The notes under the pieces: model-generated
Told to the model about the DNA's origin: nothing
What the model saw: the letters and a program-made list of their open reading frames with translations, nothing else
Database searches by the model: none
Source of the DNA: Rhodopseudomonas palustris
GTDB lineage: Bacteria > Pseudomonadota > Alphaproteobacteria > Rhizobiales > Xanthobacteraceae
Reading direction: 5' to 3'
Length of the DNA: 64,000 nt
Assembly (NCBI RefSeq): GCF_003591005.1
Contig: NZ_QYYD01000013.1
Location: 62,001 to 126,000 of the forward strand
Made by a program: the position numbers and the translations under genes
Shown here: one piece after another, positions 1-64,000 of the stretch
Position numbering within the stretch: position 1 is the stretch's first letter
How the letters are laid out: every line of letters starts with the position of its first letter

Positions 1-765
1 AAGGGCATCGGCGCTTTCGAGAAGGCCGGCACGCTGGAGTCCTGGATCGCCGACCTTGCCCGCATTCCGCTTGAGTTCTCGCCCGGCGAAGCCTGGAATT
101 ACTCGGTCTCCACCGACGTGGTCGGCTACCTGGTGCAGAAGATCAGCGGCATGCCGTTCGAGCAGTTCGTCAAGCAGCGCATCCTCGATCCGCTCGGCAT
201 GGTCGACACCGACTTCCATGTCCCGCCCGCAAAGGCGCATCGCCTCGCCGCCTGCTACTCGGCCGACGGCAAAGGCGGCATGCAGCTGTCGGACGATCCG
301 GCGACCTCGAGCTTCCTGGCGCCGCCTGATCTGATCTCCGGCGGCGGCGGCCTGGTGTCGACCACCGACGATTACCTCACCTTCTGCCGGGCGCTGCTCA
401 ATGGCGGCGAGCTGAACGGCGTCCGCCTGCTCGGCCCGAAGACGCTGAAGTTGATGACCACCAATCATCTGCCCGGCAATCGCGACCTCACCGAGCTGTC
501 GCGTTCGATGTTCAGCGAAGCCACCAACGCCGGCATCGGCTTCGGCCTTGGCTTCGCGGTCAACATGAACCCGGCCCAGACGCTATTGCCCGGCAGCGTC
601 GGCGAATATTACTGGGGCGGCGCTGCCTCGACGGCGTTCTGGATCGACCCGGCCGAAGAGCTGATCACCATCTTCATGACCCAGCTCCTGCCCTCCAGCG
701 CCTACCCGATCCGCCGCGAACTGCGCACGCTGGTGTACGGCGCGATGACGGAGAGCAATGTCTGA
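1..765 (+). CDS. Serine hydrolase of the class C beta-lactamase family, 5' end missing
   Basis: The reading frame is open from base 1, so the N-terminus and the SxxK nucleophile lie outside the window. The visible part has the YSV motif (YSVSTDVVGYL, about residue 34) that corresponds to the YxN/YxS element of class C beta-lactamase-like esterases. It also has the typical 'GGGGLVSTTDDYLTFCRALL' segment and a C-terminal WGGAAST motif in the place of KTG/HxG. Family members hydrolyse esters, lactones or small peptides rather than true beta-lactams in most cases. It is convergent with the catabolic genes to its right. The substrate cannot be told. Confidence 0.85.
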   Translation, partial: KGIGAFEKAGTLESWIADLARIPLEFSPGEAWNYSVSTDVVGYLVQKISGMPFEQFVKQRILDPLGMVDTDFHVPPAKAHRLAACYSADGKGGMQLSDDPATSSFLAPPDLISGGGGLVSTTDDYLTFCRALLNGGELNGVRLLGPKTLKLMTTNHLPGNRDLTELSRSMFSEATNAGIGFGLGFAVNMNPAQTLLPGSVGEYYWGGAASTAFWIDPAEELITIFMTQLLPSSAYPIRRELRTLVYGAMTESNV

Positions 766-784
766 TGAGACGGCGGCCCAACGT

Positions 785-970
785 TCGTCATTCCGGGGCG
801 CGCGCAGCGCGAGCCCGGAATCCATAACCACCGTGATCGTGTGAAGCACGGCCGCAGCGAACGCAACCGTGATCGTGTGAAGCACGGCCGCAGCGAACGC
901 AGTGCCTCACAGCTGGACACAGCGAGTATGGATTCCGGGTTCGCGCAAGAGCGCGCCCCGGAATGACAAA
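785..970. repeat. Family A intergenic palindrome, expanded copy
   Basis: The outer arms read GTCATTCCGGGGCGCGC on the left (from 787) and GCGCGCCCCGGAATGAC on the right (ending 966). Inside, the half-palindromes 'CCCGGAATCCAT' and 'ATGGATTCCGGG' face each other. The interior is expanded by a tandem duplication at 830-901. It lies between convergent genes, so it could serve as a bidirectional terminator. Confidence 0.85.
830..901. repeat. Perfect 36-bp tandem duplication
   Basis: Positions 830-865 and 866-901 are identical 36-mers beginning ACCGTGATCGTGTGAAGCAC and ending GCAGCGAACGCA. The duplication sits within the loop of the intergenic palindrome and is absent from the other copies of that family in this window. 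Confidence 0.9.
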
Positions 971-1000
971 AGAGAGGCTGAACGAGGCCCGCTGGTCTCG

Positions 1001-2542
1001 TCAAATCTTCCGCTCGCGCCCCTGCCAGAACGGATCGCGCACCGCGCGGCGGAGCAGTTTGCCGACCGGGCTCTTCGGCACCTCGTCGATGAACCGCACC
1101 TGCTTGGGCACCTTGTAGCTCGCCACCCGTTCGCGCGCGAAGGCGATCAGTTCGGCCTCCTCGGCCGACGTATCCTTGCGCAGCGCCACGAAGGCCGCGA
1201 CGCTTTCGCCCCATTTGTCGTCCGGCAAGCCGACCACCACGACCTCGCGCACCGCCGGATGCGCGGCCAGCGCGTCTTCGACCTCGCGCGGATAAACGTT
1301 GTAGCCACCCGACACGATCATGTCGGAGGTACGGTCGACCAGATACAAATAGCCATCGTTGTCGAACCGACCGACGTCACGCGTGCGCAGCCAGCCGTCC
1401 GGCAGGAACATCTGCGCATTGAGCTCGGGCGCGTTGTAGTAGCCCTTCATCGCGAACGGCGTGCGCAGCGCGATCTCGCCGGCCTCGCCGGGCGCGACCT
1501 CGTCGCCGTCTTCGTTCACCAGCTTGATCTCGCAATCGATCGACGGCCGGCCGCAGGACGCCAGCCGCTGCTCGGCATGCGGCCCGACGTGATCGGCCTG
1601 CGTCAGATGGGTGATGAAGATCGGCGCCTCCGACTGGCCGTAGTACTGCGCGAAACGCGGCCCCCACACTTGCAGCGCGCGCAGCATCACCGGGCGCGGC
1701 ATCGGCGAAGCGCCGTAGATGATGCTTTTCACCGAGGAAAAATCCGCCTGCGCGATGCCGGGATGATCCAGCAACATGCCGATCATGGTCGGCACCAGAT
1801 TAAGCGCGGTCGGCTTCCAGCGCTCCACCGCGTCGAGATAGCTCGCCGGCGTGAATCCCGGCAGCACCGCGGCGACGCCGCCGCGCAGCCAATACGGCAC
1901 GATGAAGCAGCCCGAGGCGTGGATCATCGACGCGGCGTGCAGCATCACGTCGCCCTCGCCGACCTCCATGTTGATCAGCACGTTGGTGGCCATCGCGCCC
2001 CAGCTCGCCTGGGTGTGCTCGACCGCCTTGAGCTTGCCTGTGGTGCCCGAGGTGAAGATAGTGATCACGACGTCGTCCGGCTCGGGCCGCCGCGACGGCG
2101 GCGCATCCGAGCCAGCCTGCGCGAGCTGTAAGAGATCGTTCGGATCGGCCGCGTTGCCGATGCTGATCAGTTTGAGGCCCTGCATCGCGCTTGCGAGCTC
2201 GCGGGCGCGGTCGGTCAGATCTGTGCCGTGGATCAGCGTATCGACGCCGGCGCCGTCGAGCATCTGCTGCTGCTCGACCAGCGACAGCCGCGAGTTCAGC
2301 GGCACACGCGACAGCCGCGATTTGACGAATCCGAAATCGAGCGGAAGCGTGTGAATCGAATTGTTCAGGAGCATCCCGACGCGGCGACCGACCTCGAGCT
2401 TGAACGTCTCGATGAAGACGTTGGCGATGCGGTTCGACAACAGGTCGACCTCGGTGAAGGTCATGCGCTGCTCACCGAACATCACCGCCGTCTTCGGCCC
2501 GTGATACACCGCCCCGCGCCTGATCATCTCGGATGCCAGCAT
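1001..2542 (-). CDS. AMP-forming acyl-CoA synthetase
   Basis: The 513-residue protein belongs to the ANL superfamily, which activates carboxylic acids with ATP and CoA. The phosphate-binding loop is at about residues 163-173 but reads TSGTTGKLKAV, lacking the usual Pro and Gly of TSGTTGxPKGV. The C-terminal part has GGYNVYPREVE and the catalytic lysine region KSPVGKLLRR. The ATG at 2542 is preceded by GGGAGGAACGGTG, a strong ribosome site, so a longer reading that runs into the upstream palindrome is unlikely. It lies downstream of an enoyl-CoA hydratase and an acyl-CoA carboxylase on the same strand, which suggests it feeds an acid into this catabolic route. Confidence 0.9.
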   Translation of the reverse strand: MLASEMIRRGAVYHGPKTAVMFGEQRMTFTEVDLLSNRIANVFIETFKLEVGRRVGMLLNNSIHTLPLDFGFVKSRLSRVPLNSRLSLVEQQQMLDGAGVDTLIHGTDLTDRARELASAMQGLKLISIGNAADPNDLLQLAQAGSDAPPSRRPEPDDVVITIFTSGTTGKLKAVEHTQASWGAMATNVLINMEVGEGDVMLHAASMIHASGCFIVPYWLRGGVAAVLPGFTPASYLDAVERWKPTALNLVPTMIGMLLDHPGIAQADFSSVKSIIYGASPMPRPVMLRALQVWGPRFAQYYGQSEAPIFITHLTQADHVGPHAEQRLASCGRPSIDCEIKLVNEDGDEVAPGEAGEIALRTPFAMKGYYNAPELNAQMFLPDGWLRTRDVGRFDNDGYLYLVDRTSDMIVSGGYNVYPREVEDALAAHPAVREVVVVGLPDDKWGESVAAFVALRKDTSAEEAELIAFARERVASYKVPKQVRFIDEVPKSPVGKLLRRAVRDPFWQGRERKI

Positions 2543-2610
2543 CACCGTTCCTCCCTTTCGTCTTCCGCCCGCCGCTTGAGCGGCATGGCTGTTATGCGAC
2601 AATCTCTCCA

Positions 2611-2716
2611 CGAGTCATTCCGGGGCGCGCGCAGCGCGAACCCGGAATCCCGATGTTCAGGGCACGGCCGGGATTCCGGGTTCGTCCGCCTGCGGCGGCC
2701 GCCCCGGAATGACTCG
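2611..2716. repeat. Family A intergenic palindrome with 16-bp perfect ends
   Basis: CGAGTCATTCCGGGGC at 2611-2626 is exactly complementary to GCCCCGGAATGACTCG at 2701-2716. Inner arms CCCGGAATCCCG and GGGATTCCGGGTT also pair. It separates the acyl-CoA synthetase from the enoyl-CoA hydratase on the same strand. Confidence 0.9.
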
Positions 2717-2754
2717 GGAAGAGGCCGTGTCTCTCAGGGAGAGGCCGTGCGCTC

Positions 2755-3534
2755 TCACTTCCCCGGCCACACCGGCTTGCGTTTCTCGGCGAACGCCTTG
2801 AGGCCTTCCTTGGCGTCTTCGGTCATCGCGAGCAGCGCGATCTGGCTTTCGGTGTAGGCGATGCTCTCGTCGAACGACATCGCGGCGATCGCCCGCATTG
2901 CGTATTTGCCGCGGCGGATCGCGGTCGGCGATTTGTCGGTCAGGCGCTTCACCAGCCAGTCGACCTTGGCGTCGAGCTCGGCGGCCGGCACCGCGTAGTT
3001 CAGCAGGCCAGCCTCGCGCGCCGTCTGCGCATCGAACGGCTCGCCGGTCAGCGCCCATTCGGCGATCAGCCGACGCGGCGCGATGTCCTGCAGCAGGCTC
3101 ATCACCTGCATTGGGAACACGCCGACCTTCACTTCCGGCAGACCGAACACGACGTTGTCGGCGGCGACCGCCATGTCGGTCATGCACAACAGGCCCATGC
3201 CGCCGGCCATGCAGGTGCCGTTGACGCGGGCGATCGACGGCTTGGTGGCATTCTGCGCCAGCCGCAGCAGATCGGCGTAGTCGACATTGGGCTTGGAGAA
3301 GTCGAACGCGAACGCCGCGCCGGTCGACTGCAGATCGGCCCCGGCGCAGAACGCCTTGTCGCCGGCACCGGTCAGCACGATCACGCGCACCGACGGATCG
3401 TCATGCGCCTGCTTCCAGCCGCGCGTGATGCCCTCGACCACGCCGGCATTGATGGCGTTGCGCTTGTCGGGACGGTTGATGGTGATCCACAGCGCCTGCT
3501 CGCGCTGTTCGATGATCACGGCGCCGTTGGTCAT
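2755..3534 (-). CDS. Enoyl-CoA hydratase/isomerase family protein
   Basis: This 259-residue crotonase-fold protein has the oxyanion-hole segment KAFCAGADL at about residues 59-67 and the second loop GTCMAGGMGLLCMTD at about 105. The first catalytic Glu of classical hydratases is replaced by Leu in that loop, while the second Glu is kept in GLPEVKVG. One-Glu crotonases often act as isomerases or on branched substrates; this is inference. The ATG follows GGAGGAGG. It sits downstream of the carboxylase genes, as LiuC or AtuE homologues do in leucine and terpene catabolism. Confidence 0.88.
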   Translation of the reverse strand: MTNGAVIIEQREQALWITINRPDKRNAINAGVVEGITRGWKQAHDDPSVRVIVLTGAGDKAFCAGADLQSTGAAFAFDFSKPNVDYADLLRLAQNATKPSIARVNGTCMAGGMGLLCMTDMAVAADNVVFGLPEVKVGVFPMQVMSLLQDIAPRRLIAEWALTGEPFDAQTAREAGLLNYAVPAAELDAKVDWLVKRLTDKSPTAIRRGKYAMRAIAAMSFDESIAYTESQIALLAMTEDAKEGLKAFAEKRKPVWPGK

Positions 3535-3553
3535 GTCAATCCTCCTCCCTCTC

Positions 3554-3635
3554 CGTCATTGCGAGGAGCGAAGCGACGAAGCAATCCAGTTCAGTGCACG
3601 GGGCTCTGGATTGCTTCGCTTCGCTCGCAATGACG
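3554..3635. repeat. Family B intergenic palindrome
   Basis: CGTCATTGCGAG at 3554 is mirrored by CTCGCAATGACG ending at 3635, with inner arms GAAGCAATCCAG and CTGGATTGCTTC. The core sequence differs from the GGCGCGC family elsewhere in the window. It lies between enoyl-CoA hydratase and carboxylase genes. Confidence 0.88.
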
Positions 3636-3658
3636 GGAATAGTCAGTGCTCCACACCT

Positions 3659-5637
<1,979 letters not shown>

Positions 5638-5641
<4 letters not shown>

Positions 5642-7260
5642 GCTCGCGACACCGCGAATTGCATCTGTTGCGGGCTTCGGGTCTCGCTCTCGCGGCAGAT
5701 CGCCAAAACCTCGGCGAGCACCGCGCGGGTATCGCGCGGATCGATTACACCGTCGTCGAGCATCCGCGCCGACGTCGCGAACACGTCCATCTGGCCGTTG
5801 AACACCGCGGTGATCCCCGCCTTCATCTGATCGAGCTTGTCGCGGTCGACCGGCACGCCTTTGCGCGCCGCGCCCGCTTCGGCGACGATCGCCATGGTCT
5901 CGGCGGCCTGCTCACCGCCCATCACCGCGGTCCTGGCGTTCGGCCAGGAGAAGCAGAACCGCGGATGGAAGCCGCGGCCGCACATGCCGTAATTTCCGGC
6001 GCCGAACGAGGCGCCGCAATAGATCGTGATCTGCGGCACTGAGGCCGAGGTCACCGCCTGGATCATCTTCGAGCCGTGCTTGATCATGCCGGCCTCTTCG
6101 TAGGCCTTGCCGACGATGTAGCCGGTGGTGTTGTTGAGATACAGGATCGGCGTGCGCGACTGGCAGCACGCCTGGATGAAATGCGTCGCCTTGTTGGCGC
6201 CCGCGGGATCAAGCGGGCCGTTATTGGTGATGATGCCGATCGGCTGGCCGACGATCTTGGCATGGCCACACACCGTGGCGGAGCCGTAGTTCGGCGCCAT
6301 CTCGGTGAAGTCGGAGCCATCGACGATGCGGGCGATCACCTGGCGCATGTCGACCGGCCGCTTGTGGTCGCTCGGCATGATGCCGAGCAGTTCTTCGGCG
6401 TCGTACAGCGGCGGGTGATAGTCCGCAGGGTCCGGCCCCGGCCCCGAGCGATCCCACGGCAGTCCGGCCATGATGTCGCGCGCGATCCGCAGCGCGTCGC
6501 GGTCGTCTTCGGCCAAGTAATCGCCGAGCCCGGAAATCGAAGTGTGCATCTCGGCACCGCCGAGTTCTTCCTCGGTGGCGATTTCCCCCGTCGCCGCCTT
6601 CAGCAGCGGCGGCCCGGCGAGAAACGCCCGCGTCCGGCCGCGCACCATCACGATGTAGTCCGACAGCCCGGTCTGATACGCGCCGCCGGCGGTCGACGAG
6701 CCGTGCGTTACGGTGACGACCGGCAGCCCCGCCGCCGACATCCGGGCCAGATTCCGAAAGATGTTGCCGCCGCGGACAAAGTCCTCGACCCGGTAGCGCA
6801 GCAGATTGGCGCCGGCGCTTTCGACCAGTTGCACGAATGGCAACTTGTTCTCCAGCGCCAGCTCCTGGATACGCAGCGTCTTGTCGAGCCCGAAAGGCTG
6901 CAGCGCACCGGCGTCGATGCCGGAATCATTGGCGCTGATCATGCAGCGAATCCCGGCGACATAGCCGATGCCGCCGATCACGCCGCCGCCCGGCGTGCTC
7001 TTGTCGGCGTTGTTGGTGTCGAACATGTAGCCGGCGAGCGTCGACAATTCGAGAAACGGCGTGCCCGGATCCAGCACCAGCGCGACCCGCTCGCGCGGCA
7101 GCAGCTGGCCGCGCTTGTGGAAGCGCTCGGCGGAGGCCGCCGAGGCGGTGCGCGCCCGCGCTTCCAGCATCCGCATCCGCTCGATCAGCGCCAGCATGCC
7201 GTCGCGATTGGCGCGAAACCCTTCACTGCCCGGCGCGACGGTGGATTCGATAATTGCCAT
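5638..7260 (-). CDS. Acyl-CoA carboxylase beta subunit (carboxyltransferase)
   Basis: The 540-residue protein transfers CO2 from carboxybiotin to an acyl-CoA. It carries the crotonase-like two-half fold, with GGVIGGIGYVAGIRCM and GSSTAGGAYQTGL in the N half and GASFGAGNYGMCGRGF in the C half. Length and sequence style match the MccB/LiuB/AtuC group rather than acetyl-CoA carboxylase AccD. It is the first gene of a coupled pair with the alpha subunit, a 4-bp overlap joining them. Methylcrotonyl-, geranyl- or another branched enoyl-CoA is the likely substrate, but the sequence alone does not decide. Confidence 0.92.
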
Positions 7261-7328
7261 TCAGCTTGTCCTTGTTATTCCGAACGCCTCGAAACGTAGA
7301 CCTCTCCGGAATCTCTCCGCTCTCTTTT

Positions 7329-7426
7329 GTCATTCCGGGGCGCGCGAAGCGCGAGCCCGGAATCCATAATCACTGCAGGGTATGGATTCCGGGCCTGCGC
7401 CGCTGCGCGGCGCATCCCGGAATGAC
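7329..7426. repeat. Family A intergenic palindrome
   Basis: GTCATTCCGGGGCGCGCGAAG opens the element and CGGCGCATCCCGGAATGAC closes it, with central arms GGAATCCATAATCAC and GGTATGGATTCC. It occupies most of the spacer between the carboxyltransferase gene and the upstream acyl-CoA synthetase. Confidence 0.88.
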
Positions 7427-7444
7427 ACACTCCATTGTTTTGCC

Positions 7445-9049
7445 TTACGCTGTCTGCCCCAGCATGAAGTAATCGGCGTGCTGGTTGCGCAGTTCGACCT
7501 TGCGCAGCTTGCCGGTCGCGGTCATCGGCATGTCGTCGACGATCTGTACCAGCTTTGGCACCTGGAAGCCGCCGAGCGTCTTGCGGCAATGCTCGATCAA
7601 CTCCGCGTCCGTCGCGGCCGCGCCCGGCTTGAGCTTGACGAAGCCCGACACCGCTTCGCCCCATTGCGGATGCGGCAGGCCGACCACCGCAGCGTTCATC
7701 ACCGCCGGATGCGCCAGCAGCGTCTCCTCGATCTTGACCGAGGCGACGTTCTCGCCGCCGGACTTGATCATGTCTTTCTTGCGGTCGAGGAACAGCACCT
7801 CGCCGTGCTCGTCGATCAGCGCCAGATCGCCGGTGTGATGCCAGCCGAATTTTCGGGCCGCTTCGGTGGCCTCGGGGTCCTTGTAGTAGCCGAGCATCAC
7901 GTTGGGCCCGCGGTGCACGATCTCACCGACCTCGCCGACCGGCAGCAGATTGCCGTTGTCGTCCATGATCGCGGTCTCGTTGACCATGGTCGACTCGCCC
8001 CAGTAATTGCCGAAGCGGGCGAGCTGGCGGTCCGGCTGCGACATCGTCGTCGCCGGATACATCTCGGTCTGGCCCGACGGCTGCACGAAGGTCGGGCACA
8101 GCTCGGCAATGGCGCGCTCCAGCAGCGGCCGCGGCATCGGCGCCATGGTGGTGATGCAGCAGCGCAGCGTTGACAGGTCGAATTCGCCGCGCCGCGGATG
8201 GTCGAGGATCACCTGGTACATCAACGGCAGGCCAATGAACACGGTGAGCTTGTCGCGCTGGATCGCCTCCATGCAAGCGACCGGATCGAAGCCGCGCATC
8301 AACGCCATCTTGCCGCCGACCGCGAGATAGGACAGCAGCACGACATGCGCGGCGCAGTGGAACAGCGGAAACTGTCCGGTGATGCCGTCGCTCCGCGACA
8401 GCTGCATTTCGATCGCGTTGCTCATCACCGCCATCACCACCGCGAGATGGCAGTGCATCGCGCCCTTCGGCCGCGACGTGGTGCCGGAGGTGTAGATGAT
8501 CATCGCCAGATCGCGATCGTCGAATGCGATCTCCGGCTCGATGTCGGACTGGCCTTCGATCAGGTCGCCAAAGCTCTGCAGCCCGGCGTCTGCGGCCTTG
8601 CCGGTGAGATCGACCGCGATCAGCGCGATGCCGCGCTGCTCGAGCGCGGTGCGGCGCTCGGGCTGGGCATGCAGATTGTCGTCAATCAGCGCGAATTTCA
8701 CTTCAGCATGGTCGAGGATGTAACTCATGTCGCCGGGGCCGAGCATGGTGTTGATCGGCACCCAGACCAGGCCGGCGCGGTGAATGCCGAACAGCGCTTT
8801 AACGAACTCGACCGAGTTGTTGCAGATCGTCGAGATCTTGTCGCCTGGCTTCAGACCACGGGCGACCAGATAGTTGGCGAAGCGGTTGGCGTCACGTTCG
8901 AGCTCCTTGTAGCTGACCTGGCGCGCGCCATCGGTCAGCGCGATCCGATTGGCGAAGCGGATCGCCGATTTGCGCAAGATGTCGCCGATCGCCACCCGGC
9001 CGATCCGCCCCGGCCCCGGCACGCCGCCGGTCGCTTCGAGATTGGTCAT
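7445..9049 (-). CDS. AMP-forming acyl-CoA synthetase
   Basis: This second ANL-family ligase has 534 residues. The nucleotide loop IYTSGTTSRPKGAMH lies at about residues 185-199, the motif YYKDPEAT and HTGDLALID follow, and the catalytic lysine region MTATGKLRK is near residue 513. It activates a carboxylic acid to its CoA thioester. The ATG follows GGGAGTATC. It is upstream of the carboxylase pair on the same strand. Two different synthetases in one island suggest two entry substrates, or one substrate and a later intermediate. Confidence 0.92.
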   Translation of the reverse strand: MTNLEATGGVPGPGRIGRVAIGDILRKSAIRFANRIALTDGARQVSYKELERDANRFANYLVARGLKPGDKISTICNNSVEFVKALFGIHRAGLVWVPINTMLGPGDMSYILDHAEVKFALIDDNLHAQPERRTALEQRGIALIAVDLTGKAADAGLQSFGDLIEGQSDIEPEIAFDDRDLAMIIYTSGTTSRPKGAMHCHLAVVMAVMSNAIEMQLSRSDGITGQFPLFHCAAHVVLLSYLAVGGKMALMRGFDPVACMEAIQRDKLTVFIGLPLMYQVILDHPRRGEFDLSTLRCCITTMAPMPRPLLERAIAELCPTFVQPSGQTEMYPATTMSQPDRQLARFGNYWGESTMVNETAIMDDNGNLLPVGEVGEIVHRGPNVMLGYYKDPEATEAARKFGWHHTGDLALIDEHGEVLFLDRKKDMIKSGGENVASVKIEETLLAHPAVMNAAVVGLPHPQWGEAVSGFVKLKPGAAATDAELIEHCRKTLGGFQVPKLVQIVDDMPMTATGKLRKVELRNQHADYFMLGQTA

Positions 9050-9111
9050 GATACTCCCTCGGATGTGAGGCAGCTCTTGCGGCTGCTTGGGTTGGTGATG
9101 CTTTTTTGTTT

Positions 9112-9211
9112 GTCGTTCCGGGGCGCGCGTAGCGCGAACCCGGAACCTCGGACGAGCAGAACATCTCGGGATTCCGGGTTCACGCCGCTGCGCGGCGCGC
9201 CCCGGAATGAC
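9112..9211. repeat. Family A intergenic palindrome
   Basis: GTCGTTCCGGGGCGCGCG at 9112 and GCGCGCCCCGGAATGAC ending 9211 form the outer arms; one base differs from perfect pairing. It separates the acyl-CoA synthetase from the beta-keto acid cleavage enzyme gene. Confidence 0.87.
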
Positions 9212-9217
9212 GCCGCC

Positions 9218-10084
9218 TCAGTGCAGGATGCCGTAAATCTTCCGCGCCTCGTCCGGGCTGGCGATCTCGCGGCCGGCGCGGCGGGCGCAGCCGGCGATTT
9301 CTTCGATCAGTTGGCCATTCGACGTCACTTTCTCGCCGTTGGCGAGATAGAACGTATCCTCGAGCCCGGTGCGCAGATGGCCGCCGTGGTCGGCGCAGGC
9401 CTGATGCAGCGGCCAGATCTCGGCGCGGCCGATCGCGGTGACCTGCCAATGCGCGTCGGGGCGCTTCAGCTTCAGGATGATCGGCAGCAGATCGGGATCG
9501 GCCGGCATGCCGGAGGCGACGCCCATCACGAAGTTGTATTCGAGCGGCCCGTCATACATGCCGTTCTGCACATACATGCCGACGCAGCGGACGATGCCGA
9601 CGTCGAAGCATTCGAATTCCGGAATCGTGCCGGCGTCCTTCATGGCGCCAAGGAAATCCTGGATCTTCTCGACCGAGTTGTCGAACATCATCGGCGGCCA
9701 GGCCCAGCTGTTATCGGCCTTGACCTTGAGATAGTTCAGCGAGCCGGCGTTGCAGGCGGCGATCTCGGGCCTCGTCTCGCGAATGCAGGCGAGCGGCCCT
9801 TCGTAGTGCGGGCCCGACGTGCCGGAGGTGTGATTGATGATAACGCCGGGACAGGCTTCACGGATCGCCTGCTGGATCTCGCGCGACACCGCGATATCCC
9901 AAGTCGGCAGATGGCCCTTGTCGGGGCGCTGATCGCGCAGATGGATGTGCATGATCGAGGCGCCGGCGTTGAACGCTGCCTTGGCCTCGCGCGCCATCTC
10001 CTCCGGCGTCACCGGCACGTGGTGCTGTTTCGGATCAGTCAGCACGCCGTTCAGCGAGCAGGTGATTACGGCCTTGTCGCTCAT
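9218..10084 (-). CDS. Beta-keto acid cleavage enzyme (BKACE, formerly DUF849)
   Basis: The 288-residue protein belongs to the zinc-dependent BKACE family, whose founding member Kce condenses 3-keto-5-aminohexanoate with acetyl-CoA to give acetoacetate and an acyl-CoA. The HIH zinc ligands fall at residues 46 and 48, the same numbers as in Kce, and a Glu in GLEDTFYL near residue 235 can complete the site. GTSGPHYEG near residue 90 is also family-typical. The ATG follows GAGGA. In this island it could release or consume a keto acid made by the carboxylase and dehydrogenases. The substrate is not known. Confidence 0.9.
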   Translation of the reverse strand: MSDKAVITCSLNGVLTDPKQHHVPVTPEEMAREAKAAFNAGASIMHIHLRDQRPDKGHLPTWDIAVSREIQQAIREACPGVIINHTSGTSGPHYEGPLACIRETRPEIAACNAGSLNYLKVKADNSWAWPPMMFDNSVEKIQDFLGAMKDAGTIPEFECFDVGIVRCVGMYVQNGMYDGPLEYNFVMGVASGMPADPDLLPIILKLKRPDAHWQVTAIGRAEIWPLHQACADHGGHLRTGLEDTFYLANGEKVTSNGQLIEEIAGCARRAGREIASPDEARKIYGILH

Positions 10085-10211
10085 TCCTCATCGACCCTTT
10101 CGGTGATGCTGCGCGCGCGAACACGCGGGCGCAAACCAGTCGACGAGGATGATGCGGAAGCCGCGGTTGTGCATCTTGCGTGCACGCGCTGCTACGCGCC
10201 GGGGGCCTCGC

Positions 10212-11036
10212 TCACGGGCGTCCCTGGCGAAATTCCGCAATGCCGGCGCCGTGCGGATCGCTGCGCCAGATCGCCAGATCGCGCGAGCCGGAAAAGATCG
10301 CACGCGGCTGCAGCCCGTAGAAGCGCCGGATCGAATGGCTGAAGTGGGTCGAATCCGGGTAGCCGATATCCTGCGCCAGATGCGCGAGGTTGATCTCGGC
10401 ATTGACGAAGTGCAGCAGATGCCGCGCCCGCTTCCAGGCGCGCAGCGCGCGAAACGAGACGCCAGTCTCATCCTTGAACAGATGCAAGAAGCGCGACTGC
10501 GACAGACTCGCCGCGACCGCGCAATCTTCCGCTGTCACCGCCGCACCTGAGATATCATTGAGCCGGGCAAGCGCGCCCGCGATGCGGCGATCGATCCGGC
10601 GCGTCGGCAACGCTTCGCCGAAGAAGAGTCGGTCAAATTCCGACGTGGTGAAGCCTTCGCGCCGTCCGGTTGCCACCAGCGAGCGATACGCCTGCCGCAC
10701 CCGCTCAGCCAGCGCGCCGTCGCTAGCGCCGACGATCCGCGCGCCAAGCGCGGCCATCGGCGCAGGCAGCACCGTCTCTGGCTCGATCACCAGACAGATC
10801 ACGCTGCGGCTATCGGATTCGACATTATGGGGGACATAGGGCGGGACGAAAGCCGTGGCACCGGTTTGCGCCTGCCCGTCCTCGATCGTCACCCGCAACT
10901 CGCCGTGCAGCGAAACGTAAATCGAGAAGGCGCCGCTGGTGCGGCGGCGCGGTCGGCCGAGCAGACCGGCGTAGAACACCCGTTCAGGGCTGATCAGCAT
11001 CAGGCGTCCGGACGCTGGACATGCCTCGTCACTCAT
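10212..11036 (-). CDS. AraC-family transcriptional regulator
   Basis: The 274-residue protein has an N-terminal cupin-like sensor part (GATAFVPPYVPHNVES) and a C-terminal double helix-turn-helix. The helices are VAASLSQSRFLHLFKDETG and LAHLAQDIGYPDSTHFSHSI, followed by RFYGLQP, which is diagnostic of AraC/XylS. I chose the ATG at 11036 because GGGAGGACCC precedes it; a longer reading lacks such a site. It is embedded in the catabolic island, so it is the natural candidate for local control of these genes. Confidence 0.9.
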   Translation of the reverse strand: MSDEACPASGRLMLISPERVFYAGLLGRPRRRTSGAFSIYVSLHGELRVTIEDGQAQTGATAFVPPYVPHNVESDSRSVICLVIEPETVLPAPMAALGARIVGASDGALAERVRQAYRSLVATGRREGFTTSEFDRLFFGEALPTRRIDRRIAGALARLNDISGAAVTAEDCAVAASLSQSRFLHLFKDETGVSFRALRAWKRARHLLHFVNAEINLAHLAQDIGYPDSTHFSHSIRRFYGLQPRAIFSGSRDLAIWRSDPHGAGIAEFRQGRP

Positions 11037-11167
11037 GGGTCCTCCCGGGATCTGCACCCGTTTCCGCACAAGGTGCGGCGCCCTCTTGCGGGGCGGGCGC
11101 AGAATACAGCATCGCGGGGCGTTGTCACCGGGCGTGATTGCCGCGGAAATCGAGCCCCCGGCTCAAC

Positions 11168-11818
11168 TCAGGCGCGACGCGGCACCTTATGCTCGTCGCC
11201 GGCCCGGGTTTCCGCCTCGACTGCCCGGCGATAGCCGTCGCGCTGCTGCACGCGCTGCCAATAGGCAGCAACGTTCGGCCCGAACTGCTTGGACAGGCCG
11301 AGATTGTCCGCCAGCCGCAACGCGTAGCCGATCACCACGTCGGCGGCGGTGAAGCGGTTCTGCGACAGCCATTCGGTCTGCCCCGTGGCGGCCTCGACGG
11401 CCCGCAGCCGGCCGAGAAACCATTTGGCGTAGTCCTCGACCACCTGTGGCTGCCGCCGTTCGTTCGGCTCCAGTGTGCCGTAGCGCAGCACGAGCGTCTG
11501 CGGAAACGTCAGCGTCGCGTCGCTGAAGAACATCCAGTTCAGATAGCCGCCGTAGTCACTCTCGCTGACGTCGACCACCAGCGGCGTCGGCCCGTGCTTG
11601 GTGCCGAGATAGTGGCAGATGCCGGACGACTCCGTCATCTTGGTGTCGCCGTCGATCATGAACGGAATGGTGCCGAGCGGATTGATCGCCAGATACTCCT
11701 TGGCAAGCGCCCGCGGCGGAAACGGCAACATCTTGAGCTCGTAGTCGAGCCCCATCTCCTCGAGCATCCACAACGGCCGAAACGACCGTGCGCCGTGGCA
11801 GTGATACAGAGTGATCAT
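11168..11818 (-). CDS. Glutathione S-transferase family protein
   Basis: The 216-residue protein has an N-terminal thioredoxin-like domain (MITLYHCHGARSFRPLWMLE) with the ESSGICHYL glutathione-binding motif near residue 66. An all-helical C-terminal domain contains FTAADVVIGYALRLADNLG, the N-capping box of GSTs. The ATG follows GGGAGGGAAATCG. It sits between acyl-CoA dehydrogenase and AraC genes. It may detoxify or isomerise an electrophilic enoyl intermediate, but that is inference. Confidence 0.88.
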   Translation of the reverse strand: MITLYHCHGARSFRPLWMLEEMGLDYELKMLPFPPRALAKEYLAINPLGTIPFMIDGDTKMTESSGICHYLGTKHGPTPLVVDVSESDYGGYLNWMFFSDATLTFPQTLVLRYGTLEPNERRQPQVVEDYAKWFLGRLRAVEAATGQTEWLSQNRFTAADVVIGYALRLADNLGLSKQFGPNVAAYWQRVQQRDGYRRAVEAETRAGDEHKVPRRA

Positions 11819-11879
11819 CGATTTCCCTCCCTCTCGGCATCAATTTTCTTATGAGCAAGTCGCCTGCCGCAGACGAAGT

Positions 11880-12013
11880 GCGCTCCCTCGCCCCGCCGTT
11901 GCGGGGAGAGGGTTGGGGTGAGGGGCGACGCGAGCACTGACTCTCGGCCGTGCGGAGACGCCCCCTCACCCGGATTGCTGCGCAATCCGACCTCTCCCCG
12001 CGCGCGGGGAGAG
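11880..12013. repeat. Family D intergenic palindromic repeat
   Basis: The segment contains CTCGCCCCGCCGTTGCGGGGAGAG, then CCCCTCACCCGGATTGCTGCGCAATCCGAC, then CTCTCCCCGCGCGCGGGGAGAG. It is thus several nested hairpins of the type that recurs between genes in Bradyrhizobium-like genomes. It lies between the GST and the acyl-CoA dehydrogenase gene. Confidence 0.8.
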
Positions 12014-12032
12014 GTGAATCCGCGGCGCGACC

Positions 12033-13187
12033 TTACTGCCGAGCGGGCAGCGTGCCCATCGCCTTGCAGAGGATGCCGAGCATCACCTCGTCGGCGCCGC
12101 CGCCAATCGAGGTCAGGCGGCTGTCGCGATAGGAGCGCGTCACCAGCGTCTCGTTCATGAAGCCCATGCCGCCCCAGAACTGCAGGCAGGCGTCCGGCAG
12201 TTCGCGGCCGAGCCGCCCCGCCTTCAGCTTGGCCATGGTGGCGAGCTGGGTGACGTCCTCGCCCGCCACCAGCTGTTCGGCAGCGCGGTAGATCAGCGAG
12301 CGCAGCAGCTCGACCTCGGTCTGCAGCTCGGCAAGACGGAAGTGAATCACCTGATTGTCCAGCAGCGGTTTGCCGAATGCCTTGCGGCTGCGGGTGTAGT
12401 CGATAGTGTCCTGAATGGTCTTTTCGTGCGACTTGATGCAGGCGGCCGCGCCCCACAGCCGCTCCTCCTGGAACTGCACCATCTGGTAGACGAAGCCCTT
12501 GCCCTCTTCGCCGATGCGGTTGCGCTTCGGCACGCGGACCTCGTCGAAATGGATCTGCGCGGTGTCGGACGAGCGCATCCCCATCTTGTCGAGCTTACGC
12601 GCGATGGTCACGCCCTTGGTCTTCATCGGCACGCAGATCAGCGATTTGTTACGATGGATCGGGCCGTCGCCGGTGTTGCACAAGAGGCAAATCCAGTCGG
12701 CCTGCGTGCCGTTGGTGATCCACATCTTGCCGCCGGAGATGACGTAGTCGTCACCATCCGAGCGCGCCGTGGTCTTGATCGCGGCGACGTCGGAGCCGGC
12801 GCTGGGTTCGGACACGCCGATGCAGGCGACGTAGTCGCCGGCGATGGAGGGAGCGAGGAATTCCTTGCGCAGTTCGTCGGAGCCGAACTTCGCCAAGGCC
12901 GGTGTCGCCATGTCGGTCTGCACGCCGATCGCCATCGGCACGCCGCCGCAATTGATGGCGCCGAGCTCCTCGGCCATCATCAGCGCGTAGGAGTAGTCGA
13001 GCCCCTGCCCGCCGTATTCGACCGGCTTGTTGAGCCCGAGAAAGCCGAGGTCGCCGAGCTTCTTGAACAGCTCGTGCGCCGGAAAGATGCCGTCCCGCTC
13101 CCACTCCTCGACATGCGGATTGATGTCGCTGGCGATGAACTTCTGCAGGACGCGGCGCGGTTCTTCGTGTTCTTGGCTGAATAGCAT
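12033..13187 (-). CDS. Acyl-CoA dehydrogenase
   Basis: The 384-residue flavoprotein oxidises acyl-CoA to enoyl-CoA and passes electrons to ETF. It has the substrate/FAD segment CIGVSEPSAGSDVAAI near residue 130 and the C-terminal LQFWGGMGFMNE and RLTSIGGGADEVM. The Glu of medium-chain enzymes in the C-terminal loop is Gly here, while QEERLWG in the central helix offers Glu before Arg-Leu, as in isovaleryl-CoA and long-chain enzymes. That fits a branched substrate, by inference. The ATG follows GAGGGAAGAGACC. Confidence 0.92.
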   Translation of the reverse strand: MLFSQEHEEPRRVLQKFIASDINPHVEEWERDGIFPAHELFKKLGDLGFLGLNKPVEYGGQGLDYSYALMMAEELGAINCGGVPMAIGVQTDMATPALAKFGSDELRKEFLAPSIAGDYVACIGVSEPSAGSDVAAIKTTARSDGDDYVISGGKMWITNGTQADWICLLCNTGDGPIHRNKSLICVPMKTKGVTIARKLDKMGMRSSDTAQIHFDEVRVPKRNRIGEEGKGFVYQMVQFQEERLWGAAACIKSHEKTIQDTIDYTRSRKAFGKPLLDNQVIHFRLAELQTEVELLRSLIYRAAEQLVAGEDVTQLATMAKLKAGRLGRELPDACLQFWGGMGFMNETLVTRSYRDSRLTSIGGGADEVMLGILCKAMGTLPARQ

Positions 13188-13200
13188 TGGTCTCTTCCCT

Positions 13201-13246
13201 CGTCATTCCGGGGCGCCCGCCGCAGGCGGACGAACCCGGAATCTCG
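13201..13246. repeat. Half copy of the family A palindrome
   Basis: CGTCATTCCGGGGCGCCCGCC leads into ACGAACCCGGAATCTCG, which is only the left half of the full element. A complete copy follows 16 bases later. Confidence 0.75.
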
Positions 13247-13261
13247 TTTGTTATTATCGGT

Positions 13262-13362
13262 CGTCATTCCGGGGCGCGCGTAGCGCGAGCCCGGAATCCA
13301 TAATCACCGACGGTGGTTATGGATTCCGGACTTGCTCCCTTCGGTCGCAATCCGGAATGACG
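13262..13362. repeat. Family A intergenic palindrome, full copy
   Basis: CGTCATTCCGGGGCGCGCG opens the element and CAATCCGGAATGACG closes it, with central arms GGAATCCATAATCACC and GGTTATGGATTCC. It sits directly beside a half copy, between two acyl-CoA dehydrogenase genes. Confidence 0.88.
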
Positions 13363-13378
13363 AACTTGGAAATCACGT

Positions 13379-14518
13379 TCACAATCCCATCTGCCGGCTG
13401 GCGAGGTCCTTCATGATCTCCTCGGTGCCGCCGCCGATGGCGTTGACCTTGACGTCGCGGTAGATGCGCTCCACCTTCACGCCGCGCATGTAGCCGGCGC
13501 CGCCGAAGATCTGCACCGCTTCCGAGGCGCAGAACGCCATGGTCTGGGTCGCCTGGTTCTTCAGCATGCAGATTTCCGCGATCGGGCTTTCGCCCTGCTG
13601 GACGCGCCAGGCGAGCAGCTCCAGCATCGCCTGCGACGCGGCGATCTTCTGCGCCATGTCGACCAGCTTGTGGCGGATCACCTGGTGCTTGGACAGCGGC
13701 TTGCCGAAGGTGACGCGCTCCTTGGCGTAGGCGACCGCCTCGTCCAGGCAGACTCGCGACGCCGCGATGCAGCCGGCCGCCATCGTCAGGCGCTCGCTGT
13801 TGAAGTTCTGCATGATGATCATGAAGCCGGCGCCTTCCTGCCCCAGCAGGTTGCCGGCCGGCACGCGGCAATTGTCGAAATGCAGCGTTGCGGTATCGGA
13901 CGCCCACCAGCCCATCTTTTTCAGCGGCGTCCGCGTCAGGCCCGGCGTGTCGCCCGGGATCAGTAGCAGGCTGACACCGCCCGGCCCGTCGCCGCCGGTG
14001 CGCACCGCGGTGGTGATGTGGTCGGCCCGCATACCGGAGGTGATGAACGTCTTCTCGCCAGTCACCAGGTAGTGGTCGCCCTCGCGTACCGCGCGGGTAC
14101 GCAGATTGGCGACGTCCGAACCGCCGGACGGTTCGGTGATCGCGAGCGCCGAGATCTTCTTGCCGGACAAAATTTCCGGCAGCACACGCGCCTTGAGCTC
14201 GGGCGACCCGGCCCGCGCGATCGGCGGTGCGCCGATCGAATGACTGTTGAGGCTGGCACTGACGCCGCCGGCGCCGGCCCGGGCCAGTTCCTGCGTCGCC
14301 ACGATCCACATGAATTGGTCAGTCGGCGTGCCGCCGTACTCCTCGGGAAAACCGAGCCCAAGCAGCCCGATTGCAGCCGCCTTCTCATACAGTTCGCGAG
14401 GGAAGCCGCCCGCCTCGTCCCATTCGGTGGCGAAAGGCTCGATTTCCTTCTGGACGAAGCGACGCACCACGTCGCGAAAGGCCATGTGATCGGCGGTGTA
14501 GAACAGGGAATCGGTCAA
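13379..14518 (-). CDS. Acyl-CoA dehydrogenase
   Basis: This second acyl-CoA dehydrogenase has 379 residues, with ALAITEPSGGSDVANL near residue 125, GEKTFITSG, and the C-terminal FGGAGYMRGVKVERIYRD and GGGTEEIMKDL. SERLTMAAG in the central helix supplies a Glu at the position used by isovaleryl-CoA and long-chain enzymes. The frame begins with TTG at 14518, giving the family-typical start TDSLFYTADH; an ATG eleven codons later is the alternative. It is probably the first gene transcribed in this minus-strand island. Confidence 0.9.
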   Translation of the reverse strand: MTDSLFYTADHMAFRDVVRRFVQKEIEPFATEWDEAGGFPRELYEKAAAIGLLGLGFPEEYGGTPTDQFMWIVATQELARAGAGGVSASLNSHSIGAPPIARAGSPELKARVLPEILSGKKISALAITEPSGGSDVANLRTRAVREGDHYLVTGEKTFITSGMRADHITTAVRTGGDGPGGVSLLLIPGDTPGLTRTPLKKMGWWASDTATLHFDNCRVPAGNLLGQEGAGFMIIMQNFNSERLTMAAGCIAASRVCLDEAVAYAKERVTFGKPLSKHQVIRHKLVDMAQKIAASQAMLELLAWRVQQGESPIAEICMLKNQATQTMAFCASEAVQIFGGAGYMRGVKVERIYRDVKVNAIGGGTEEIMKDLASRQMGL

Positions 14519-14617
14519 AACGGCACCCGGGCAGCTCGCGTGGGGCGAGGATGCCGGGAAAGCGTCGGCCTCACTTGCGTCGAGACGCTGACGGTGCCGC
14601 AGCTCGGCCGGGGTGAA

Positions 14618-14926
14618 TTACCGCCGCCTCTGCTCGGCGATGTATGCCGCAATATTTCGAGCCTCGATTCGGCTGAGTGCCATCGTCTCCATCTTCGGAT
14701 GCGGGTCGAGCAGGAACGTTGCGATCTTGTCCTCGTCGAAGCCCGGCCGCGCCGCAATCGACGCAAACGACGGCACCAGGTCGGTGCCCTTCCGTTGATC
14801 CTCCGAGACCAGACGGCAGCTCGAGCACCAACGCTTCGCCAGCGTCTCGCCGTTGACCGCGTCGGCTGCCAAAGATGGACCGTGGGCGCCGGCGAGCAGC
14901 GTCAAAGTCAGGAACAGTGCGCGCAT
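14618..14926 (-). CDS. Small c-type cytochrome-like protein with CxxCR in place of CxxCH
   Basis: The 102-residue protein has a signal peptide (about residues 1-20, ending SLAADA) and a single-haem cytochrome c fold. The haem site reads WCSSCRLVSED, so the axial histidine is arginine (CGT, one transition from CAT). The C-terminal helix HPKMETMALSRIEARNIAAYI keeps the methionine-ligand region. A normal class I cytochrome cannot bind haem in the usual way without this His. Loss of function, a sequencing error or altered chemistry are all possible. The ATG at 14926 follows GAGAGGATCGAG and starts the signal peptide. Confidence 0.8.
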   Translation of the reverse strand: MRALFLTLTLLAGAHGPSLAADAVNGETLAKRWCSSCRLVSEDQRKGTDLVPSFASIAARPGFDEDKIATFLLDPHPKMETMALSRIEARNIAAYIAEQRRR

Positions 14927-15116
14927 CTCGATCCTCTCGTGCAGGGCGGCTCGTTTTTGCCCGCCCCGTCGCTGTTTAGCGCACCGGTTCCACAAACGAT
15001 AGCTGGCCAATTGTTCAGGATACCGCTCGCTGCCCACAGCGCTCAAAATGTTTCCCGCGAAGAGAAAAGATGCTTAATTGCTACTCGATGGCGACTACCT
15101 CTGACCTTTCACGCCG

Positions 15117-17237
15117 ATGCTGACGGCCCAGCGCGACTCGCTCCGACTGCTGCGCGCGATCCTGCTTGCCTCGGTGATCCTGCCTGCAGCCCTGTTCAGC
15201 TACGCGGCCTGGCTCGCTTATCGGTCCAACGAGGACAGTGCCGAGCGGCAGATCGACAAGACCCGCGACATCGTCACCGAGCATGCGCTGAAAATCTTCG
15301 AATCGGTTGAACGGTCGATCGCAGAGACGGCGGAAATCATCCGCGGCATGTCGGACGACCAGATCCGCGCCGAGCAGTCGGTGCTGCACGACCGCCTGAA
15401 GCGGCTGTCCGACGGGTCCGAGCAGATCAAGTCGATGTGGATTTTCGACAAGGACGGGCAGGCCCTGGTCAACAGCATTCTGTACCCGTCGCCGCCGGGA
15501 AGTTTCGCCGACCGCGACTACTTCAAGGGGCCGATGGAGCACGACGTCGGTGTATTCGTCGGTCGCACGCTGCAGCCGCGGCCGCCGTTCGGCGGCGCAC
15601 CGTTTTTCAGCGTCAGCATGCGGCGCCCGGCCCCGGACGGCAGCTTCGTCGGCGTCATCAATGCCTCGGTGCTGCCAGATTACTTCGAGGGCTTCTACGC
15701 CAAGGTCGGCCGTGACAGCGGCAGCTACGCAGCGCTGGTCCGCGAAGACGGCGCTATTCTGGCGCGGTATCCAGCAATCGATAGCAACGACCTCACCGTG
15801 AAGACCGATGGCCTGATTGGCCGGGCGATGACCGCTGGCAGCGTAGAAGGCACCGTCACCGTCGTGTCGGCGCTGGACGGCATCGAGCGACGCGTCGCCT
15901 ACCGAAAACTGCCGAAGCTCCCGGTGTACGTCTATGCAGGCCTGGAGACACGCGCAATTCGCAACATGTGGCTGTCGCAGCTCGGCGCCTATCTGCTGGT
16001 CGGCCTGCCCGCCACCGCCGCGCTGATCGCGATCGTGGTGCTGGCACTCGCAAGGACCCGCCGGCTCTACGAGGAAGCTGGCCGCCGTGCCGTCGCCGAG
16101 AAGGCGCTGAAGCAATCGCAACGGCTCGAATCGCTCGGACGCCTAACCGGCGGCGTCGCGCACGACTTCAACAATCTGCTGATGGTGGTCGGCGGCTCGG
16201 TGCAAAAGCTGCGGCGACGTCACACCGATCTGCAGGATCGACGTACGTTCGACATGATCGATTCGGCAGTTGCGAAAGGCGCCGGGTTGACCCGTCAACT
16301 GCTGTCCTTCTCGCGGCGCCACAACGTTGCGGCCAAGCTCGTCGACCTCGGCGACGCCGTGTCGAAGTTTGCCGACGTGCTTCGCCAGTCGGTGCGCAGC
16401 GACACCACGATCGTGATCGAGCCGCCACCTGAGCCGGTCGTGGTGCAGATCGACCCGAACGAATTCGAGATCGCGCTGCTCAACCTCGCGCTCAATGCAC
16501 GCGACGCGATGCCGGAGGGCGGCCGGATCACCGTCTCGATCCGCACCGAGACGTTGAAGAATTTCGGCCCGCGGCGGCTCACCGGGGAGTACGCGATCCT
16601 AGGATTCGCCGACACCGGCGTTGGCATCCCGATGGAGATCCGCGATCGGATCTTCGAGCCTTTCTTTACCACCAAGCCGGTCGACCGGGGCACTGGGCTG
16701 GGGCTGAGCCAGATTTACGGCTTCGTCCAGCAATCCAACGGCGCAATCACGCTCGAGAGCGAGATCGGGCGCGGCACCCGGTTCGATCTGTTCTTCCCCC
16801 GCTCGACCGACGTCGCGGTGGAAGAGGCCGAGGACGCCGATGCAATGCCTGCGCTGACCGGCAAGCACACGCTGTTGCTGGTCGAAGACCATCCCGACGT
16901 CGCCGCGGTGGCAGCCGACTACGCCGAGCAATGCGGTTTCACCGTGGTGAAGGCCGCGTCTGCGGAAATTGCGCTCGACCTTTTGAATCGCCGGAAGGAC
17001 ATCGACATGGTGTTCAGCGATATCGTGATGCCGGGGATGAGTGGCATCGAGCTGGCCCGGCTGATCCGCGATCATCATCCGGAAATGCCGGTTGTCCTGG
17101 CTTCGGGCTATAGCGATCGCAGCGCCTCCGCGCTGGCCGAAGGCTTCACCTTGCTGCAGAAGCCGTACACGCTGAATACGTTGCGCAAAGCGCTGGCGCA
17201 GGCGATCCAAACAGCTCGGTCATCGGCAGCAGAATAG
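15117..17237 (+). CDS. Membrane hybrid histidine kinase with receiver domain
   Basis: The 706-residue protein has a first membrane helix at about 12-35, an extracytoplasmic sensor of the Cache/PAS type, a second helix at about 285-308, and a kinase core. The phosphoacceptor is His349 in GGVAHDFNNLL. The ATPase part has NLALNARDAMPEGG, DTGVGIP and GTGLGLSQIYGF. A receiver domain follows with LLLVEDHPD and phosphoacceptor Asp635 in FSDIVMPGMSG. No separate regulator gene is adjacent. Output is unclear, since the receiver has no DNA-binding domain. It is divergent from the cytochrome gene. Confidence 0.92.
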   Translation: MLTAQRDSLRLLRAILLASVILPAALFSYAAWLAYRSNEDSAERQIDKTRDIVTEHALKIFESVERSIAETAEIIRGMSDDQIRAEQSVLHDRLKRLSDGSEQIKSMWIFDKDGQALVNSILYPSPPGSFADRDYFKGPMEHDVGVFVGRTLQPRPPFGGAPFFSVSMRRPAPDGSFVGVINASVLPDYFEGFYAKVGRDSGSYAALVREDGAILARYPAIDSNDLTVKTDGLIGRAMTAGSVEGTVTVVSALDGIERRVAYRKLPKLPVYVYAGLETRAIRNMWLSQLGAYLLVGLPATAALIAIVVLALARTRRLYEEAGRRAVAEKALKQSQRLESLGRLTGGVAHDFNNLLMVVGGSVQKLRRRHTDLQDRRTFDMIDSAVAKGAGLTRQLLSFSRRHNVAAKLVDLGDAVSKFADVLRQSVRSDTTIVIEPPPEPVVVQIDPNEFEIALLNLALNARDAMPEGGRITVSIRTETLKNFGPRRLTGEYAILGFADTGVGIPMEIRDRIFEPFFTTKPVDRGTGLGLSQIYGFVQQSNGAITLESEIGRGTRFDLFFPRSTDVAVEEAEDADAMPALTGKHTLLLVEDHPDVAAVAADYAEQCGFTVVKAASAEIALDLLNRRKDIDMVFSDIVMPGMSGIELARLIRDHHPEMPVVLASGYSDRSASALAEGFTLLQKPYTLNTLRKALAQAIQTARSSAAE

Positions 17238-17259
17238 CGCGGCTACGCGCCCTAAGCGA

Positions 17260-17288
17260 AAGGCGGCAACGCTGAGCGCTGCCGCCTT
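17260..17288. terminator. Bidirectional hairpin between convergent genes
   Basis: AAGGCGGCA at 17260-17268 pairs perfectly with TGCCGCCTT at 17280-17288, and inner CGC/GCG extends the stem to a TGA loop. It lies between the stops of the kinase gene and the Gly/Tyr-rich protein gene. It has no T-run, so its strength is uncertain. Confidence 0.65.
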
Positions 17289-17327
17289 GCCGTTGGAGCC
17301 CGTTGAGTGGACCGTGAAGGCGTCGCC

Positions 17328-17768
17328 TTACCAGTGGCGGTGGTGGCGATAGCCGTAGCGCGGCCCGCCGATATAGCCGGCGCGGATCACAGGACCGCGG
17401 CCATAATAGCCGTAGGAGGACCGATAGCCGCCATACGGCCGATAGCCCCCGCCGTAGTACACCGCGCGCGGGCGGGCGTAGTAGCGCGGGCCGCCGTAGC
17501 CCCAGCCGCCGCCATAATAAGCGGGGCCACCGTAGTACCCGACGTAGCTCGGACCGTAGCCGTAGTACGGGCCACCGCCATAATAGCCGCCGTACCCGTA
17601 ACCCGGGCCCCAACCGTAGCCACCGGAAGCAGCGCCCGCAATCAGCGCGCCTGCCGCGATACCGCCGATGAGAGCCGGAGCAAAGCCGCGCTGTGCCTGC
17701 GCCGGAGCTGCCGCGGTGACCACCGCAAGGGTCGCGGCTGCACCGAGAACCAGAGCTGTCTTCTTCAT
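17328..17768 (-). CDS. Secreted Gly/Tyr-rich protein
   Basis: The 146-residue protein begins with a clear signal peptide (MKKTALVLGAAATLAVV, cleavage near APAQAQ) followed by a short hydrophobic glycine segment GGIAAGALIAGAASGG. The rest is low-complexity sequence of Gly, Tyr, Pro and Arg (GYGGYYGGGPYYGYG). Such proteins are common in rhizobia as uncharacterised envelope or exported proteins. The ATG follows AAGGAATTCGAC. I do not assign a function. Confidence 0.8.
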   Translation of the reverse strand: MKKTALVLGAAATLAVVTAAAPAQAQRGFAPALIGGIAAGALIAGAASGGYGWGPGYGYGGYYGGGPYYGYGPSYVGYYGGPAYYGGGWGYGGPRYYARPRAVYYGGGYRPYGGYRSSYGYYGRGPVIRAGYIGGPRYGYRHHRHW

Positions 17769-17929
17769 GTCGAATTCCTTTGCAACGTTGCAGTTTGTCC
17801 ATAACCGCGTTTGATTTGAAAAGTTGCCGGAACCGCTCGTTCACACTTCAGAAAGCCTCGGTTTTTCGCGTACGGCGCCGCGCGAAGCCGGAGGCTGAGA
17901 GCACAGCGGCATCGAGTTGGAGGCGTGGC

Positions 17930-18748
17930 TCAGGTTTTCGAGCTGGCCGGAGGTTGAGCGGTCACAATATTGAGCTTGGTCAACTCGTCCGGCTTGAACA
18001 CGAACAGCCGATCCTTCGGAGTTTCCATCGCGTGGATCCACACCTGCAGATCGATGCCCATATCGGCCAGATACCGCTGGCAGCGCGCGGAGATGCGCTG
18101 CGCATCGCTCATCTGGTCGCGCGGAACAGGGGTAACCTCCGCCGATTTGGCCGCGAACACCTGATGCACGCCAATCGCTGCTTTATCGCCGGCGCGGCGT
18201 TCCAACCCGCCGAAGAACACCAGCGGACATGATGACGCACAGTATTTGCCGGCCTCCACCGACGTTGCGAGTTTCCGCTCCCGGATCAGACGGCCCATCG
18301 TCAACGCATCGCTGACTGACCCACCCGGCGAGTTCAGCACCACTGTCTTGATGTATTCGCCGTGGCGTTCGATCGCAGCCGCGAAGGTTTGCGCGGTCCC
18401 GGGCGTGATGGTGCCGACTGCCATCAGCCGGTTGCCGCTCACCAGATCGAAGGTCATCGGCTTGCCGAGCGCACCGTCCGATTGCGGCACCGGGGCGAGC
18501 CGATCGCGTCCCGGCAGCCAAGGCGACAGGATGTCCGGCAGCGAAGGCAGGCCGCCGGGGACTGTTTCGCGCTGCACAGCGGGAGAAGCAGCCCCCTCTT
18601 CCGGCGGGATCCAGCCATTGGAGCTGGCGAGGTCAAAGGCAAGCGCTCCGATCGACGCCGCCACCAGCCCACGAAACACCAAGCGGAGCACGGCGTCGTC
18701 AGGATTTCCCGCCAGCCAGCGATGGAAGCGCTGTATCAGGTTGCTCAT
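17930..18748 (-). CDS. ClpP/SppA-like periplasmic serine protease homologue
   Basis: The 272-residue protein has one N-terminal membrane helix (LVFRGLVAASIGALAFDLA, about 24-42) and then a crotonase-like protease domain. The oxyanion loop is NSPGGSVSDALTMG, the putative nucleophile Ser lies in KYCASSCPLVFFGG, and the following VHQVF offers the catalytic His. This arrangement is seen in COG3904-type predicted periplasmic proteins. It starts 8 bases after the stop of a membrane protein gene on the same strand, so the two probably work together. The substrate is unknown. Confidence 0.75.
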   Translation of the reverse strand: MSNLIQRFHRWLAGNPDDAVLRLVFRGLVAASIGALAFDLASSNGWIPPEEGAASPAVQRETVPGGLPSLPDILSPWLPGRDRLAPVPQSDGALGKPMTFDLVSGNRLMAVGTITPGTAQTFAAAIERHGEYIKTVVLNSPGGSVSDALTMGRLIRERKLATSVEAGKYCASSCPLVFFGGLERRAGDKAAIGVHQVFAAKSAEVTPVPRDQMSDAQRISARCQRYLADMGIDLQVWIHAMETPKDRLFVFKPDELTKLNIVTAQPPASSKT

Positions 18749-18756
18749 GACCGTGC

Positions 18757-20115
18757 TTACTTGACGTGCCGCGCCGAGGACAGGGCGGTGACGTTCTCGT
18801 CTGTCGCAGCGCCCCCAGGCTCATTCACCGGCTCGGCCACTTCGCGCTGCGGTTCTGACGTCTCGTGCACGGCACGGCTGGCTTGCTCGACCTCGCGCGC
18901 CATCTTCAACGCGGCCATCATCTCGGCCGCCGTCATGGAAGAAGCGCTCGCCACCGGCAAACCTTCCCGGCGGATCGCGGCGTGGACCACGCACAGGATC
19001 AGCACCAGCACCGCTGGCATCAGGTCGATCGAGATCGCGCCCGCCCAACTTGGAATGAAATCACCGGCGTAACGCAGCACGGCCTCGGCGGGCGACATCG
19101 CCTGGAACCGGGCCGGTTCGATCCGCGGCATGTCGAGAATCTTGTCAGCCGCGCCGGCGAGCGACGCCGCCTGCGCGGCAATCGCGCTTTCGACCTTGCC
19201 GACCACCGCCGTCTGGCGTTCGGCGAGATCGACGCTGCGACCTCCGGCCGAGGGTGCGATGAAGGTCGAAGACAATGAGGCCGCGGCACGCTTCACTGCG
19301 GGCGCGACGGAGGTCTGCTGCAGATTGGCGATCACGCCCATCAGCGCCAGCGATTCGGTGGCAAAGCCGTCGCTGCGCTCGCTGATCGGGCCGCGATCCG
19401 ACACCAGTTCGCGCATCTTGGCGAGGTGCTTGCCGCCCTCCTCAAACAGCGTGGCGACGCGTTTGCCGGAGGCTTCGACTTCCTTGCCGAGGCTGTCGAG
19501 CTGACCGGACATCTGCGTGAGAAGCTGCACCACCGTACCGGATCCCGAGGTACCGGTCAGCGAACCGGCGCGTTCGGCGTCTGCGAGCTTGGCGAAGCGC
19601 GACGCCGCGATCTGAATGTCCGGCAACAGGCCCTGTGCGGCGATCGCGTTGCTGTTCGCCGCGTCGAGGTCGCGCGTGTAGTCCTGCACCGTGATGGCGA
19701 GATGCTGCCGGATCGCGGCAGCGCCGGCCAGCGCCGACGCGTTCAACCAGGACGACATCGCGACGATCATCAACGAGCCGAAAATCATGCAGCCGAACAT
19801 CAACACGCGGCCGGTGCGATCGACCACGTGCGGCATGAACTGCATCAGGAAGACCCAGAATGCGTAGATGCCGACCGACACCGCGACGGAATAGATCAGC
19901 GCCGCGAAGAACACCGTGGTCGGGCTGCCGTTGAGCAGTTCGCGCACGCCGAGATAGGTGTAGACGCCGGCGCCCAACGCAAGGATGGCGGTGGTGAGCT
20001 TCAGCATCACCTCGAGCTTGTCGACGCCGCGGGACAGCAGCAATGCAACCGGAATCGTGGTGGTGGGGAGATTGGGGACGGACGAAGCGGCGGCCGGCTC
20101 GACGGCAGGGGGCAT
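18757..20115 (-). CDS. Membrane protein with central helical domain, unknown function
   Basis: The 452-residue protein has three N-terminal membrane helices (about residues 38-58, 68-95 and 104-124). A long helical, coiled-coil-like segment from about 130 to 340 follows, rich in Ala, Leu, Glu and Lys. A last helix DLMPAVLVLILCVVHAAI lies near 375, ahead of a cytoplasmic-looking tail. I recognise no family. It is the upstream partner of the ClpP/SppA-like protein. The topology could hold the large helical part in the periplasm next to the protease, but this is inference. Confidence 0.75.
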   Translation of the reverse strand: MPPAVEPAAASSVPNLPTTTIPVALLLSRGVDKLEVMLKLTTAILALGAGVYTYLGVRELLNGSPTTVFFAALIYSVAVSVGIYAFWVFLMQFMPHVVDRTGRVLMFGCMIFGSLMIVAMSSWLNASALAGAAAIRQHLAITVQDYTRDLDAANSNAIAAQGLLPDIQIAASRFAKLADAERAGSLTGTSGSGTVVQLLTQMSGQLDSLGKEVEASGKRVATLFEEGGKHLAKMRELVSDRGPISERSDGFATESLALMGVIANLQQTSVAPAVKRAAASLSSTFIAPSAGGRSVDLAERQTAVVGKVESAIAAQAASLAGAADKILDMPRIEPARFQAMSPAEAVLRYAGDFIPSWAGAISIDLMPAVLVLILCVVHAAIRREGLPVASASSMTAAEMMAALKMAREVEQASRAVHETSEPQREVAEPVNEPGGAATDENVTALSSARHVK

Positions 20116-20238
20116 GGCAAATCCGAGTGATGCGACAACTAACGCACGACCGACGCCCCCGCAGGCTCGTGCGTTGCAACGATTAGTTGAGGATTCGGAC
20201 CAGAATATGTCGGTGCCACATCCCTGACATCCGCTCCG

Positions 20239-21264
20239 CTAAAAGTGAGCGTTGATCCGCAGCATCGCTTGCTGGCGCTCGTGATTGTCGAGATCGAGCC
20301 GGCGGCCGTCACCAACGGCATGGCCTGCGACCTGAAATTGCCAGGTGCCGGAGATGCCGAGTGTGCTGGTGAGGCTGTAGGAGAACGTCGGTCCGACATA
20401 CACCGCCTCGCCCGATAGGCGATCGAGGCCGCCGCCATCATAGCTACGCAGATAGCGCGTGCCGACGCCGATCAGCAGCCCCGGCTTCACCTGATAGGTC
20501 AGTGCGCCGTGCAGGGCGAACTCGGAATCGTGTGCTGTAAGCCCAGTCGCATGCGCGCGAGTCATGCCGGTGCCGTACCAGATATTGAAAGCGGCGAACC
20601 AGCGATCCTTGACCAACTCACGATCGAACAACGCCGCGAACTCGGCGCCGTATTGCTCGACGCGCAGGCCGCTGCCGTCGTCCACGCGGTTCCACCCCGG
20701 CTGCGCGTGCAACGTCAGTCCGAATGGCGCCGACGCGCGATCGATCAGCTTGGCGCGGAACTCCAGCGTCGCGCCGTTAAAGCTGACGTGGTGACGATCG
20801 TCGAAACCCGCGACCCCATCGATCCGCTGCGCTCCGAGCGCGAAGCCGGGCGCGATCCTGAAACGATCGGACAGGGTGTATTTGACCTGATTGAGCGTCG
20901 CCAAGGTGTTGTACCGGCCGTCGCGTTTGCCGAAGGCGGCGACGTTCTCCATTTCCAGTTCGATCTCGCCTGCCTGACCGATGTCCGAGCCCATCGTGAA
21001 GCCGAAGATGTGCTCGGTGTCGGCGCCTTCTGCGTGATGACTGCCCCCGGGGCCCGGCGCCGCAGTGCGCTCCGCTGGCCCGCTCTGCGGCTTTCCGCCC
21101 AACTTACGCTCGTCACCGGCAAAGGCCGGCGCAAGGTCGCCCAGCAGGCCAAGGGACAGAAGCGCTGCCGATACCAGGGGCCTTACGGTTTGACTGAGGC
21201 AGAACGCCGCAGCCTGCGCCGATAGACCTCTTTGACCGGCAATCCCGCCCCCAGCTCGTTCCAC
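20239..21264 (-). CDS. Outer-membrane beta-barrel protein, putative porin
   Basis: The 341-residue protein has an extended signal peptide ending LAPAFA near residue 49, then alternating polar/hydrophobic beta strands (LTYQVKPGLLIGVGTRYL, LGISGTWQFQVAGH) and the terminal phenylalanine in INAHF that marks outer-membrane barrels. A GTG start at 21264 is chosen because GGGGAGGACGAGC precedes it. The ligand is not known. It stands alone between the membrane-protein pair and the divergent acyltransferase. Confidence 0.75.
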   Translation of the reverse strand: MERAGGGIAGQRGLSAQAAAFCLSQTVRPLVSAALLSLGLLGDLAPAFAGDERKLGGKPQSGPAERTAAPGPGGSHHAEGADTEHIFGFTMGSDIGQAGEIELEMENVAAFGKRDGRYNTLATLNQVKYTLSDRFRIAPGFALGAQRIDGVAGFDDRHHVSFNGATLEFRAKLIDRASAPFGLTLHAQPGWNRVDDGSGLRVEQYGAEFAALFDRELVKDRWFAAFNIWYGTGMTRAHATGLTAHDSEFALHGALTYQVKPGLLIGVGTRYLRSYDGGGLDRLSGEAVYVGPTFSYSLTSTLGISGTWQFQVAGHAVGDGRRLDLDNHERQQAMLRINAHF

Positions 21265-21461
21265 GCTCGTCCTCCCCGCTCGCTAAACCCACACCCGAGC
21301 ACCGGCTAGATGCACATGCGAATTATTAGCATTAAAAGGCGCTGTGTGGCAATCGCTCTCCCGTCGGCACGGTTTAAGCAAAGCGATCAAGGGTCGATGA
21401 CGCTGGCTTTTGACCGAATTATCGTCCAACGAGCGACGACCATGCCACCACAGTAGCGCCC

Positions 21462-22598
21462 ATGAGCCGAACACCCGCTTTCATCCCGCGCCTCGAATCC
21501 ATGCGCGGCATTGCCGCCCTGATTGTTGCGGCGTCGCACATCGTGCAGTCCCCGACCGGCCCGGACACCGGGCTGCTGACGCACCCGGGCGCTGGGCTCA
21601 ATGACGGCGTCCGGCTGCTGTACGCCGCAGTGGTACACATGGTGGACGGCTTGCAGGCGGTGATCTTCTTCTTCGTCCTCAGCGGCTTCGTGCTGACCCG
21701 GTCGCTGCTCGCGGACCCGCGCCCCTCGGCGATGCAAGCGACGGATTTCGTGATCGCCCGGCTGTTTCGCCTCTATCCTGCCGTCATCTTCGCGGTCGCC
21801 GTTTTTGCGCTCGCCAGAACCATGTTTGGCGCGCCGCCTGTGCCCCGGACCATGCTCGAAAACATGGCGCTGATCGACACGTCCATGAACGGCGTAATGT
21901 GGTCGCTACAGCTTGAACTGATGGCGATTCCGCTAATCTACATCATGTATCTATTGCTACTTCGCCGGACCGCCGCGACCACCGCGGCGGCTATCGTGAT
22001 CTGCCTGGCGCTGGTGGTGATGTCGTTCGATCCATCGATCCACAAGATCCTGGGCGGCCATCCTTCGCTGCAGCTCTACTACGCTTTCACCTTCGGTTGT
22101 TTCTGCGCAGCTGCGTCGGGGCGCTGGGCATCCCGGCTGTCGCCGACCCAGGTCAATATCGTCGCCGCGATCGCGATCCTGCTGTTCTTTACCGCGCGTC
22201 CACTGCTCGGCCCGGCATCACCGTGGCGCTTCGTGGTCAACGGACTGAGCGCGTGGCTGCTGATCTATCTCTTATCTTACGGGCCGCGTGCGACGCTGCT
22301 CAACGTGCTCGACCATCCGGCCGCACACTGGCTCGGCAAACTGTCGTTCAGTTTCTACCTGTTTCACTTTCTGACGATCCTTCCGGTATGGAGCCATCCG
22401 GAGGTGGTGGTCTGGCTGGTCGACACCGCCGGGGTGCCGCGTCTGCTGATCGCGGCCGTGATCCTGGTGGCCAGCACCGCGGCGACGCTGGTGCTAGCTT
22501 ACGTGTCCTATACTTGGGTGGAACTCCCCGGCATCCGGCTCGGCCGGCAGGTCCGCGCCCTGTTCGCGCCACGAATCCGCAGCGCCGAGGCAGGTTGA
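21462..22598 (+). CDS. Acyltransferase family 3 membrane protein (OafA-like)
   Basis: The 378-residue protein starts with the family signature RLESMRGIAALIVAASH, whose His is the predicted catalytic residue, and has about ten hydrophobic segments. FFFVLSGFVLTRSLL and KLSFSFYLFHF are further signatures. These enzymes transfer acetyl or other acyl groups to polysaccharide, lipid or antibiotic acceptors across the inner membrane. No polysaccharide genes are adjacent, so the acceptor is unknown. Confidence 0.88.
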   Translation: MSRTPAFIPRLESMRGIAALIVAASHIVQSPTGPDTGLLTHPGAGLNDGVRLLYAAVVHMVDGLQAVIFFFVLSGFVLTRSLLADPRPSAMQATDFVIARLFRLYPAVIFAVAVFALARTMFGAPPVPRTMLENMALIDTSMNGVMWSLQLELMAIPLIYIMYLLLLRRTAATTAAAIVICLALVVMSFDPSIHKILGGHPSLQLYYAFTFGCFCAAASGRWASRLSPTQVNIVAAIAILLFFTARPLLGPASPWRFVVNGLSAWLLIYLLSYGPRATLLNVLDHPAAHWLGKLSFSFYLFHFLTILPVWSHPEVVVWLVDTAGVPRLLIAAVILVASTAATLVLAYVSYTWVELPGIRLGRQVRALFAPRIRSAEAG

Positions 22599-22755
22599 CC
22601 GGCGGTCGTCAAACGGTCGCGGAAAATTCCGATCAGGCTGTGGGCCGCCCGCCCGGAGGCGTCCCCCTCCCTGGCGGGATGTCGTAGGTTGCCCTCGATT
22701 CGCCTCGCCTTGCGGCGAAGCATCAACGTCCTTGCCATCGTTACGAGAGACCCCA

Positions 22756-25089
22756 GTGCCGAAAATCGCGTCCGTCATCGCCACCGAACTCGCCGTCCGT
22801 GAAGAGCAGGTCCAGGCTGCCATCGACCTGCTCGACGGCGGCTCGACCGTCCCCTTCATCGCGCGCTATCGCAAGGAAGCGACGGGGATGCTCGACGACG
22901 CACAGCTGCGCACGCTGGAAGAACGTCTGACTTATCTGCGCGAGATGGACGCGCGGCGCATCGCCATCATCGACAGCATCAAGGAACAGGGCAAGCTGAC
23001 GCCCGAAATCGAGAAGGCGCTGCTCGCCGCCGACACCAAGGCACGGCTCGAAGACATCTATCTGCCGTTCAAGGAAAAGCGCCGCACCAAGGCGCAGATC
23101 GCCCGGGAGTCAGGCCTGGAGCCGCTCGCCGATTTGTTGCTGCAGAACCCAGACAAGGACCCGCAGGCCGAAGCCGCGGCCTATGTGAAGACCGAGGGCG
23201 ATCATCCGGTCGCCGACGTAAAGGCCGCGCTGGAAGGCGCACGCGCAATCCTGGTCGAACGCTTTTCGGAGCACGCCGACCTCACCGGCAGCCTGCGCGA
23301 GGCCATGTGGAGCCGCGGCCAGATCAAGGCCAGCGTGCGCGACGGCAAGAAGACCGAGGGAGCCAAGTTCGCCGATTACTTCGATTTCTCGGAGCCCTAC
23401 GAGAAGCTGCCGTCGCATCGCATTCTGGCGCTGCTGCGCGGCGAGAAGGAAGAGATTCTGTCGCTCGAATTCGGCGACGGCGAAGATTCCGCGTCCAAGG
23501 AGCCGACCCAGTACGAGAACCGCATCGCCGCGACTTTCGGCATCTCCCGCAAAGGCCGACCGGCGGACGGCTTCCTGTCCGACTGCGTGCGCTGGGCGTG
23601 GCGCACTCGGATCAAGACCGGGCTTGCGCTCGATGTGCGGATGCGGCTGTGGCAGCAGGCCGAGAAGGAAGCGGTGCGGGTGTTTGCCGCCAATCTGCGC
23701 GACTTACTACTCGCCGCCCCCGCCGGCGGCCGCGCCACGCTCGGGCTCGACCCCGGCTTCCGCACCGGCGTCAAGGTCGCGGTGATCGACCGCACCGGCA
23801 AGTTCGTCGACCACACCACGATCTATCCGCACGAGCCGGCGCGGAAGTGGAACGAGAGCATGCTCGAACTGGCGCAGCTCTGCGTCAAACACAAGATCGA
23901 GCTGGTGGCGATCGGCAACGGCACTGCGTCGCGCGAGACCGAGAAGCTGGTCGCGGACCTGATGAAGGCCAAGCCCGATCTCAAGCTCACCAAGGCGATC
24001 GTCTCCGAGGCCGGCGCGTCGGTGTACTCCGCCTCCGAGTTCGCCTCGAAGGAGTTCCCCGCTCTCGACGTCTCGATCCGCGGCGCGGTGTCGATCGCGC
24101 GGCGGCTGCAGGATCCGCTCGGCGAACTGGTGAAGGTGCCGCCGCAGTCGATCGGCGTCGGCCAGTACCAGCACGACCTGAATCAGTACACGTTGTCGCG
24201 GGCGCTCGATGCCACCGTCGAAGACTGCGTGAACGCGGTCGGCGTCGATCTCAACACCGCTTCGGCGCCGCTGCTGGCGCGCGTGTCGGGCATCGGCGAA
24301 ACGCTGGCGCAGAACATCGTCGCGCATCGCGACGCCAACGGCCCGTTCCCCAGCCGCGCCAAGCTCAAGGAAGTGCCGCGGCTCGGCCCGAAGGCGTTCG
24401 AGCAATGCGCCGGCTTCCTGCGTATCCGCGACGGTGAGAACCCGCTCGACGCCTCCGGCGTGCATCCGGAAGCCTATCCGATCGTCAAGAAGATCCTGGC
24501 GGCGACCAAGAGCGACATCAAGGCGCTGATCGGCCAGACCAAGACGCTGCAGACGCTGCGGCCGGCAGAATTCGCCGACGACAAGTTCGGCATCCCGACC
24601 GTCACCGACATCATCAAGGAGCTCGACAAGCCTGGCCGCGATCCCCGTCCAGAGTTCAAGACCGCGACCTTCCAGGAGGGCGTCGAGAAGATCACCGACC
24701 TCAAGCCCGGCATGATCCTCGAAGCGACCATCACCAACGTCGCGGCGTTCGGCGCCTTCGCCGACATCGGCGTGCACCAGGACGGCCTGATTCACATCTC
24801 GGCGATGTCGGAGCGGCGGATCAACGATCCGCGCGAAGTCGTGAAGCCGGGTCAGGTCGTCAAGGTCAAGGTGCTCGAAGTCGACGTGCCGCGCAATCGC
24901 ATCGGCCTGACGCTACGGATGTCGGATCCCATCCCGAAACCGGGCGAGCGACGCCAGTCGGGCGGTGCTGGCGCGAGCGCCAAGCTGATCGACCGCCACC
25001 GGCCGCGTGCTGAAACCAGCGGCGGCGGTGGGGCTTTTGCCGCGGCGCTGGCAAAGGCGGCCGAGAACAGCAAGCACAAGTCGAAATAG
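22756..25089 (+). CDS. tex: Tex, S1-domain RNA-binding transcription accessory protein
   Basis: The 777-residue protein matches Tex in full length. The N-terminal helical part contains STVPFIARYRKEATGMLDD. The central YqgF/RNase H-like part contains LGLDPGFRTGVKVAVID. Helix-hairpin-helix segments include VGVDLNTASAPLLARVSGIG. A C-terminal S1 domain has GAFADIGVHQDGLIHIS. I chose the GTG at 22756 because it aligns with the usual Tex start (PKIASVIATEL). Tex binds nucleic acids and affects gene expression and stress or virulence traits in several bacteria. Confidence 0.95.
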   Translation: MPKIASVIATELAVREEQVQAAIDLLDGGSTVPFIARYRKEATGMLDDAQLRTLEERLTYLREMDARRIAIIDSIKEQGKLTPEIEKALLAADTKARLEDIYLPFKEKRRTKAQIARESGLEPLADLLLQNPDKDPQAEAAAYVKTEGDHPVADVKAALEGARAILVERFSEHADLTGSLREAMWSRGQIKASVRDGKKTEGAKFADYFDFSEPYEKLPSHRILALLRGEKEEILSLEFGDGEDSASKEPTQYENRIAATFGISRKGRPADGFLSDCVRWAWRTRIKTGLALDVRMRLWQQAEKEAVRVFAANLRDLLLAAPAGGRATLGLDPGFRTGVKVAVIDRTGKFVDHTTIYPHEPARKWNESMLELAQLCVKHKIELVAIGNGTASRETEKLVADLMKAKPDLKLTKAIVSEAGASVYSASEFASKEFPALDVSIRGAVSIARRLQDPLGELVKVPPQSIGVGQYQHDLNQYTLSRALDATVEDCVNAVGVDLNTASAPLLARVSGIGETLAQNIVAHRDANGPFPSRAKLKEVPRLGPKAFEQCAGFLRIRDGENPLDASGVHPEAYPIVKKILAATKSDIKALIGQTKTLQTLRPAEFADDKFGIPTVTDIIKELDKPGRDPRPEFKTATFQEGVEKITDLKPGMILEATITNVAAFGAFADIGVHQDGLIHISAMSERRINDPREVVKPGQVVKVKVLEVDVPRNRIGLTLRMSDPIPKPGERRQSGGAGASAKLIDRHRPRAETSGGGGAFAAALAKAAENSKHKSK

Positions 25090-25104
25090 CCCGTGCAGGA
25101 CAAC

Positions 25105-25131
25105 GGCCGGTCTCGAAAAGTGAGGCCGGCC
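25105..25131 (+). terminator. Hairpin downstream of tex
   Basis: GGCCGGTCTC at 25105-25114 pairs with GAGGCCGGCC at 25122-25131 (one G-T wobble) around a 7-base GAAAAGT loop, 15 bases after the tex stop. There is no strong T-run. Confidence 0.6.
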
Positions 25132-25273
25132 CGACCAGTCCCCTCAGGTCACGCTGCCTGATAAGTGTTGCAATTGCCGAATGGGCCGCGCCGGCGGCGC
25201 GATACGACGCGAACTGGCGCTGCGCCGCGACTTTCGCTACAGTCCGGGCGAAATTCGATTAGCAGCGGGATTC

Positions 25274-25927
25274 ATGTCTTCAGCGCTGGGCCCCCTCGTC
25301 GTCATTGTCGATGACGATGCCGACATCAGAGAAGCTCTGGCCGGCTTATTCCTGTCTTTGGGGATCCGCGTTGCGCTGTTCGCCTCCGCTCAGCAGTTGC
25401 TGACCAGCGGCGTGCCCGCCGACGCCAACTGCATGGTCCTCGACGTGCGCCTGCCGGGCACCAGCGGGCTCGACCTTCAGGATATTCTGTCCCGCCTCAA
25501 CGTCCGGATTCCGATCATCTTCATGACCGGCTATGGGGACGTGCCGATGACAGTGCGCGGCATGAAGGCCGGAGCAGTCGATTTCCTGACCAAGCCCTTT
25601 CGGGATCAGGAGATGCTCGACGCCGTCGCTGCGGCGATCGAACTGGACCACAAGCGCCGCGAGGCCGATGGCCGGCGTGACGAAATCCTGCAGCGTCACC
25701 GCGCACTGACTCCGCGCGAAAAGCAGATCTTCGAAATGGTCGCGTCTGGTGCGATGAACAAGAACGTCGCCGCCGACCTCGGCCTCAGTGAGATCACCGT
25801 CAAGATCCACCGTGGCCGCGTGATGAGGAAGATGGAGGCACGCTCGTTGGCGGATCTGGTGCGCATGGCCGAACTGATCGGCCCGGGCGCAGGCGGAACG
25901 GACGTAAAACCATCGTATGACTTATAA
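25274..25927 (+). CDS. FixJ-like response regulator with LuxR-type DNA-binding domain
   Basis: The 217-residue protein has a receiver domain (VVIVDDDADIREAL, phosphoacceptor Asp57 in LDVRLPGTSG, Lys in TKPF) and a C-terminal LuxR-type helix-turn-helix (LTPREKQIFEMVASG, NVAADLGLSEITVKIHRGRV). This is the FixJ/NarL architecture. The ATG at 25274 starts right before the receiver domain. A giant sensor kinase begins 239 bases downstream on the same strand and is the likely partner. Confidence 0.9.
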   Translation: MSSALGPLVVIVDDDADIREALAGLFLSLGIRVALFASAQQLLTSGVPADANCMVLDVRLPGTSGLDLQDILSRLNVRIPIIFMTGYGDVPMTVRGMKAGAVDFLTKPFRDQEMLDAVAAAIELDHKRREADGRRDEILQRHRALTPREKQIFEMVASGAMNKNVAADLGLSEITVKIHRGRVMRKMEARSLADLVRMAELIGPGAGGTDVKPSYDL

Positions 25928-26166
25928 GGCCGCCAGCGCTGCCTCAGGATTCCGGATTGTCGGATCGTACTGGATCGCCCCTTGAGGATGGCAGCCTTGA
26001 CCATCGGCAAGATCATAGCAGCGATCGATGACGCCGCGAACGGCCGGATGCCCGTCGGGACATGCGGCGATGCGTGGGGCGCCCGATCCGCGACCGATCC
26101 GCGACCCACGCAGACACCCGCAACCGGCCTCGATCGGACCCTCGCGGCATTTCGTGGGGAGGATTG

Positions 26167-29100
26167 ATGCATCCGCCCTTCGGCACGGACGGATCGGCGC
26201 CACGGCACTTCCTGTTCAGAAGCGGCGACTACTCGGTCTATCGCGTACAGGACTCCGCAAACCCGGCCGCGCTGCTGCTGATGGCCGAACCGGACAGCCC
26301 ATCAGTCGCGCGAAGCGCCGAGCTGGAATTTGCCGCGACTCGCGACCTCGACCCGGAGTTGGTCGTGCGGCCGCGCGAGCTGGTCTCCGTGCAGGGACGT
26401 GCCGCACTCCTCGCGGACGACCTCGGTGCGCGGCCGCTATCCGAATTGCTGGACGAGCCCGTCGATGTCGTCCGCCTTCTGCGCCGCGCGATCGGTATCG
26501 CGCACGCTCTCAGCTACGTCCATGTCCACGGACTAATCCATCGCAATTTGCGCCCGGACACCATCTGGATCGACAATGCCGACCATGCCCGGCTGACCGG
26601 GCTCGCCGGCGCGTCGCGATTTTATCGCGAGCACCCGGATCTCGGGGGTCACGACTCCCTGCTCGGTTCGCCGATCTATATGTCGCCGGAACAGACCGGC
26701 CGCGTTAACCGCTCGGTCGATGCGCGGAGCGATCTCTACGTCCTCGGCATTATCCTGTATCAGATGATCGCCTCGGGAGCCCTGCCGTTCCTCGCGACCA
26801 GCCCGACGCAATGGATCCACTATCACATCGCCCGCACGCCCAATCCGCTGCCCTGGACGCGGCCCGAGACGGCGGGAATTGAACAACTGATCTTTAGGCT
26901 GCTGTCGAAATCGGCGGACGATCGTTATTCCACCGCGGCCAGCGTGGAGCGTGACCTGCGCTCGTGCCTGGAGGCCTGGGAAACGCACGGCAGCACCGCC
27001 GGGGTCCGGATCACCGCGCGGGATGCTTGCGGCGTGATCCGGATGAGCGAGAAGCTGTACGGCCGCGATTCCGAAATCAATCAGCTGCTCTCGGCCTATC
27101 ACCGGGTGGCGTCGACCGCGACGGCCGAGTGGGTTTTCATCTCCGGCTATTCGGGCGCGGGAAAGTCGTCCGTCGTCAACGAGCTGCGCAGGACGCTGAC
27201 GCCGACCAACGGCTGGTTCATCTCCGGCAAGTTCGATCAGTACAACCGCGACATTCCATTCGCGACGCTGGCCCAGGCGTTTCAATCGCTGGTGCGGCAG
27301 ATCCTCGGACAGACCGATGCCGAGTTGGCGCGGTGGCGGGAGAGACTGTGCGACGCGCTCGGCCCGCATGGCGAATTGGTGGTCAATCTGGTCCCCGAGC
27401 TCAAGCTGCTGATCGGACCTCAGCCGCCGGTTTCGGATCTGCCGCCGCAGCAAAGCCGCGGCCGATTTCAAGCGGTGCTCAGCCGCTTCCTGGCAGCAGT
27501 TGCGCAGGCGGATCACCCGCTCGTGCTGTTTCTCGACGACCTGCAATGGTTCGACACCGCCACGTCTGAATTTCTGCTTCGGCTCGCCCGCGAAGCCGAC
27601 ATCGGCTGTCTGCTGATGATCTGCGCCTATCGCGACAACGAGGTCGACGGATCGCATCCGCTGACGCAGGTGCTCGCCGAGATCCGCAATTCGGCGCTTC
27701 ACCTCGAAGAAATTCGGCTGCAACCGCTCTCGCTCGACGACGTCACGAGCCTGGTCGCCAATGTGCTGCGCAGTCCCTTCGAGCGCATTGCGCCGCTGGC
27801 CGCTCTGATTCATCACAAGACCGGCGGCAACCCGTTCTTCGCCATTCAGTTCTTTTCATCTTTGGTGCACGAACAGTTGCTGGCTTTCGACGCCTCGCAG
27901 CATCAATGGACTTGGGACGTCGAACTGATCGAGGCCAAAGGCTTCACCGACAACGTCGTCGACCTGATGGCCCGGCGGCTGGACCAGTTGCCCAAGATCA
28001 CGCTGAAGATCGTCAAGGTGTTCTCGTGTCTTGGCATGTACGCCAGCGCGGCGACGCTCAGTGGGCTGAGCGAGCTGTCCGAGGCCGATGTACACGCCGG
28101 CCTGCAGGACCTGGTGTCTTCCGAACTGTTGCTTCGCACCGGCTCGGATTATCGCTTCGTGCACGACCGGGTCCGTGAGGCCGCGTACCGTCTGATCCCG
28201 GCAGCCGAGTTGGCGTCTCAGCATCTGTTCATCGCCCGCCACCTCGCAGCCTCCGGCGGCCCTGCGCCGCCGTCGGATGTCCTGTTCCAGATCGTCAATC
28301 ACTACAACTCCGGCGCGGGACTGGTTTCCTCGCTCGCCGAACGACTGACGATGGCGAAATACAACTTCGAAGCCGGCCGCGCGGCGCGCAAGGCCGTCGC
28401 TCACCAGTCCGCCTTGATCTACCTGACTGCAGCGCGTTCCCGCTTGACCACGCCGGAATGGCGGAGCCACCGCGACCTCGCCTTCCAGATCGAATATCAA
28501 CTCTCAGAATGCGAATTCTTGACCGGTCATCTGCCCGCGGCCGAGGCGCGGCTGATGCAGCTGCGGGCCGATGTAGCGAACGAGGTCGACAAGGCCGCGG
28601 TGGTGGCGTTGCAGATCACGCTCTACACCGCGATGGATCGCAGCTGCGATGCCGTTCAGAGCTGCCTCGATTATCTGGCCGAGGTCGGTATCGTGTGGCC
28701 AATCAAGCCGACCGAGGACGACGCGCGCACCGAATATCGGCGATTGGCGCGGCGGCTCGACGGCATATCGCTCGGAGCGCTCCTGAACTTTCCGCACGCC
28801 GACGATCCCAGACATTGCGCCGCGCTCGGCGTGATGACGGCGTCGCTGGCGCCCGCCTTCTTCACCGACCTCAACCTCGTCTGCCTGATCCTGTGTCGGA
28901 TGGCGAATTTGAGCCTGCAACACGGCAACAGCGACGCCTCCGCGCTGGCTTACGCTTATCTCGGCATGGTGGCCGGACCGACGTTCGGCGACTATCGCGC
29001 CGCCCTCAGCTTCGGCGATCTCGGGCTTCAGCTCGTCGAAACGCACGGGCTCGACAAATATGAGGCCCGCGTGCACTTGACCTATGGCGCGCACGTGCTG

Positions 29101-31284
29101 CCGTGGGCGCGGCCACTGGCCGAGGCGCAAACCTATCTGCGCCGCGCCTTCGATGAAGCGAGCGAGACTGGCGACCTCACCTATCAGGGCTTTTCGTCCT
29201 GCACGCTGATCACCAATCGGCTGGACACCGGCGACCCGCTCGACGAGATCGAGCCCGAGGCCGACGCTCGCCTGCAACTGATGCAGCGCGCCCAGTTCGG
29301 TCTGATCGTCCACATCATCACCACCCAGCGCCAGCTCGTCCGCATGCTGCAGGGGCGGACCGTGGGGATCGGCTCCTTGAACGATAGCGGCTTTGATGAG
29401 GCCGCCTTCGAACAGCAACTCGCGTCCAATCGCAGCCTCGACATCGCGGCCTGTTGGTTTCAGATCCGAAAAATGCAGGCCCGCTTCTTTGCCGGCTGCT
29501 ATGCCGACGCCTATCGGGCACTGGAAGCGGCAACGCCGATGCTGTGGACGACATTCGGCCATTACGAATTGGTCGTCTACAATTTCTACGGCGGTCTCGT
29601 TCAGGCTGCCTATTACGACTCGGCGCCGAGCGAGCTGCGCGAGACATTGATGAAGGGGTTGATCGACGCGCACCGGCAAATGTCGATCTGGGAGGCGCAT
29701 TGCCACGAGAACTACCAGTGCCGCGCGGCGTTGCTGGCCGCTGAGATCGCCCGGCTCCAAAATCGGCCGTTTGAGGCGTTGCAGCAATACGAACAGGCGA
29801 TCAGCTCCGCACGCCGGCACCGTTTCGTCCATGTCGAAGCGATCGCGCACGAGACTGCCGCGCGCCTGTATCAACAGCAGGGCCTGCAAACCGCATACGA
29901 GACACATCTGGCCGGGGCGCGGAATTGCTATCACCGCTGGGGAGCCGTCGGAAAGGTGAACCAGATCGAACGATTGCACCCCGGTCTCGGACTGGGCATG
30001 CTGGCCGCGCCGCATGTGCCGCCGGAGCTCGCCGACAGTTTCGATCTCGCCACCGTGGTCAGAAGTTACGAAGCGGTCGCCAACGAGCCCGGCGTGTCCC
30101 GGCTGATGGAAAGGCTGATGACGCTGGTGATCGAACACGCCGGCGCGCAGCGCGGCCTGTTGATCATCCCGGACGGCGACGAATTGACGGTGCGGGCGGA
30201 GGCCCGCACCGGTCAGGAAGGCGTTCACGTCGCGCTGCGGAACGACGGCGTTTCGCCGCTGGAACTGCCGGTGACGATCATCGACGTCGTGGCCGGGAGC
30301 GGTGACGCCGTCGTGCTCGACGATGCGCGGGTCGAAGGTCCGTTCGTGGCCGACGCCTACGTCGCCGCCGCACAATGCCGATCGATCCTGTGTCTGCCAC
30401 TGGTGAAGCGCACCAAGCTTGTCGGCATCATCTTTCTCGAGAACAATCTGGCCGCCGGCATCTTCACTCCGGCGAAGCTGTCGATCCTCAAACTACTCGC
30501 CTCCCAGGCGGCGATGTCGTTGAAGAACGCGCTGCTCGAGGAGAAGGACGCGCTGGTCGAAGCACTGCAGAAGTCGCAGTCGGAGCTGATGCACATGTCG
30601 CGGCTGACCGCGATCGGCGAGCTGGTGGTGTCGATCGCGCACGAGATCAACCAACCACTGACCGCCATCATCACCAACGCCGAAGTTTGCGTGCGCTGGC
30701 TCAACACCGAGAAACCCTCGACCGATGAGGCCAGGAGCGCGGCTCGTCGTGTGATCGAAAACGGCCGGCGCGCAGCGGACGTTGTTCAGACGATCCGCGG
30801 CTTGGCGGTCAAGTCTCCGCCGAAGATGTCTCCGGTCGACGTCAACGGCGTCGCGACGGAGATGCTGTCGATCATTCAGAGCGAGCTACGCCAGCACGCC
30901 GTCCACCTCGAAACCCACTTCACGGACCAGCCCAGCGTGATTCTGGGCAACAAGGTGCAGCTGCAGCAGGTTCTGCTCAATCTGACGATGAATGCGATCG
31001 AGTCCGTCGCCGCCATCGAAGGCCGCCGGATGTTGCACGTCGCCACCGACATCGCGGCCAATGATACGCTTGTGGTCAGCGTCACCGACAACGGGCTCGG
31101 CTTCGACGAGGACCGCATCGACCAGCTCTTCGATGCTCTGGTAACGACCAAGCCACACGGCATGGGCATGGGGCTGTCGATCAGCAAGTCGATCGTCGAG
31201 GCGCATGGCGGCCGGCTGTGGGCGACCTCGGTCAAACCGCGCGGCGCGGCGTTTCATTTCTCGCTGCCACTGCTGCATTCGTGA
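26167..31284 (+). CDS. Giant hybrid sensor: pseudokinase, AAA ATPase, GAF and histidine kinase
   Basis: The 1705-residue protein combines an N-terminal Ser/Thr-kinase-like domain (about 20-270), an AAA/STAND-type ATPase with Walker A GYSGAGKSS at 327-335, a long helical repeat region (about 650-1270), a GAF domain (about 1310-1450) and a histidine kinase with His1492 in SIAHEINQPL and DNGLGFDE, MGMGLSISKS motifs. In the kinase-like domain the catalytic loop reads HRNLRPD (Asn127 for Asp) and the DFG position is TGLAG, so it looks catalytically dead. The ATG follows GGGGAGGATTG. It likely signals to the adjacent FixJ-like regulator. Confidence 0.92.
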   Translation: MHPPFGTDGSAPRHFLFRSGDYSVYRVQDSANPAALLLMAEPDSPSVARSAELEFAATRDLDPELVVRPRELVSVQGRAALLADDLGARPLSELLDEPVDVVRLLRRAIGIAHALSYVHVHGLIHRNLRPDTIWIDNADHARLTGLAGASRFYREHPDLGGHDSLLGSPIYMSPEQTGRVNRSVDARSDLYVLGIILYQMIASGALPFLATSPTQWIHYHIARTPNPLPWTRPETAGIEQLIFRLLSKSADDRYSTAASVERDLRSCLEAWETHGSTAGVRITARDACGVIRMSEKLYGRDSEINQLLSAYHRVASTATAEWVFISGYSGAGKSSVVNELRRTLTPTNGWFISGKFDQYNRDIPFATLAQAFQSLVRQILGQTDAELARWRERLCDALGPHGELVVNLVPELKLLIGPQPPVSDLPPQQSRGRFQAVLSRFLAAVAQADHPLVLFLDDLQWFDTATSEFLLRLAREADIGCLLMICAYRDNEVDGSHPLTQVLAEIRNSALHLEEIRLQPLSLDDVTSLVANVLRSPFERIAPLAALIHHKTGGNPFFAIQFFSSLVHEQLLAFDASQHQWTWDVELIEAKGFTDNVVDLMARRLDQLPKITLKIVKVFSCLGMYASAATLSGLSELSEADVHAGLQDLVSSELLLRTGSDYRFVHDRVREAAYRLIPAAELASQHLFIARHLAASGGPAPPSDVLFQIVNHYNSGAGLVSSLAERLTMAKYNFEAGRAARKAVAHQSALIYLTAARSRLTTPEWRSHRDLAFQIEYQLSECEFLTGHLPAAEARLMQLRADVANEVDKAAVVALQITLYTAMDRSCDAVQSCLDYLAEVGIVWPIKPTEDDARTEYRRLARRLDGISLGALLNFPHADDPRHCAALGVMTASLAPAFFTDLNLVCLILCRMANLSLQHGNSDASALAYAYLGMVAGPTFGDYRAALSFGDLGLQLVETHGLDKYEARVHLTYGAHVLPWARPLAEAQTYLRRAFDEASETGDLTYQGFSSCTLITNRLDTGDPLDEIEPEADARLQLMQRAQFGLIVHIITTQRQLVRMLQGRTVGIGSLNDSGFDEAAFEQQLASNRSLDIAACWFQIRKMQARFFAGCYADAYRALEAATPMLWTTFGHYELVVYNFYGGLVQAAYYDSAPSELRETLMKGLIDAHRQMSIWEAHCHENYQCRAALLAAEIARLQNRPFEALQQYEQAISSARRHRFVHVEAIAHETAARLYQQQGLQTAYETHLAGARNCYHRWGAVGKVNQIERLHPGLGLGMLAAPHVPPELADSFDLATVVRSYEAVANEPGVSRLMERLMTLVIEHAGAQRGLLIIPDGDELTVRAEARTGQEGVHVALRNDGVSPLELPVTIIDVVAGSGDAVVLDDARVEGPFVADAYVAAAQCRSILCLPLVKRTKLVGIIFLENNLAAGIFTPAKLSILKLLASQAAMSLKNALLEEKDALVEALQKSQSELMHMSRLTAIGELVVSIAHEINQPLTAIITNAEVCVRWLNTEKPSTDEARSAARRVIENGRRAADVVQTIRGLAVKSPPKMSPVDVNGVATEMLSIIQSELRQHAVHLETHFTDQPSVILGNKVQLQQVLLNLTMNAIESVAAIEGRRMLHVATDIAANDTLVVSVTDNGLGFDEDRIDQLFDALVTTKPHGMGMGLSISKSIVEAHGGRLWATSVKPRGAAFHFSLPLLHS

Positions 31285-31393
31285 CCGGCCGCGAAAGCGC
31301 GAATCTTCAAGGCGCCATGCGAACAGACAAGAGGCCGCGACACGTTCGGCCTAGATACGGTGGGATCGAAAAGCCCAACAGGAGTCAGTCCGC

Positions 31394-32104
31394 ATGGCCA
31401 CCCCCTCACCGACCTTGCCCACAGTCGTGCTGGTTCACGGCGCCTGGGCCGACGGATCGAGCTGGCGGCTCGTCGTTCCCTATCTGATGCAGCAGGGAAT
31501 CGCCGTCGTCGCAGTGCAGAACCCGACGACATCGCTCGCCGCCGACGTCGAGGCTACCAAGCTCGTGCTCGACGCCATCGAAGGTCCCATCGTGCTGGTC
31601 GGGCACAGCTGGGGCGGCGCGGTGATCGCGCAGGCCGGCAACGATCCCAAGGTCAAGGCGCTGGTGTTCGTCGCGGCGTTGCCGCCGAAGGCCGGCGAGT
31701 CGGTCGGCGACTTGATCGGTTCGCACCCGCCGCCGCCCGGCCTCGGCCAGATTGTCAAGGCCGGCCCTGGCCTGCTGAAGCTCAGCCCCGAGGGCTGGAT
31801 CAACGACGTCGCACAGGATCTGCCGGAAGCGGATGCACGCGTGCTGGCCGTGGTCCAACCGCCGTTGCCGGAATCGACCTTCGGCGACAAGATCACCGAG
31901 GCGGCCTGGGCGACGCGGCCGAACTGGTACATCGTTTCGGTCGACGACCGTGTCGTCAGCGTCGACCTGCAGCGGGAGCTGGCGTCACGCCTGAAAGCGA
32001 CCACCAGCGAGCTGAAAGCGAGCCATCTCTCCATTCTGTCACAGCCGCAGGCGGTTGCCGATGTTATCATCTCGGCCGTCACTGCTGCGAAGTCGGCACA
32101 GTAG
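31394..32104 (+). CDS. Alpha/beta hydrolase
   Basis: The 236-residue protein has the oxyanion [10 protein letters not shown] near residue 15 and the nucleophile elbow GHSWGG, with Ser72. VDDRVVSVD and SHLSILSQP near the C-terminus supply the likely Asp and His. This pattern is that of small esterase-like hydrolases related to plant salicylate-binding esterases. It is followed 44 bases later by another hydrolase on the same strand, suggesting co-expression. The substrate is unknown. Confidence 0.88.
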
Positions 32105-32148
32105 GCCGGCTCCCGCCCATCCGTTCACCCAATTCAGGAGACCACCCG

Positions 32149-32991
32149 ATGACCAGCGGCTATGTCAAGACCAAGGACGGCGTCGACATCTACTACAAGG
32201 ATTGGGGCCCCAAATCGGCGCAGCCGATCATGTTTCATCATGGCTGGCCGCTGTCGTCCGACGATTGGGACGCGCAGATGCTGTTCTTCCTGGCCCATGG
32301 CAACCGCGTCGTCGCCCATGATCGCCGCGGCCACGGCCGCTCGTCGCAGGTCGGCACCGGCCACGACATGGACCACTACGCGGCCGATGCCTTCGCGGTC
32401 GCCGAGCATCTCGATCTGAAGAATGCCGTGCATATCGGTCACTCGACCGGCGGTGGCGAGGTCGCGCGTTACGTCGCGAAGTTTGGCGAGCCGGCGGGCC
32501 GCGTCGCCAAGGCCGTGCTGGTCTCCGCAGTGCCGCCGCTGATGCTCAAGACCGCTAACAACCCTGGCGGTCTGCCGATCGAGGTGTTCGATGGCCTCCG
32601 CAAGGCGCTCGCGGATAACCGCGCGCAGTTTTTTGTCGATTTGCCGGCCGGCCCGTTCTACGGCTTCAACCGCCCCGACGCGAAGACCCTGCCCGGCGTC
32701 GTCGACAACTGGTGGCGACAGGGCATGATGGGCGCGGCGAACGCGCACTACGACGGCATCAAGGCATTCTCCGAGACCGACCAGACCGACGACCTCAAGG
32801 CGATCAGCGTGCCGACGCTGGTGCTGCACGGCGAGGACGATCAGATCGTGCCGATCGACAATGCCGGCCGCCTTTCGGTCAAGCTGCTGAAGAACGGCAA
32901 GCTCAAGACCTACCCGGGCTACCCCCACGGCATGCTGACCACCCACGCCGACGTCCTCAACGCCGACCTGCTGGCGTTCGTCAAAGAATAA
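32149..32991 (+). CDS. Alpha/beta hydrolase, non-haem chloroperoxidase type
   Basis: The 280-residue protein has [13 protein letters not shown] and YDRRGHGRS-like segments ([11 protein letters not shown]), the elbow GHSTGGGEV with Ser99, and a C-terminal Asp and His in [12 protein letters not shown] and YPGYPHGM. Length and spacing fit the cofactor-free chloroperoxidases/perhydrolases, which are really esterases with perhydrolysis activity. The ATG at 32149 follows AGGAGACCACCCG, showing it is a separate gene and not fused to the upstream frame. Confidence 0.9.
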
Positions 32992-33001
32992 GCAACTCAG
33001 C

Positions 33002-33031
33002 GCCGGAGCAGGAGCGCCCACTCCGGCTTGT
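33002..33031 (+). terminator. Hairpin terminator after the chloroperoxidase-type hydrolase
   Basis: GCCGGAG at 33002-33008 pairs with CTCCGGC at 33021-33027, followed by TTGTCCTTCTTT. Position just after the hydrolase stop and the T-rich tail suit a rho-independent terminator. Confidence 0.65.
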
Positions 33032-33060
33032 CCTTCTTTCGCCCATCGCTCACCGCTTCG

Positions 33061-33148
33061 TCATGGCCGGGCTCGTCCCGGCCATCCACGCCTTTGCTGC
33101 ATCTCCTTCAGCACGGCGTCATGCCCGGCACAAGGCCGGGCATGACGC
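33061..33148. repeat. Family C intergenic palindrome
   Basis: TCATGGCCGGGCTCGTCCCGGCCATCC at the left and CGTCATGCCCGGCACAAGGCCGGGCATGACG at the right are each hairpins built on GGCCGGG/CCCGGCC. This differs in sequence from the families in the first 14 kb. It lies between convergent genes. Confidence 0.8.
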
Positions 33149-33187
33149 GTGGTGAGGTCTGGACACGCAATTCGCGCGTCCGCGACG

Positions 33188-34603
33188 TCACCATCCATAC
33201 TGCAGCTGCGCACCGAGATAGCTGCTGCTGCGGCCGCCGGCGTTGCGCAGGGTGTCGCCGATCTCGAAATGCACGGCCTCGATCGCGCCGGTGAGGTGCG
33301 CGTCGAACGCGTAGTCGACGCGGAGCTGGCCGTAGGCGCCGGTCCACGTGCTGCCGGTGCCGGCCGTGCCCGGCACCGGATTGCTCGGCTGGACGTAGAC
33401 CGCATCGGCCGTCGTCGCTCGCCACTGCAAGCCGGCCGCGGCCATCAGCTTGAGCCTCGCCGCCGGGCTGACCGTGATCGACGGCTTGAGGTGCACCAGG
33501 TTGGCATAGCCGGTGTAACCGGCCAGCGTGAAGTAGTAGCCGTTCGGGAACAGCGGATTGAACGTGCCGAGCACGCCGTCGCCCGGCCGGTCGTCGCCGG
33601 ATGCCGCGTCGAACTGGATGCCGAGCCGCGGCTGCCAGGTCGCGTTCAGCGTGTAGCCGGCGCGGGCGCCGACCGCCCAGGCCCGCGCGGTGCTGGCGCC
33701 GACCTCGCCGAGCTGCCCCATCGCCTCGAGGTCCCAGTCGATCTGCTGCGCCTTGCCGGCAAAGCGGATGTCGAACACGTGGCGCCGCTCGTCGCCGAAG
33801 GCGGTGAGATATTTGGCGTCCGCCCGCTCATACAGCGAGTAGTAGCCCGACAGCTCATTGTCGCCGAGCACCTTGCGCTCGATGCGAACCGTGCTGAAAC
33901 GGAAGCGATCGTCAGAGCGGTCGTCGAACGGCCGCACGTCGAAATATTGCACCGGCCGGCTGACGAAGCCGATGAAACGCCAGACGCCGGTTTCCCAATT
34001 CGCCCAGATCGCATCGAACGATTGCCGCACGTTGGGGCCGTCGCGCGAGGAGACGAAGCGCTGCAGATCGAACAAAAAGTCCTGGCGGCCGACCCGTGCC
34101 TTCAAGGTGCCATCGGCGAACGTCCGCGTGTATTCCAGGAAGGCGAGCCGGAGGTCGGCGCGATCCTGATCGGCCGAGGTAACGACCAGCTTGTCGAAGG
34201 CGCGGTCGTCCTCGAGTTGCACGAAGGCGCGCCAGTTCGCGTCGAAATGCACGTCGGCGTGGACCTGCAGACGCTGGATGAAGTAGCTGTCCGAGCGCGT
34301 CCCCGCCGTGCCGAAGCCGGCCGCGTCATTGGTCTCGAAGCGCTGCCGGAAAGTCGCGCCGAGCGAGACGTAGCTCTTCGGATCGCTGGCCCACAGCGGG
34401 ATGTATTTCAGCGCGTCGAGCGGCTCGGTGCGCAGCTTGGGATCGGCCAGCACCGACCAGTCCTCGGCCCAGCGATTGGACTGGATCGCGGGCCGCTTGG
34501 CCGGCGCGGCGTCCGCGTCGTCAGCGCGCGCCGGCGCGGCCACCGCCAGCGCGGCAAGCAGCGGCAACGCGGTCGCAGCCTTGAGCTGGGGCCATCCCCT
34601 CAC
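33188..34603 (-). CDS. Alginate-export-family outer-membrane porin
   Basis: The 471-residue protein has a signal peptide ending APARAD near residue 27 and a large beta-barrel. Segments such as SLGATFRQRFETND, FIQRLQVHADVHFDANWRAFVQL and KARVGRQDFLFDLQRF are typical of the Alginate_exp (AlgE-like) family. The protein ends in LGAQLQYGW, an aromatic terminal residue used for barrel assembly. A GTG start follows GAGGCCGCG. It is the last gene of the minus-strand operon starting at 38832, so it may import or export the small molecule that operon handles. Confidence 0.82.
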   Translation of the reverse strand: MRGWPQLKAATALPLLAALAVAAPARADDADAAPAKRPAIQSNRWAEDWSVLADPKLRTEPLDALKYIPLWASDPKSYVSLGATFRQRFETNDAAGFGTAGTRSDSYFIQRLQVHADVHFDANWRAFVQLEDDRAFDKLVVTSADQDRADLRLAFLEYTRTFADGTLKARVGRQDFLFDLQRFVSSRDGPNVRQSFDAIWANWETGVWRFIGFVSRPVQYFDVRPFDDRSDDRFRFSTVRIERKVLGDNELSGYYSLYERADAKYLTAFGDERRHVFDIRFAGKAQQIDWDLEAMGQLGEVGASTARAWAVGARAGYTLNATWQPRLGIQFDAASGDDRPGDGVLGTFNPLFPNGYYFTLAGYTGYANLVHLKPSITVSPAARLKLMAAAGLQWRATTADAVYVQPSNPVPGTAGTGSTWTGAYGQLRVDYAFDAHLTGAIEAVHFEIGDTLRNAGGRSSSYLGAQLQYGW

Positions 34604-34634
34604 CGCGGCCTCGTGTTGAGCATTTGCTGTGTCG

Positions 34635-35543
34635 TCACTTGTTGGCGGCGTGCTTTGCCGTCACCGCATGGATCTCTGCCACATAGCCGCCGGGAAACTG
34701 CACGATCGCGGCGGTGCGGTCCTCGAACTTAGTCGGTTCGACCAGAACAGTCACGCCGGCCGCCTTGGCTTTGCTCAGCGTCGCGTCGAGGTCGGCGACT
34801 TCGTAGCCGGTGGTCTCGTGGCCATAGGGATACGGCAGATAACCGTCGGTAACGAGCACCGCCATCTTGCCGAATGCGGATTCGATCCGCACACGCTTGA
34901 TCGTCGCGCCCGGCTTGCCGACCTCGGCGCCCGCCGCCTTGTCGGTCTCCGAAACGATCCTGCCGTGCGAGAAGCTCACAAAGCTGCGCACGAAGGCGTC
35001 CGCTCGATCAGCCGGCACATAGACGCGGTTTTCCGGAACGGTTTCGAACGCCGCGTAGTTCGGTTTGGTCGTGTGCCAGTAGAGTTGCATGTTGACGCCG
35101 CCGGGCCACTGCACCACGACGTCGCGCCCGATCGGATCCGGGAAGGTCGAGACCAGCACCGAGGCGCCGGCCGCGCGCGCCTGCTTGACCGCGACGTCGA
35201 TGTCGCTGACCAGATAGCCGTTGCGCTCGGCGCCGAACGGATACGGGATCGGCGTCTTGAAGCCGAACAGCGACACCGTGCCGACCGGGGTCTGCAACAG
35301 TTGCGACGTGGTGCTGCTCGGGGTCGGCGTTACGGTCGCGACGACCTGCTTGGTGCTCTTGCCGCCGAAGGTGGCGAGAAAGCTCGCGGCGAACTTGTCG
35401 ACGTCATCGGGCGCCACATAGACATGCGTGGTGTCGTATTGCGGCGCGACGGCGACGGCCGGCCTGGCTGGCTTTGCCGCCACCGGCGAACTCAGCGCTG
35501 TGGCGATTGCCAGCAGCAAAATCGGTTTCGAGAGCCGGCTCAT
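34635..35543 (-). CDS. Secreted protein with two VOC (glyoxalase-like) domains
   Basis: The 302-residue protein has a signal peptide (KPILLLAIATALSSPVAA) and two similar halves. Each half ends with a glyoxalase-type strand pair (VVQWPGGVNMQLYWHT and IVQFPGGYVAEIHAVT) and contains a YLVSDIDVAVKQARAAGA or YEVADLDATLSKAKAAGV helix. VOC proteins bind metals and act as isomerases, dioxygenases or binding proteins. Export to the periplasm is unusual for the fold. It is flanked by DoxX and porin genes on the same strand. Confidence 0.82.
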   Translation of the reverse strand: MSRLSKPILLLAIATALSSPVAAKPARPAVAVAPQYDTTHVYVAPDDVDKFAASFLATFGGKSTKQVVATVTPTPSSTTSQLLQTPVGTVSLFGFKTPIPYPFGAERNGYLVSDIDVAVKQARAAGASVLVSTFPDPIGRDVVVQWPGGVNMQLYWHTTKPNYAAFETVPENRVYVPADRADAFVRSFVSFSHGRIVSETDKAAGAEVGKPGATIKRVRIESAFGKMAVLVTDGYLPYPYGHETTGYEVADLDATLSKAKAAGVTVLVEPTKFEDRTAAIVQFPGGYVAEIHAVTAKHAANK

Positions 35544-35562
35544 TGAAGTCTCCTCATCGCAA

Positions 35563-35988
35563 TCATGAAGTCAGGCGCATTCGGGGCGACAGGATCGCCA
35601 CCAATACGAGGCCGGCGATCAGTCCGAGATGCTCGAAGAAGGCGTTGGTCAGCATCCAGCGGCTGGCAGCCGGCGCTGCCCAGAACGCATTCGCGGTCAG
35701 CATCGCCACGAAGGTCAACACGCCAAGCGCGCCGGCGCCGAGCCAGACCAGCCGATCGGCGATCACCAGCGCCGAGCCGCCGAGCTCGACGGCGATCGCA
35801 AGCGTCGCCCACAGCCAGCCGGGATGCAGCCCGAACGCCTCCTGCTCGGCAACGGCGCCGGCGAAATCGGCGAGCTTGACGACGCCGCCGAGCAGATAGG
35901 CCGACACCAATGCCAGCCTAGCGGCGTGCCACAGCAGCGGCGACGACAGCATCGTCGCCACCCATCGCGGCTCGCCCGCCGGTCTCAT
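35563..35988 (-). CDS. DoxX-family membrane protein
   Basis: The 141-residue protein has four hydrophobic segments and the DoxX-like pattern ALVSAYLLGGVVKLADF, then LAIAVELGGSALVIADR and TFVAMLTANAFW. DoxX proteins are small quinone- or redox-associated inner-membrane proteins, most without defined role. It starts one base after the stop of the amidohydrolase gene, so the two are probably translationally coupled. An internal Met at residue 13 is an alternative start. Confidence 0.8.
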   Translation of the reverse strand: MRPAGEPRWVATMLSSPLLWHAARLALVSAYLLGGVVKLADFAGAVAEQEAFGLHPGWLWATLAIAVELGGSALVIADRLVWLGAGALGVLTFVAMLTANAFWAAPAASRWMLTNAFFEHLGLIAGLVLVAILSPRMRLTS

Positions 35989-35989
35989 C

Positions 35990-37870
35990 TCACACCGCCC
36001 AGCAGGCGCAACCCAGCGCGCCCCAGAAGCTCTTGAGGTCGGCTATCGGCAGCTTGCTCGACCACGCCGTGGCGTGATCGTGGCCGTGAACGCCGCAGGA
36101 GCAGGCGCAGCCGCAGGACGCGATCGCCTGCCGCGCCACCACATCGGCAGCTTGGGGCTCATCCGCCCAGGCCGCGTAGCCGCCGAACCGCCGCACCGGC
36201 GACCAGTCGGGCATCGCCGGCGGCGGCGCCGCGTCATCCAACTTGGCGAAGTCACCGACGCCGTACACCACCTTGCCGCCGACCATGGTCAGAAGCGATG
36301 TAGTTTCGGCGATCTCTGCCTCGCTGCAGGAAAAGTAATCGCGGTCCGGCACCACGACATCGGCAAGCTGTCCGACAGCGATACGGCCTTTGTTGCCCTC
36401 CTCGTTGGAGAACCAGGTGACGTTCTCGGTCCACATCCGCAGCGCGGTCTCGCGATCGAGGCAGTTGCGCTGCGGCGTGATGCGCAGGCCGCCGACGGTG
36501 CGGCCGGTCACCAGCCACGACAGCGACACCCACGGATTGTACGACGCCACCCGGGTCGCGTCGGTGCCGGCCGAGACCTTGACGCCCTTATCGAGAATCT
36601 TCTTCACCGGCGGCGTCGCCTCCGCCGCGCCGAGGCCGTAGCGCTCGACAAAATACTCGCCCTGATACGCCATACGATGCTGCACGGCGATGCCGCCGCC
36701 GAGCGCGGCGATGCGGTCGATCGACTGATCCGAGATCGTCTCGGCGTGATCGAAGAACCAGTGCAGCCCGTCCAGCGGCATCTCCTGATTGACCTTCTCG
36801 AACACGTCGAGCGCGCGCGAGATGGTCTCGTCATAGGTCGCGTGCAGCCGCCACGGCCATTTGTTCTGCACCAGGACGCGCACTACCTCCTCGAGCTCGC
36901 CCTCCATCTCCGGCGGCATGTCCGGGCGCGGCACGCGGAAATCCTCGAAATCGGCCGCCGAGAACACCAGCATCTCGCCGGCGCCGTTGTGGCGGAAGTA
37001 GTCGTTGCCCTGCTTGTATTTCGACGTCTTGGTCCAGTTCAGGAAGTCGTCTTTCTCGCCCTTCGGCTTCTGCGTGAACAGATTGTAGGCAAGCCGGATC
37101 GTCAGTTGGCCATCCTCGTCGAGCTTCTGGATCACCGCATAGTCGTCGGGATAATTCTGGAAGCCTCCGCCGGCGTCGATCGCACCGGTAACGCCGAGCC
37201 GGTTGAGCTCGCGCATGAAATGCCGGGTCGAGTTGACCTGGTAGTCGAACGGCAGCTTCGGCCCCTTGGCCAGCGTCGCGTAGAGGATGGCGGCGTTCGG
37301 CTTGGCGAGTAGCAGCCCGGTCGGATTGCCGTTGGCGTCGCGCATGATCTCGCCGCCGGGCGGCTCGGGTGTATCCTTGGTGTAGCCGACGGCGCGCAGC
37401 GCGGCGCCGTTGAGCAGCGCGCGGTCGTAGAGATGCAGCAGGAACACCGGCGTGTCCGGCGCCACCGCGTTGAGTTCGTCGATCGTCGGCAGGCGTTTCT
37501 CGGCGAACTGATGCTCGGTGAAGCCGCCGACCACGCGCACCCATTGCGGCGGCGGCGTGATCGCGACCTGGCGCTTCAGCATGTTCATCGCGTCGGCCAG
37601 CGAACGCACGCCGTCCCAGCGCAGTTCCATGTTGAAGTTCAGCCCGCCGCGGATGATGTGGAGGTGATTGTCGATCAGCCCCGGCAGTACCCGCCGGCCC
37701 TTGAGGTCGATCACTTTGGTCGACGGCCCGGCCAGCGGCAGCACCTCGCGATCGTGCCCGACCGCGACGAAGCGGCCGCCGCTGATCGCCACCGCGCTGG
37801 CGGTCGGGTTCGAGCGGTCGAGCGTCGTAAACAGCCCGCGATGCAGGATGAGATCGGGCGCGTCGGTCAT
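35990..37870 (-). CDS. YtcJ-like amidohydrolase with Cys-rich tail
   Basis: The 626-residue protein belongs to the amidohydrolase_3 (YtcJ) group: RRVLPGLIDNHLHIIRGG supplies the first metal-binding HxH near residue 69, DHAETI and SAGTDATRV follow. The extreme C-terminus holds CGCACSC, HGHDH and GCACW, six cysteines and two histidines that are unusual for the family and could bind metal. The ATG at 37870 follows GGAGACAACTTC and overlaps the XapX gene stop by ATGA. No signal peptide is seen. The substrate is unknown; members hydrolyse amide, formamide or ester bonds. Confidence 0.88.
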   Translation of the reverse strand: MTDAPDLILHRGLFTTLDRSNPTASAVAISGGRFVAVGHDREVLPLAGPSTKVIDLKGRRVLPGLIDNHLHIIRGGLNFNMELRWDGVRSLADAMNMLKRQVAITPPPQWVRVVGGFTEHQFAEKRLPTIDELNAVAPDTPVFLLHLYDRALLNGAALRAVGYTKDTPEPPGGEIMRDANGNPTGLLLAKPNAAILYATLAKGPKLPFDYQVNSTRHFMRELNRLGVTGAIDAGGGFQNYPDDYAVIQKLDEDGQLTIRLAYNLFTQKPKGEKDDFLNWTKTSKYKQGNDYFRHNGAGEMLVFSAADFEDFRVPRPDMPPEMEGELEEVVRVLVQNKWPWRLHATYDETISRALDVFEKVNQEMPLDGLHWFFDHAETISDQSIDRIAALGGGIAVQHRMAYQGEYFVERYGLGAAEATPPVKKILDKGVKVSAGTDATRVASYNPWVSLSWLVTGRTVGGLRITPQRNCLDRETALRMWTENVTWFSNEEGNKGRIAVGQLADVVVPDRDYFSCSEAEIAETTSLLTMVGGKVVYGVGDFAKLDDAAPPPAMPDWSPVRRFGGYAAWADEPQAADVVARQAIASCGCACSCGVHGHDHATAWSSKLPIADLKSFWGALGCACWAV

Positions 37871-38157
37871 GAAGTTGTCTCCGGTGGATGGGGATGCGCG
37901 GCCTGGTCGGGCGCCGGCGCAGTTCGGCCGGGCAACATGCCGAACATGTGCGGCGCGCATTTCGCCTGCCGCCACGCCGCCGCGAGGCTGTGGCCATCGA
38001 TCAGATGGCGGGCGACCGGGACGATCTGCTCGCCGAGCAGGATGCCGAGCAGCCCGACCAGCGCCACCAGCGGCGGCGCCGGCGAGCGCACGTTGATCAG
38101 GCTGTAGATGACGCCGACCAACAGGCCGGCGCCGAGGGACAGCAGGTACACTTTCAT
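37867..38157 (-). CDS. XapX-domain (DUF1427) small membrane protein
   Basis: The 96-residue protein has two hydrophobic helices with the XapX pattern: LLSLGAGLLVGVIYSLINVRSPAPP and ALVGLLGILLGEQ. The rest, including AAAWRQAKCAPHMFG, is a soluble His- and Pro-rich tail. Its gene overlaps the amidohydrolase by four bases and follows the YcaC-like hydrolase by 24 bases. The function of XapX is not known; association with YtcJ-type and YcaC-type hydrolases recurs here. Confidence 0.82.
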   Translation of the reverse strand: MKVYLLSLGAGLLVGVIYSLINVRSPAPPLVALVGLLGILLGEQIVPVARHLIDGHSLAAAWRQAKCAPHMFGMLPGRTAPAPDQAAHPHPPETTS

Positions 38158-38181
38158 CGCGCGCTCCCGCCGTCGTGGGCG

Positions 38182-38832
38182 TCAGGCCGCCTTGGTGCCG
38201 CCTTCGGAGGCGTGCTCGCCGAGCGCCCATTTCGAGAAGCGAACCTGGATGCCGTAGGGCGAATGCGCGCGCAGGATGTCCATCATGCCGTCGTAGGTTT
38301 CCGACCGCGCCCAGTCCTGCTGCAGCTCGAAGGCGTATTGGCACGAGGTGATCGGCACGGCGCCGGCCTGGATCGCCCGCTCCATCGCGCGGTTGTGCGC
38401 TTCGATCGACAGGTCGCCGCAGGCGTCGGCCGGGATGTAGATCTCGTAGCCTTCCTTCAGCATGTCGAGCGTCGGAAACATCACGCAGGCCTCGGTCCAC
38501 AGGCCGGTGATGACGAACTTCTTGCGGCCGGTCGCGGCCACCGCCTTGCGGAAATTGGGGTCGAGCCACGAATTCATCGAGGTGCGATCGATGATGTCGT
38601 GGTTCGGAAACAGGTCGGTGACCTCCGGCATGAACGGGCCCGAGAACGAATCCTTCGCCACCGTGCTGATCACGGTCGGGATCTTGAACAGCTTGGCCGC
38701 CTTGGCGAGGATCTGGATGTTGTTGAACACGCCCAGACGATCATGGGACTGCACGCCCTGATACATCGCCGGCTGATAATCGATCAGCGCGATCGCGCTG
38801 TTGTCGGGCGTCAGCATTTCCAGTTTCGACAT
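38182..38832 (-). CDS. YcaC-like isochorismatase-family hydrolase
   Basis: The 216-residue protein has the cysteine-hydrolase triad layout: Asp18 in ALIDYQPAM, a basic residue near Lys104, and nucleophile Cys116 in LWTEACVMFP. Its length and the segment GDLSIEAHNRAMERAIQAGAVPIT match YcaC-like enzymes, which form octameric rings and have unknown natural substrates. The ATG follows GGAGACCCGCA. It is the first gene of the six-gene minus-strand operon that ends with the porin. Confidence 0.9.
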   Translation of the reverse strand: MSKLEMLTPDNSAIALIDYQPAMYQGVQSHDRLGVFNNIQILAKAAKLFKIPTVISTVAKDSFSGPFMPEVTDLFPNHDIIDRTSMNSWLDPNFRKAVAATGRKKFVITGLWTEACVMFPTLDMLKEGYEIYIPADACGDLSIEAHNRAMERAIQAGAVPITSCQYAFELQQDWARSETYDGMMDILRAHSPYGIQVRFSKWALGEHASEGGTKAA

Positions 38833-39077
38833 TGCGGGTCTCCGAGTGGGATGAGCGACGCGGCTGCGTCAGGTTCGTGCACCAGCTTGCGCGAGATCGC
38901 CGGCAAGGGCTTGGACGAACCCGTCACCGATTGCACGAACGCGCGATGGGGCGTGGATCACCCAAACGTTCAAACCGCAGCACAAGCCTGCAAGTCCGCG
39001 CTGGGCGCCGCGGCTACGCTGCTGGACAATGTGGCTGACCCGGCCGCAAACCGCGGCTTTGGCCGAGCGAGGACGAC

Positions 39078-40712
39078 ATGCAGCATGCCGGCGAACGCCC
39101 CGCCTCCGTGGAAGCGAGTAGCTCGGCGTGGGTGGCATTTCGCCACACCGCGTTCACCGTGGTATGGACTGCGACCGTCGTCGCCAATGTCGGCACCTGG
39201 ATGTACAACGCCGCGTCCGGATGGTTGATGACCAGCCTCGAGGCCGATCCCCTCACCGTCTCGCTGGTACAGGTCGCCTCCAGCCTGCCGATGTTTCTAT
39301 TCGCGATCCCGGCCGGCGCGCTGTCGGACATCATCGACAAGCGGCGCTTCCTGATCCTGATCGAAATCGTGCTCACCGTCTTCGCCGTCGCCAGCGCGCT
39401 GCTGGTGTGGTTCGGGCTGATGAACCCGACGCTGCTGCTACTGTTCACCTTCCTGCTCGGCGCCGGCGCGGCGTTCGCCGCACCGGCCTGGCAGGCGATC
39501 GTGCCGGACCTGGTGCCGAAACCGGCGCTCGCGTCGGCGGTCGCCAGCAACGGCGTCGGCATCAATATCAGCCGCGCCATCGGTCCCGCGCTCGGCGGCG
39601 TGGTCATTGGTGTGATGGGCATGGCGGCGCCGTTCTGGATCAACGCGCTGAGCAATTTCGCGGTGATCGGCGCGCTGATGTGGTGGCGTCCGGTGTCGAC
39701 CCGCACCGCCAATCTGCCGGCCGAGCGGCTGATGAGCGCGATCGTGATCGGCTTTCGTCACGCGCGCTACAATCCGGATCTGCGCGCGACGCTGGTCCGC
39801 GCCGTGGCGTTCTTTTTCTTCGCCAGCGCCTATTGGGCGCTGCTGCCGCTGGTAGCGCGCAAACAGATCGCTGGCGGCCCGGCGCTGTACGGCATCCTGC
39901 TCGGCGCGATCGGGCTCGGCGCCATCTTCGGCGCCTTCCTGCTGCCCTCGCTGAAGCAGCGTCTCGGCCCGGACCGGATGGTTGCCGCCGGCACCATCGG
40001 CACCGCGATCAGCCTGGTGCTGCTCGGCAGTGTCACCCGCGTCGAGCCCGGCTTCGTCGCCTGTATGCTGGCCGGCGTCTCGTGGATCGCGGTGCTGGCC
40101 AATCTCAACGTCTCGGTGCAGGTGTCGCTGCCCGACTGGGTGCGCGGCCGCGGCCTCGCCATGTTCGTCACCGTGTTCTTCGGCGCGATGACCGCCGGCA
40201 GCGCGCTGTGGGGCCAGGTCGCATCGTCCTACGGCCTGCCAATCGCGCATTTTCTGGCGGCGGCCGGCGCGGTGCTCGGCGTGGTGCTGACATGGCGCTG
40301 GAAGCTGCGCGGCGGCGCCACGCGCGACCTCGCACCGTCGATGCACTGGCCGGCCCCGGTGCTGGCGATAGACGCCGAGCCGGATCAGGGCCCGGTGCTG
40401 ATCACCATCGAGTATCGGATCACGGCGGAGGAGCGCGACGACTTCCTGCGCGCGCTACACACGCTCAGCCACCAGCGCCGGCGCGACGGCGCCTATGCCT
40501 GGGACGTGTTCGAGGATGTCGCCGACAAGGGCCGCTTCCTCGAAGTATTTCAGGTCGCGTCCTGGCTCGAACATCTGCGTCAGCATCAACGCGTCACCAA
40601 TGCCGACCGCATCGTGCAGGAGTCGGTACGGCGCTTTCACGCCGCGGCCGAGCCCAAGGTCACGCATCTGATCGCGGCATCGTTTCCAGGCAACGCCAAG
40701 CCGCGTTCCTGA
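39078..40712 (+). CDS. MFS exporter with C-terminal monooxygenase-like domain
   Basis: The 544-residue protein has about twelve membrane helices and the MFS_3 signatures RHTAFTVVWTATVVANVGTW and SDIIDKRRFLI, then LPDWVRGRGLAMF. From about residue 430 a soluble domain (VLITIEYRITAEERDDFLRAL, VFEDVADKGRFLEVFQVASW) resembles antibiotic-biosynthesis-monooxygenase (ABM) ferredoxin-like folds. The fusion is known in the family, described as enterobactin-exporter-like. The ATG follows GAGGACGAC. It is divergent from the YcaC operon. The exported molecule is unknown. Confidence 0.88.
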   Translation: MQHAGERPASVEASSSAWVAFRHTAFTVVWTATVVANVGTWMYNAASGWLMTSLEADPLTVSLVQVASSLPMFLFAIPAGALSDIIDKRRFLILIEIVLTVFAVASALLVWFGLMNPTLLLLFTFLLGAGAAFAAPAWQAIVPDLVPKPALASAVASNGVGINISRAIGPALGGVVIGVMGMAAPFWINALSNFAVIGALMWWRPVSTRTANLPAERLMSAIVIGFRHARYNPDLRATLVRAVAFFFFASAYWALLPLVARKQIAGGPALYGILLGAIGLGAIFGAFLLPSLKQRLGPDRMVAAGTIGTAISLVLLGSVTRVEPGFVACMLAGVSWIAVLANLNVSVQVSLPDWVRGRGLAMFVTVFFGAMTAGSALWGQVASSYGLPIAHFLAAAGAVLGVVLTWRWKLRGGATRDLAPSMHWPAPVLAIDAEPDQGPVLITIEYRITAEERDDFLRALHTLSHQRRRDGAYAWDVFEDVADKGRFLEVFQVASWLEHLRQHQRVTNADRIVQESVRRFHAAAEPKVTHLIAASFPGNAKPRS

Positions 40713-40724
40713 CCGGAGGCGCCC

Positions 40725-41195
40725 TCAGAACAGCCCGTGGGCTCCGCCCACGGCACCGGCGACGGTGATCAGCGCCAGCGCGCTCAGCACGCGGTGGCCG
40801 CGCAGCGCGATGCGAAACGCGCAATCGGGGTCTTGGCGCGCCCGGCTTTCGAACCAGGCGTGCAGAAACAGCGGCTCGGCGACAAACAGCATCACCACAA
40901 AGATCGTCCACAACGCAATCATGGCGTGCAGCCACCAGAAGCCCGGATCGGCGATGCGCTCCCAGTGGCCCAACACGTCGAACAAATAGAGGCCGGATAT
41001 TCCCGCCAGCAACACCGAGATCCGCGCCTGCCAGGCGAAGCGCCGCTCCAGCGCATCGAACACCGCAAGCCGCCGCTCGGCCTCGAATTCGCGCAGGCTC
41101 GGCAGGATCACGAAGGTCACGAACGCAAGGCCGCCGATCCAGTGAACGACCGACAGGACGTGAACTGCGCGGGCAAGTGCGGGCCAATCGATCAT
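40725..41195 (-). CDS. CopD-like four-helix membrane protein
   Basis: The 156-residue integral membrane protein has four helices with conserved histidines: ARAVHVLSVVHWIGGLAFV at the start, HAMIALWTIFVVMLFVAEPLF and ALRGHRVLSALALITVAGAV near the end. This resembles CopD/YphC and related haem- or copper-binding membrane proteins. The NnrR-type palindrome at 41353-41372 lies about 160 bases upstream of its start, so expression may rise when nitric oxide appears. Convergent with the MFS gene. Confidence 0.82.
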   Translation of the reverse strand: MIDWPALARAVHVLSVVHWIGGLAFVTFVILPSLREFEAERRLAVFDALERRFAWQARISVLLAGISGLYLFDVLGHWERIADPGFWWLHAMIALWTIFVVMLFVAEPLFLHAWFESRARQDPDCAFRIALRGHRVLSALALITVAGAVGGAHGLF

Positions 41196-41352
41196 TTGCT
41201 CCGACGTCGACGTCGCTGCAGCCTCCGCAGACGATCGTCATCGTTCCTGTTGCTGGAGAGATCCGCGGCCTTGCTGCGCCGTGCGGTCGGGGTAGCCCGC
41301 TCAATCAGGCGGGTACGTCGACGCACCAACTATAGACACGGAACCTGCGAAG

Positions 41353-41372
41353 AGTTTGCGCGGGCGCAAACT
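41353..41372 (-). promoter_or_regulatory. Perfect palindrome matching the NnrR/DNR site TTGCG-N4-CGCAA
   Basis: AGTTTGCGC (41353-41361), GG, GCGCAAACT (41364-41372) is a perfect 20-bp palindrome containing TTGCG-CGGG-CGCAA. This is the pattern recognised by NnrR, the nitric-oxide-responsive Crp/Fnr-family activator of denitrification genes in alphaproteobacteria. It lies upstream of the CopD-like gene and downstream of the ferritin-like gene, 1.1 kb from nosR. Confidence 0.6.
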
Positions 41373-41442
41373 CGCGGCGGCCAGCGCCGCTACAGCTGTT
41401 CGGGCAATGCGCCACCACTCGCACCACCCGCAACAATGCGCG

Positions 41443-42315
41443 TCAGCCCAGAGCGGCCGACGCGGCAGCCTGCCGCAAGCTCGCCAGGCGCGTGATCGAT
41501 TGCGCCGCTTGCTGCTGCGCGAATTCCAGGCTGACCTGATCCGTCGCGCGGTCTGCATCGTCAAGATAGAGTTCCGACAGCTGCTCGGCGCGCCGCAAGG
41601 CCCTGCGCTTGACAGTGTCGAGCGGCGCCGGCTCAAGCATTGCTTCGCCGGGCGCAACGTCCGGCACTCTCCCCCCGACCCGCAGCAACAATTCTCGGTC
41701 ACGCGGCGCGAGCTGCGACCACAGCATCACGTCCTGCTGCAGCAGGCTCTCCAGCAAGGCGGCAGATTGCGGCTCGGCGGGCGCACTGGATTGCGGTCGC
41801 CCCGCGTCGCGCAGCGCACGCCACGCCAGCCGGCGCTCCTGCCGCAGCAGATTGCCGTCGCGCAACGCATCATGCGCGAAGCCTTCGGCCGCAGCTTGCA
41901 CGGCAGCGTCGGTTGCCACCGCGATCACGTAGCTCCAGAACACGAAGGCGCGCCGCCGATGCTCCACCGCCATCGCCCACGCGGTGAAAGGCGTCGCCAG
42001 CTCCGAATGCCGAACCTCAGCAACTTCCCGATCGGGTACCAGCTCCGGCAACGGCCAAGGCACGTCGGCGGCGACTGGCTGGCGGCCGAACGACTGCAAA
42101 CAGGCAGCCGCGAGCTGATCGAGGCGGCGCGCCTCGATGGCCGACAACGTCTCGAACACGCAGCGCAGCGGCCACGCATCATCGCCCAGCTGCGCCGCGG
42201 CGGCTTGGTAACGCTGACGAGCGTGGCGTGCGACGCCGAATGCCACCGCATACAGCGCGATCAGCGACGTCACCGGAGCGGGTGGAACCATTGTGAGAAT
42301 CGGATGACGGGTCAC
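41443..42315 (-). CDS. Ferritin-like helical protein beside nosR, unknown function
   Basis: The 290-residue protein is almost all helical. IALYAVAFGVARHARQRYQ, then VFETLSAIEARRLDQLAA, and later YVIAVATDAAVQAAAEGFAH with DALRDGNLLRQERRLAWR resemble the four-helix bundle of ferritin/rubrerythrin proteins, though the iron ligands are not clearly complete. The GTG start follows AGGAATCCCGAT. It is divergent from nosR with 153 bases between. A link to nitrous oxide respiration is suggested only by position. Confidence 0.65.
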   Translation of the reverse strand: MTRHPILTMVPPAPVTSLIALYAVAFGVARHARQRYQAAAAQLGDDAWPLRCVFETLSAIEARRLDQLAAACLQSFGRQPVAADVPWPLPELVPDREVAEVRHSELATPFTAWAMAVEHRRRAFVFWSYVIAVATDAAVQAAAEGFAHDALRDGNLLRQERRLAWRALRDAGRPQSSAPAEPQSAALLESLLQQDVMLWSQLAPRDRELLLRVGGRVPDVAPGEAMLEPAPLDTVKRRALRRAEQLSELYLDDADRATDQVSLEFAQQQAAQSITRLASLRQAAASAALG

Positions 42316-42468
42316 ATCGGGATTCCTACGGAGATTGACTTACTACCTACGCCATTCGAGACATTCAGCACGCGCGACAACGCCGTCCGCCCGCTACGAG
42401 ACCTCGATGTCTCGATCTTGGATGGACCTCCGTCCTTCCCTGAACCTCAGACGGAACGTTGAACGATC

Positions 42469-44742
42469 TTGCGCACAATTCAAGTCACTTCTGTCTTCCT
42501 ATGCGTCGTCGTCGCCGCGTTGCTGCTGCTGGGCGGCATGCAACGCAGCGTCGCCGCGACGCTTGCAGACTACATCGGCAAAGCAGCCCCGAGCGAGTTG
42601 ATACCAGGTGCGACGCGGTTCGGCCCGCTGCAGGGCACACCCGCGATCGCACCGGTTTATCAGAACGAAACGCTGCAGGGCTTTGCCTATCTCACCTCGG
42701 AATTCGCCAACGCCACCGGCTATTCGGGCAAGCCCATTCAGATGCTGGTCGGAATCGATCAGGCGGGCGTCATCAAAGGCCTCAAACTTGTCGACCATAA
42801 GGAGCCGATCGTTCTGGTCGGCATTCCGGTCCAGCGCATTCTCGACGCGGTCAACAAGCTGATCGGCACCGACATGGCGAACGTTGTGCGAGGCGGCGCA
42901 GCATCGCCGCAGGTCGACATCGTCAGCGGCGCCACCGTCACTGTGCTGGTGATCGGCGACAGCATCGTGCGTTCCGCCACCAAGCTGATCCGCAGCGGTC
43001 GGCTCGGCGGCGCCGCGATCGCGGCCACGACATCAGCGCCGGTCAGCAAGATCGTCGACATGGACAACAGCGAAGTCCGCGACTGGCAGGGCCTGCTCGC
43101 CGACGGCGCCGTGCGACGCCTGTTGGTGACGGTCGAGGAGATCAATCAGGCGTTCGCCAAATCCGGCAACGCCGCCGCGGCCGAGCATCCGGAGGACGGC
43201 GAGCCCGACGCCGCCTTCATCGATCTGTATGCCGCCGACGTCGCGGTGCCGACCATCGGCCGCAGCCTGCTTGGCGACGACGGCTATCAGCGTCTCGCGG
43301 CACGTCTGAAGCCGGGCCAACACGCGCTGCTCGTCGCCGGCGCGGGGCGCTACTCGTTCAAGGGCTCCGGCTATGTCCGCGGCGGCATCTTCGATCGGAT
43401 CGAGCTGATCCAGGACGGCAACAGCATGCGCTTCCGCGACCGCGATCATACGCGGCTCGGCGGCGTGGTGGCCTCAGGTGCTCCGGAGCTGCCGGAAATT
43501 GCTCTGTTCTCTATCCCGATCGACTTCGGCTTCGATCCGGTCGAACCATGGACGTTGCAGCTGCTGGTGCAACGCGTCATCGACGTCCGGGAGAAGGCCG
43601 CGCTCACGTTCGACCTAGGCTATCGGCTGCCCGATGCGCTGACAAAGCAGCAGCCGCTGCCAGCGCAGACGCCCAAAGTTGCGACGACGTCTGGTCCAGC
43701 AACCGCAGCGCCTTCCCCGATCCCTGCAGTCGAACCGAACGAGCAGCCGTTGTGGATGCGGATCTGGCAGGGTGACCTGATCAAAATCGGCATCACAGTC
43801 GCCGCGCTCGGCACGTTGGTCGTGATCTTCTTTTTCCAGAACGCGCTGGTGCGTCGGCCGCGGTTCTACAACTGGGTCCGCCGCGCATGCTTGCTGTTCA
43901 TTCTGGTGTGGCTGGGCTGGTACGCCAACGCGCAGCTGTCCGTCGTCAATGTCCTCACCTTCGCCAACTCGCTGATCTCCGGCTTCAGCTGGGAGTACTT
44001 CCTGTCGGCGCCGTTGATCTTCCTGCTGTGGGCATCGGTCGCCGCCGGGCTGCTGTTCTGGGGCCGCGGCCCGTTCTGCGGCTGGCTGTGCCCATTCGGC
44101 GCGCTGCAGGAGCTGACCAACGGCATCGCGCAAGCGCTGAAAGTGCCGCAACTCCGCCTGCCCTGGGGCCTGCACGAGCGGCTGTGGCCGGTAAAATACA
44201 TCATCTTCCTCGTGCTGTTTGGCACCTCGCTTTATTCGACCGCGCTGGCCGAACACCTCGCTGAACTTGAGCCGTTCAAGACCGCGATCATCCTGAAATT
44301 CGTCCGCGAATGGCCCTACGTGCTGTACGCCGCGACGCTGCTCGTCGCCGGCCTGTTCGTCGAGCGCTTCTTCTGCCGCTATCTCTGCCCGCTCGGCGCT
44401 GCGCTGGCGATTCCCGGGCGCCTCCGCATGTTCGAATGGCTGCGTCGCTGGAAGGAATGCGGCTCGCCGTGCCAGCGCTGCGCCAAGGAATGCCCGGTGC
44501 AGGCGATCCATCCCGAAGGGCACATCAACGTCAACGAGTGCATCTACTGCATGCACTGCCAGGAACTGTACTTCGACGACCAGCGCTGCCCGCACATGAT
44601 TCAGGTGCGGCTAAAGCGCGAGAAGCGCGATGCGCTGTCGTCTCCCGCAATGCGTGGCGGCAAGCGGCCCGACACGCTGATCACCGCCGGCGGGCGTCCG
44701 ATCCCCAGCCTCAACCCGACTTCCCCAACCTCACAAGCCTAG
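42469..44742 (+). CDS. nosR: NosR, membrane flavoprotein/iron-sulphur protein for nitrous oxide reduction
   Basis: The 757-residue protein is needed for nosZ expression and electron supply to N2O reductase. It has an N-terminal signal/helix, a periplasmic FMN-binding domain with SGATVT (FMN-carrying Thr about 156), several membrane helices with two CxxxCP motifs (FCGWLCPFGA, FCRYLCPLGA), and a C-terminal ferredoxin part with CQRCAKECP and CIYCMHC. The start must be TTG at 42469: an in-frame TGA lies at 42460-42462 and no ATG precedes the signal helix. It heads the operon. Confidence 0.95.
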   Translation: MRTIQVTSVFLCVVVAALLLLGGMQRSVAATLADYIGKAAPSELIPGATRFGPLQGTPAIAPVYQNETLQGFAYLTSEFANATGYSGKPIQMLVGIDQAGVIKGLKLVDHKEPIVLVGIPVQRILDAVNKLIGTDMANVVRGGAASPQVDIVSGATVTVLVIGDSIVRSATKLIRSGRLGGAAIAATTSAPVSKIVDMDNSEVRDWQGLLADGAVRRLLVTVEEINQAFAKSGNAAAAEHPEDGEPDAAFIDLYAADVAVPTIGRSLLGDDGYQRLAARLKPGQHALLVAGAGRYSFKGSGYVRGGIFDRIELIQDGNSMRFRDRDHTRLGGVVASGAPELPEIALFSIPIDFGFDPVEPWTLQLLVQRVIDVREKAALTFDLGYRLPDALTKQQPLPAQTPKVATTSGPATAAPSPIPAVEPNEQPLWMRIWQGDLIKIGITVAALGTLVVIFFFQNALVRRPRFYNWVRRACLLFILVWLGWYANAQLSVVNVLTFANSLISGFSWEYFLSAPLIFLLWASVAAGLLFWGRGPFCGWLCPFGALQELTNGIAQALKVPQLRLPWGLHERLWPVKYIIFLVLFGTSLYSTALAEHLAELEPFKTAIILKFVREWPYVLYAATLLVAGLFVERFFCRYLCPLGAALAIPGRLRMFEWLRRWKECGSPCQRCAKECPVQAIHPEGHINVNECIYCMHCQELYFDDQRCPHMIQVRLKREKRDALSSPAMRGGKRPDTLITAGGRPIPSLNPTSPTSQA

Positions 44743-44751
44743 GAGACGACG

Positions 44752-46698
44752 ATGACCGACACCACCAAGGACAAAGGCGTCAGCCGGCGAGCATTGCTCG
44801 GCACCACAGCGGCGGCGGCCGGCGTCGGCCTCGCCGGCGGCGTTTCGCTGGGCAGCGACGGGCTGCACCTGATCGCCGCAGCCGAAGCACAAACCAAGGC
44901 TGCGCCCTCCGTGCCCGCGCGCCCCGCGATCCAGAAGGCCGAGGTCGCGCCCGGCGAGCTCGACGAGTACTACGTGTTCTTCTCGAGCGGCCAGACCGGC
45001 GAGCTGCGTATCGTCGGCCTGCCCTCGATGCGCGAGCTGATGCGCGTGCCGGTGTTCAACCGCTGCAGCGCCACCGGCTGGGGCCAGACCAACGAAAGCC
45101 TCAAGGTGCTGACCGAAGGTTTGCTCCCTGAAACGCGCGAGTTCCTGAAGAATCGCGGCGGCACCTACATGAACGGCGACCTTCACCATCCGCATCTGTC
45201 GTTCACCGACGGCACCTATGACGGCCGCTACGTCTTCATGAACGACAAGGCCAACACCCGCGTCGCCCGCGTCCGGCTCGACGTGATGAAGTGCGACAAG
45301 ATCATCCAGCTGCCGAACCAGCACACCGTGCACGGCCTGCGCGTGCAGAAATATCCCCGCACCGGCTACGTGTTCTGCAACGGCGAAGACCGCGTGCCGC
45401 TGGTCAACGACGGCAAGAACCTGACCAACACCAAGGACTACCACGCGATCTTCACCGCGGTGGACGGCGACGCTATGAAGGTGGCCTGGCAGGTGATGGT
45501 CGACGGCAACCTCGACAACGTCGATGCCGACTACCAGGGCAAGTACGCGTTCGCGACCTGCTACAATTCGGAAGAAGGGGTCACCGCCGCCGAGATGACC
45601 GCCAACGATCAGGACTGGCTGGTGATCTTCAACCTGAAGCGCATCGAAGAGGCGGTGAAGAAGGGCGACTTCAAGGAGACGAACGGTGTGCCGGTGATCG
45701 ACGGCCGCAAGGGCTCGCCCTACACCCGTTATGTGCCGGTCGCCAACAGCCCGCACGGCATCAACACGGCCCCGGATGGCATCCACATCGTCGCCAACGG
45801 CAAGTTGTCGCCGACCGTGACGGTGATGGACGTTCGGCTGTTCGATCAGCTGTTCGACGACAAGATCAAGCCGCGTGATGTGATCGTTGCCGAGCCGGAG
45901 CTGGGTCTCGGGCCACTGCACACCGCCTATGACGGCAAGGGCAACGCCTACACCACGCTGTTCATCGACAGCCAGGTCTGCAAGTGGAACATCGATCTGG
46001 CGCGTCGCGCCTACAGGGGCGACAAGGTCAATCCCATCCTCGACAAGGTCGACGTTCAGTATCAGCCCGGCCACAACCACACCTCGATGGGCCAGACCAA
46101 AGAGGCAGACGGAAAATGGCTGATCTCGCTCAACAAGTTTTCCAAGGACCGCTTCCTGAACGTCGGACCGCTCAAGCCGGAGAACGATCAGCTGATCGAC
46201 ATCTCCAGCGACAAAATGAAGGTGGTGCACGACGGTCCGAGCTTTGCCGAGCCACACGACGCCACCATCGTGCATCGGTCGAAGATCAACCCAGTGTCGA
46301 TCTGGGATCGCGCCGATCCGATGTTCGCGGACGCGGTGAAGCAGGCCAAGGCCGACGGCATCGACCTCGAAGCCGACTCCAAGGTGGTGCGTGATGGCGA
46401 CAAGGTCCGCGTCTACATCACCTCGAGCGCGCCCAATTTCAGCCTGAGCGAATTTCAGGTGAAACAAGGCGATCACGTCACCGTCTACGTCACCAACATC
46501 GACTCGATCGAAGACCTCACCCACGGCTTCTCGATCGTGAACTACGGCATCCAGATGGAGGTCGCGCCGCAGGCCACCGCCTCGGTGTCGTTCTCAGCCG
46601 ACAAGGCCGGCGTCTATTGGTACTACTGCTCGTGGTTCTGTCACGCCATGCATATGGAGATGAAGGGCCGCATGCTGGTCGAGCCGAAGAGCGTCTGA
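44752..46698 (+). CDS. nosZ: NosZ, TAT-exported nitrous oxide reductase
   Basis: The 648-residue periplasmic enzyme reduces N2O to N2. The N-terminus has a twin-arginine signal ([14 protein letters not shown]), the mark of clade I NosZ. The seven-bladed propeller carries CuZ histidines ([19 protein letters not shown]). The C-terminal cupredoxin carries CuA ligands in [14 protein letters not shown]. It starts nine bases after nosR. Full length matches typical NosZ (about 640). Confidence 0.97.
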
Positions 46699-46706
46699 CG
46701 GTGACG

Positions 46707-48065
46707 ATGACGGCATACGTTGCGCGACTGGTGGCGGCCCTGCTCGGGGCCGCCGGCTGCGGCGCGGCATTCGCCGCGCAGCTCGAAGTTGTGCCGTCTT
46801 CGGACCTGCAATCGGTGCTGAACGGCGCGAGCGACGGCGACATCGTCGCGCTCGCGCCGGGCACCTACAACGGCCCGATCAGGATCGAGCGCAAGCTTGA
46901 GCTGATTGGTCGCCCCGGCGTCATCGTGCTCGGCCGTGGCGAGGGCAGCGTGATCACGGTCTCGGCCCCTGACGTCGCGGTGCGCGGCCTCACAATTCGT
47001 GGCTCGGGCCGCAATCCGCAGGCGATGGACTCCGGAGTCTTTCTCACCCAGAAGGCCGAGCGAGCCCTGATCGAAGGCAATTTGATCGATGACAATCTGT
47101 ACGGCGTGAACGTCTACAGCGCGCGCGGCGCGCGCGTCGCCGGCAACACCATCGAGGGGCTGCGCGGCATCCGGCTGAACGAAGCCGGCAACGGCGTGCG
47201 GGTGTGGAACGCGCCGGATGTGGTGATCGACGGCAACACCATTCGCTACGGACGCGACGGCATCTTCTCGATCGCCAGCACCAAGGACCGCTTCATCAAT
47301 AATCGCTTCGAGAAGGTTCGCTTCGCCGTGCACTATATGTACACCGACGACAGCGAAATCAGCGGCAACACCTCCACCGGCAATCATGGCGGCTACGCCA
47401 TCATGTATTCCAAGCGCCTGATCATCCGCAGCAACGTCTCTGACCGTGACCGCGATTTCGGGCTGCTGTTCAACTACGCCAACTATGCGACGATCGAGGG
47501 CAACCTGGTTGCCGGCGGCAAGCTGGCGGACATCAGCGCCGACTTCGACGGCGCCGACGACGAGAAATCCATGCTGCCGAAGACGGAGGCCCCCGCGACT
47601 CGCGCCGCCACCGGCCCGGAGAAGTGCGTCTTCATCTACAACAGCAACAAGGGCTTCTTCCGCGACAACTGGTTCGAGCATTGCGGCATCGGCGTGCACT
47701 TCACGGCCGGCTCCGAAGGCAATGAAATCACCGGCAACGCCTTCATCGGAAACCGCAATCAGGTCAAGTATGTCGGCACGCGCAATCTCGACTGGTCGAA
47801 GAGCGGCCGCGGCAATTACTGGAGCGACAACCCGGCGTTCGACCTCGACGGCGACGGCGTTGCCGACACCGCCTATCGGCCGAACGACCTGGTCGATCGC
47901 GTGCTGTGGACCGCGCCGTCCGCCAAGGTGCTGATCAACAGCCCCGCCGTACAGGTGCTGCGCTGGGCGCAGAACCAGTTTCCGGCGCTGTATCCCGGCG
48001 GCGTCATCGACAGCCGGCCGCTGATCGCGCCGCCGCCGCGGCCCCAATCCACGAGCGTGCAATGA
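46707..48065 (+). CDS. nosD: NosD, periplasmic parallel beta-helix maturation protein
   Basis: The 452-residue protein has a Sec signal ending AAFAAQ and repeated beta-helix (CASH) coils such as VIDGNTIRYGRDGIFS and AIMYSKRLIIRSNVS. NosD works with the NosFY ABC transporter to build the CuZ centre with sulphur. The ATG at 46707 is chosen; an in-frame GTG two codons earlier at 46701 is also possible. It begins eight bases after the nosZ stop and overlaps nosF by ATGA. Confidence 0.94.
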   Translation: MTAYVARLVAALLGAAGCGAAFAAQLEVVPSSDLQSVLNGASDGDIVALAPGTYNGPIRIERKLELIGRPGVIVLGRGEGSVITVSAPDVAVRGLTIRGSGRNPQAMDSGVFLTQKAERALIEGNLIDDNLYGVNVYSARGARVAGNTIEGLRGIRLNEAGNGVRVWNAPDVVIDGNTIRYGRDGIFSIASTKDRFINNRFEKVRFAVHYMYTDDSEISGNTSTGNHGGYAIMYSKRLIIRSNVSDRDRDFGLLFNYANYATIEGNLVAGGKLADISADFDGADDEKSMLPKTEAPATRAATGPEKCVFIYNSNKGFFRDNWFEHCGIGVHFTAGSEGNEITGNAFIGNRNQVKYVGTRNLDWSKSGRGNYWSDNPAFDLDGDGVADTAYRPNDLVDRVLWTAPSAKVLINSPAVQVLRWAQNQFPALYPGGVIDSRPLIAPPPRPQSTSVQ

Positions 48066-48967
48066 CCGCAACCATCTCCGTCACCGACGTCGAAAAGCAT
48101 TACCGCGCCGTCCGCGCGTTGCGCGGCGTCTCGTTCGATCTCCAGCCGGGCCGGCTCAGCGCACTGGTCGGCCACAACGGCGCCGGCAAGACGACGTTGA
48201 TCAAGCTGATGCTCGGCCTGATCCGCGCCACCAGCGGCGCCATCCGGGTGCTCGGCGAAGATCCCGCCGCCGGCGAATTCGCAGGCCGGCGGCTGCTCGG
48301 CTATCTGCCCGAGAACGTGGCCTTCAACACCGGCCTCACCGGCCGCGAGACGCTGGCGTTCTACGCCCGTCTTAAGCACATCGCGCCGGCCGCCGCATGG
48401 CCATTGCTCGACCGCGTCGGCCTCGCCCACGCGGCCGATCGCAAGGTCGGCACCTACTCCAAGGGGATGCGGCAGCGGCTCGGACTGGCGCAGGCGCTGC
48501 TCGGTCGCCCGCGCGTGCTGCTGCTCGACGAGCCGACCACAGGGCTGGACCCGGCACTGCGGCAGACCTTCTACGACATCTGCGACGAACTTCGCCGCGA
48601 CGGCGCCACCGTGCTGATTTCCTCGCACGCACTGACCGAACTCGAAGACCGCGCCGAGCACGTGCTGATCATGAACCGCGGCCTGCTGGTCGTGCAAGGC
48701 ACGATGGACGAGCTGCGTCACATCTCGCGCCTGCCGATCCGCGTCACGATCGACATGGCATCGAACGCCGACGCGCTGCCGCCATGGCTCGGCGACGCGG
48801 CGCGGACGACGCGCGGCGTTGTGATGCTGGCCCGCAACGACGCGGACAAGATGATGCTGCTGCGTGAGGCCGCTGCCGATCCGCGCGTGCGCAACATCGA
48901 GATCGCTGCGCCGACACTGGACGATCTCTACGCACACTTCCTGCAAAGCCAGGAGGCCGCAGCATGA
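48062..48967 (+). CDS. nosF: NosF, ABC transporter ATPase for CuZ assembly
   Basis: The 301-residue cytoplasmic ATPase has Walker A GHNGAGKTTL, signature YSKGMRQRLGLAQALL, Walker B VLLLDEPTTGLDP and the switch SSHALTELEDR. It powers NosY, which together with NosD delivers sulphur for the CuZ site. The start at 48062 overlaps the nosD stop by four bases, as does its stop with nosY. Confidence 0.95.
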   Translation: MTATISVTDVEKHYRAVRALRGVSFDLQPGRLSALVGHNGAGKTTLIKLMLGLIRATSGAIRVLGEDPAAGEFAGRRLLGYLPENVAFNTGLTGRETLAFYARLKHIAPAAAWPLLDRVGLAHAADRKVGTYSKGMRQRLGLAQALLGRPRVLLLDEPTTGLDPALRQTFYDICDELRRDGATVLISSHALTELEDRAEHVLIMNRGLLVVQGTMDELRHISRLPIRVTIDMASNADALPPWLGDAARTTRGVVMLARNDADKMMLLREAAADPRVRNIEIAAPTLDDLYAHFLQSQEAAA

Positions 48968-49791
48968 GAACGATCGCCATTATCGCCGCCAAGGAGATCC
49001 AAGAAGGCCTGCGCAATCGCTGGGTATTGGCGACCACGCTGCTGCTCGCCGCGCTGGCGCTGTCGCTGACCTTTCTTGGCAGCGCGCCGACCGGAAATGT
49101 CGGCGCCGGCGCGCTCGACGTCGTCGTCGTCAGCCTGTCGAGCCTGTCGATCTTTCTGCTGCCGCTGATCGCGCTGCTGATCTCACATGACGCCGTGGTG
49201 GGCGAGATGGAGCGCGGCACGATGATCCTGCTGCTGAGCTATCCGGTCGGCCGCGGTCAGGTCATCCTCGGCAAGTTCGTCGGCCACGTGCTGATCCTCG
49301 CCTTCGCCACGCTGATCGGCTACGGCGCCGCCGGCGTTGCGCTGAGTCTGACCGGCGCCGCAACTCTCACAGCGAGCTGGCTCGCATTCGGCGCGATGCT
49401 CGGCACCTCGATCATGCTCGGCGCGGTGTTCGTGGCGATCGGCTATCTGATCTCCAGTCTGGTAAGAGACCGCGGCACTGCGGCAGGTCTGTCGATCGGC
49501 GTCTGGCTGATCATGGTGCTGGTGTTCGACATGGCGCTGCTCGGCCTGCTGGTGGTCGATCAGGGCCGCACCATTTCGGGCGCAACGTTGAACGCGCTAT
49601 TGTTCTTGAACCCGACTGATCTGTACCGGCTGACCAATCTCAGCGGCTTCAACGTCAGCCAGTTTTCCGGCATGGCCGGCCTCGCCGGCAGCACGCACCC
49701 CGGCCTCGTCGCCTTGCTCCTCGGCCTCGGCGCGTGGATCGTGGTGCCGCTCGCCCTGTCGATGCTCTCATTCGCGCGGAGGGAATTATGA
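48964..49791 (+). CDS. nosY: NosY, ABC transporter permease for CuZ assembly
   Basis: The 275-residue protein has about six membrane helices (WVLATTLLLAALALSLTFL, LSSLSIFLLPLIALLI, MLGTSIMLGAVFVAIGYLI and others) and the NosY motif ISHDAVVGEMERGTMILLLSYPV. It forms the membrane channel for NosF. Start and stop overlap neighbours by ATGA. Confidence 0.94.
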   Translation: MRTIAIIAAKEIQEGLRNRWVLATTLLLAALALSLTFLGSAPTGNVGAGALDVVVVSLSSLSIFLLPLIALLISHDAVVGEMERGTMILLLSYPVGRGQVILGKFVGHVLILAFATLIGYGAAGVALSLTGAATLTASWLAFGAMLGTSIMLGAVFVAIGYLISSLVRDRGTAAGLSIGVWLIMVLVFDMALLGLLVVDQGRTISGATLNALLFLNPTDLYRLTNLSGFNVSQFSGMAGLAGSTHPGLVALLLGLGAWIVVPLALSMLSFARREL

Positions 49792-50336
49792 TGCTGCGCC
49801 TGCTGGCGGCCTGTGCCGCCCTCCTTCTGCTCGCCGGGTGCAAGCCGAACTCGGCGACGGCCGAGCCGCCGCCGGCGGTCGCGCTCAACGCCGATGCTAT
49901 GGGCGTGTTCTGCGGCATGAATCTGATGGAGCATCCCGGACCGAAGGGCCAGATCATCACCGCAAGCCGGCTCGATCCGTTCTGGTTCTCGTCGGTGCGC
50001 GACACCGTGGCGTTCACGCGGATGCCCGAGCAGCCGCGCGATATCCGCGCGATCTACGTGTCAGACATGGCGCGCGCGCCGAGCTGGGACGCGCCGGGCG
50101 AGACCAACTGGATCGAGGCGCGCAAGGCTGTGTTCGTGATCGGCAGCCGCAGGCAAGGCGGCATGGGCGCAGCGGAGGCTGTGCCGTTCGGCGACCGCGC
50201 CGTTGCCGATCAGTTCGTCGCCAGCCACGGCGGCCGCATCGTCAGCTTCGACGAGATTCCGTCCGACTACGTACTTGGCGGTGAACCGCCGGCCGCGGCC
50301 GACGAGCACGACGCTGCCAGCGTGCGGACGAACTGA
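49788..50336 (+). CDS. nosL: NosL, copper-binding lipoprotein chaperone
   Basis: The 182-residue protein has a lipoprotein signal (LLLLAGC, Cys near residue 18) and the copper-site segment VFCGMNLMEHPGPKGQI with CxM. NosL supplies Cu(I) for NosZ metal-centre assembly at the outer face of the membrane. The start overlaps nosY by four bases; a second ATG follows directly. Confidence 0.93.
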   Translation: MMLRLLAACAALLLLAGCKPNSATAEPPPAVALNADAMGVFCGMNLMEHPGPKGQIITASRLDPFWFSSVRDTVAFTRMPEQPRDIRAIYVSDMARAPSWDAPGETNWIEARKAVFVIGSRRQGGMGAAEAVPFGDRAVADQFVASHGGRIVSFDEIPSDYVLGGEPPAAADEHDAASVRTN

Positions 50337-50345
50337 GAGGTCACC

Positions 50346-51338
50346 ATGCACAGCCACCGCCTCACCCGCCGCCGCATGATCACGATCGCGGCGGCCGCAG
50401 CCGGATCGCTGCTTGCCGGACGACTGCACGCCGGACCCGCATCCGAGTCGGTGCGTTGGCGCGGCTCGGCGCTCGGCGCGCAGGTGTCGATCGAGATGTT
50501 TCATCCCGACCGCGCCGAGGCCGAGCTGCTGATCGAGCGCGCGATCACCGAGGTTAGGCGGCTGGAAGGTCTGTTCAGCCTGTATCAGCCGTCTTCCGCC
50601 ATTTGCGAACTCAACCTGGCGGGCCTGCTGGTCGCGCCCGATCCCGACATGGTGGCGCTGCTGCGCGCGTCGCTGCGGTTCGCCGAACTCACCGGCGGCG
50701 CGTTCGATCCGACCGTGCAGCCGCTGTGGCGACTCTATCAGGAGCACTTCGCGGCCGACCGCGCCGATCCCGCCGGCCCCTCCGCCGAGCGGCTCGCCGA
50801 GGCGCTGACGAAGGTCGGGCACGCCCGTTTGCGTGTCAGCGCCGATCGTATTGTGTTGCGTCGACGCGGCGCCGCGATCACGCTGAACGGTATTGCTCAG
50901 GGCTATGCGACCGACCATGTGGTCGAGCTGTTCCGCCGCGCCGGCGTGACGACGACACTGGTCGACATGGGCGAGATCCGCGCTCTCGGTGCGGGCCCGC
51001 ATGGCACACCCTGGCAGGTCGGCATTGCACACCCCGAGCTACCCGGACAGCTCAGCGAGACCATCCCGCTGGTCGATCGCGCGGTGGCAACCAGCGCGGC
51101 GACCGGCTTCCGCTTCGATCCCGACGGTCGCTTCACGCATCTGTTCGATCCACTTAGCGGACGCAGCCCCTTGCTATATCGCAGCGTCAGCGTCGTCGCT
51201 CCCACTGCAACTGAAGCCGATGCGCTGTCGACGGCGTTCAGCCTGATGCCGGCCGCCGCGATCCGCGATGTCGTGGACAGCAGGACCGGCGTCGACGTTC
51301 ATCTCGTCGATCGCAACGGAATCACGTCACGTTTGTAG
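50346..51338 (+). CDS. nosX: NosX, ApbE-family FAD:protein FMN transferase
   Basis: The 330-residue periplasmic protein has a twin-arginine-like signal (RRRMITIAAAAAG) and ApbE-family motifs: GGAFDPTVQPLW, LNGIAQGYATDHV, DMGEIRALG and the Mg-binding VVAPTATEADALSTAF. It attaches FMN to NosR. It is the last gene of the operon, nine bases after nosL. Confidence 0.94.
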   Translation: MHSHRLTRRRMITIAAAAAGSLLAGRLHAGPASESVRWRGSALGAQVSIEMFHPDRAEAELLIERAITEVRRLEGLFSLYQPSSAICELNLAGLLVAPDPDMVALLRASLRFAELTGGAFDPTVQPLWRLYQEHFAADRADPAGPSAERLAEALTKVGHARLRVSADRIVLRRRGAAITLNGIAQGYATDHVVELFRRAGVTTTLVDMGEIRALGAGPHGTPWQVGIAHPELPGQLSETIPLVDRAVATSAATGFRFDPDGRFTHLFDPLSGRSPLLYRSVSVVAPTATEADALSTAFSLMPAAAIRDVVDSRTGVDVHLVDRNGITSRL

Positions 51339-51530
51339 ATGGATTGACGGACGCCCACCACGACGCGACGTCGCCCATGCGGACGCTTGGCCGGCAGCCC
51401 GAGGTCGCGCTGCAGGACGGCCTCGAAGCCAACATCGGGCGCGCTGCGCTGCGGATCGCCACGTGCGAGCAGACGGTAGCCGCAGCTCTCGAGCAGGCCG
51501 CGACGCGCGAGATGAAAATGATGAGGCCGC

Positions 51531-51716
51531 TTACGCGCGTTTCACCGGCCGTTTGCGGTCGATGACCAGCACGACCTCGCCGACTTCTTCGTCGGCGCGC
51601 TGCGACCACTTGTGAGCTTCCGCGAGCCAGTAGTTGCGGCGTGCCGGCTCGGTGGCCGAACGCTGCTTGCAGAGCGCCGCCTGGTGCAGGCATGCGCTGC
51701 GTCGATCAATCGCCAT
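51531..51716 (-). CDS. Small hypothetical protein (61 aa)
   Basis: The ATG at 51716 is preceded by GAGGTGACA. The protein is soluble and helical, with SACLHQAALCKQRSATEP and NYWLAEAHKWSQRADEE, a pattern seen in small stress-related rhizobial proteins. I recognise no named family. It lies between nosX and the Crp-type regulator. Confidence 0.6.
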   Translation of the reverse strand: MAIDRRSACLHQAALCKQRSATEPARRNYWLAEAHKWSQRADEEVGEVVLVIDRKRPVKRA

Positions 51717-51818
51717 TGTCACCTCAGTCCCCACCGGCGCCGGTCGGCGCGTTTCAACTATCGCTGAGCCGACGGACAACCACATTAACCTGCGATGACG
51801 GAACCGCCGATCGCCGCC

Positions 51819-52793
51819 TCAATTTCGCAAGTCGGCCTCCGGTCCGTGCGGCGTGCGGATGTCCGAGCCTGCGAACCGGCTGCTCATTCCAGGCAAGGGA
51901 TCAGCCAGAGTGGCAGTCTGCAGATAGCCGGGGTCGAATTCCGCGATCGCATAAAACTCGCGGCTGCGAATCGTGAGCCGCCCCTGCACCAGCTCGATCA
52001 GCTTGGTGCTGCGTAAATGCTGCAGTACCCGATTGACGTGAACGTAAGACAGTCCCAATGCATCGGCGAGTTCGCGCTGAGTGAACGGAAACGCCACGGT
52101 CTCCTGCGACGATCCGCTCCAGTGCTGCATCCGGTACGAGACCTCGCAAAGGAAGTGCGCGAGCCTCGCCTGCGCCGAGCGCCGCCCGAGCCAGATCAGC
52201 CACTCGCGCTGGATCGCGGCGTGCAGCGCAGTCTCGCACCATAAGGCACGGATGATCGCGGGCCGGGTCGCGAGCAGCGGCAGCAGCTCGGCATGCGGCA
52301 CTTCGAGCACCACCGCGGACGCTGATACGTAGATCGAAGCTCGTGCGCTGCGCAGCACAAGGTCGCCCGGGTTGAGCAGATCGCCCGGAAGAAACACCGC
52401 GACGATTTGCTGACTGCCGTCCTCCAGCGTTCGTGCCGCATAGGCTGTGCCCGAGCAGAGAAACACCAAGGCAGTCGTCATGCTGCCCTCGTGGGTGATG
52501 AACTCCCCCTTCGCGAACTGCCGCGGCGCACGCGCGATCGCGAGCAGCTCAGCCTGATCGGTCCCGGCAAGGCCGAGCCGCGTGGCCACTTTGGCCATGA
52601 AGGGAGCAAAGCGATGCGGCGGAGGACCGCGGTGATCCTGTGTGGCGTGGACTGGGGCACCAAACGCACCGGTCGATCTGAAGCCGGCCGACGAATGCTG
52701 CGGCGCCGAGGATTTCGCGGCGCCGTCCCGATGATGTCCCATCTGTCTCTCGCCACGTGCGGCGCGTCTCGGCTCACCGGCGTGGTCGTTCAT
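51819..52793 (-). CDS. Crp/Fnr-family transcriptional regulator
   Basis: The protein has a cyclic-nucleotide-binding-type sensor domain (FAKGEFITHEGS, SGTAYAARTLEDGSQQIVAVFLPGDLL) and a C-terminal winged helix (FTQRELADALGLSYVHVNRVLQHL). It lacks the Cys cluster of oxygen-sensing Fnr. The start is uncertain: ATG at 52793 gives 324 residues, while ATG at 52598 gives the usual 260. An EcfG-type promoter at 52836-52860 points to the longer transcript, and a tiny six-codon frame preceded by GGGAGG ends in ATGA at 52793. Position downstream of nos invites a link, but stress control is better supported. Confidence 0.85.
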   Translation of the reverse strand: MNDHAGEPRRAARGERQMGHHRDGAAKSSAPQHSSAGFRSTGAFGAPVHATQDHRGPPPHRFAPFMAKVATRLGLAGTDQAELLAIARAPRQFAKGEFITHEGSMTTALVFLCSGTAYAARTLEDGSQQIVAVFLPGDLLNPGDLVLRSARASIYVSASAVVLEVPHAELLPLLATRPAIIRALWCETALHAAIQREWLIWLGRRSAQARLAHFLCEVSYRMQHWSGSSQETVAFPFTQRELADALGLSYVHVNRVLQHLRSTKLIELVQGRLTIRSREFYAIAEFDPGYLQTATLADPLPGMSSRFAGSDIRTPHGPEADLRN

Positions 52794-52835
52794 GGCGGGG
52801 CCTGCAACATGGTGAAAGCCTCCCAATGCTCGACA

Positions 52836-52860
52836 AACGTCAAACCAGCGTGCCGGTTCC
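52836..52860 (-). promoter_or_regulatory. EcfG-type promoter for the Crp-family regulator
   Basis: On the minus strand GGAAC (52860-52856), 16 bases, then CGTT (52839-52836). This exactly matches the alphaproteobacterial EcfG consensus GGAAC-N16/17-CGTT. The start codon is about 43 bases downstream. Confidence 0.75.
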
Positions 52861-52907
52861 CGAGAAGCTTCGGTCGATCCTCTATCTCATTCGCCGCCGC
52901 CGCGGCC

Positions 52908-53768
52908 TCAGATAAACGGTCGGCCGCCGGTGACCGCCACCGTCGTGCCCGACGTGTAGCTCGACAGCGGATCCGCCAGCATGACATAGGCCGTCGCCAG
53001 TTCGGCGGGCTGGCCGGCGCGTTGCATCGGCGTGTTCTTGCCGAAGTTCGACACTGTGTCCTCCTTCATGGTGGACGGGATCAGCGGCGTCCAGATCGGT
53101 CCCGGCGCGACGGCGTTGGCGCGGATGCCCTTCTCGGCCAACATCTGCGCGAGCCCCGCGGTGAAGTTCTGGATCGCACCCTTGGTGGTCGCATAGGCGA
53201 GCAGCGACGGGTTAGGCATATCGGAATTCACAGAGGCGGTGTTGACGATGGCGCTGCCCGGCTTCATGTGCGGCACCGCGGCCTTGGTCAGATAGAACAT
53301 CGCGTGGATGTTGACGCGGAACGTCAGTTCCCACTCCTCGTCGCTGATGTCGCCGATATCGCTGAAGGTTGCCTGATGAGCGGCATTATTGACCAGGATG
53401 TCGATCCCGCCAAATTCCTCGACCGCCTTCTGCACCACCGCCCTGCAATGATCGGCGCGTTGCAGATCGCCGGGGACCAGCACGGCCTTTCGGCCCTCCT
53501 GCTCGATCAGCGCTTTGACCTCGGCGGCATCGTCGTGCTCGTCGAGATAGGAGATCAGCAGGTCCGCTCCCTCGCGCGCATAGGCGATCGCGACAGCGCG
53601 GCCGATGCCGCTGTCACCGCCGGTGATCAAGGCGCTCAGGCCCTTCAGGCGTCCGGCCCCTTTGTAGCTCGACTCACCATGGTCCGGCCGCGGCTGCATC
53701 GCGGCGGTCACGCCCGGCATCGGCTGTTGTTGCTTCGGAAATGGCGGCTTGGGATAGAATGGTGGCAT
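52908..53768 (-). CDS. Short-chain dehydrogenase/reductase, YhdF/GsP39-like
   Basis: The 286-residue protein begins with a Pro-rich leader (PPFYPKPPFPKQQQPMPG) typical of stress-related SDRs of this type, followed by the NAD(P) motif ALITGGDSGIGRAVA, the NNAAH loop and the YATTK catalytic pair. The ATG at 53768 follows GGAGACCGAT. It lies downstream of DUF72 and alcohol dehydrogenase genes on the same strand, and has its own weak EcfG-like site just upstream. Confidence 0.9.
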   Translation of the reverse strand: MPPFYPKPPFPKQQQPMPGVTAAMQPRPDHGESSYKGAGRLKGLSALITGGDSGIGRAVAIAYAREGADLLISYLDEHDDAAEVKALIEQEGRKAVLVPGDLQRADHCRAVVQKAVEEFGGIDILVNNAAHQATFSDIGDISDEEWELTFRVNIHAMFYLTKAAVPHMKPGSAIVNTASVNSDMPNPSLLAYATTKGAIQNFTAGLAQMLAEKGIRANAVAPGPIWTPLIPSTMKEDTVSNFGKNTPMQRAGQPAELATAYVMLADPLSSYTSGTTVAVTGGRPFI

Positions 53769-53793
53769 ATCGGTCTCCAATGATCGCTGCACC

Positions 53794-53818
53794 AATCGAT
53801 CACGGCGCGGGTCGTTCC
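53794..53818 (-). promoter_or_regulatory. Weak EcfG-like site upstream of the SDR gene
   Basis: On the minus strand GGAAC, 16 bases, then GATT, about 26 bases before the SDR start. The -35 is perfect and the spacing matches the other sites here; the -10 differs from (C/G)GTT at one or two bases. Confidence 0.4.
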
Positions 53819-53839
53819 GTCCGCGGCGAACGGCGCGGT

Positions 53840-54565
53840 TCAATCCATCAATCGCTGCAAGCGCAACGCATCCAGCGGCGCGGCGCTCTTCTGGTCGTTG
53901 TCGAAATAGACGTAAACGTCGTGGCCGCGGCGGCGCCACGCTGCGATCGTGTTGGCCCAGCTCTGCAATGCGGCGCGGCTGTAGTGACCGTGATAGCGGC
54001 CGCCTGGACCATGGCCGCGGACATAGACAAAATCGGCTGTCCGCTTCCAGGGTGCCGGGGCATCGTGGTGATCGGACAGACACAGCGAGGCGTTGGCCCG
54101 CCGCAAGACGCGGAGAATATTCGGCGCGTACCAGCTCGGGTGACGAAATTCGAATGCGTAGCGCCGTCGCGGCGACAGCATCTCGACGAACGCGGCCAGA
54201 CGCTGTTCGTCCGCGCTGAACTGCGGCGGCAACTGAAACAGGATCGGCCCGGCTTTGTCGCCGAGCAGGCTGATGCGGTCCTCAAGCAGCTCAAGGCTGT
54301 TGAGGCTGGCCGCCGACAACCTCTTCCAATGCGTGATGAACTTGGAGGCCTTCCAGGCGAACACGAAATCCTCGCCCGTGGTATCACGCCAGCCCTTCAC
54401 CGCTTCCGGCGTCGGCGTGCGATAGAATACACCGTTGAGTTCAGCCGAGCCGAACTGGCTGGCGTAGTATTGCAGCTGCCGGTTCAACGGCAGCCCGTCG
54501 GGAAAGAATGGACCTCGCCAGGATGGGTACGACCATCCCGACGTGCCGATCCGGACGCGCGCCAT
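53840..54565 (-). CDS. DUF72 family protein
   Basis: The 241-residue TIM-barrel-like protein starts VRIGTSGWSYPSWRGPFFP, the family signature, and has FAWKASKFITHWKRL and GPILFQLPPQF. YVRGHGPGGRYHGHYS is near the C-terminus. The family is widespread with no settled biochemical role, and often lies near stress or DNA-metabolism genes. It starts 13 bases after the alcohol dehydrogenase stop, in the same operon. Confidence 0.9.
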   Translation of the reverse strand: MARVRIGTSGWSYPSWRGPFFPDGLPLNRQLQYYASQFGSAELNGVFYRTPTPEAVKGWRDTTGEDFVFAWKASKFITHWKRLSAASLNSLELLEDRISLLGDKAGPILFQLPPQFSADEQRLAAFVEMLSPRRRYAFEFRHPSWYAPNILRVLRRANASLCLSDHHDAPAPWKRTADFVYVRGHGPGGRYHGHYSRAALQSWANTIAAWRRRGHDVYVYFDNDQKSAAPLDALRLQRLMD

Positions 54566-54578
54566 CGAGAGGCCGCAC

Positions 54579-55748
54579 TCAGGGCTTCATGACCACCTTG
54601 ATGCAGCCGTCCTTCTTGTCGCGGAACGTCTTGTACAGCTCCGGGCCCTCTTCCAGCGTGGCACGGTGGGTGATCACGAAGCTCGGATCGATTTCGCCCC
54701 TCTCCACGCGGCCGAGCAATTGCGGCAGATAACGCTGCACCGGCGTCTGCGCCATGCGGAAAGTCAGCCCGCGGTTGATAGCCGAGCCCATCGGGATCTT
54801 GTCGAGCAAACCGCCATACACACCGACGATCGACACAGTGCCGAAGTTGCGGCAGCAATGGATTGCCTGCCGTAGCACATGCGGCCGATCAGTGCCCATG
54901 AAGGTCGCCATCTTGACGCGGTCGACCACGGCGTCGAAGCCGGACGCGGTGTCGGGCTCGGTGCCGACAGCGTCGATGCAGGCGTCAGCGCCGCGGCCGT
55001 TGGTGAGATCCTGAATACGGTCGTAGACATCCTCATCGCGGAAATCGATCGTGATCGCGCCCGAAGCACGCGCCATTTCCATCCGCTCCGGCACCGTGTC
55101 GATAGCGATTACCCGCTCTGCGCCGAGCATGAAGGCGCTCTTGATCGCAAACTGCCCGACCGGCCCGCAGCCCCAGATCGCGACGGTTTCTCCGCCCTTC
55201 AGATCGCAGAAGTCCGCTGCCATGAAGCCGGTCGGGAAGATGTCGGACAGAAACAGCACCTGCTCGTCGCTCAGCCCGTCCGGAACCTTGATCGGCCCGA
55301 CGTCCGCATAGGGCACCCGCATATACTCGGCCTGCCCGCCGGCGTAGCCGCCGAGTAGATGCGAGTAGCCGAACAGGCCGGCGGGCGAGTGGCCCCACAT
55401 GGTTTCAGCCTTCTTCTTGTCGGGATTCGAGCGCTCGCAGCCGCTGTAGAAGCCGCGCTGGCAGAAGAAGCACTCACCGCAGGAGATCGTGAACGGCACG
55501 ACGACGCGGTCGCCGACCTTCAGCTTCTTGTTGTCGGCACCGACCTCGACGACTTCACCCATCGTCTCGTGCCCGAGGACGTCGCCGCTGCGCATCTCGG
55601 GCATCACCCCATCGAACAGATGCAGATCCGAGCCGCAGATCGCGCAGGCGGTCACCTTGATGATGGCGTCACGGCCGTGCTCAATCTTCGGATCCGGTAC
55701 GCTCTCGCACCGGATGTCGCTCTTGCCGTGCCAGGTCAGCGCCTTCAT
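54579..55748 (-). CDS. Zinc-dependent alcohol dehydrogenase family protein
   Basis: The 389-residue medium-chain dehydrogenase has catalytic-zinc residues in CAICGSDLH and GHETMGEV, the structural zinc cysteines in [16 protein letters not shown], and the NAD-binding motif [13 protein letters not shown]. It is close to glutathione-independent formaldehyde dehydrogenase-like/threonine dehydrogenase-like enzymes. The ATG at 55748 follows GGAGATCACC. It heads the adh-DUF72-SDR operon. Confidence 0.9.
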
Positions 55749-55778
55749 GGTGATCTCCGCTCGTGTGTTGCGCCTGAC

Positions 55779-55803
55779 AAACATCACAGCTGTTAGTGGT
55801 TCC
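55779..55803 (-). promoter_or_regulatory. Weak EcfG-like site upstream of alcohol dehydrogenase
   Basis: On the minus strand GGAAC (55803-55799), 16 bases, then GTTT (55782-55779). The -35 GGAACC is perfect but the -10 deviates from CGTT. It ends about 31 bases before the ATG. Confidence 0.45.
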
Positions 55804-55931
55804 TAACGAAGCGCAGCGGCGACATTGGCCCGCTGCGCTGCGATGCAGCTCTGCACGATGGTTGCGCTTTCAAGAATGCAGGCAGCGGCGGGCTCCGCGT
55901 CGTTCAGTCCGCCGCACGATCCGTTCGGATT

Positions 55932-55956
55932 GGAACTCGGCCATTGGCTCTCCGTT
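55932..55956 (+). promoter_or_regulatory. EcfG-type promoter for the DUF4142 gene
   Basis: GGAAC at 55932-55936, 16 bases, CGTT at 55953-55956, an exact match to the EcfG consensus. The ATG is at 56050. Confidence 0.75.
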
Positions 55957-56049
55957 GAGCCCCAAACCGGGTGGGTTGCAAGCCGGCTGAGTTCAGCTTC
56001 GGCAAGGCATCAGCACCGTTGTCAGTGACAGGCAAGACAAGGATTCTCA

Positions 56050-56607
56050 ATGAAGACGACCACGGCTCTTGTTCTCAGCTGCTTCATGATCGCAGCTCCT
56101 CCTTTGGTGCAGACGGCCGCGGCTCAATCCAGCGCCGCGCAGGCGCCCGCCATCAGCCCCGCAACGCAGCAATTCATTACCCAGGTGGCGATCTCCGATC
56201 TCTTCGAGGTCGCCTCGTCGCGGCTGGCACTGGCGCGCGGCACCGAGGGGCAGAAAGCTTTCGCCAACCAAATGATAGAAGACCACGGCAAGACTTCGTC
56301 AGAGCTGCGCCAGCTGATCGTCGTTCGCGGGTTGAAGGTCGATATCCCGAGTCAGCTCGACAGCGCCCATCAGGACAAATACGACCAGCTGAACAACGCC
56401 CGTGGTAACGATTTCCAGGCGCTCTATGCCAGCCAGCAGGTCGCGGCGCACAAAGATGCGATCGCGTTGTTCCAGCGTTATGCGCAAAACGGGGATTTGC
56501 CGGAGTTGAAGGATTGGGCCGGCAAGACTCTCCCGGCGCTGAAGCATCATCTGGAGATGGCTCAGAAGCTAGGCGCTGCCGCACCAGCAGCGCCAGCCGC
56601 CAAATAA
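56050..56607 (+). CDS. DUF4142 secreted protein
   Basis: The 185-residue protein has a signal peptide (LVLSCFMIAAPPLVQTAAAQ) and a ferritin-like helical domain of the DUF4142 family: FITQVAISDLFEVASSRLAL, FANQMIEDHGKTSSELRQL and AHKDAIALFQRYAQNG. Such proteins are frequent members of stress regulons in alphaproteobacteria; function is not settled. The ATG follows AAGGATTCTCA, and an EcfG-type promoter lies upstream. Confidence 0.9.
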   Translation: MKTTTALVLSCFMIAAPPLVQTAAAQSSAAQAPAISPATQQFITQVAISDLFEVASSRLALARGTEGQKAFANQMIEDHGKTSSELRQLIVVRGLKVDIPSQLDSAHQDKYDQLNNARGNDFQALYASQQVAAHKDAIALFQRYAQNGDLPELKDWAGKTLPALKHHLEMAQKLGAAAPAAPAAK

Positions 56608-56611
56608 CGAC

Positions 56612-56645
56612 CCGGCCACCCCGTCTAAAAGGATCGGGTGGCCGG
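56612..56645 (+). terminator. Hairpin downstream of the DUF4142 gene
   Basis: CCGGCCACCC at 56612-56621 pairs perfectly with GGGTGGCCGG at 56636-56645 around a loop containing TCTAAAAGGAT. It lies just after the stop codon at 56607. Confidence 0.7.
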
Positions 56646-56682
56646 CGGTCGGCCGGGCACCCTCATGCTCGAGGACTACGCG

Positions 56683-56847
56683 ATGTCATACGACCCCACT
56701 AAGTCGATCGATCTGATCCATCATCTGCGCGAAGCGCTGGAGCTCGCCCGCGAGCTGAAATTTTCCCATCTCGAGTATCTGCTGTCGATGGCCGAACTCG
56801 AAAGCCGCGATCGTCTCGGTAAGACGGTGACCGACGGCAGTGCATGA
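56683..56847 (+). CDS. Small hypothetical protein (54 aa)
   Basis: The ATG at 56683 is preceded by GAGGA at 7 bases. The protein is short and helical with SIDLIHHLREALELARELK and YLLSMAELESRDRLG. An upstream in-frame start falls within the terminator hairpin, which favours this one. No family is recognised; it sits in the stress island. Confidence 0.65.
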   Translation: MSYDPTKSIDLIHHLREALELARELKFSHLEYLLSMAELESRDRLGKTVTDGSA

Positions 56848-56908
56848 CGTCGGGCACTGCTCCGCCGTGTTCCCTATCCCCCCCTGACAAGCAGCGACTC
56901 GCAGCAGC

Positions 56909-56993
56909 GCTCCGCCGATCCGGGATGCCGGTCGCTTATGCCGTGCCGTGCGGCTGACTAAGCAGCGCAAGAGCGGGCCCGGATCGGCGGAGC
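56909..56993. repeat. Perfect 16-bp inverted repeat with 53-bp spacer
   Basis: GCTCCGCCGATCCGGG at 56909-56924 is exactly complementary to CCCGGATCGGCGGAGC at 56978-56993. It lies between convergent genes ending at 56847 and 57103. It could be a terminator-like structure, a processed RNA or the remains of a small mobile element. Confidence 0.85.
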
Positions 56994-57102
56994 ATCACGC
57001 CGCGAGCGGTGTTATGCTCCTTGTCCTGGGCACTATGAGACTACACGCGGACTCAGTGGCTGCGAGCCGCAGCCGCAGCTTGCGCTGGCAGGTGTTCCAG
57101 CT

Positions 57103-57738
57103 TCAAGCCAGGCGGAACGGGATGTCGCGCCCCGGCTCCCACAGGCCGAATAGATCACTGACCGACACAAGGTCGATCTGCTCGTGAAAGCGGGTGCGAT
57201 ACATCGTCATCAGCGCGTCATGGCCCGGGTCCGACGAACTACACAACGCATCTTCGACCAGCGCCACCCGATAACCAAGATCGACCGCGTCCAGCACGGT
57301 GGCCAGAACACAGACGTCGGTTTCCGCGCCGGTGAACACCACGGTGCCGACGCCGAGCTGGTTCAGCATCGCCGCCAGACTGGATTGCTTGAAAGCGGAA
57401 TACACCGGCTTGTCGATCACCAGCGCCGGCGGCGTTAGCCGAGCGAGTTCGGGCACGAGATCGAGCTGCTCCGGCGGAAGGTGTTGCTGCGTTGCGGCCT
57501 CCCAGCGGTGATAATAGCGCCGCCAGCGGCCGTTGCAGTCCTCGGCGCGGTGCGGTGGAATGAACCGCGTGAAGATCGTGCGGTCGCGATAACGCGATGC
57601 GACCTCAGTGATCGCGGGGCCGACGCGCGATATCCACGGCGTCTCCCACACTCCGCCGGTGCAAAAGATTCGCTGCATATCGATGCACAGATGGGCCGCC
57701 TGGCTGATCGGCTCCACAGTCTCGATCGATTTTGTCAT
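57103..57738 (-). CDS. Isochorismatase-family cysteine hydrolase
   Basis: The 211-residue protein has Asp20 in HLCIDMQRIF, a basic residue in VIDKPVYSAFK and nucleophile Cys in GAETDVCVLATVLDAVD. This is the layout of isochorismatase/nicotinamidase-type hydrolases. The ATG at 57738 overlaps the stop of the upstream membrane-protein gene by four bases. The substrate is unknown. Confidence 0.88.
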   Translation of the reverse strand: MTKSIETVEPISQAAHLCIDMQRIFCTGGVWETPWISRVGPAITEVASRYRDRTIFTRFIPPHRAEDCNGRWRRYYHRWEAATQQHLPPEQLDLVPELARLTPPALVIDKPVYSAFKQSSLAAMLNQLGVGTVVFTGAETDVCVLATVLDAVDLGYRVALVEDALCSSSDPGHDALMTMYRTRFHEQIDLVSVSDLFGLWEPGRDIPFRLA

Positions 57739-58106
57739 GGCATGTCGGGACGGATAGGATGAGGAGACGCGTTCGGCCGGCGCTCGGTAATCAGTACCAG
57801 CAGCAATGCCAGCGCCCCGACGACCGCCGACGCCCAAGCGAAGGCGCCGAGTTCAAGCGTGGCGGCGAGCACCAACATTGCGGCGCCGAACACAGCGTCC
57901 AGCGTCAGATGGATCGGCATCGGCAGCAGGCCCACTGCGCCCCATTCGTAATCAGTAACCAGGCTGTAGCCGATGCCGAGAAAGCCCAGCGTGACAAAGC
58001 ACCAGCGCGCTCCGCCCTGCCACCCCGCCAGAAACGGCAGCGCGATCACCAGCGCCGACACCAGGTAGTCCAACAGGCCGTGCCATTTGGTAGGCAGACG
58101 CCGCAA
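57735..58106 (-). CDS. Small membrane protein with SPW-like repeats
   Basis: The 123-residue protein has four hydrophobic segments (YLVSALVIALPFLAGW, LGFLGIGYSLVTDY, LDAVFGAAMLVLAATLE, ASAVVGALALLLVLI), similar to the SPW-repeat type. The start is TTG at 58106, supported by AAGGAGACAGAGGT just before it. An EcfG-type promoter lies 32 bases upstream. It is coupled to the cysteine hydrolase. Confidence 0.78.
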   Translation of the reverse strand: MRRLPTKWHGLLDYLVSALVIALPFLAGWQGGARWCFVTLGFLGIGYSLVTDYEWGAVGLLPMPIHLTLDAVFGAAMLVLAATLELGAFAWASAVVGALALLLVLITERRPNASPHPIRPDMP

Positions 58107-58137
58107 ACCTCTGTCTCCTTCTCAGCAAGCGACATCC

Positions 58138-58162
58138 AACCCGTGGCCCCTGGCGGTGTTCC
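58138..58162 (-). promoter_or_regulatory. EcfG-type promoter for the membrane protein/hydrolase pair
   Basis: On the minus strand GGAAC (58162-58158), 16 bases, GGTT (58141-58138), a (C/G)GTT variant of the EcfG consensus. It diverges from another such promoter at 58186-58210. Confidence 0.65.
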
Positions 58163-58185
58163 AAAGGCGATCCGGACCGACGTTT

Positions 58186-58210
58186 GGAACATGGCCACGG
58201 CGGCGCCGTT
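58186..58210 (+). promoter_or_regulatory. EcfG-type promoter for the gene at 58235
   Basis: GGAAC at 58186-58190, 16 bases, CGTT at 58207-58210, an exact EcfG consensus. The ATG begins 25 bases after the -10. Confidence 0.78.
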
Positions 58211-58234
58211 GGCAGGCGAAACAAGGAGATCGCA

Positions 58235-58654
58235 ATGACCAAAGCTTCGCTGCAGATGACATCCTCCGAAGCGCGAGGGCTGGCTCGTGCGCTCGGCTGG
58301 TTCTCGCTGGCGCTTGGCGCTGCCGAACTGATTGCACCGCGCCGGATCACGCAGGCGCTGGGCATGCAGGGCAGCGAAGGCATGGTCCAGCTCTACGGGC
58401 TGCGCGAAATCGCCAGCGGCGTCGCGATCCTCTCGACCGAGTCCGCGACCTCGGTCTGGAGCCGGGTAGCCGGCGACGCGCTCGACCTCGGCACTCTCGG
58501 CATGCACCTCAGCAACGACAACAATAAGCAGGCCAACGTCGCGGCAGCCGTGGCCATGGTGGGCGGCGTTACCCTGATCGACGCCGCTTGCGCGGCCAGT
58601 CTGTCCTCGATCGAGGCGCGCGAACAAACCGAAGCTCCGCGAGCGCTCAATTGA
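58235..58654 (+). CDS. Small membrane protein, unknown family
   Basis: The 139-residue protein has helices LARALGWFSLALGAAELIAP and VAAAVAMVGGVTLIDAACAASL, with GSEGMVQLYGLREIASGVAIL between them. The ATG at 58235 follows GGAGATCGCA. The gene has an EcfG-type promoter and is followed by the patatin gene on the same strand. Function not assigned. Confidence 0.8.
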   Translation: MTKASLQMTSSEARGLARALGWFSLALGAAELIAPRRITQALGMQGSEGMVQLYGLREIASGVAILSTESATSVWSRVAGDALDLGTLGMHLSNDNNKQANVAAAVAMVGGVTLIDAACAASLSSIEAREQTEAPRALN

Positions 58655-58707
58655 TCGGCGGCTTGCCGCGTGAATTCTCGGCACCCGCGGATGGCGGCTC
58701 CGCGGAT

Positions 58708-59709
58708 ATGACGACAGCTCTGGTGTTCGGCGGCGGACTCAGCCTTGCCGCCTATCACGGTGGCGCGTATCAGGCTTTTGCCGAGCGGCAGTTGCCGCTG
58801 CATTGGACCGCCGGCTCCTCCGCTGGTGCGGTCACTGCCGCACTGATCGCCGGCACCGCGCCGGACGAGCGCGTATTTCGCCTGCGCACTTTCTGGGGGA
58901 TTGGGACAGAAGCGCCGAGCGCCGGCCCGTTCGCACATCTCGAAGGCTGGATGAGCGCTGTCCGTGCGCATGTGATCGGAGATCCGTCGCGTTTCTATCC
59001 GCGATTTCCGTCGCCGCGCTTTCACAGCCTGTATGATCTGACGCCGATGCGCCGGCGGCTCGCCCAACTGATCGACTTCGGCCGGCTCAACGGCGGCGAG
59101 GTTCGGCTGTGCATCGTGGCGACAGACGTCGTCAGCGGTGATCCCGTAGTATTCGACACCAGCACCACCCGCATCGAACTCGACCATGTGCTCGCCAGCT
59201 GCGGCTTCTTGCCCGAGTTCGCGCCCGTCACCATCGGCCAGCAGACGTTGGTCGACGGCGGCTTGTCGCTGAACGCGCCGTTCGATCCAATCCTGCAGGC
59301 ATCCACCGCCCCGCTGCGGCTGTTCGTACTCGATCTCTACGCCCGCGACGACGCGCCGCCGACCAGCCTCGAGGCCGCGCTCGAGCGTAAGAACGACCTC
59401 ATCTTCGGCAACCAGACCTATCTTCGCCTCAAGGACAAGATCGCGATCAGGCGCCTTCAGCGCGAACTCGCCGGCAGCTCGAATGCAGACGACGAGATCT
59501 CGCTGCTCAGCTATCGGGCCGGATCCGACGAGCCAGGCCCCGAAAAGAGCTTCAACTTCTCCCGCCCCGCCCTCACGCGCCGCTGGTGCGCAGGCCGCAT
59601 GGACATGGAGGCAGCGTTGCACAGCGACATCCGCGGGATCGATGGCCTGCGCGTCATCCGCCGCGATCCGTCGGCGGCACGGCCGGGCGCTCAGGCGGAA
59701 GCGCGTTGA
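58708..59709 (+). CDS. Patatin-like phospholipase
   Basis: The 333-residue protein has the anion-hole loop GGGLSLAAYHGG at 8-19, the nucleophile elbow GSSAG with Ser38, and the Asp of the dyad in LVDGGLSLN. This is the patatin fold, which hydrolyses phospholipid or other acyl esters. The ATG at 58708 is the first Met before the family start; a TTG at 58651 overlapping the previous gene is an alternative. It probably shares the EcfG promoter of the gene before it. Confidence 0.88.
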   Translation: MTTALVFGGGLSLAAYHGGAYQAFAERQLPLHWTAGSSAGAVTAALIAGTAPDERVFRLRTFWGIGTEAPSAGPFAHLEGWMSAVRAHVIGDPSRFYPRFPSPRFHSLYDLTPMRRRLAQLIDFGRLNGGEVRLCIVATDVVSGDPVVFDTSTTRIELDHVLASCGFLPEFAPVTIGQQTLVDGGLSLNAPFDPILQASTAPLRLFVLDLYARDDAPPTSLEAALERKNDLIFGNQTYLRLKDKIAIRRLQRELAGSSNADDEISLLSYRAGSDEPGPEKSFNFSRPALTRRWCAGRMDMEAALHSDIRGIDGLRVIRRDPSAARPGAQAEAR

Positions 59710-59767
59710 CATTGTCGGCAAACAGGTTGTGGACCGCATAACGACCGCCGCGGTGCCGCAACTGCCT

Positions 59768-59832
59768 GCCATCGGGGCGATCAAGCCGGCACGGCAGAGA
59801 AGATGTCGTCCGCGGCTTTACGCCCCGATGGC
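59768..59832. repeat. Perfect 12-bp inverted repeat with 41-bp spacer
   Basis: GCCATCGGGGCG at 59768-59779 is exactly complementary to CGCCCCGATGGC at 59821-59832. It lies between the convergent patatin and SDR genes, where it could act as a shared terminator. Confidence 0.8.
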
Positions 59833-59852
59833 CGTCGTCGCCGCGTTCACGC

Positions 59853-60638
59853 TCAGCTCTTGGCCGTGCCTGGCTCCGCCATCTTGCGGTGCTGACTGGC
59901 CAGCGTCCCGGACGGCACCACATTGGCGGCCGCCGACATCACCTTGTTCTTCCAGCCGGTGACGACGTCGCCCTCGCCGCACATCATCGCGTCGAAGCCG
60001 AGCTGCGCAACCTCACCGGCGTCGTCCTTCTCGGCGGCTCCGACTGCGGTGTCGAGCATATCGGCACGGCGGAAAAAATCCGTCTCGGTCGCGCCGGGCA
60101 TCAGGCAGGTCACCGTCACCGCGCTGTCCCTCAGCTCTTCGCGCAGCGCGAAGGAAAACGAATTCAGGAACGCCTTCGACGCATTGTAGACCGCCTGGAA
60201 GCTGCCCGGCGTGAAGCCGGCGATCGAACCCGTGATCAGGATACGGCCACTGTTGCGTCGGCTCATCTCGTTGCCGATACGATGGACCAGATATAGCGTC
60301 CCGACAACGTTGGTATCGACGACCTTGCGTGCCTCGGCAAAATTCTGATCGAGAAAGGAATGACCAAGTCCGCGGCCGGCGTTTGCTAACAGCGCATCGA
60401 CCGGCCGGCCCTTCGCGGCCTCGCAGAGACGGTTGACGCCCTCCTCGGTAGCAAGATCGGTTTGCACCGTCTCGACAGAGACGCCGCTTGCGCGCAGATC
60501 GATCGCGGCTGTTTCGATCGCCGGCTCATCAGCCGCGATCAGCAAATCGAACCCCGCCTTCGCGCAGCACCGGGCCAGCTCGAGGCCGATTCCGGTCGAC
60601 GCTCCGGTGACGATGGCGAAGGATCGTTGATCTGTCAT
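59853..60638 (-). CDS. Short-chain dehydrogenase/reductase
   Basis: The 261-residue SDR has the cofactor motif VTGASTGIGLELA, the LLANAGRG loop, the SGSI-like ITGSIAG serine and the YNASK catalytic pair. The ATG at 60638 follows GGAGCCCAAC. An EcfG-type promoter lies 32 bases upstream. Substrate unknown. Confidence 0.9.
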   Translation of the reverse strand: MTDQRSFAIVTGASTGIGLELARCCAKAGFDLLIAADEPAIETAAIDLRASGVSVETVQTDLATEEGVNRLCEAAKGRPVDALLANAGRGLGHSFLDQNFAEARKVVDTNVVGTLYLVHRIGNEMSRRNSGRILITGSIAGFTPGSFQAVYNASKAFLNSFSFALREELRDSAVTVTCLMPGATETDFFRRADMLDTAVGAAEKDDAGEVAQLGFDAMMCGEGDVVTGWKNKVMSAAANVVPSGTLASQHRKMAEPGTAKS

Positions 60639-60669
60639 GTTGGGCTCCATGGTCGTAATGCCGCAAGCC

Positions 60670-60694
60670 AACCAGGCCCGACGCGACGCGTTCC
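60670..60694 (-). promoter_or_regulatory. EcfG-type promoter for the SDR gene
   Basis: On the minus strand GGAAC (60694-60690), 16 bases, GGTT (60673-60670). The spacing to the start codon matches that of the other minus-strand site at 58138-58162. Confidence 0.65.
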
Positions 60695-60820
60695 TCGCAT
60701 AGGAGCGCAGTGGTGATTCCGGTTCTGCTTCCACATCGCGGATGATGATCGCGGTCATTCAACGCGCACGATTCCCCACTGATTCACGGCCGAAGTGACA
60801 TCCGGACGCGACAGCGAATA

Positions 60821-60845
60821 GGAACTCGTGATGGGTGCGATGGTT
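60821..60845 (+). promoter_or_regulatory. EcfG-type promoter for the DUF378 gene
   Basis: GGAAC at 60821-60825, 16 bases, GGTT at 60842-60845. The ATG lies at 60873, 28 bases after the -10. Confidence 0.68.
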
Positions 60846-60872
60846 GGTCGGCGTCACTCATCGGAGATCACC

Positions 60873-61121
60873 ATGCGCATTCTTAACATCGTCACGCTTC
60901 TTCTCGTCATCGTCGGCGGCGTCAACTGGGGCTTGGTCGGCCTGTTTGATTTCGATCTCGTCACCGCGATCCTCGGTAACGGCGCGGCCGAAACCGCGAC
61001 GTCGTCGGCCGCTGCCCGTATCGTCTACATTCTCGTAGCGCTGTCGGCCCTGTATCAGATTACGACGTTGACGCGCCTGTTGTCGACGCGCTCGGCCGCT
61101 TACGGCAGCAACACGTACTAA
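60873..61121 (+). CDS. DUF378 small membrane protein
   Basis: The 82-residue protein has the DUF378 signature: ILNIVTLLLVIVGGVNWGLVGLFDFDLV, then AARIVYILVALSALYQI. Two membrane helices. The ATG at 60873 follows GGAGATCACC, and an EcfG-type promoter lies upstream. Members are often stress-induced; role unknown. Confidence 0.88.
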   Translation: MRILNIVTLLLVIVGGVNWGLVGLFDFDLVTAILGNGAAETATSSAAARIVYILVALSALYQITTLTRLLSTRSAAYGSNTY

Positions 61122-61139
61122 GCGCAGACGCTGCAGCTA

Positions 61140-61403
61140 ATGGATCGCGCCGATCAATTTCGCCGCATCGCCGGCAACGACCCGAGCGGCGCGATCTACT
61201 TTTTGCCGTGGCGCACCAGCTTCGCGGTGGCGCTCCGGTTCGGCCTGATCGGCCTGCAGCGCTGGCGGCTGTGCTACGAAATCCCGACCAGCGTGGTCTC
61301 GCCGGATCCGGAGCAGTGTGCCGCTTCGGCAGCGCGGCGGTGCCGCCCATCTTTTCGATCACCGCCAGCCATTGCTGCTGATGCATGGTGTCTCGCGCGA
61401 TAA
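61140..61403 (+). CDS. Possible short gene or fragment, unknown
   Basis: The first 60 or so codons have the high third-position GC of real genes here, and encode QFRRIAGNDPSGAIYFLPW and ALRFGLIGLQRWRLCYEIP. No ribosome site is evident and the frame runs into the catalase remnant on the other strand, after which it looks like antisense. I cannot identify it; it may be a truncated gene. Confidence 0.25.
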   Translation: MDRADQFRRIAGNDPSGAIYFLPWRTSFAVALRFGLIGLQRWRLCYEIPTSVVSPDPEQCAASAARRCRPSFRSPPAIAADAWCLAR

Positions 61404-61464
61404 TGAAGCGCAGCATGTCGCGCATGCCGGGGTCGGAGGTCACCGGCGCCAAGGTCAAGTAGTG
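61321..61464 (-). pseudogene. Manganese catalase remnant
   Basis: The minus strand encodes SDPGMRDMLRFIIARDTMH followed by QQQWLAVIEKMGG. This closely resembles the manganese catalase region DPGxxDMLxFLIARDTMHQxQWLAA, which carries metal ligands. The reading continues upstream only to LTLAPVT and downstream only to about TAALP, after which the similarity is lost. About 45 of some 280-300 residues remain, so this is a gene relic. Confidence 0.65.
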
Positions 61465-61519
61465 ATTAACATCAAATGAGACAGGGTGCCGCGGCGCCCG
61501 CCTGTCGATTATAGAAGGG

Positions 61520-61747
61520 TCAGTGACTGCGCTGGGCTTCGTGGCGCAACCTATTGCGGATCGCCGCCGCCTGTCCTGCAGCTTCGAACTCGTGCAAGGT
61601 GCGCCCGCCCGCGCGAGCACACTCCGCAATCTGCGCCGCCACCCGCGCTCGCACCGCATGCTCCTGCCCGTTCGGCAGAGTTCCACACACCCGCTCCAGA
61701 GCAACTTCCATATTGGCCCGCGTCCGCGGATCGAGATCGTCCGTCAT
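61520..61747 (-). CDS. Small hypothetical protein (75 aa)
   Basis: The ATG at 61747 follows GGAGTAAGTCAG. The protein is helical and charged: DPRTRANMEVALERVCGTLP and HAVRARVAAQIAECARAG, then LHEFEAAGQAAAIRNRL. This pattern recurs in uncharacterised small proteins of Bradyrhizobium-like bacteria. Function unknown. Confidence 0.65.
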   Translation of the reverse strand: MTDDLDPRTRANMEVALERVCGTLPNGQEHAVRARVAAQIAECARAGGRTLHEFEAAGQAAAIRNRLRHEAQRSH

Positions 61748-61903
61748 CTGACTTACTCCAGCAAGACACGCCGGCCCGCTCGGATGCGGGCCGCTCGCGG
61801 AAGAATAGCGCGAGGCAGATATCCGCTCTCTAACCTATGGCAAAATGGTGTCGAAATCCGCCTCGGGTTTGCCATTGGTTTTTCACGCCAGGCACGCTCC
61901 AAA

Positions 61904-61928
61904 GGAACACGGCTAACCACTCGGGGTT
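61904..61928 (+). promoter_or_regulatory. EcfG-type promoter for malQ
   Basis: GGAAC at 61904-61908, 16 bases, GGTT at 61925-61928. The malQ GTG start lies 96 bases after the -10. It places glucan metabolism under the stress sigma factor, by inference. Confidence 0.62.
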
Positions 61929-62023
61929 GTGACAGCAAACGTCGAGACACCGATCGGAGGAGCACTGCGGCGCGTAGCTGCGGGCTCGACCGGCGAGCAG
62001 CTCCGACGTCGGCAGGAGCACTC

Positions 62024-64000
62024 GTGAACCCAACTCAAATCAAACGCCTTGCATCACGCTATGGCATCGCCCTCAGCTTCGAAGACGCCCGCGGCAACAC
62101 CGTCGATACCGACCCCGAGGTGGCCCGCAAGCTGCTGATCAGCATGGGCGTGCTCGACCATGCTGGAACCACATTGCAGCCTGAGCAGCAGGCAATTCTG
62201 CCACCTGCCATCGTCGTACGCCCTGACCGCGCCGGCCGCATCGCGATCGACCTCGGCTGCGCGATCTCGGCGAGGCAGATCGAGTGGCAGCTCACCTTGG
62301 AAGACGGCAGCTCCCGCAGCGGCACTGCGGCGGTGGCGGCCGCCAACGCAGATGCAACAGCTCACCTGACGCTGCCGCAACTTCCGCATGGCTATCACCG
62401 GCTCGTGCTCGGTCATGCAGACGCCGCGACGATGTTGATCGTGACACCGGGCGAATGCTGGCTGCCGGAGAGCTTTCGCCGGGACGAGCGGCGATACGGC
62501 CTGTCGCTCCAGCTGTATCTGCTGCGCTCTGCGAGCAATTGGGGAATCGGTGATTTCACCGATCTTCAGCACCTTGCCCGGCTCGCTGCCGCGCAAGGTT
62601 GCGACGTGCTCGGTTTGAATCCGCTGCATCAAATGTTTCCGGACAACCCGGAGCATGCCAGTCCCTATTCGCCCGCGAGCCGGCAATTCCTCAATGTGCT
62701 GTACATCGACGTCACCGCGATCGCGGAATATCAACGATCCGCCGCCGCCCAGAAGCTTGTGCAATCCGCTCGCTTCCAGCAGCGGCTCGAGCAATGCCGG
62801 AAGACCTCGCAGGTCGACTACAGCAGCGTCGCCGATCTGAAGCTGCAAGCATTGCGACTGGTCCATGCCGACTTCCGCACCGCTGCCGACGCACAGCGCA
62901 TCACCGACTATCAACGATTCGTCTCGACAGCCGGCGACGGCCTGCACAACGCCTCGTTGTTTCAAGCGCTGCGCGACCATTTCGCCGACACCGATCCATC
63001 GCAGGCCGATTGGCACCTCTGGCCGGAGGCGTACCACGCGGCGGATTCCGAGGGATCGCTGGCATTCGCGCGCGAGCACGCGGAGCAGATCGACTTCTAC
63101 AACTGGACACAATGGGTCGCCGAGCAGCAGCTTGCCGCCGCTAAGGATGCCGCAACGGCAGCGGGCATGCAGGTCGGGCTCTATCTCGATCTCGCAGTTG
63201 GATGTGATCGCAGCGGGTCCGAGACCTGGGCGAACCCGGGCGATTACATGAACGCGGCCGAAGTCGGCGCGCCGCCCGACATCTTCAATCCAGCCGGGCA
63301 GAATTGGGGATTGCCGCCGCTCAATCCGGTCTCGCTAATCGCCGAGGGCTATCGTCCCTTCATCGATCTGCTCCGCGCGAACATGCGACATGGCGGGGGG
63401 CTGCGGATTGATCACGCCATGGGTCTCCAGCGGCTGTACTGCATCCCCGAAGGATCGCCGCCCTCCGCTGGCGCTTATGTGCACTATCCGGTGGCCGATC
63501 TGATCGGCATTCTGGCGCTTGAAAGCCAACGTCACCACTGCCTGGTCGTTGGCGAGGACCTCGGCACGGTGCCAACCGGCTTCCGGGAGCGCATGGAAGA
63601 AGCCAATATCCTGTCCTATCGCGTGTTGTTCTTCGAGGCCGACGGCGATGGTGAGTTCAAGCCGGCGACGAGCTATCCGCGTCTCGCCGTTGCGGTAGCA
63701 GGAAGTCACGATCTGCCGACGCTGCCGAGCTGGCTTTCGGGCAGCGACATCGACCTGAAAGATCAATTGGGCCTGTACCCGTCGGCCGAAGAAACCGAAA
63801 AGCAGCGGCAGTCGCGCCAGCGGGAGCGTCGTGCCGTTATGCGCGTCCTCGGTCTGGACGGATCGTCGCAGCAGATCACGCCCGATGTATTCTCGAACGC
63901 CGTGCATGGTTTTCTCGGCCGGACGCGCTCGCTGTTGGCGATGACGCAGCTCGATGATCTTCTGGGCGAGCATGATCCTGTAAACGTGCCAGCGACTTCG
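62024..64000 (+). CDS. malQ: 4-alpha-glucanotransferase (amylomaltase), 3' end missing
   Basis: The frame is open from GTG at 62024, preceded by AGGAG, to the window edge, giving 659 residues. The enzyme is a GH77 disproportionating enzyme that transfers glucan segments between maltodextrins or glycogen. Motifs are GLNPLHQMFPDNPEHASPYS, the nucleophile Asp463 in LRIDHAMGLQR, the acid/base Glu511 in VVGEDLGTVP, and SHDLPTLPSWL. The N-terminal extension before about residue 140 is typical of bacterial MalQ of about 700 residues. Only the C-terminal end is missing. Confidence 0.93.
   Translation, partial: MNPTQIKRLASRYGIALSFEDARGNTVDTDPEVARKLLISMGVLDHAGTTLQPEQQAILPPAIVVRPDRAGRIAIDLGCAISARQIEWQLTLEDGSSRSGTAAVAAANADATAHLTLPQLPHGYHRLVLGHADAATMLIVTPGECWLPESFRRDERRYGLSLQLYLLRSASNWGIGDFTDLQHLARLAAAQGCDVLGLNPLHQMFPDNPEHASPYSPASRQFLNVLYIDVTAIAEYQRSAAAQKLVQSARFQQRLEQCRKTSQVDYSSVADLKLQALRLVHADFRTAADAQRITDYQRFVSTAGDGLHNASLFQALRDHFADTDPSQADWHLWPEAYHAADSEGSLAFAREHAEQIDFYNWTQWVAEQQLAAAKDAATAAGMQVGLYLDLAVGCDRSGSETWANPGDYMNAAEVGAPPDIFNPAGQNWGLPPLNPVSLIAEGYRPFIDLLRANMRHGGGLRIDHAMGLQRLYCIPEGSPPSAGAYVHYPVADLIGILALESQRHHCLVVGEDLGTVPTGFRERMEEANILSYRVLFFEADGDGEFKPATSYPRLAVAVAGSHDLPTLPSWLSGSDIDLKDQLGLYPSAEETEKQRQSRQRERRAVMRVLGLDGSSQQITPDVFSNAVHGFLGRTRSLLAMTQLDDLLGEHDPVNVPATS

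Follow-up and report, generated by a model that had tools for sequence, protein, structure and literature searches.

Under stress, PhyR is phosphorylated and binds NepR, and the sigma factor EcfG is freed. EcfG reportedly regulates hpnP in Rhodopseudomonas palustris TIE-1 (this is said to be the work of Kulkarni in 2013), which shares its genus and its sigma factor with the case described here. In the available excerpts of the literature, the EcfG motif of R. etli is GGAAC-N16-CGTT (PMC3892343) and that of S. melonis is GGAAC-N17-20-GTT, which is counted to the GTT and corresponds to N16 upward in the present notation (PMC6599016). The excerpts on S. melonis also describe an AATT-type site before a ku gene, the upstream region of which was assayed by beta-galactosidase, and the top EcfG-dependent genes include those of a Crp-type protein, a 4-alpha-glucanotransferase, a catalase and a Zn-ADH, of which only the first has a good motif of its own (PMC6599016). 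According to excerpts of another study, FATGUY receivers and HWE/HisKA2 kinases (MrrA, SdrG) act as inputs to the stress response of Caulobacter and Sphingomonas (PMC5964349). Among the open-licence papers listed, no title or abstract opening names a reshuffled, promoter-tagged EcfG gene cluster.

The window, i.e., the whole 64-kb stretch of Rhodopseudomonas palustris DNA that was analysed, contains nine small gene units in about 10 kb which very probably form a cluster of EcfG stress genes rather than a chance assembly. The strict motif GGAAC-N16-(C/G)GTT occurs seven times in the window, each time exactly where it had been predicted. All seven sites precede a start codon by no more than about 100 bp, as had also been claimed, and point at it, with 24–95 bases between the end of the -10 box and the start. 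The two weaker sites that had been reported are present as well; the original prediction counted eight sites in its title, and the seven plus two listed in its text are what the sequence contains.

The predicted promoter of crpA (52836..52860, minus strand, CGTT) ends 42 bases before this gene for a Crp/Fnr-type regulator (51819..52793, minus; PF13545, PF00027). The weaker sites are the predicted promoters of sdr1, a short-chain dehydrogenase gene (site 53794..53818, minus, GATT; gene 52908..53768, minus; PF13561), and of adh, of the zinc alcohol dehydrogenase family (site 55779..55803, minus, GTTT; gene 54579..55748, minus; PF08240, PF00107). The adh site can be read in two ways, as N16-GTTT or as N15-TGTT. 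A DUF72 gene (53840..54565, minus; PF01904) lies beyond adh. The gene of a DUF4142 protein (56050..56607, plus; PF13628) has its predicted promoter at 55932..55956 (plus, CGTT), at 93 bases. The next predicted promoter (58138..58162, minus, GGTT) is 31 bases from an SPW-repeat-like membrane protein gene (57735..58106, minus; PF03779, under its cut-off) whose start, a TTG, is uncertain and whose second gene encodes an isochorismatase-family cysteine hydrolase (57103..57738, minus; PF00857). At 24 bases from its site (58186..58210, plus, CGTT) begins the gene of a small membrane protein with a weak DUF4267 match (58235..58654, plus; PF14087, under its cut-off), followed by a patatin-like phospholipase as second gene (58708..59709, plus; PF01734). 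None of the DUF72, cysteine hydrolase and patatin genes has its own site in the window; presumably they are the second genes of operons, DUF72 with adh.

The predicted promoter of sdr2 (60670..60694, minus, GGTT) is 31 bases from this second short-chain dehydrogenase gene (59853..60638, minus; PF00106), provided that the gene begins at 60638, the start given by alignment; if it began at the upstream ATG 60758, the site would no longer precede it. That of the DUF378 membrane protein gene (60873..61121, plus; PF04070) lies at 60821..60845 (plus, GGTT), 27 bases away. Two remnants follow: one of a gene with a length of 245 aa in genome G014 (61140..61340, plus; 70% identity over residues 4–69), the other of a manganese catalase gene (61327..61440, minus; 38 residues with 89% identity to the gene that is intact in G014, PF05067 positions 157–197). 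The last predicted promoter (61904..61928, plus, GGTT) is 95 bases from malQ, a 4-alpha-glucanotransferase gene which starts at 62024 (plus; TIGR00217) and runs past the window end at 64000 to 64177.

The relaxed pattern GGAAC-N16-NNTT has 11 matches in the 64 kb: the seven strict sites, the two weaker ones, 18123 (plus) and 51800 (plus). GGAAC-N16/17-SGTT has eight, the eighth being an N17 site at 37603 (minus), whereas 100 shuffles of the window gave 1.44 on average and 5 at most; composition as the cause of the site density was dropped after these shuffles and a check of the window composition. Between 50 and 64 kb of the window, no RNA element was matched in Rfam at gathering scores.

The nine window genes that have a site were followed into 12 other genomes of the genus by comparing the regions upstream of their orthologues (39 regions, two further ones being left out because their start was not aligned). 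The relaxed N16 motif is found in 38 of them, the strict one in 23 and the backwards one in none; at other spacings (N12–15, N17–20) the relaxed motif matches 0 to 10 of the 39. In the 38 pairs aligned with the window's own sites, the spacers agree at 38% on average (one column at 76%), and the two -10 positions left free by the relaxed pattern agree at 76% and 79%. The crpA site is kept in G014, the sole other genome with a crpA match, the DUF4142 site in G002 and G014, the two others with that gene, and the malQ site in G014 and also in G002, though no malQ match lies downstream there. The sdr1 site ends with GATT in G002 and AATT in G014, and is strict in five further genomes. The 12 genomes with a full-length adh, the present one included, all have GGAAC 25–33 bases upstream, with GTTT (5), CTTT (4), GCTT (2) or CCTT (1) at N16. 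Among the other regions fetched, the site is strict in 4/4 for SPW, 5/5 for sdr2 and 3/3 (those with an aligned start) for the small membrane protein, the G013 region of which, with an unaligned start, has no site; for DUF378 it is strict in two of five, N16-TGTT in two and N17-CGTT in one. In G007 and G011, the cysteine hydrolase gene has its own strict site and no SPW gene was found alongside, and DUF72 has no site, though no gene was noticed directly upstream. The DUF892 and Mn catalase genes, which are absent or broken in the present genome, have a relaxed site in 10/10 regions (nine strict), these two genes having been chosen after their sites had been noticed, with one region left out. 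A comparison of head and internal genes was abandoned: the 150-base rule left 12 "head" genes without a site and 17 "internal" genes with one, because promoters occupy gaps of 46–124 bases.

Not every genome of the genus has the cluster, since the small membrane protein occurs in 5 of 16 genomes (the present one counted) and adh, at E up to 1e-150, in 12 of 16. No strict N16 site was found within 39.8 kb around adh in G008 and G010. At 79 more distant loci (L003–L081), a relaxed N16 site is present at adh in 3/78 and at the membrane gene in 0/79. The backwards control is unreliable in the membrane-gene regions, as it matched 30/79 of them.

The original prediction placed the cluster at 51800–62030, but it extends beyond the end of the window and there includes signalling genes. 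After malQ come a second Crp-type gene (crpB), an HWE-domain gene and genes for an 83-aa protein, a receiver and a PAS hybrid kinase (L092, 2368–6617). The receiver carries FATGY, a motif assignment that is our own reading. The HWE protein is short (217 aa), and the domain scan found no sensor domain in it. The PAS hybrid kinase is of the HisKA type in this genome, and its gene is preceded by an N16-TGTT site. The Crp-type, HWE and FATGY-receiver genes are likely parts of the same stress pathway. In G002 the malQ match is missing and the malQ promoter now precedes crpB and the HWE gene.

It is quite conceivable, if somewhat doubtful, that the sites are real EcfG promoters but that their clustering is meaningless, accessory stress genes having accumulated in a variable region as they were repeatedly inserted and lost. 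The strongly variable gene content, with the decayed Mn catalase and 245-aa genes, speaks for this, as do the tRNA-Lys directly past the cluster and the nos region: nothing in the 39.8 kb read at the same locus in G002 matches the stretch at 41.2–52.9 kb (nos genes and crpA). Because the nos stretch is absent from that locus in this sister genome, the adjacency to nos that had been put forward looks incidental, whereas the cluster itself is supported. An integrase-borne island was dropped: no integrase family was found among the proteins scanned, which are a subset of the ORFs, the G+C content of the cluster (0.63–0.66) is similar to that of the window, and the tRNA-Lys lies past the cluster end only in G000 and G002, the 15 other loci scanned for tRNA yielding a single one, a tRNA-Ser that lies about 19 kb away from the G006 cluster. 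The G002 stretch after tRNA-Lys encodes what appear, by eye, to be secretion-type proteins. Against a meaningless clustering, parts of the gene set stand together in eight genomes, in three arrangements, and relatives of the Crp, HWE, receiver, SDR2, adh and membrane genes are grouped in Bradyrhizobium loci, where the first three are only 38–48% identical. This grouping suggests that something holds the genes together.

Another ECF sigma factor of overlapping specificity, with EcfG minor or uninvolved, is improbable. GGAAC-like -35 boxes are common to several ECF groups. The genes ecfG, nepR and phyR are encoded together in this genome, on another contig than the cluster (L093, 9513–11313), with 395.7 bits for EcfG (PRK12540, cut-off 307), 61.5 for NepR (PF18557, cut-off 25.7) and 369 for PhyR (PRK09191, cut-off 240). 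In each of 16 genomes NepR is matched once, and so is EcfG (at E up to 1e-30), this sole EcfG match being the gene which adjoins NepR. This speaks against another factor, and the N16 spacing recurs in the nepR-phyR gap in 16/16 genomes, where GGAAC-N16-CGTA faces phyR and GGAAC-N16-(A/C)ATT faces nepR; these sites, found by a search that required GGAAC only, are not SGTT. The motif also agrees with published EcfG motifs, as excerpted (PMC6599016, PMC3892343).

The genome (5.62 Mb) contains 96 GGAAC-N16-SGTT sites, against 67 for the same pattern backwards. The prediction quoted the known EcfG motif with N16 or N17, and only the former is in excess: N17 gives 38 sites against 42 backwards and was dropped as an alternative spacing. 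Judged by the N17 background, about 58 of the 96 sites look genuine, and judged by the backwards control, about 29 do; in 4 of 16 genomes (G003, G004, G008, G015) the genome total is lower than that of the backwards pattern. Among the 89 sites outside the seven, 56 lie in non-coding DNA and point at a start, compared to 17 of 146 control GGAAC sites. The gene caller behind these counts is crude and was applied only alongside this matched control, because it placed only 4/7 sites of the cluster in that class. Chance clustering of short motifs between genes is practically negligible, in spite of a genome background of about 38 matches by the N17 form or 67 by the backwards form, given that none of 20,000 placements of the 96 sites (uniform over the genome, contig ends ignored) put seven within 9,093 bp (the maximum was six, once) and that the relaxed N16 motif stands in 38 of the 39 orthologue regions, the backwards one in none, with diverged spacers, the sites in rearranged relatives being held to refute chance.

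The reading that we prefer, with a probability of about 0.9, is that the sites are EcfG promoters and that the cluster would be switched on through PhyR-NepR-EcfG. It is supported by the genome-wide clustering, the sites before reordered orthologues, the presence of ecfG, nepR and phyR and the nepR-phyR sites in all 16 genomes. Phosphorylated under stress, PhyR would bind NepR and release EcfG, which would start transcription at about nine promoters in 10 kb. The induced products would be oxidoreductases and membrane proteins together with a phospholipase-like protein, a glucan enzyme and a Crp-type regulator. Transcription running on from malQ would raise CrpB and the HWE-domain protein, the N16-TGTT site would raise the PAS hybrid kinase, and the cluster could thus feed back on its own signalling. 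The sequences directly show the sites, how they cluster and are conserved, and that the switch genes are there; from these we infer the use of the sites by EcfG, the operon structure and the feedback.

More tentatively, the locus may be a pre-wired stress module, in which one EcfG promoter per unit lets genes be shuffled, lost or inserted without loss of regulation, and selection holds the effectors with the Crp and HWE/FATGY genes that feed back. The malQ promoter before crpB and the HWE gene in G002 has the appearance expected of such promoter-first evolution. The cluster is a compact list of predicted EcfG targets and candidate signalling genes, and the N16 rule serves to predict further targets. 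It also offers a case in which to ask why the members of a one-sigma regulon stay together though each unit owns a promoter.

The closest known system is the EcfG (ECF15) regulon. As far as the excerpts go, the likeness lies in the R. etli motif (PMC3892343) and in sites less than 100 bp from starts, as in S. melonis (PMC6599016), and also in some similar gene types and the PhyR-NepR-EcfG core genes of the same genome. Here, in contrast, many promoters are gathered in one 10-kb block followed by signalling genes, and N16 alone is enriched, unlike the GGAAC-N17-20-GTT excerpted for S. melonis (PMC6599016). The FATGY receiver and the HWE-domain protein resemble the MrrA/SdrG pathway proteins, as excerpted (PMC5964349), but the HWE protein differs from them in being short (217 aa) and in that no sensor domain was found in it. 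EcfG promoters are already known, and this promoter-tagged, reshuffled cluster is a well-supported further case.

The site cluster in the window is real, and its interpretation as a set of EcfG promoters is very likely correct. The seven strict sites (GGAAC-N16-(C/G)GTT) of the original prediction were all found in a scan of the window, each at the position predicted for it; the relaxed form, GGAAC-N16-NNTT, has 11 matches in the 64 kb, nine of which are sites that had been listed. The genome (G000, 5.62 Mb in 91 contigs, the window being C4:62001-126000) contains 96 strict sites, compared to 67 for the backwards control, and 38 sites with a 17-bp spacer, compared to 42 for its own backwards control, which shows that N16 is the working spacing. 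An isolated GGAAC-N17-CGTT at 37603-37628 (-) is probably due to chance, as the genome shows no excess of N17 sites.

The predicted clustering also held at the scale of the genome: in a simulation that ignored contig ends, none of 20,000 placements put seven sites inside 9,093 bp. The number of real strict sites is estimated at about 58 if N17 is taken as the background, or about 29 with the backwards control. Outside the cluster, 56 of 89 sites are non-coding and face a start (17/146 for control GGAAC sites) according to a crude gene caller that classes only four of the cluster's own seven sites in this way; this favours the higher estimate. By arithmetic from the two backgrounds, the cluster would account for 12% or so (24% with the backwards control) of all real strict sites within 0.16% of the genome.

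The upstream regions of orthologues, each 220 bases long with a further 45 bases of the gene, were taken from stretches fetched in other genomes of the genus. For the nine window genes with a site, 41 regions were found; adh in G002 and the membrane gene in G013 were left out because their starts could not be aligned. The 39 kept regions, from 12 genomes, have a relaxed N16 site in 38 cases and a strict one in 23, and none of the 39 has the backwards N16 motif; the exception to the relaxed site, DUF378 in G005, has an N17 CGTT site instead. In the 38 pairs aligned with the G000 sites, the match at GGAAC and at the final TT is built into the pattern; the two -10 positions left free are identical in 76% and 79% of cases, compared to a mean spacer identity of 38% (a single spacer column reaches 76%). 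The adh regions make up 11 of the 39 and none has a strict site. At the adh site, which had been called weak, GGAAC lies 25-33 bases upstream in all 12 genomes with a full-length adh, followed at N16 by GTTT (5), CTTT (4), GCTT (2) or CCTT (1). The -10 box of SDR1 is GATT in G000 and G002 and AATT in G014; five other genomes have a strict SGTT there. According to passages of PMC6599016, an AATT-type site lies upstream of the S. melonis ku gene, and this upstream region was assayed by beta-galactosidase. The best match of the small membrane protein in the named collection is from Rhodopseudomonas sp. AAP120 (72% identity).

All 16 genomes of the genus have one NepR match (PF18557) and a single EcfG match at E up to 1e-30; ecfG, nepR and phyR adjoin on contig C22 of G000. 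A scan of the nepR-phyR gap, in which GGAAC was the sole sequence demanded, found in 16/16 genomes a GGAAC-N16-CGTA facing phyR, 58-78 bases upstream of the aligned start, and a GGAAC-N16-(A/C)ATT facing nepR, with spacers that vary among genomes. Because sites face both genes in every genome, GGAAC-N16 is part of the control locus, but its -10 boxes differ from SGTT.

The malQ gene of G000 runs past the window to 64177. Downstream of it come a second Crp-type regulator, a 217-aa HWE-domain protein, an 83-aa protein, a receiver and a PAS hybrid kinase, the latter with an N16-TGTT site 22 bases upstream of its start. The receiver matches PF00072 only below the cut-off and contains VFATGYG, which we read as a putative FATGUY-type motif; passages of PMC5964349 name this motif without spelling it. 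The same passages describe FATGUY receivers and HWE kinases feeding the general stress response of other alphaproteobacteria, and by analogy the receiver and the HWE-domain protein would do so here. A tRNA-Lys (CTT) lies after the cluster in G000 (6776-6851 of L092, the stretch past the window) and in G002 (4133-4208 of its stretch L115). Past it, G002 has about 6.8 kb without a match in G000, in which genes of the ABC/HlyD type and a large, repeat-rich gene for a putative protease were recognised by eye.

Some cluster genes may have had their EcfG wiring before the genus arose, since sites occur before the receiver, SDR1, DUF892 and SDR2 among 79 more distant loci (L003-L081), many of them from Bradyrhizobium. 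An N16/17-NGTT site precedes the receiver gene in all 18 loci where its match sufficed, SDR1 in 5/6 and DUF892 in 3/3. SDR2 has a relaxed N16 site in 34/41 but the NGTT form in only 1/36 (GATT and CATT in the two loci inspected, L009 and L028). The scarcity of relaxed N16 sites before adh (only 3/78) and their absence before the membrane gene (0/79) count against the EcfG reading, and the wiring of other cluster genes is observed in Rhodopseudomonas only. In L009, L028 and similar Bradyrhizobium loci, a GCAAC-N16-ACTT stretch common to several lies upstream of adh; it could be a weakened version of this predicted promoter.

The cluster was seen in three arrangements (G000/G014/G002, G006/G005/G004 and G007/G011), and its genes lie at two places in G011. 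In most cases the promoter goes with the first gene of a unit. The cysteine hydrolase has no site when downstream of SPW (G000, G005, G006, G014), but in G007 and G011, whose SPW does not adjoin it, its site is strict. Before DUF72, a relaxed site occurs in G005 and G006 and none in G000, G014 and G013; the gene's lack of a site in G007 and G011 is contrary to the rule. G002 retains the malQ promoter nearly unchanged, with no match to malQ itself behind it and crpB next. The manganese catalase of G000, oriented opposite to the downstream malQ, is cut down to 38 residues (another lies on contig C11); in G014 the two genes run in the same direction. Related clusters contain five intact copies, all of them with sites, four strict and one N16-TGTT. 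At 61140-61440, a truncated 245-aa gene and, on the other strand, the remnant of the manganese catalase lie end to end, a rearrangement scar.

The stretch 41196-52910, which includes NosL, ApbE and crpA, has no match in the 39.8 kb examined at the corresponding G002 locus, and both its flanks match G002 at about 87%. The denitrification genes adjoining the cluster were either gained in G000 or lost in G002.

The cluster, as part of a predicted EcfG regulon, is of a kind already known, and this case is new. It is unusual in that many units with promoters of their own are concentrated in one place, that these units have been reshuffled with their promoters retained, and that signalling genes adjoin them.
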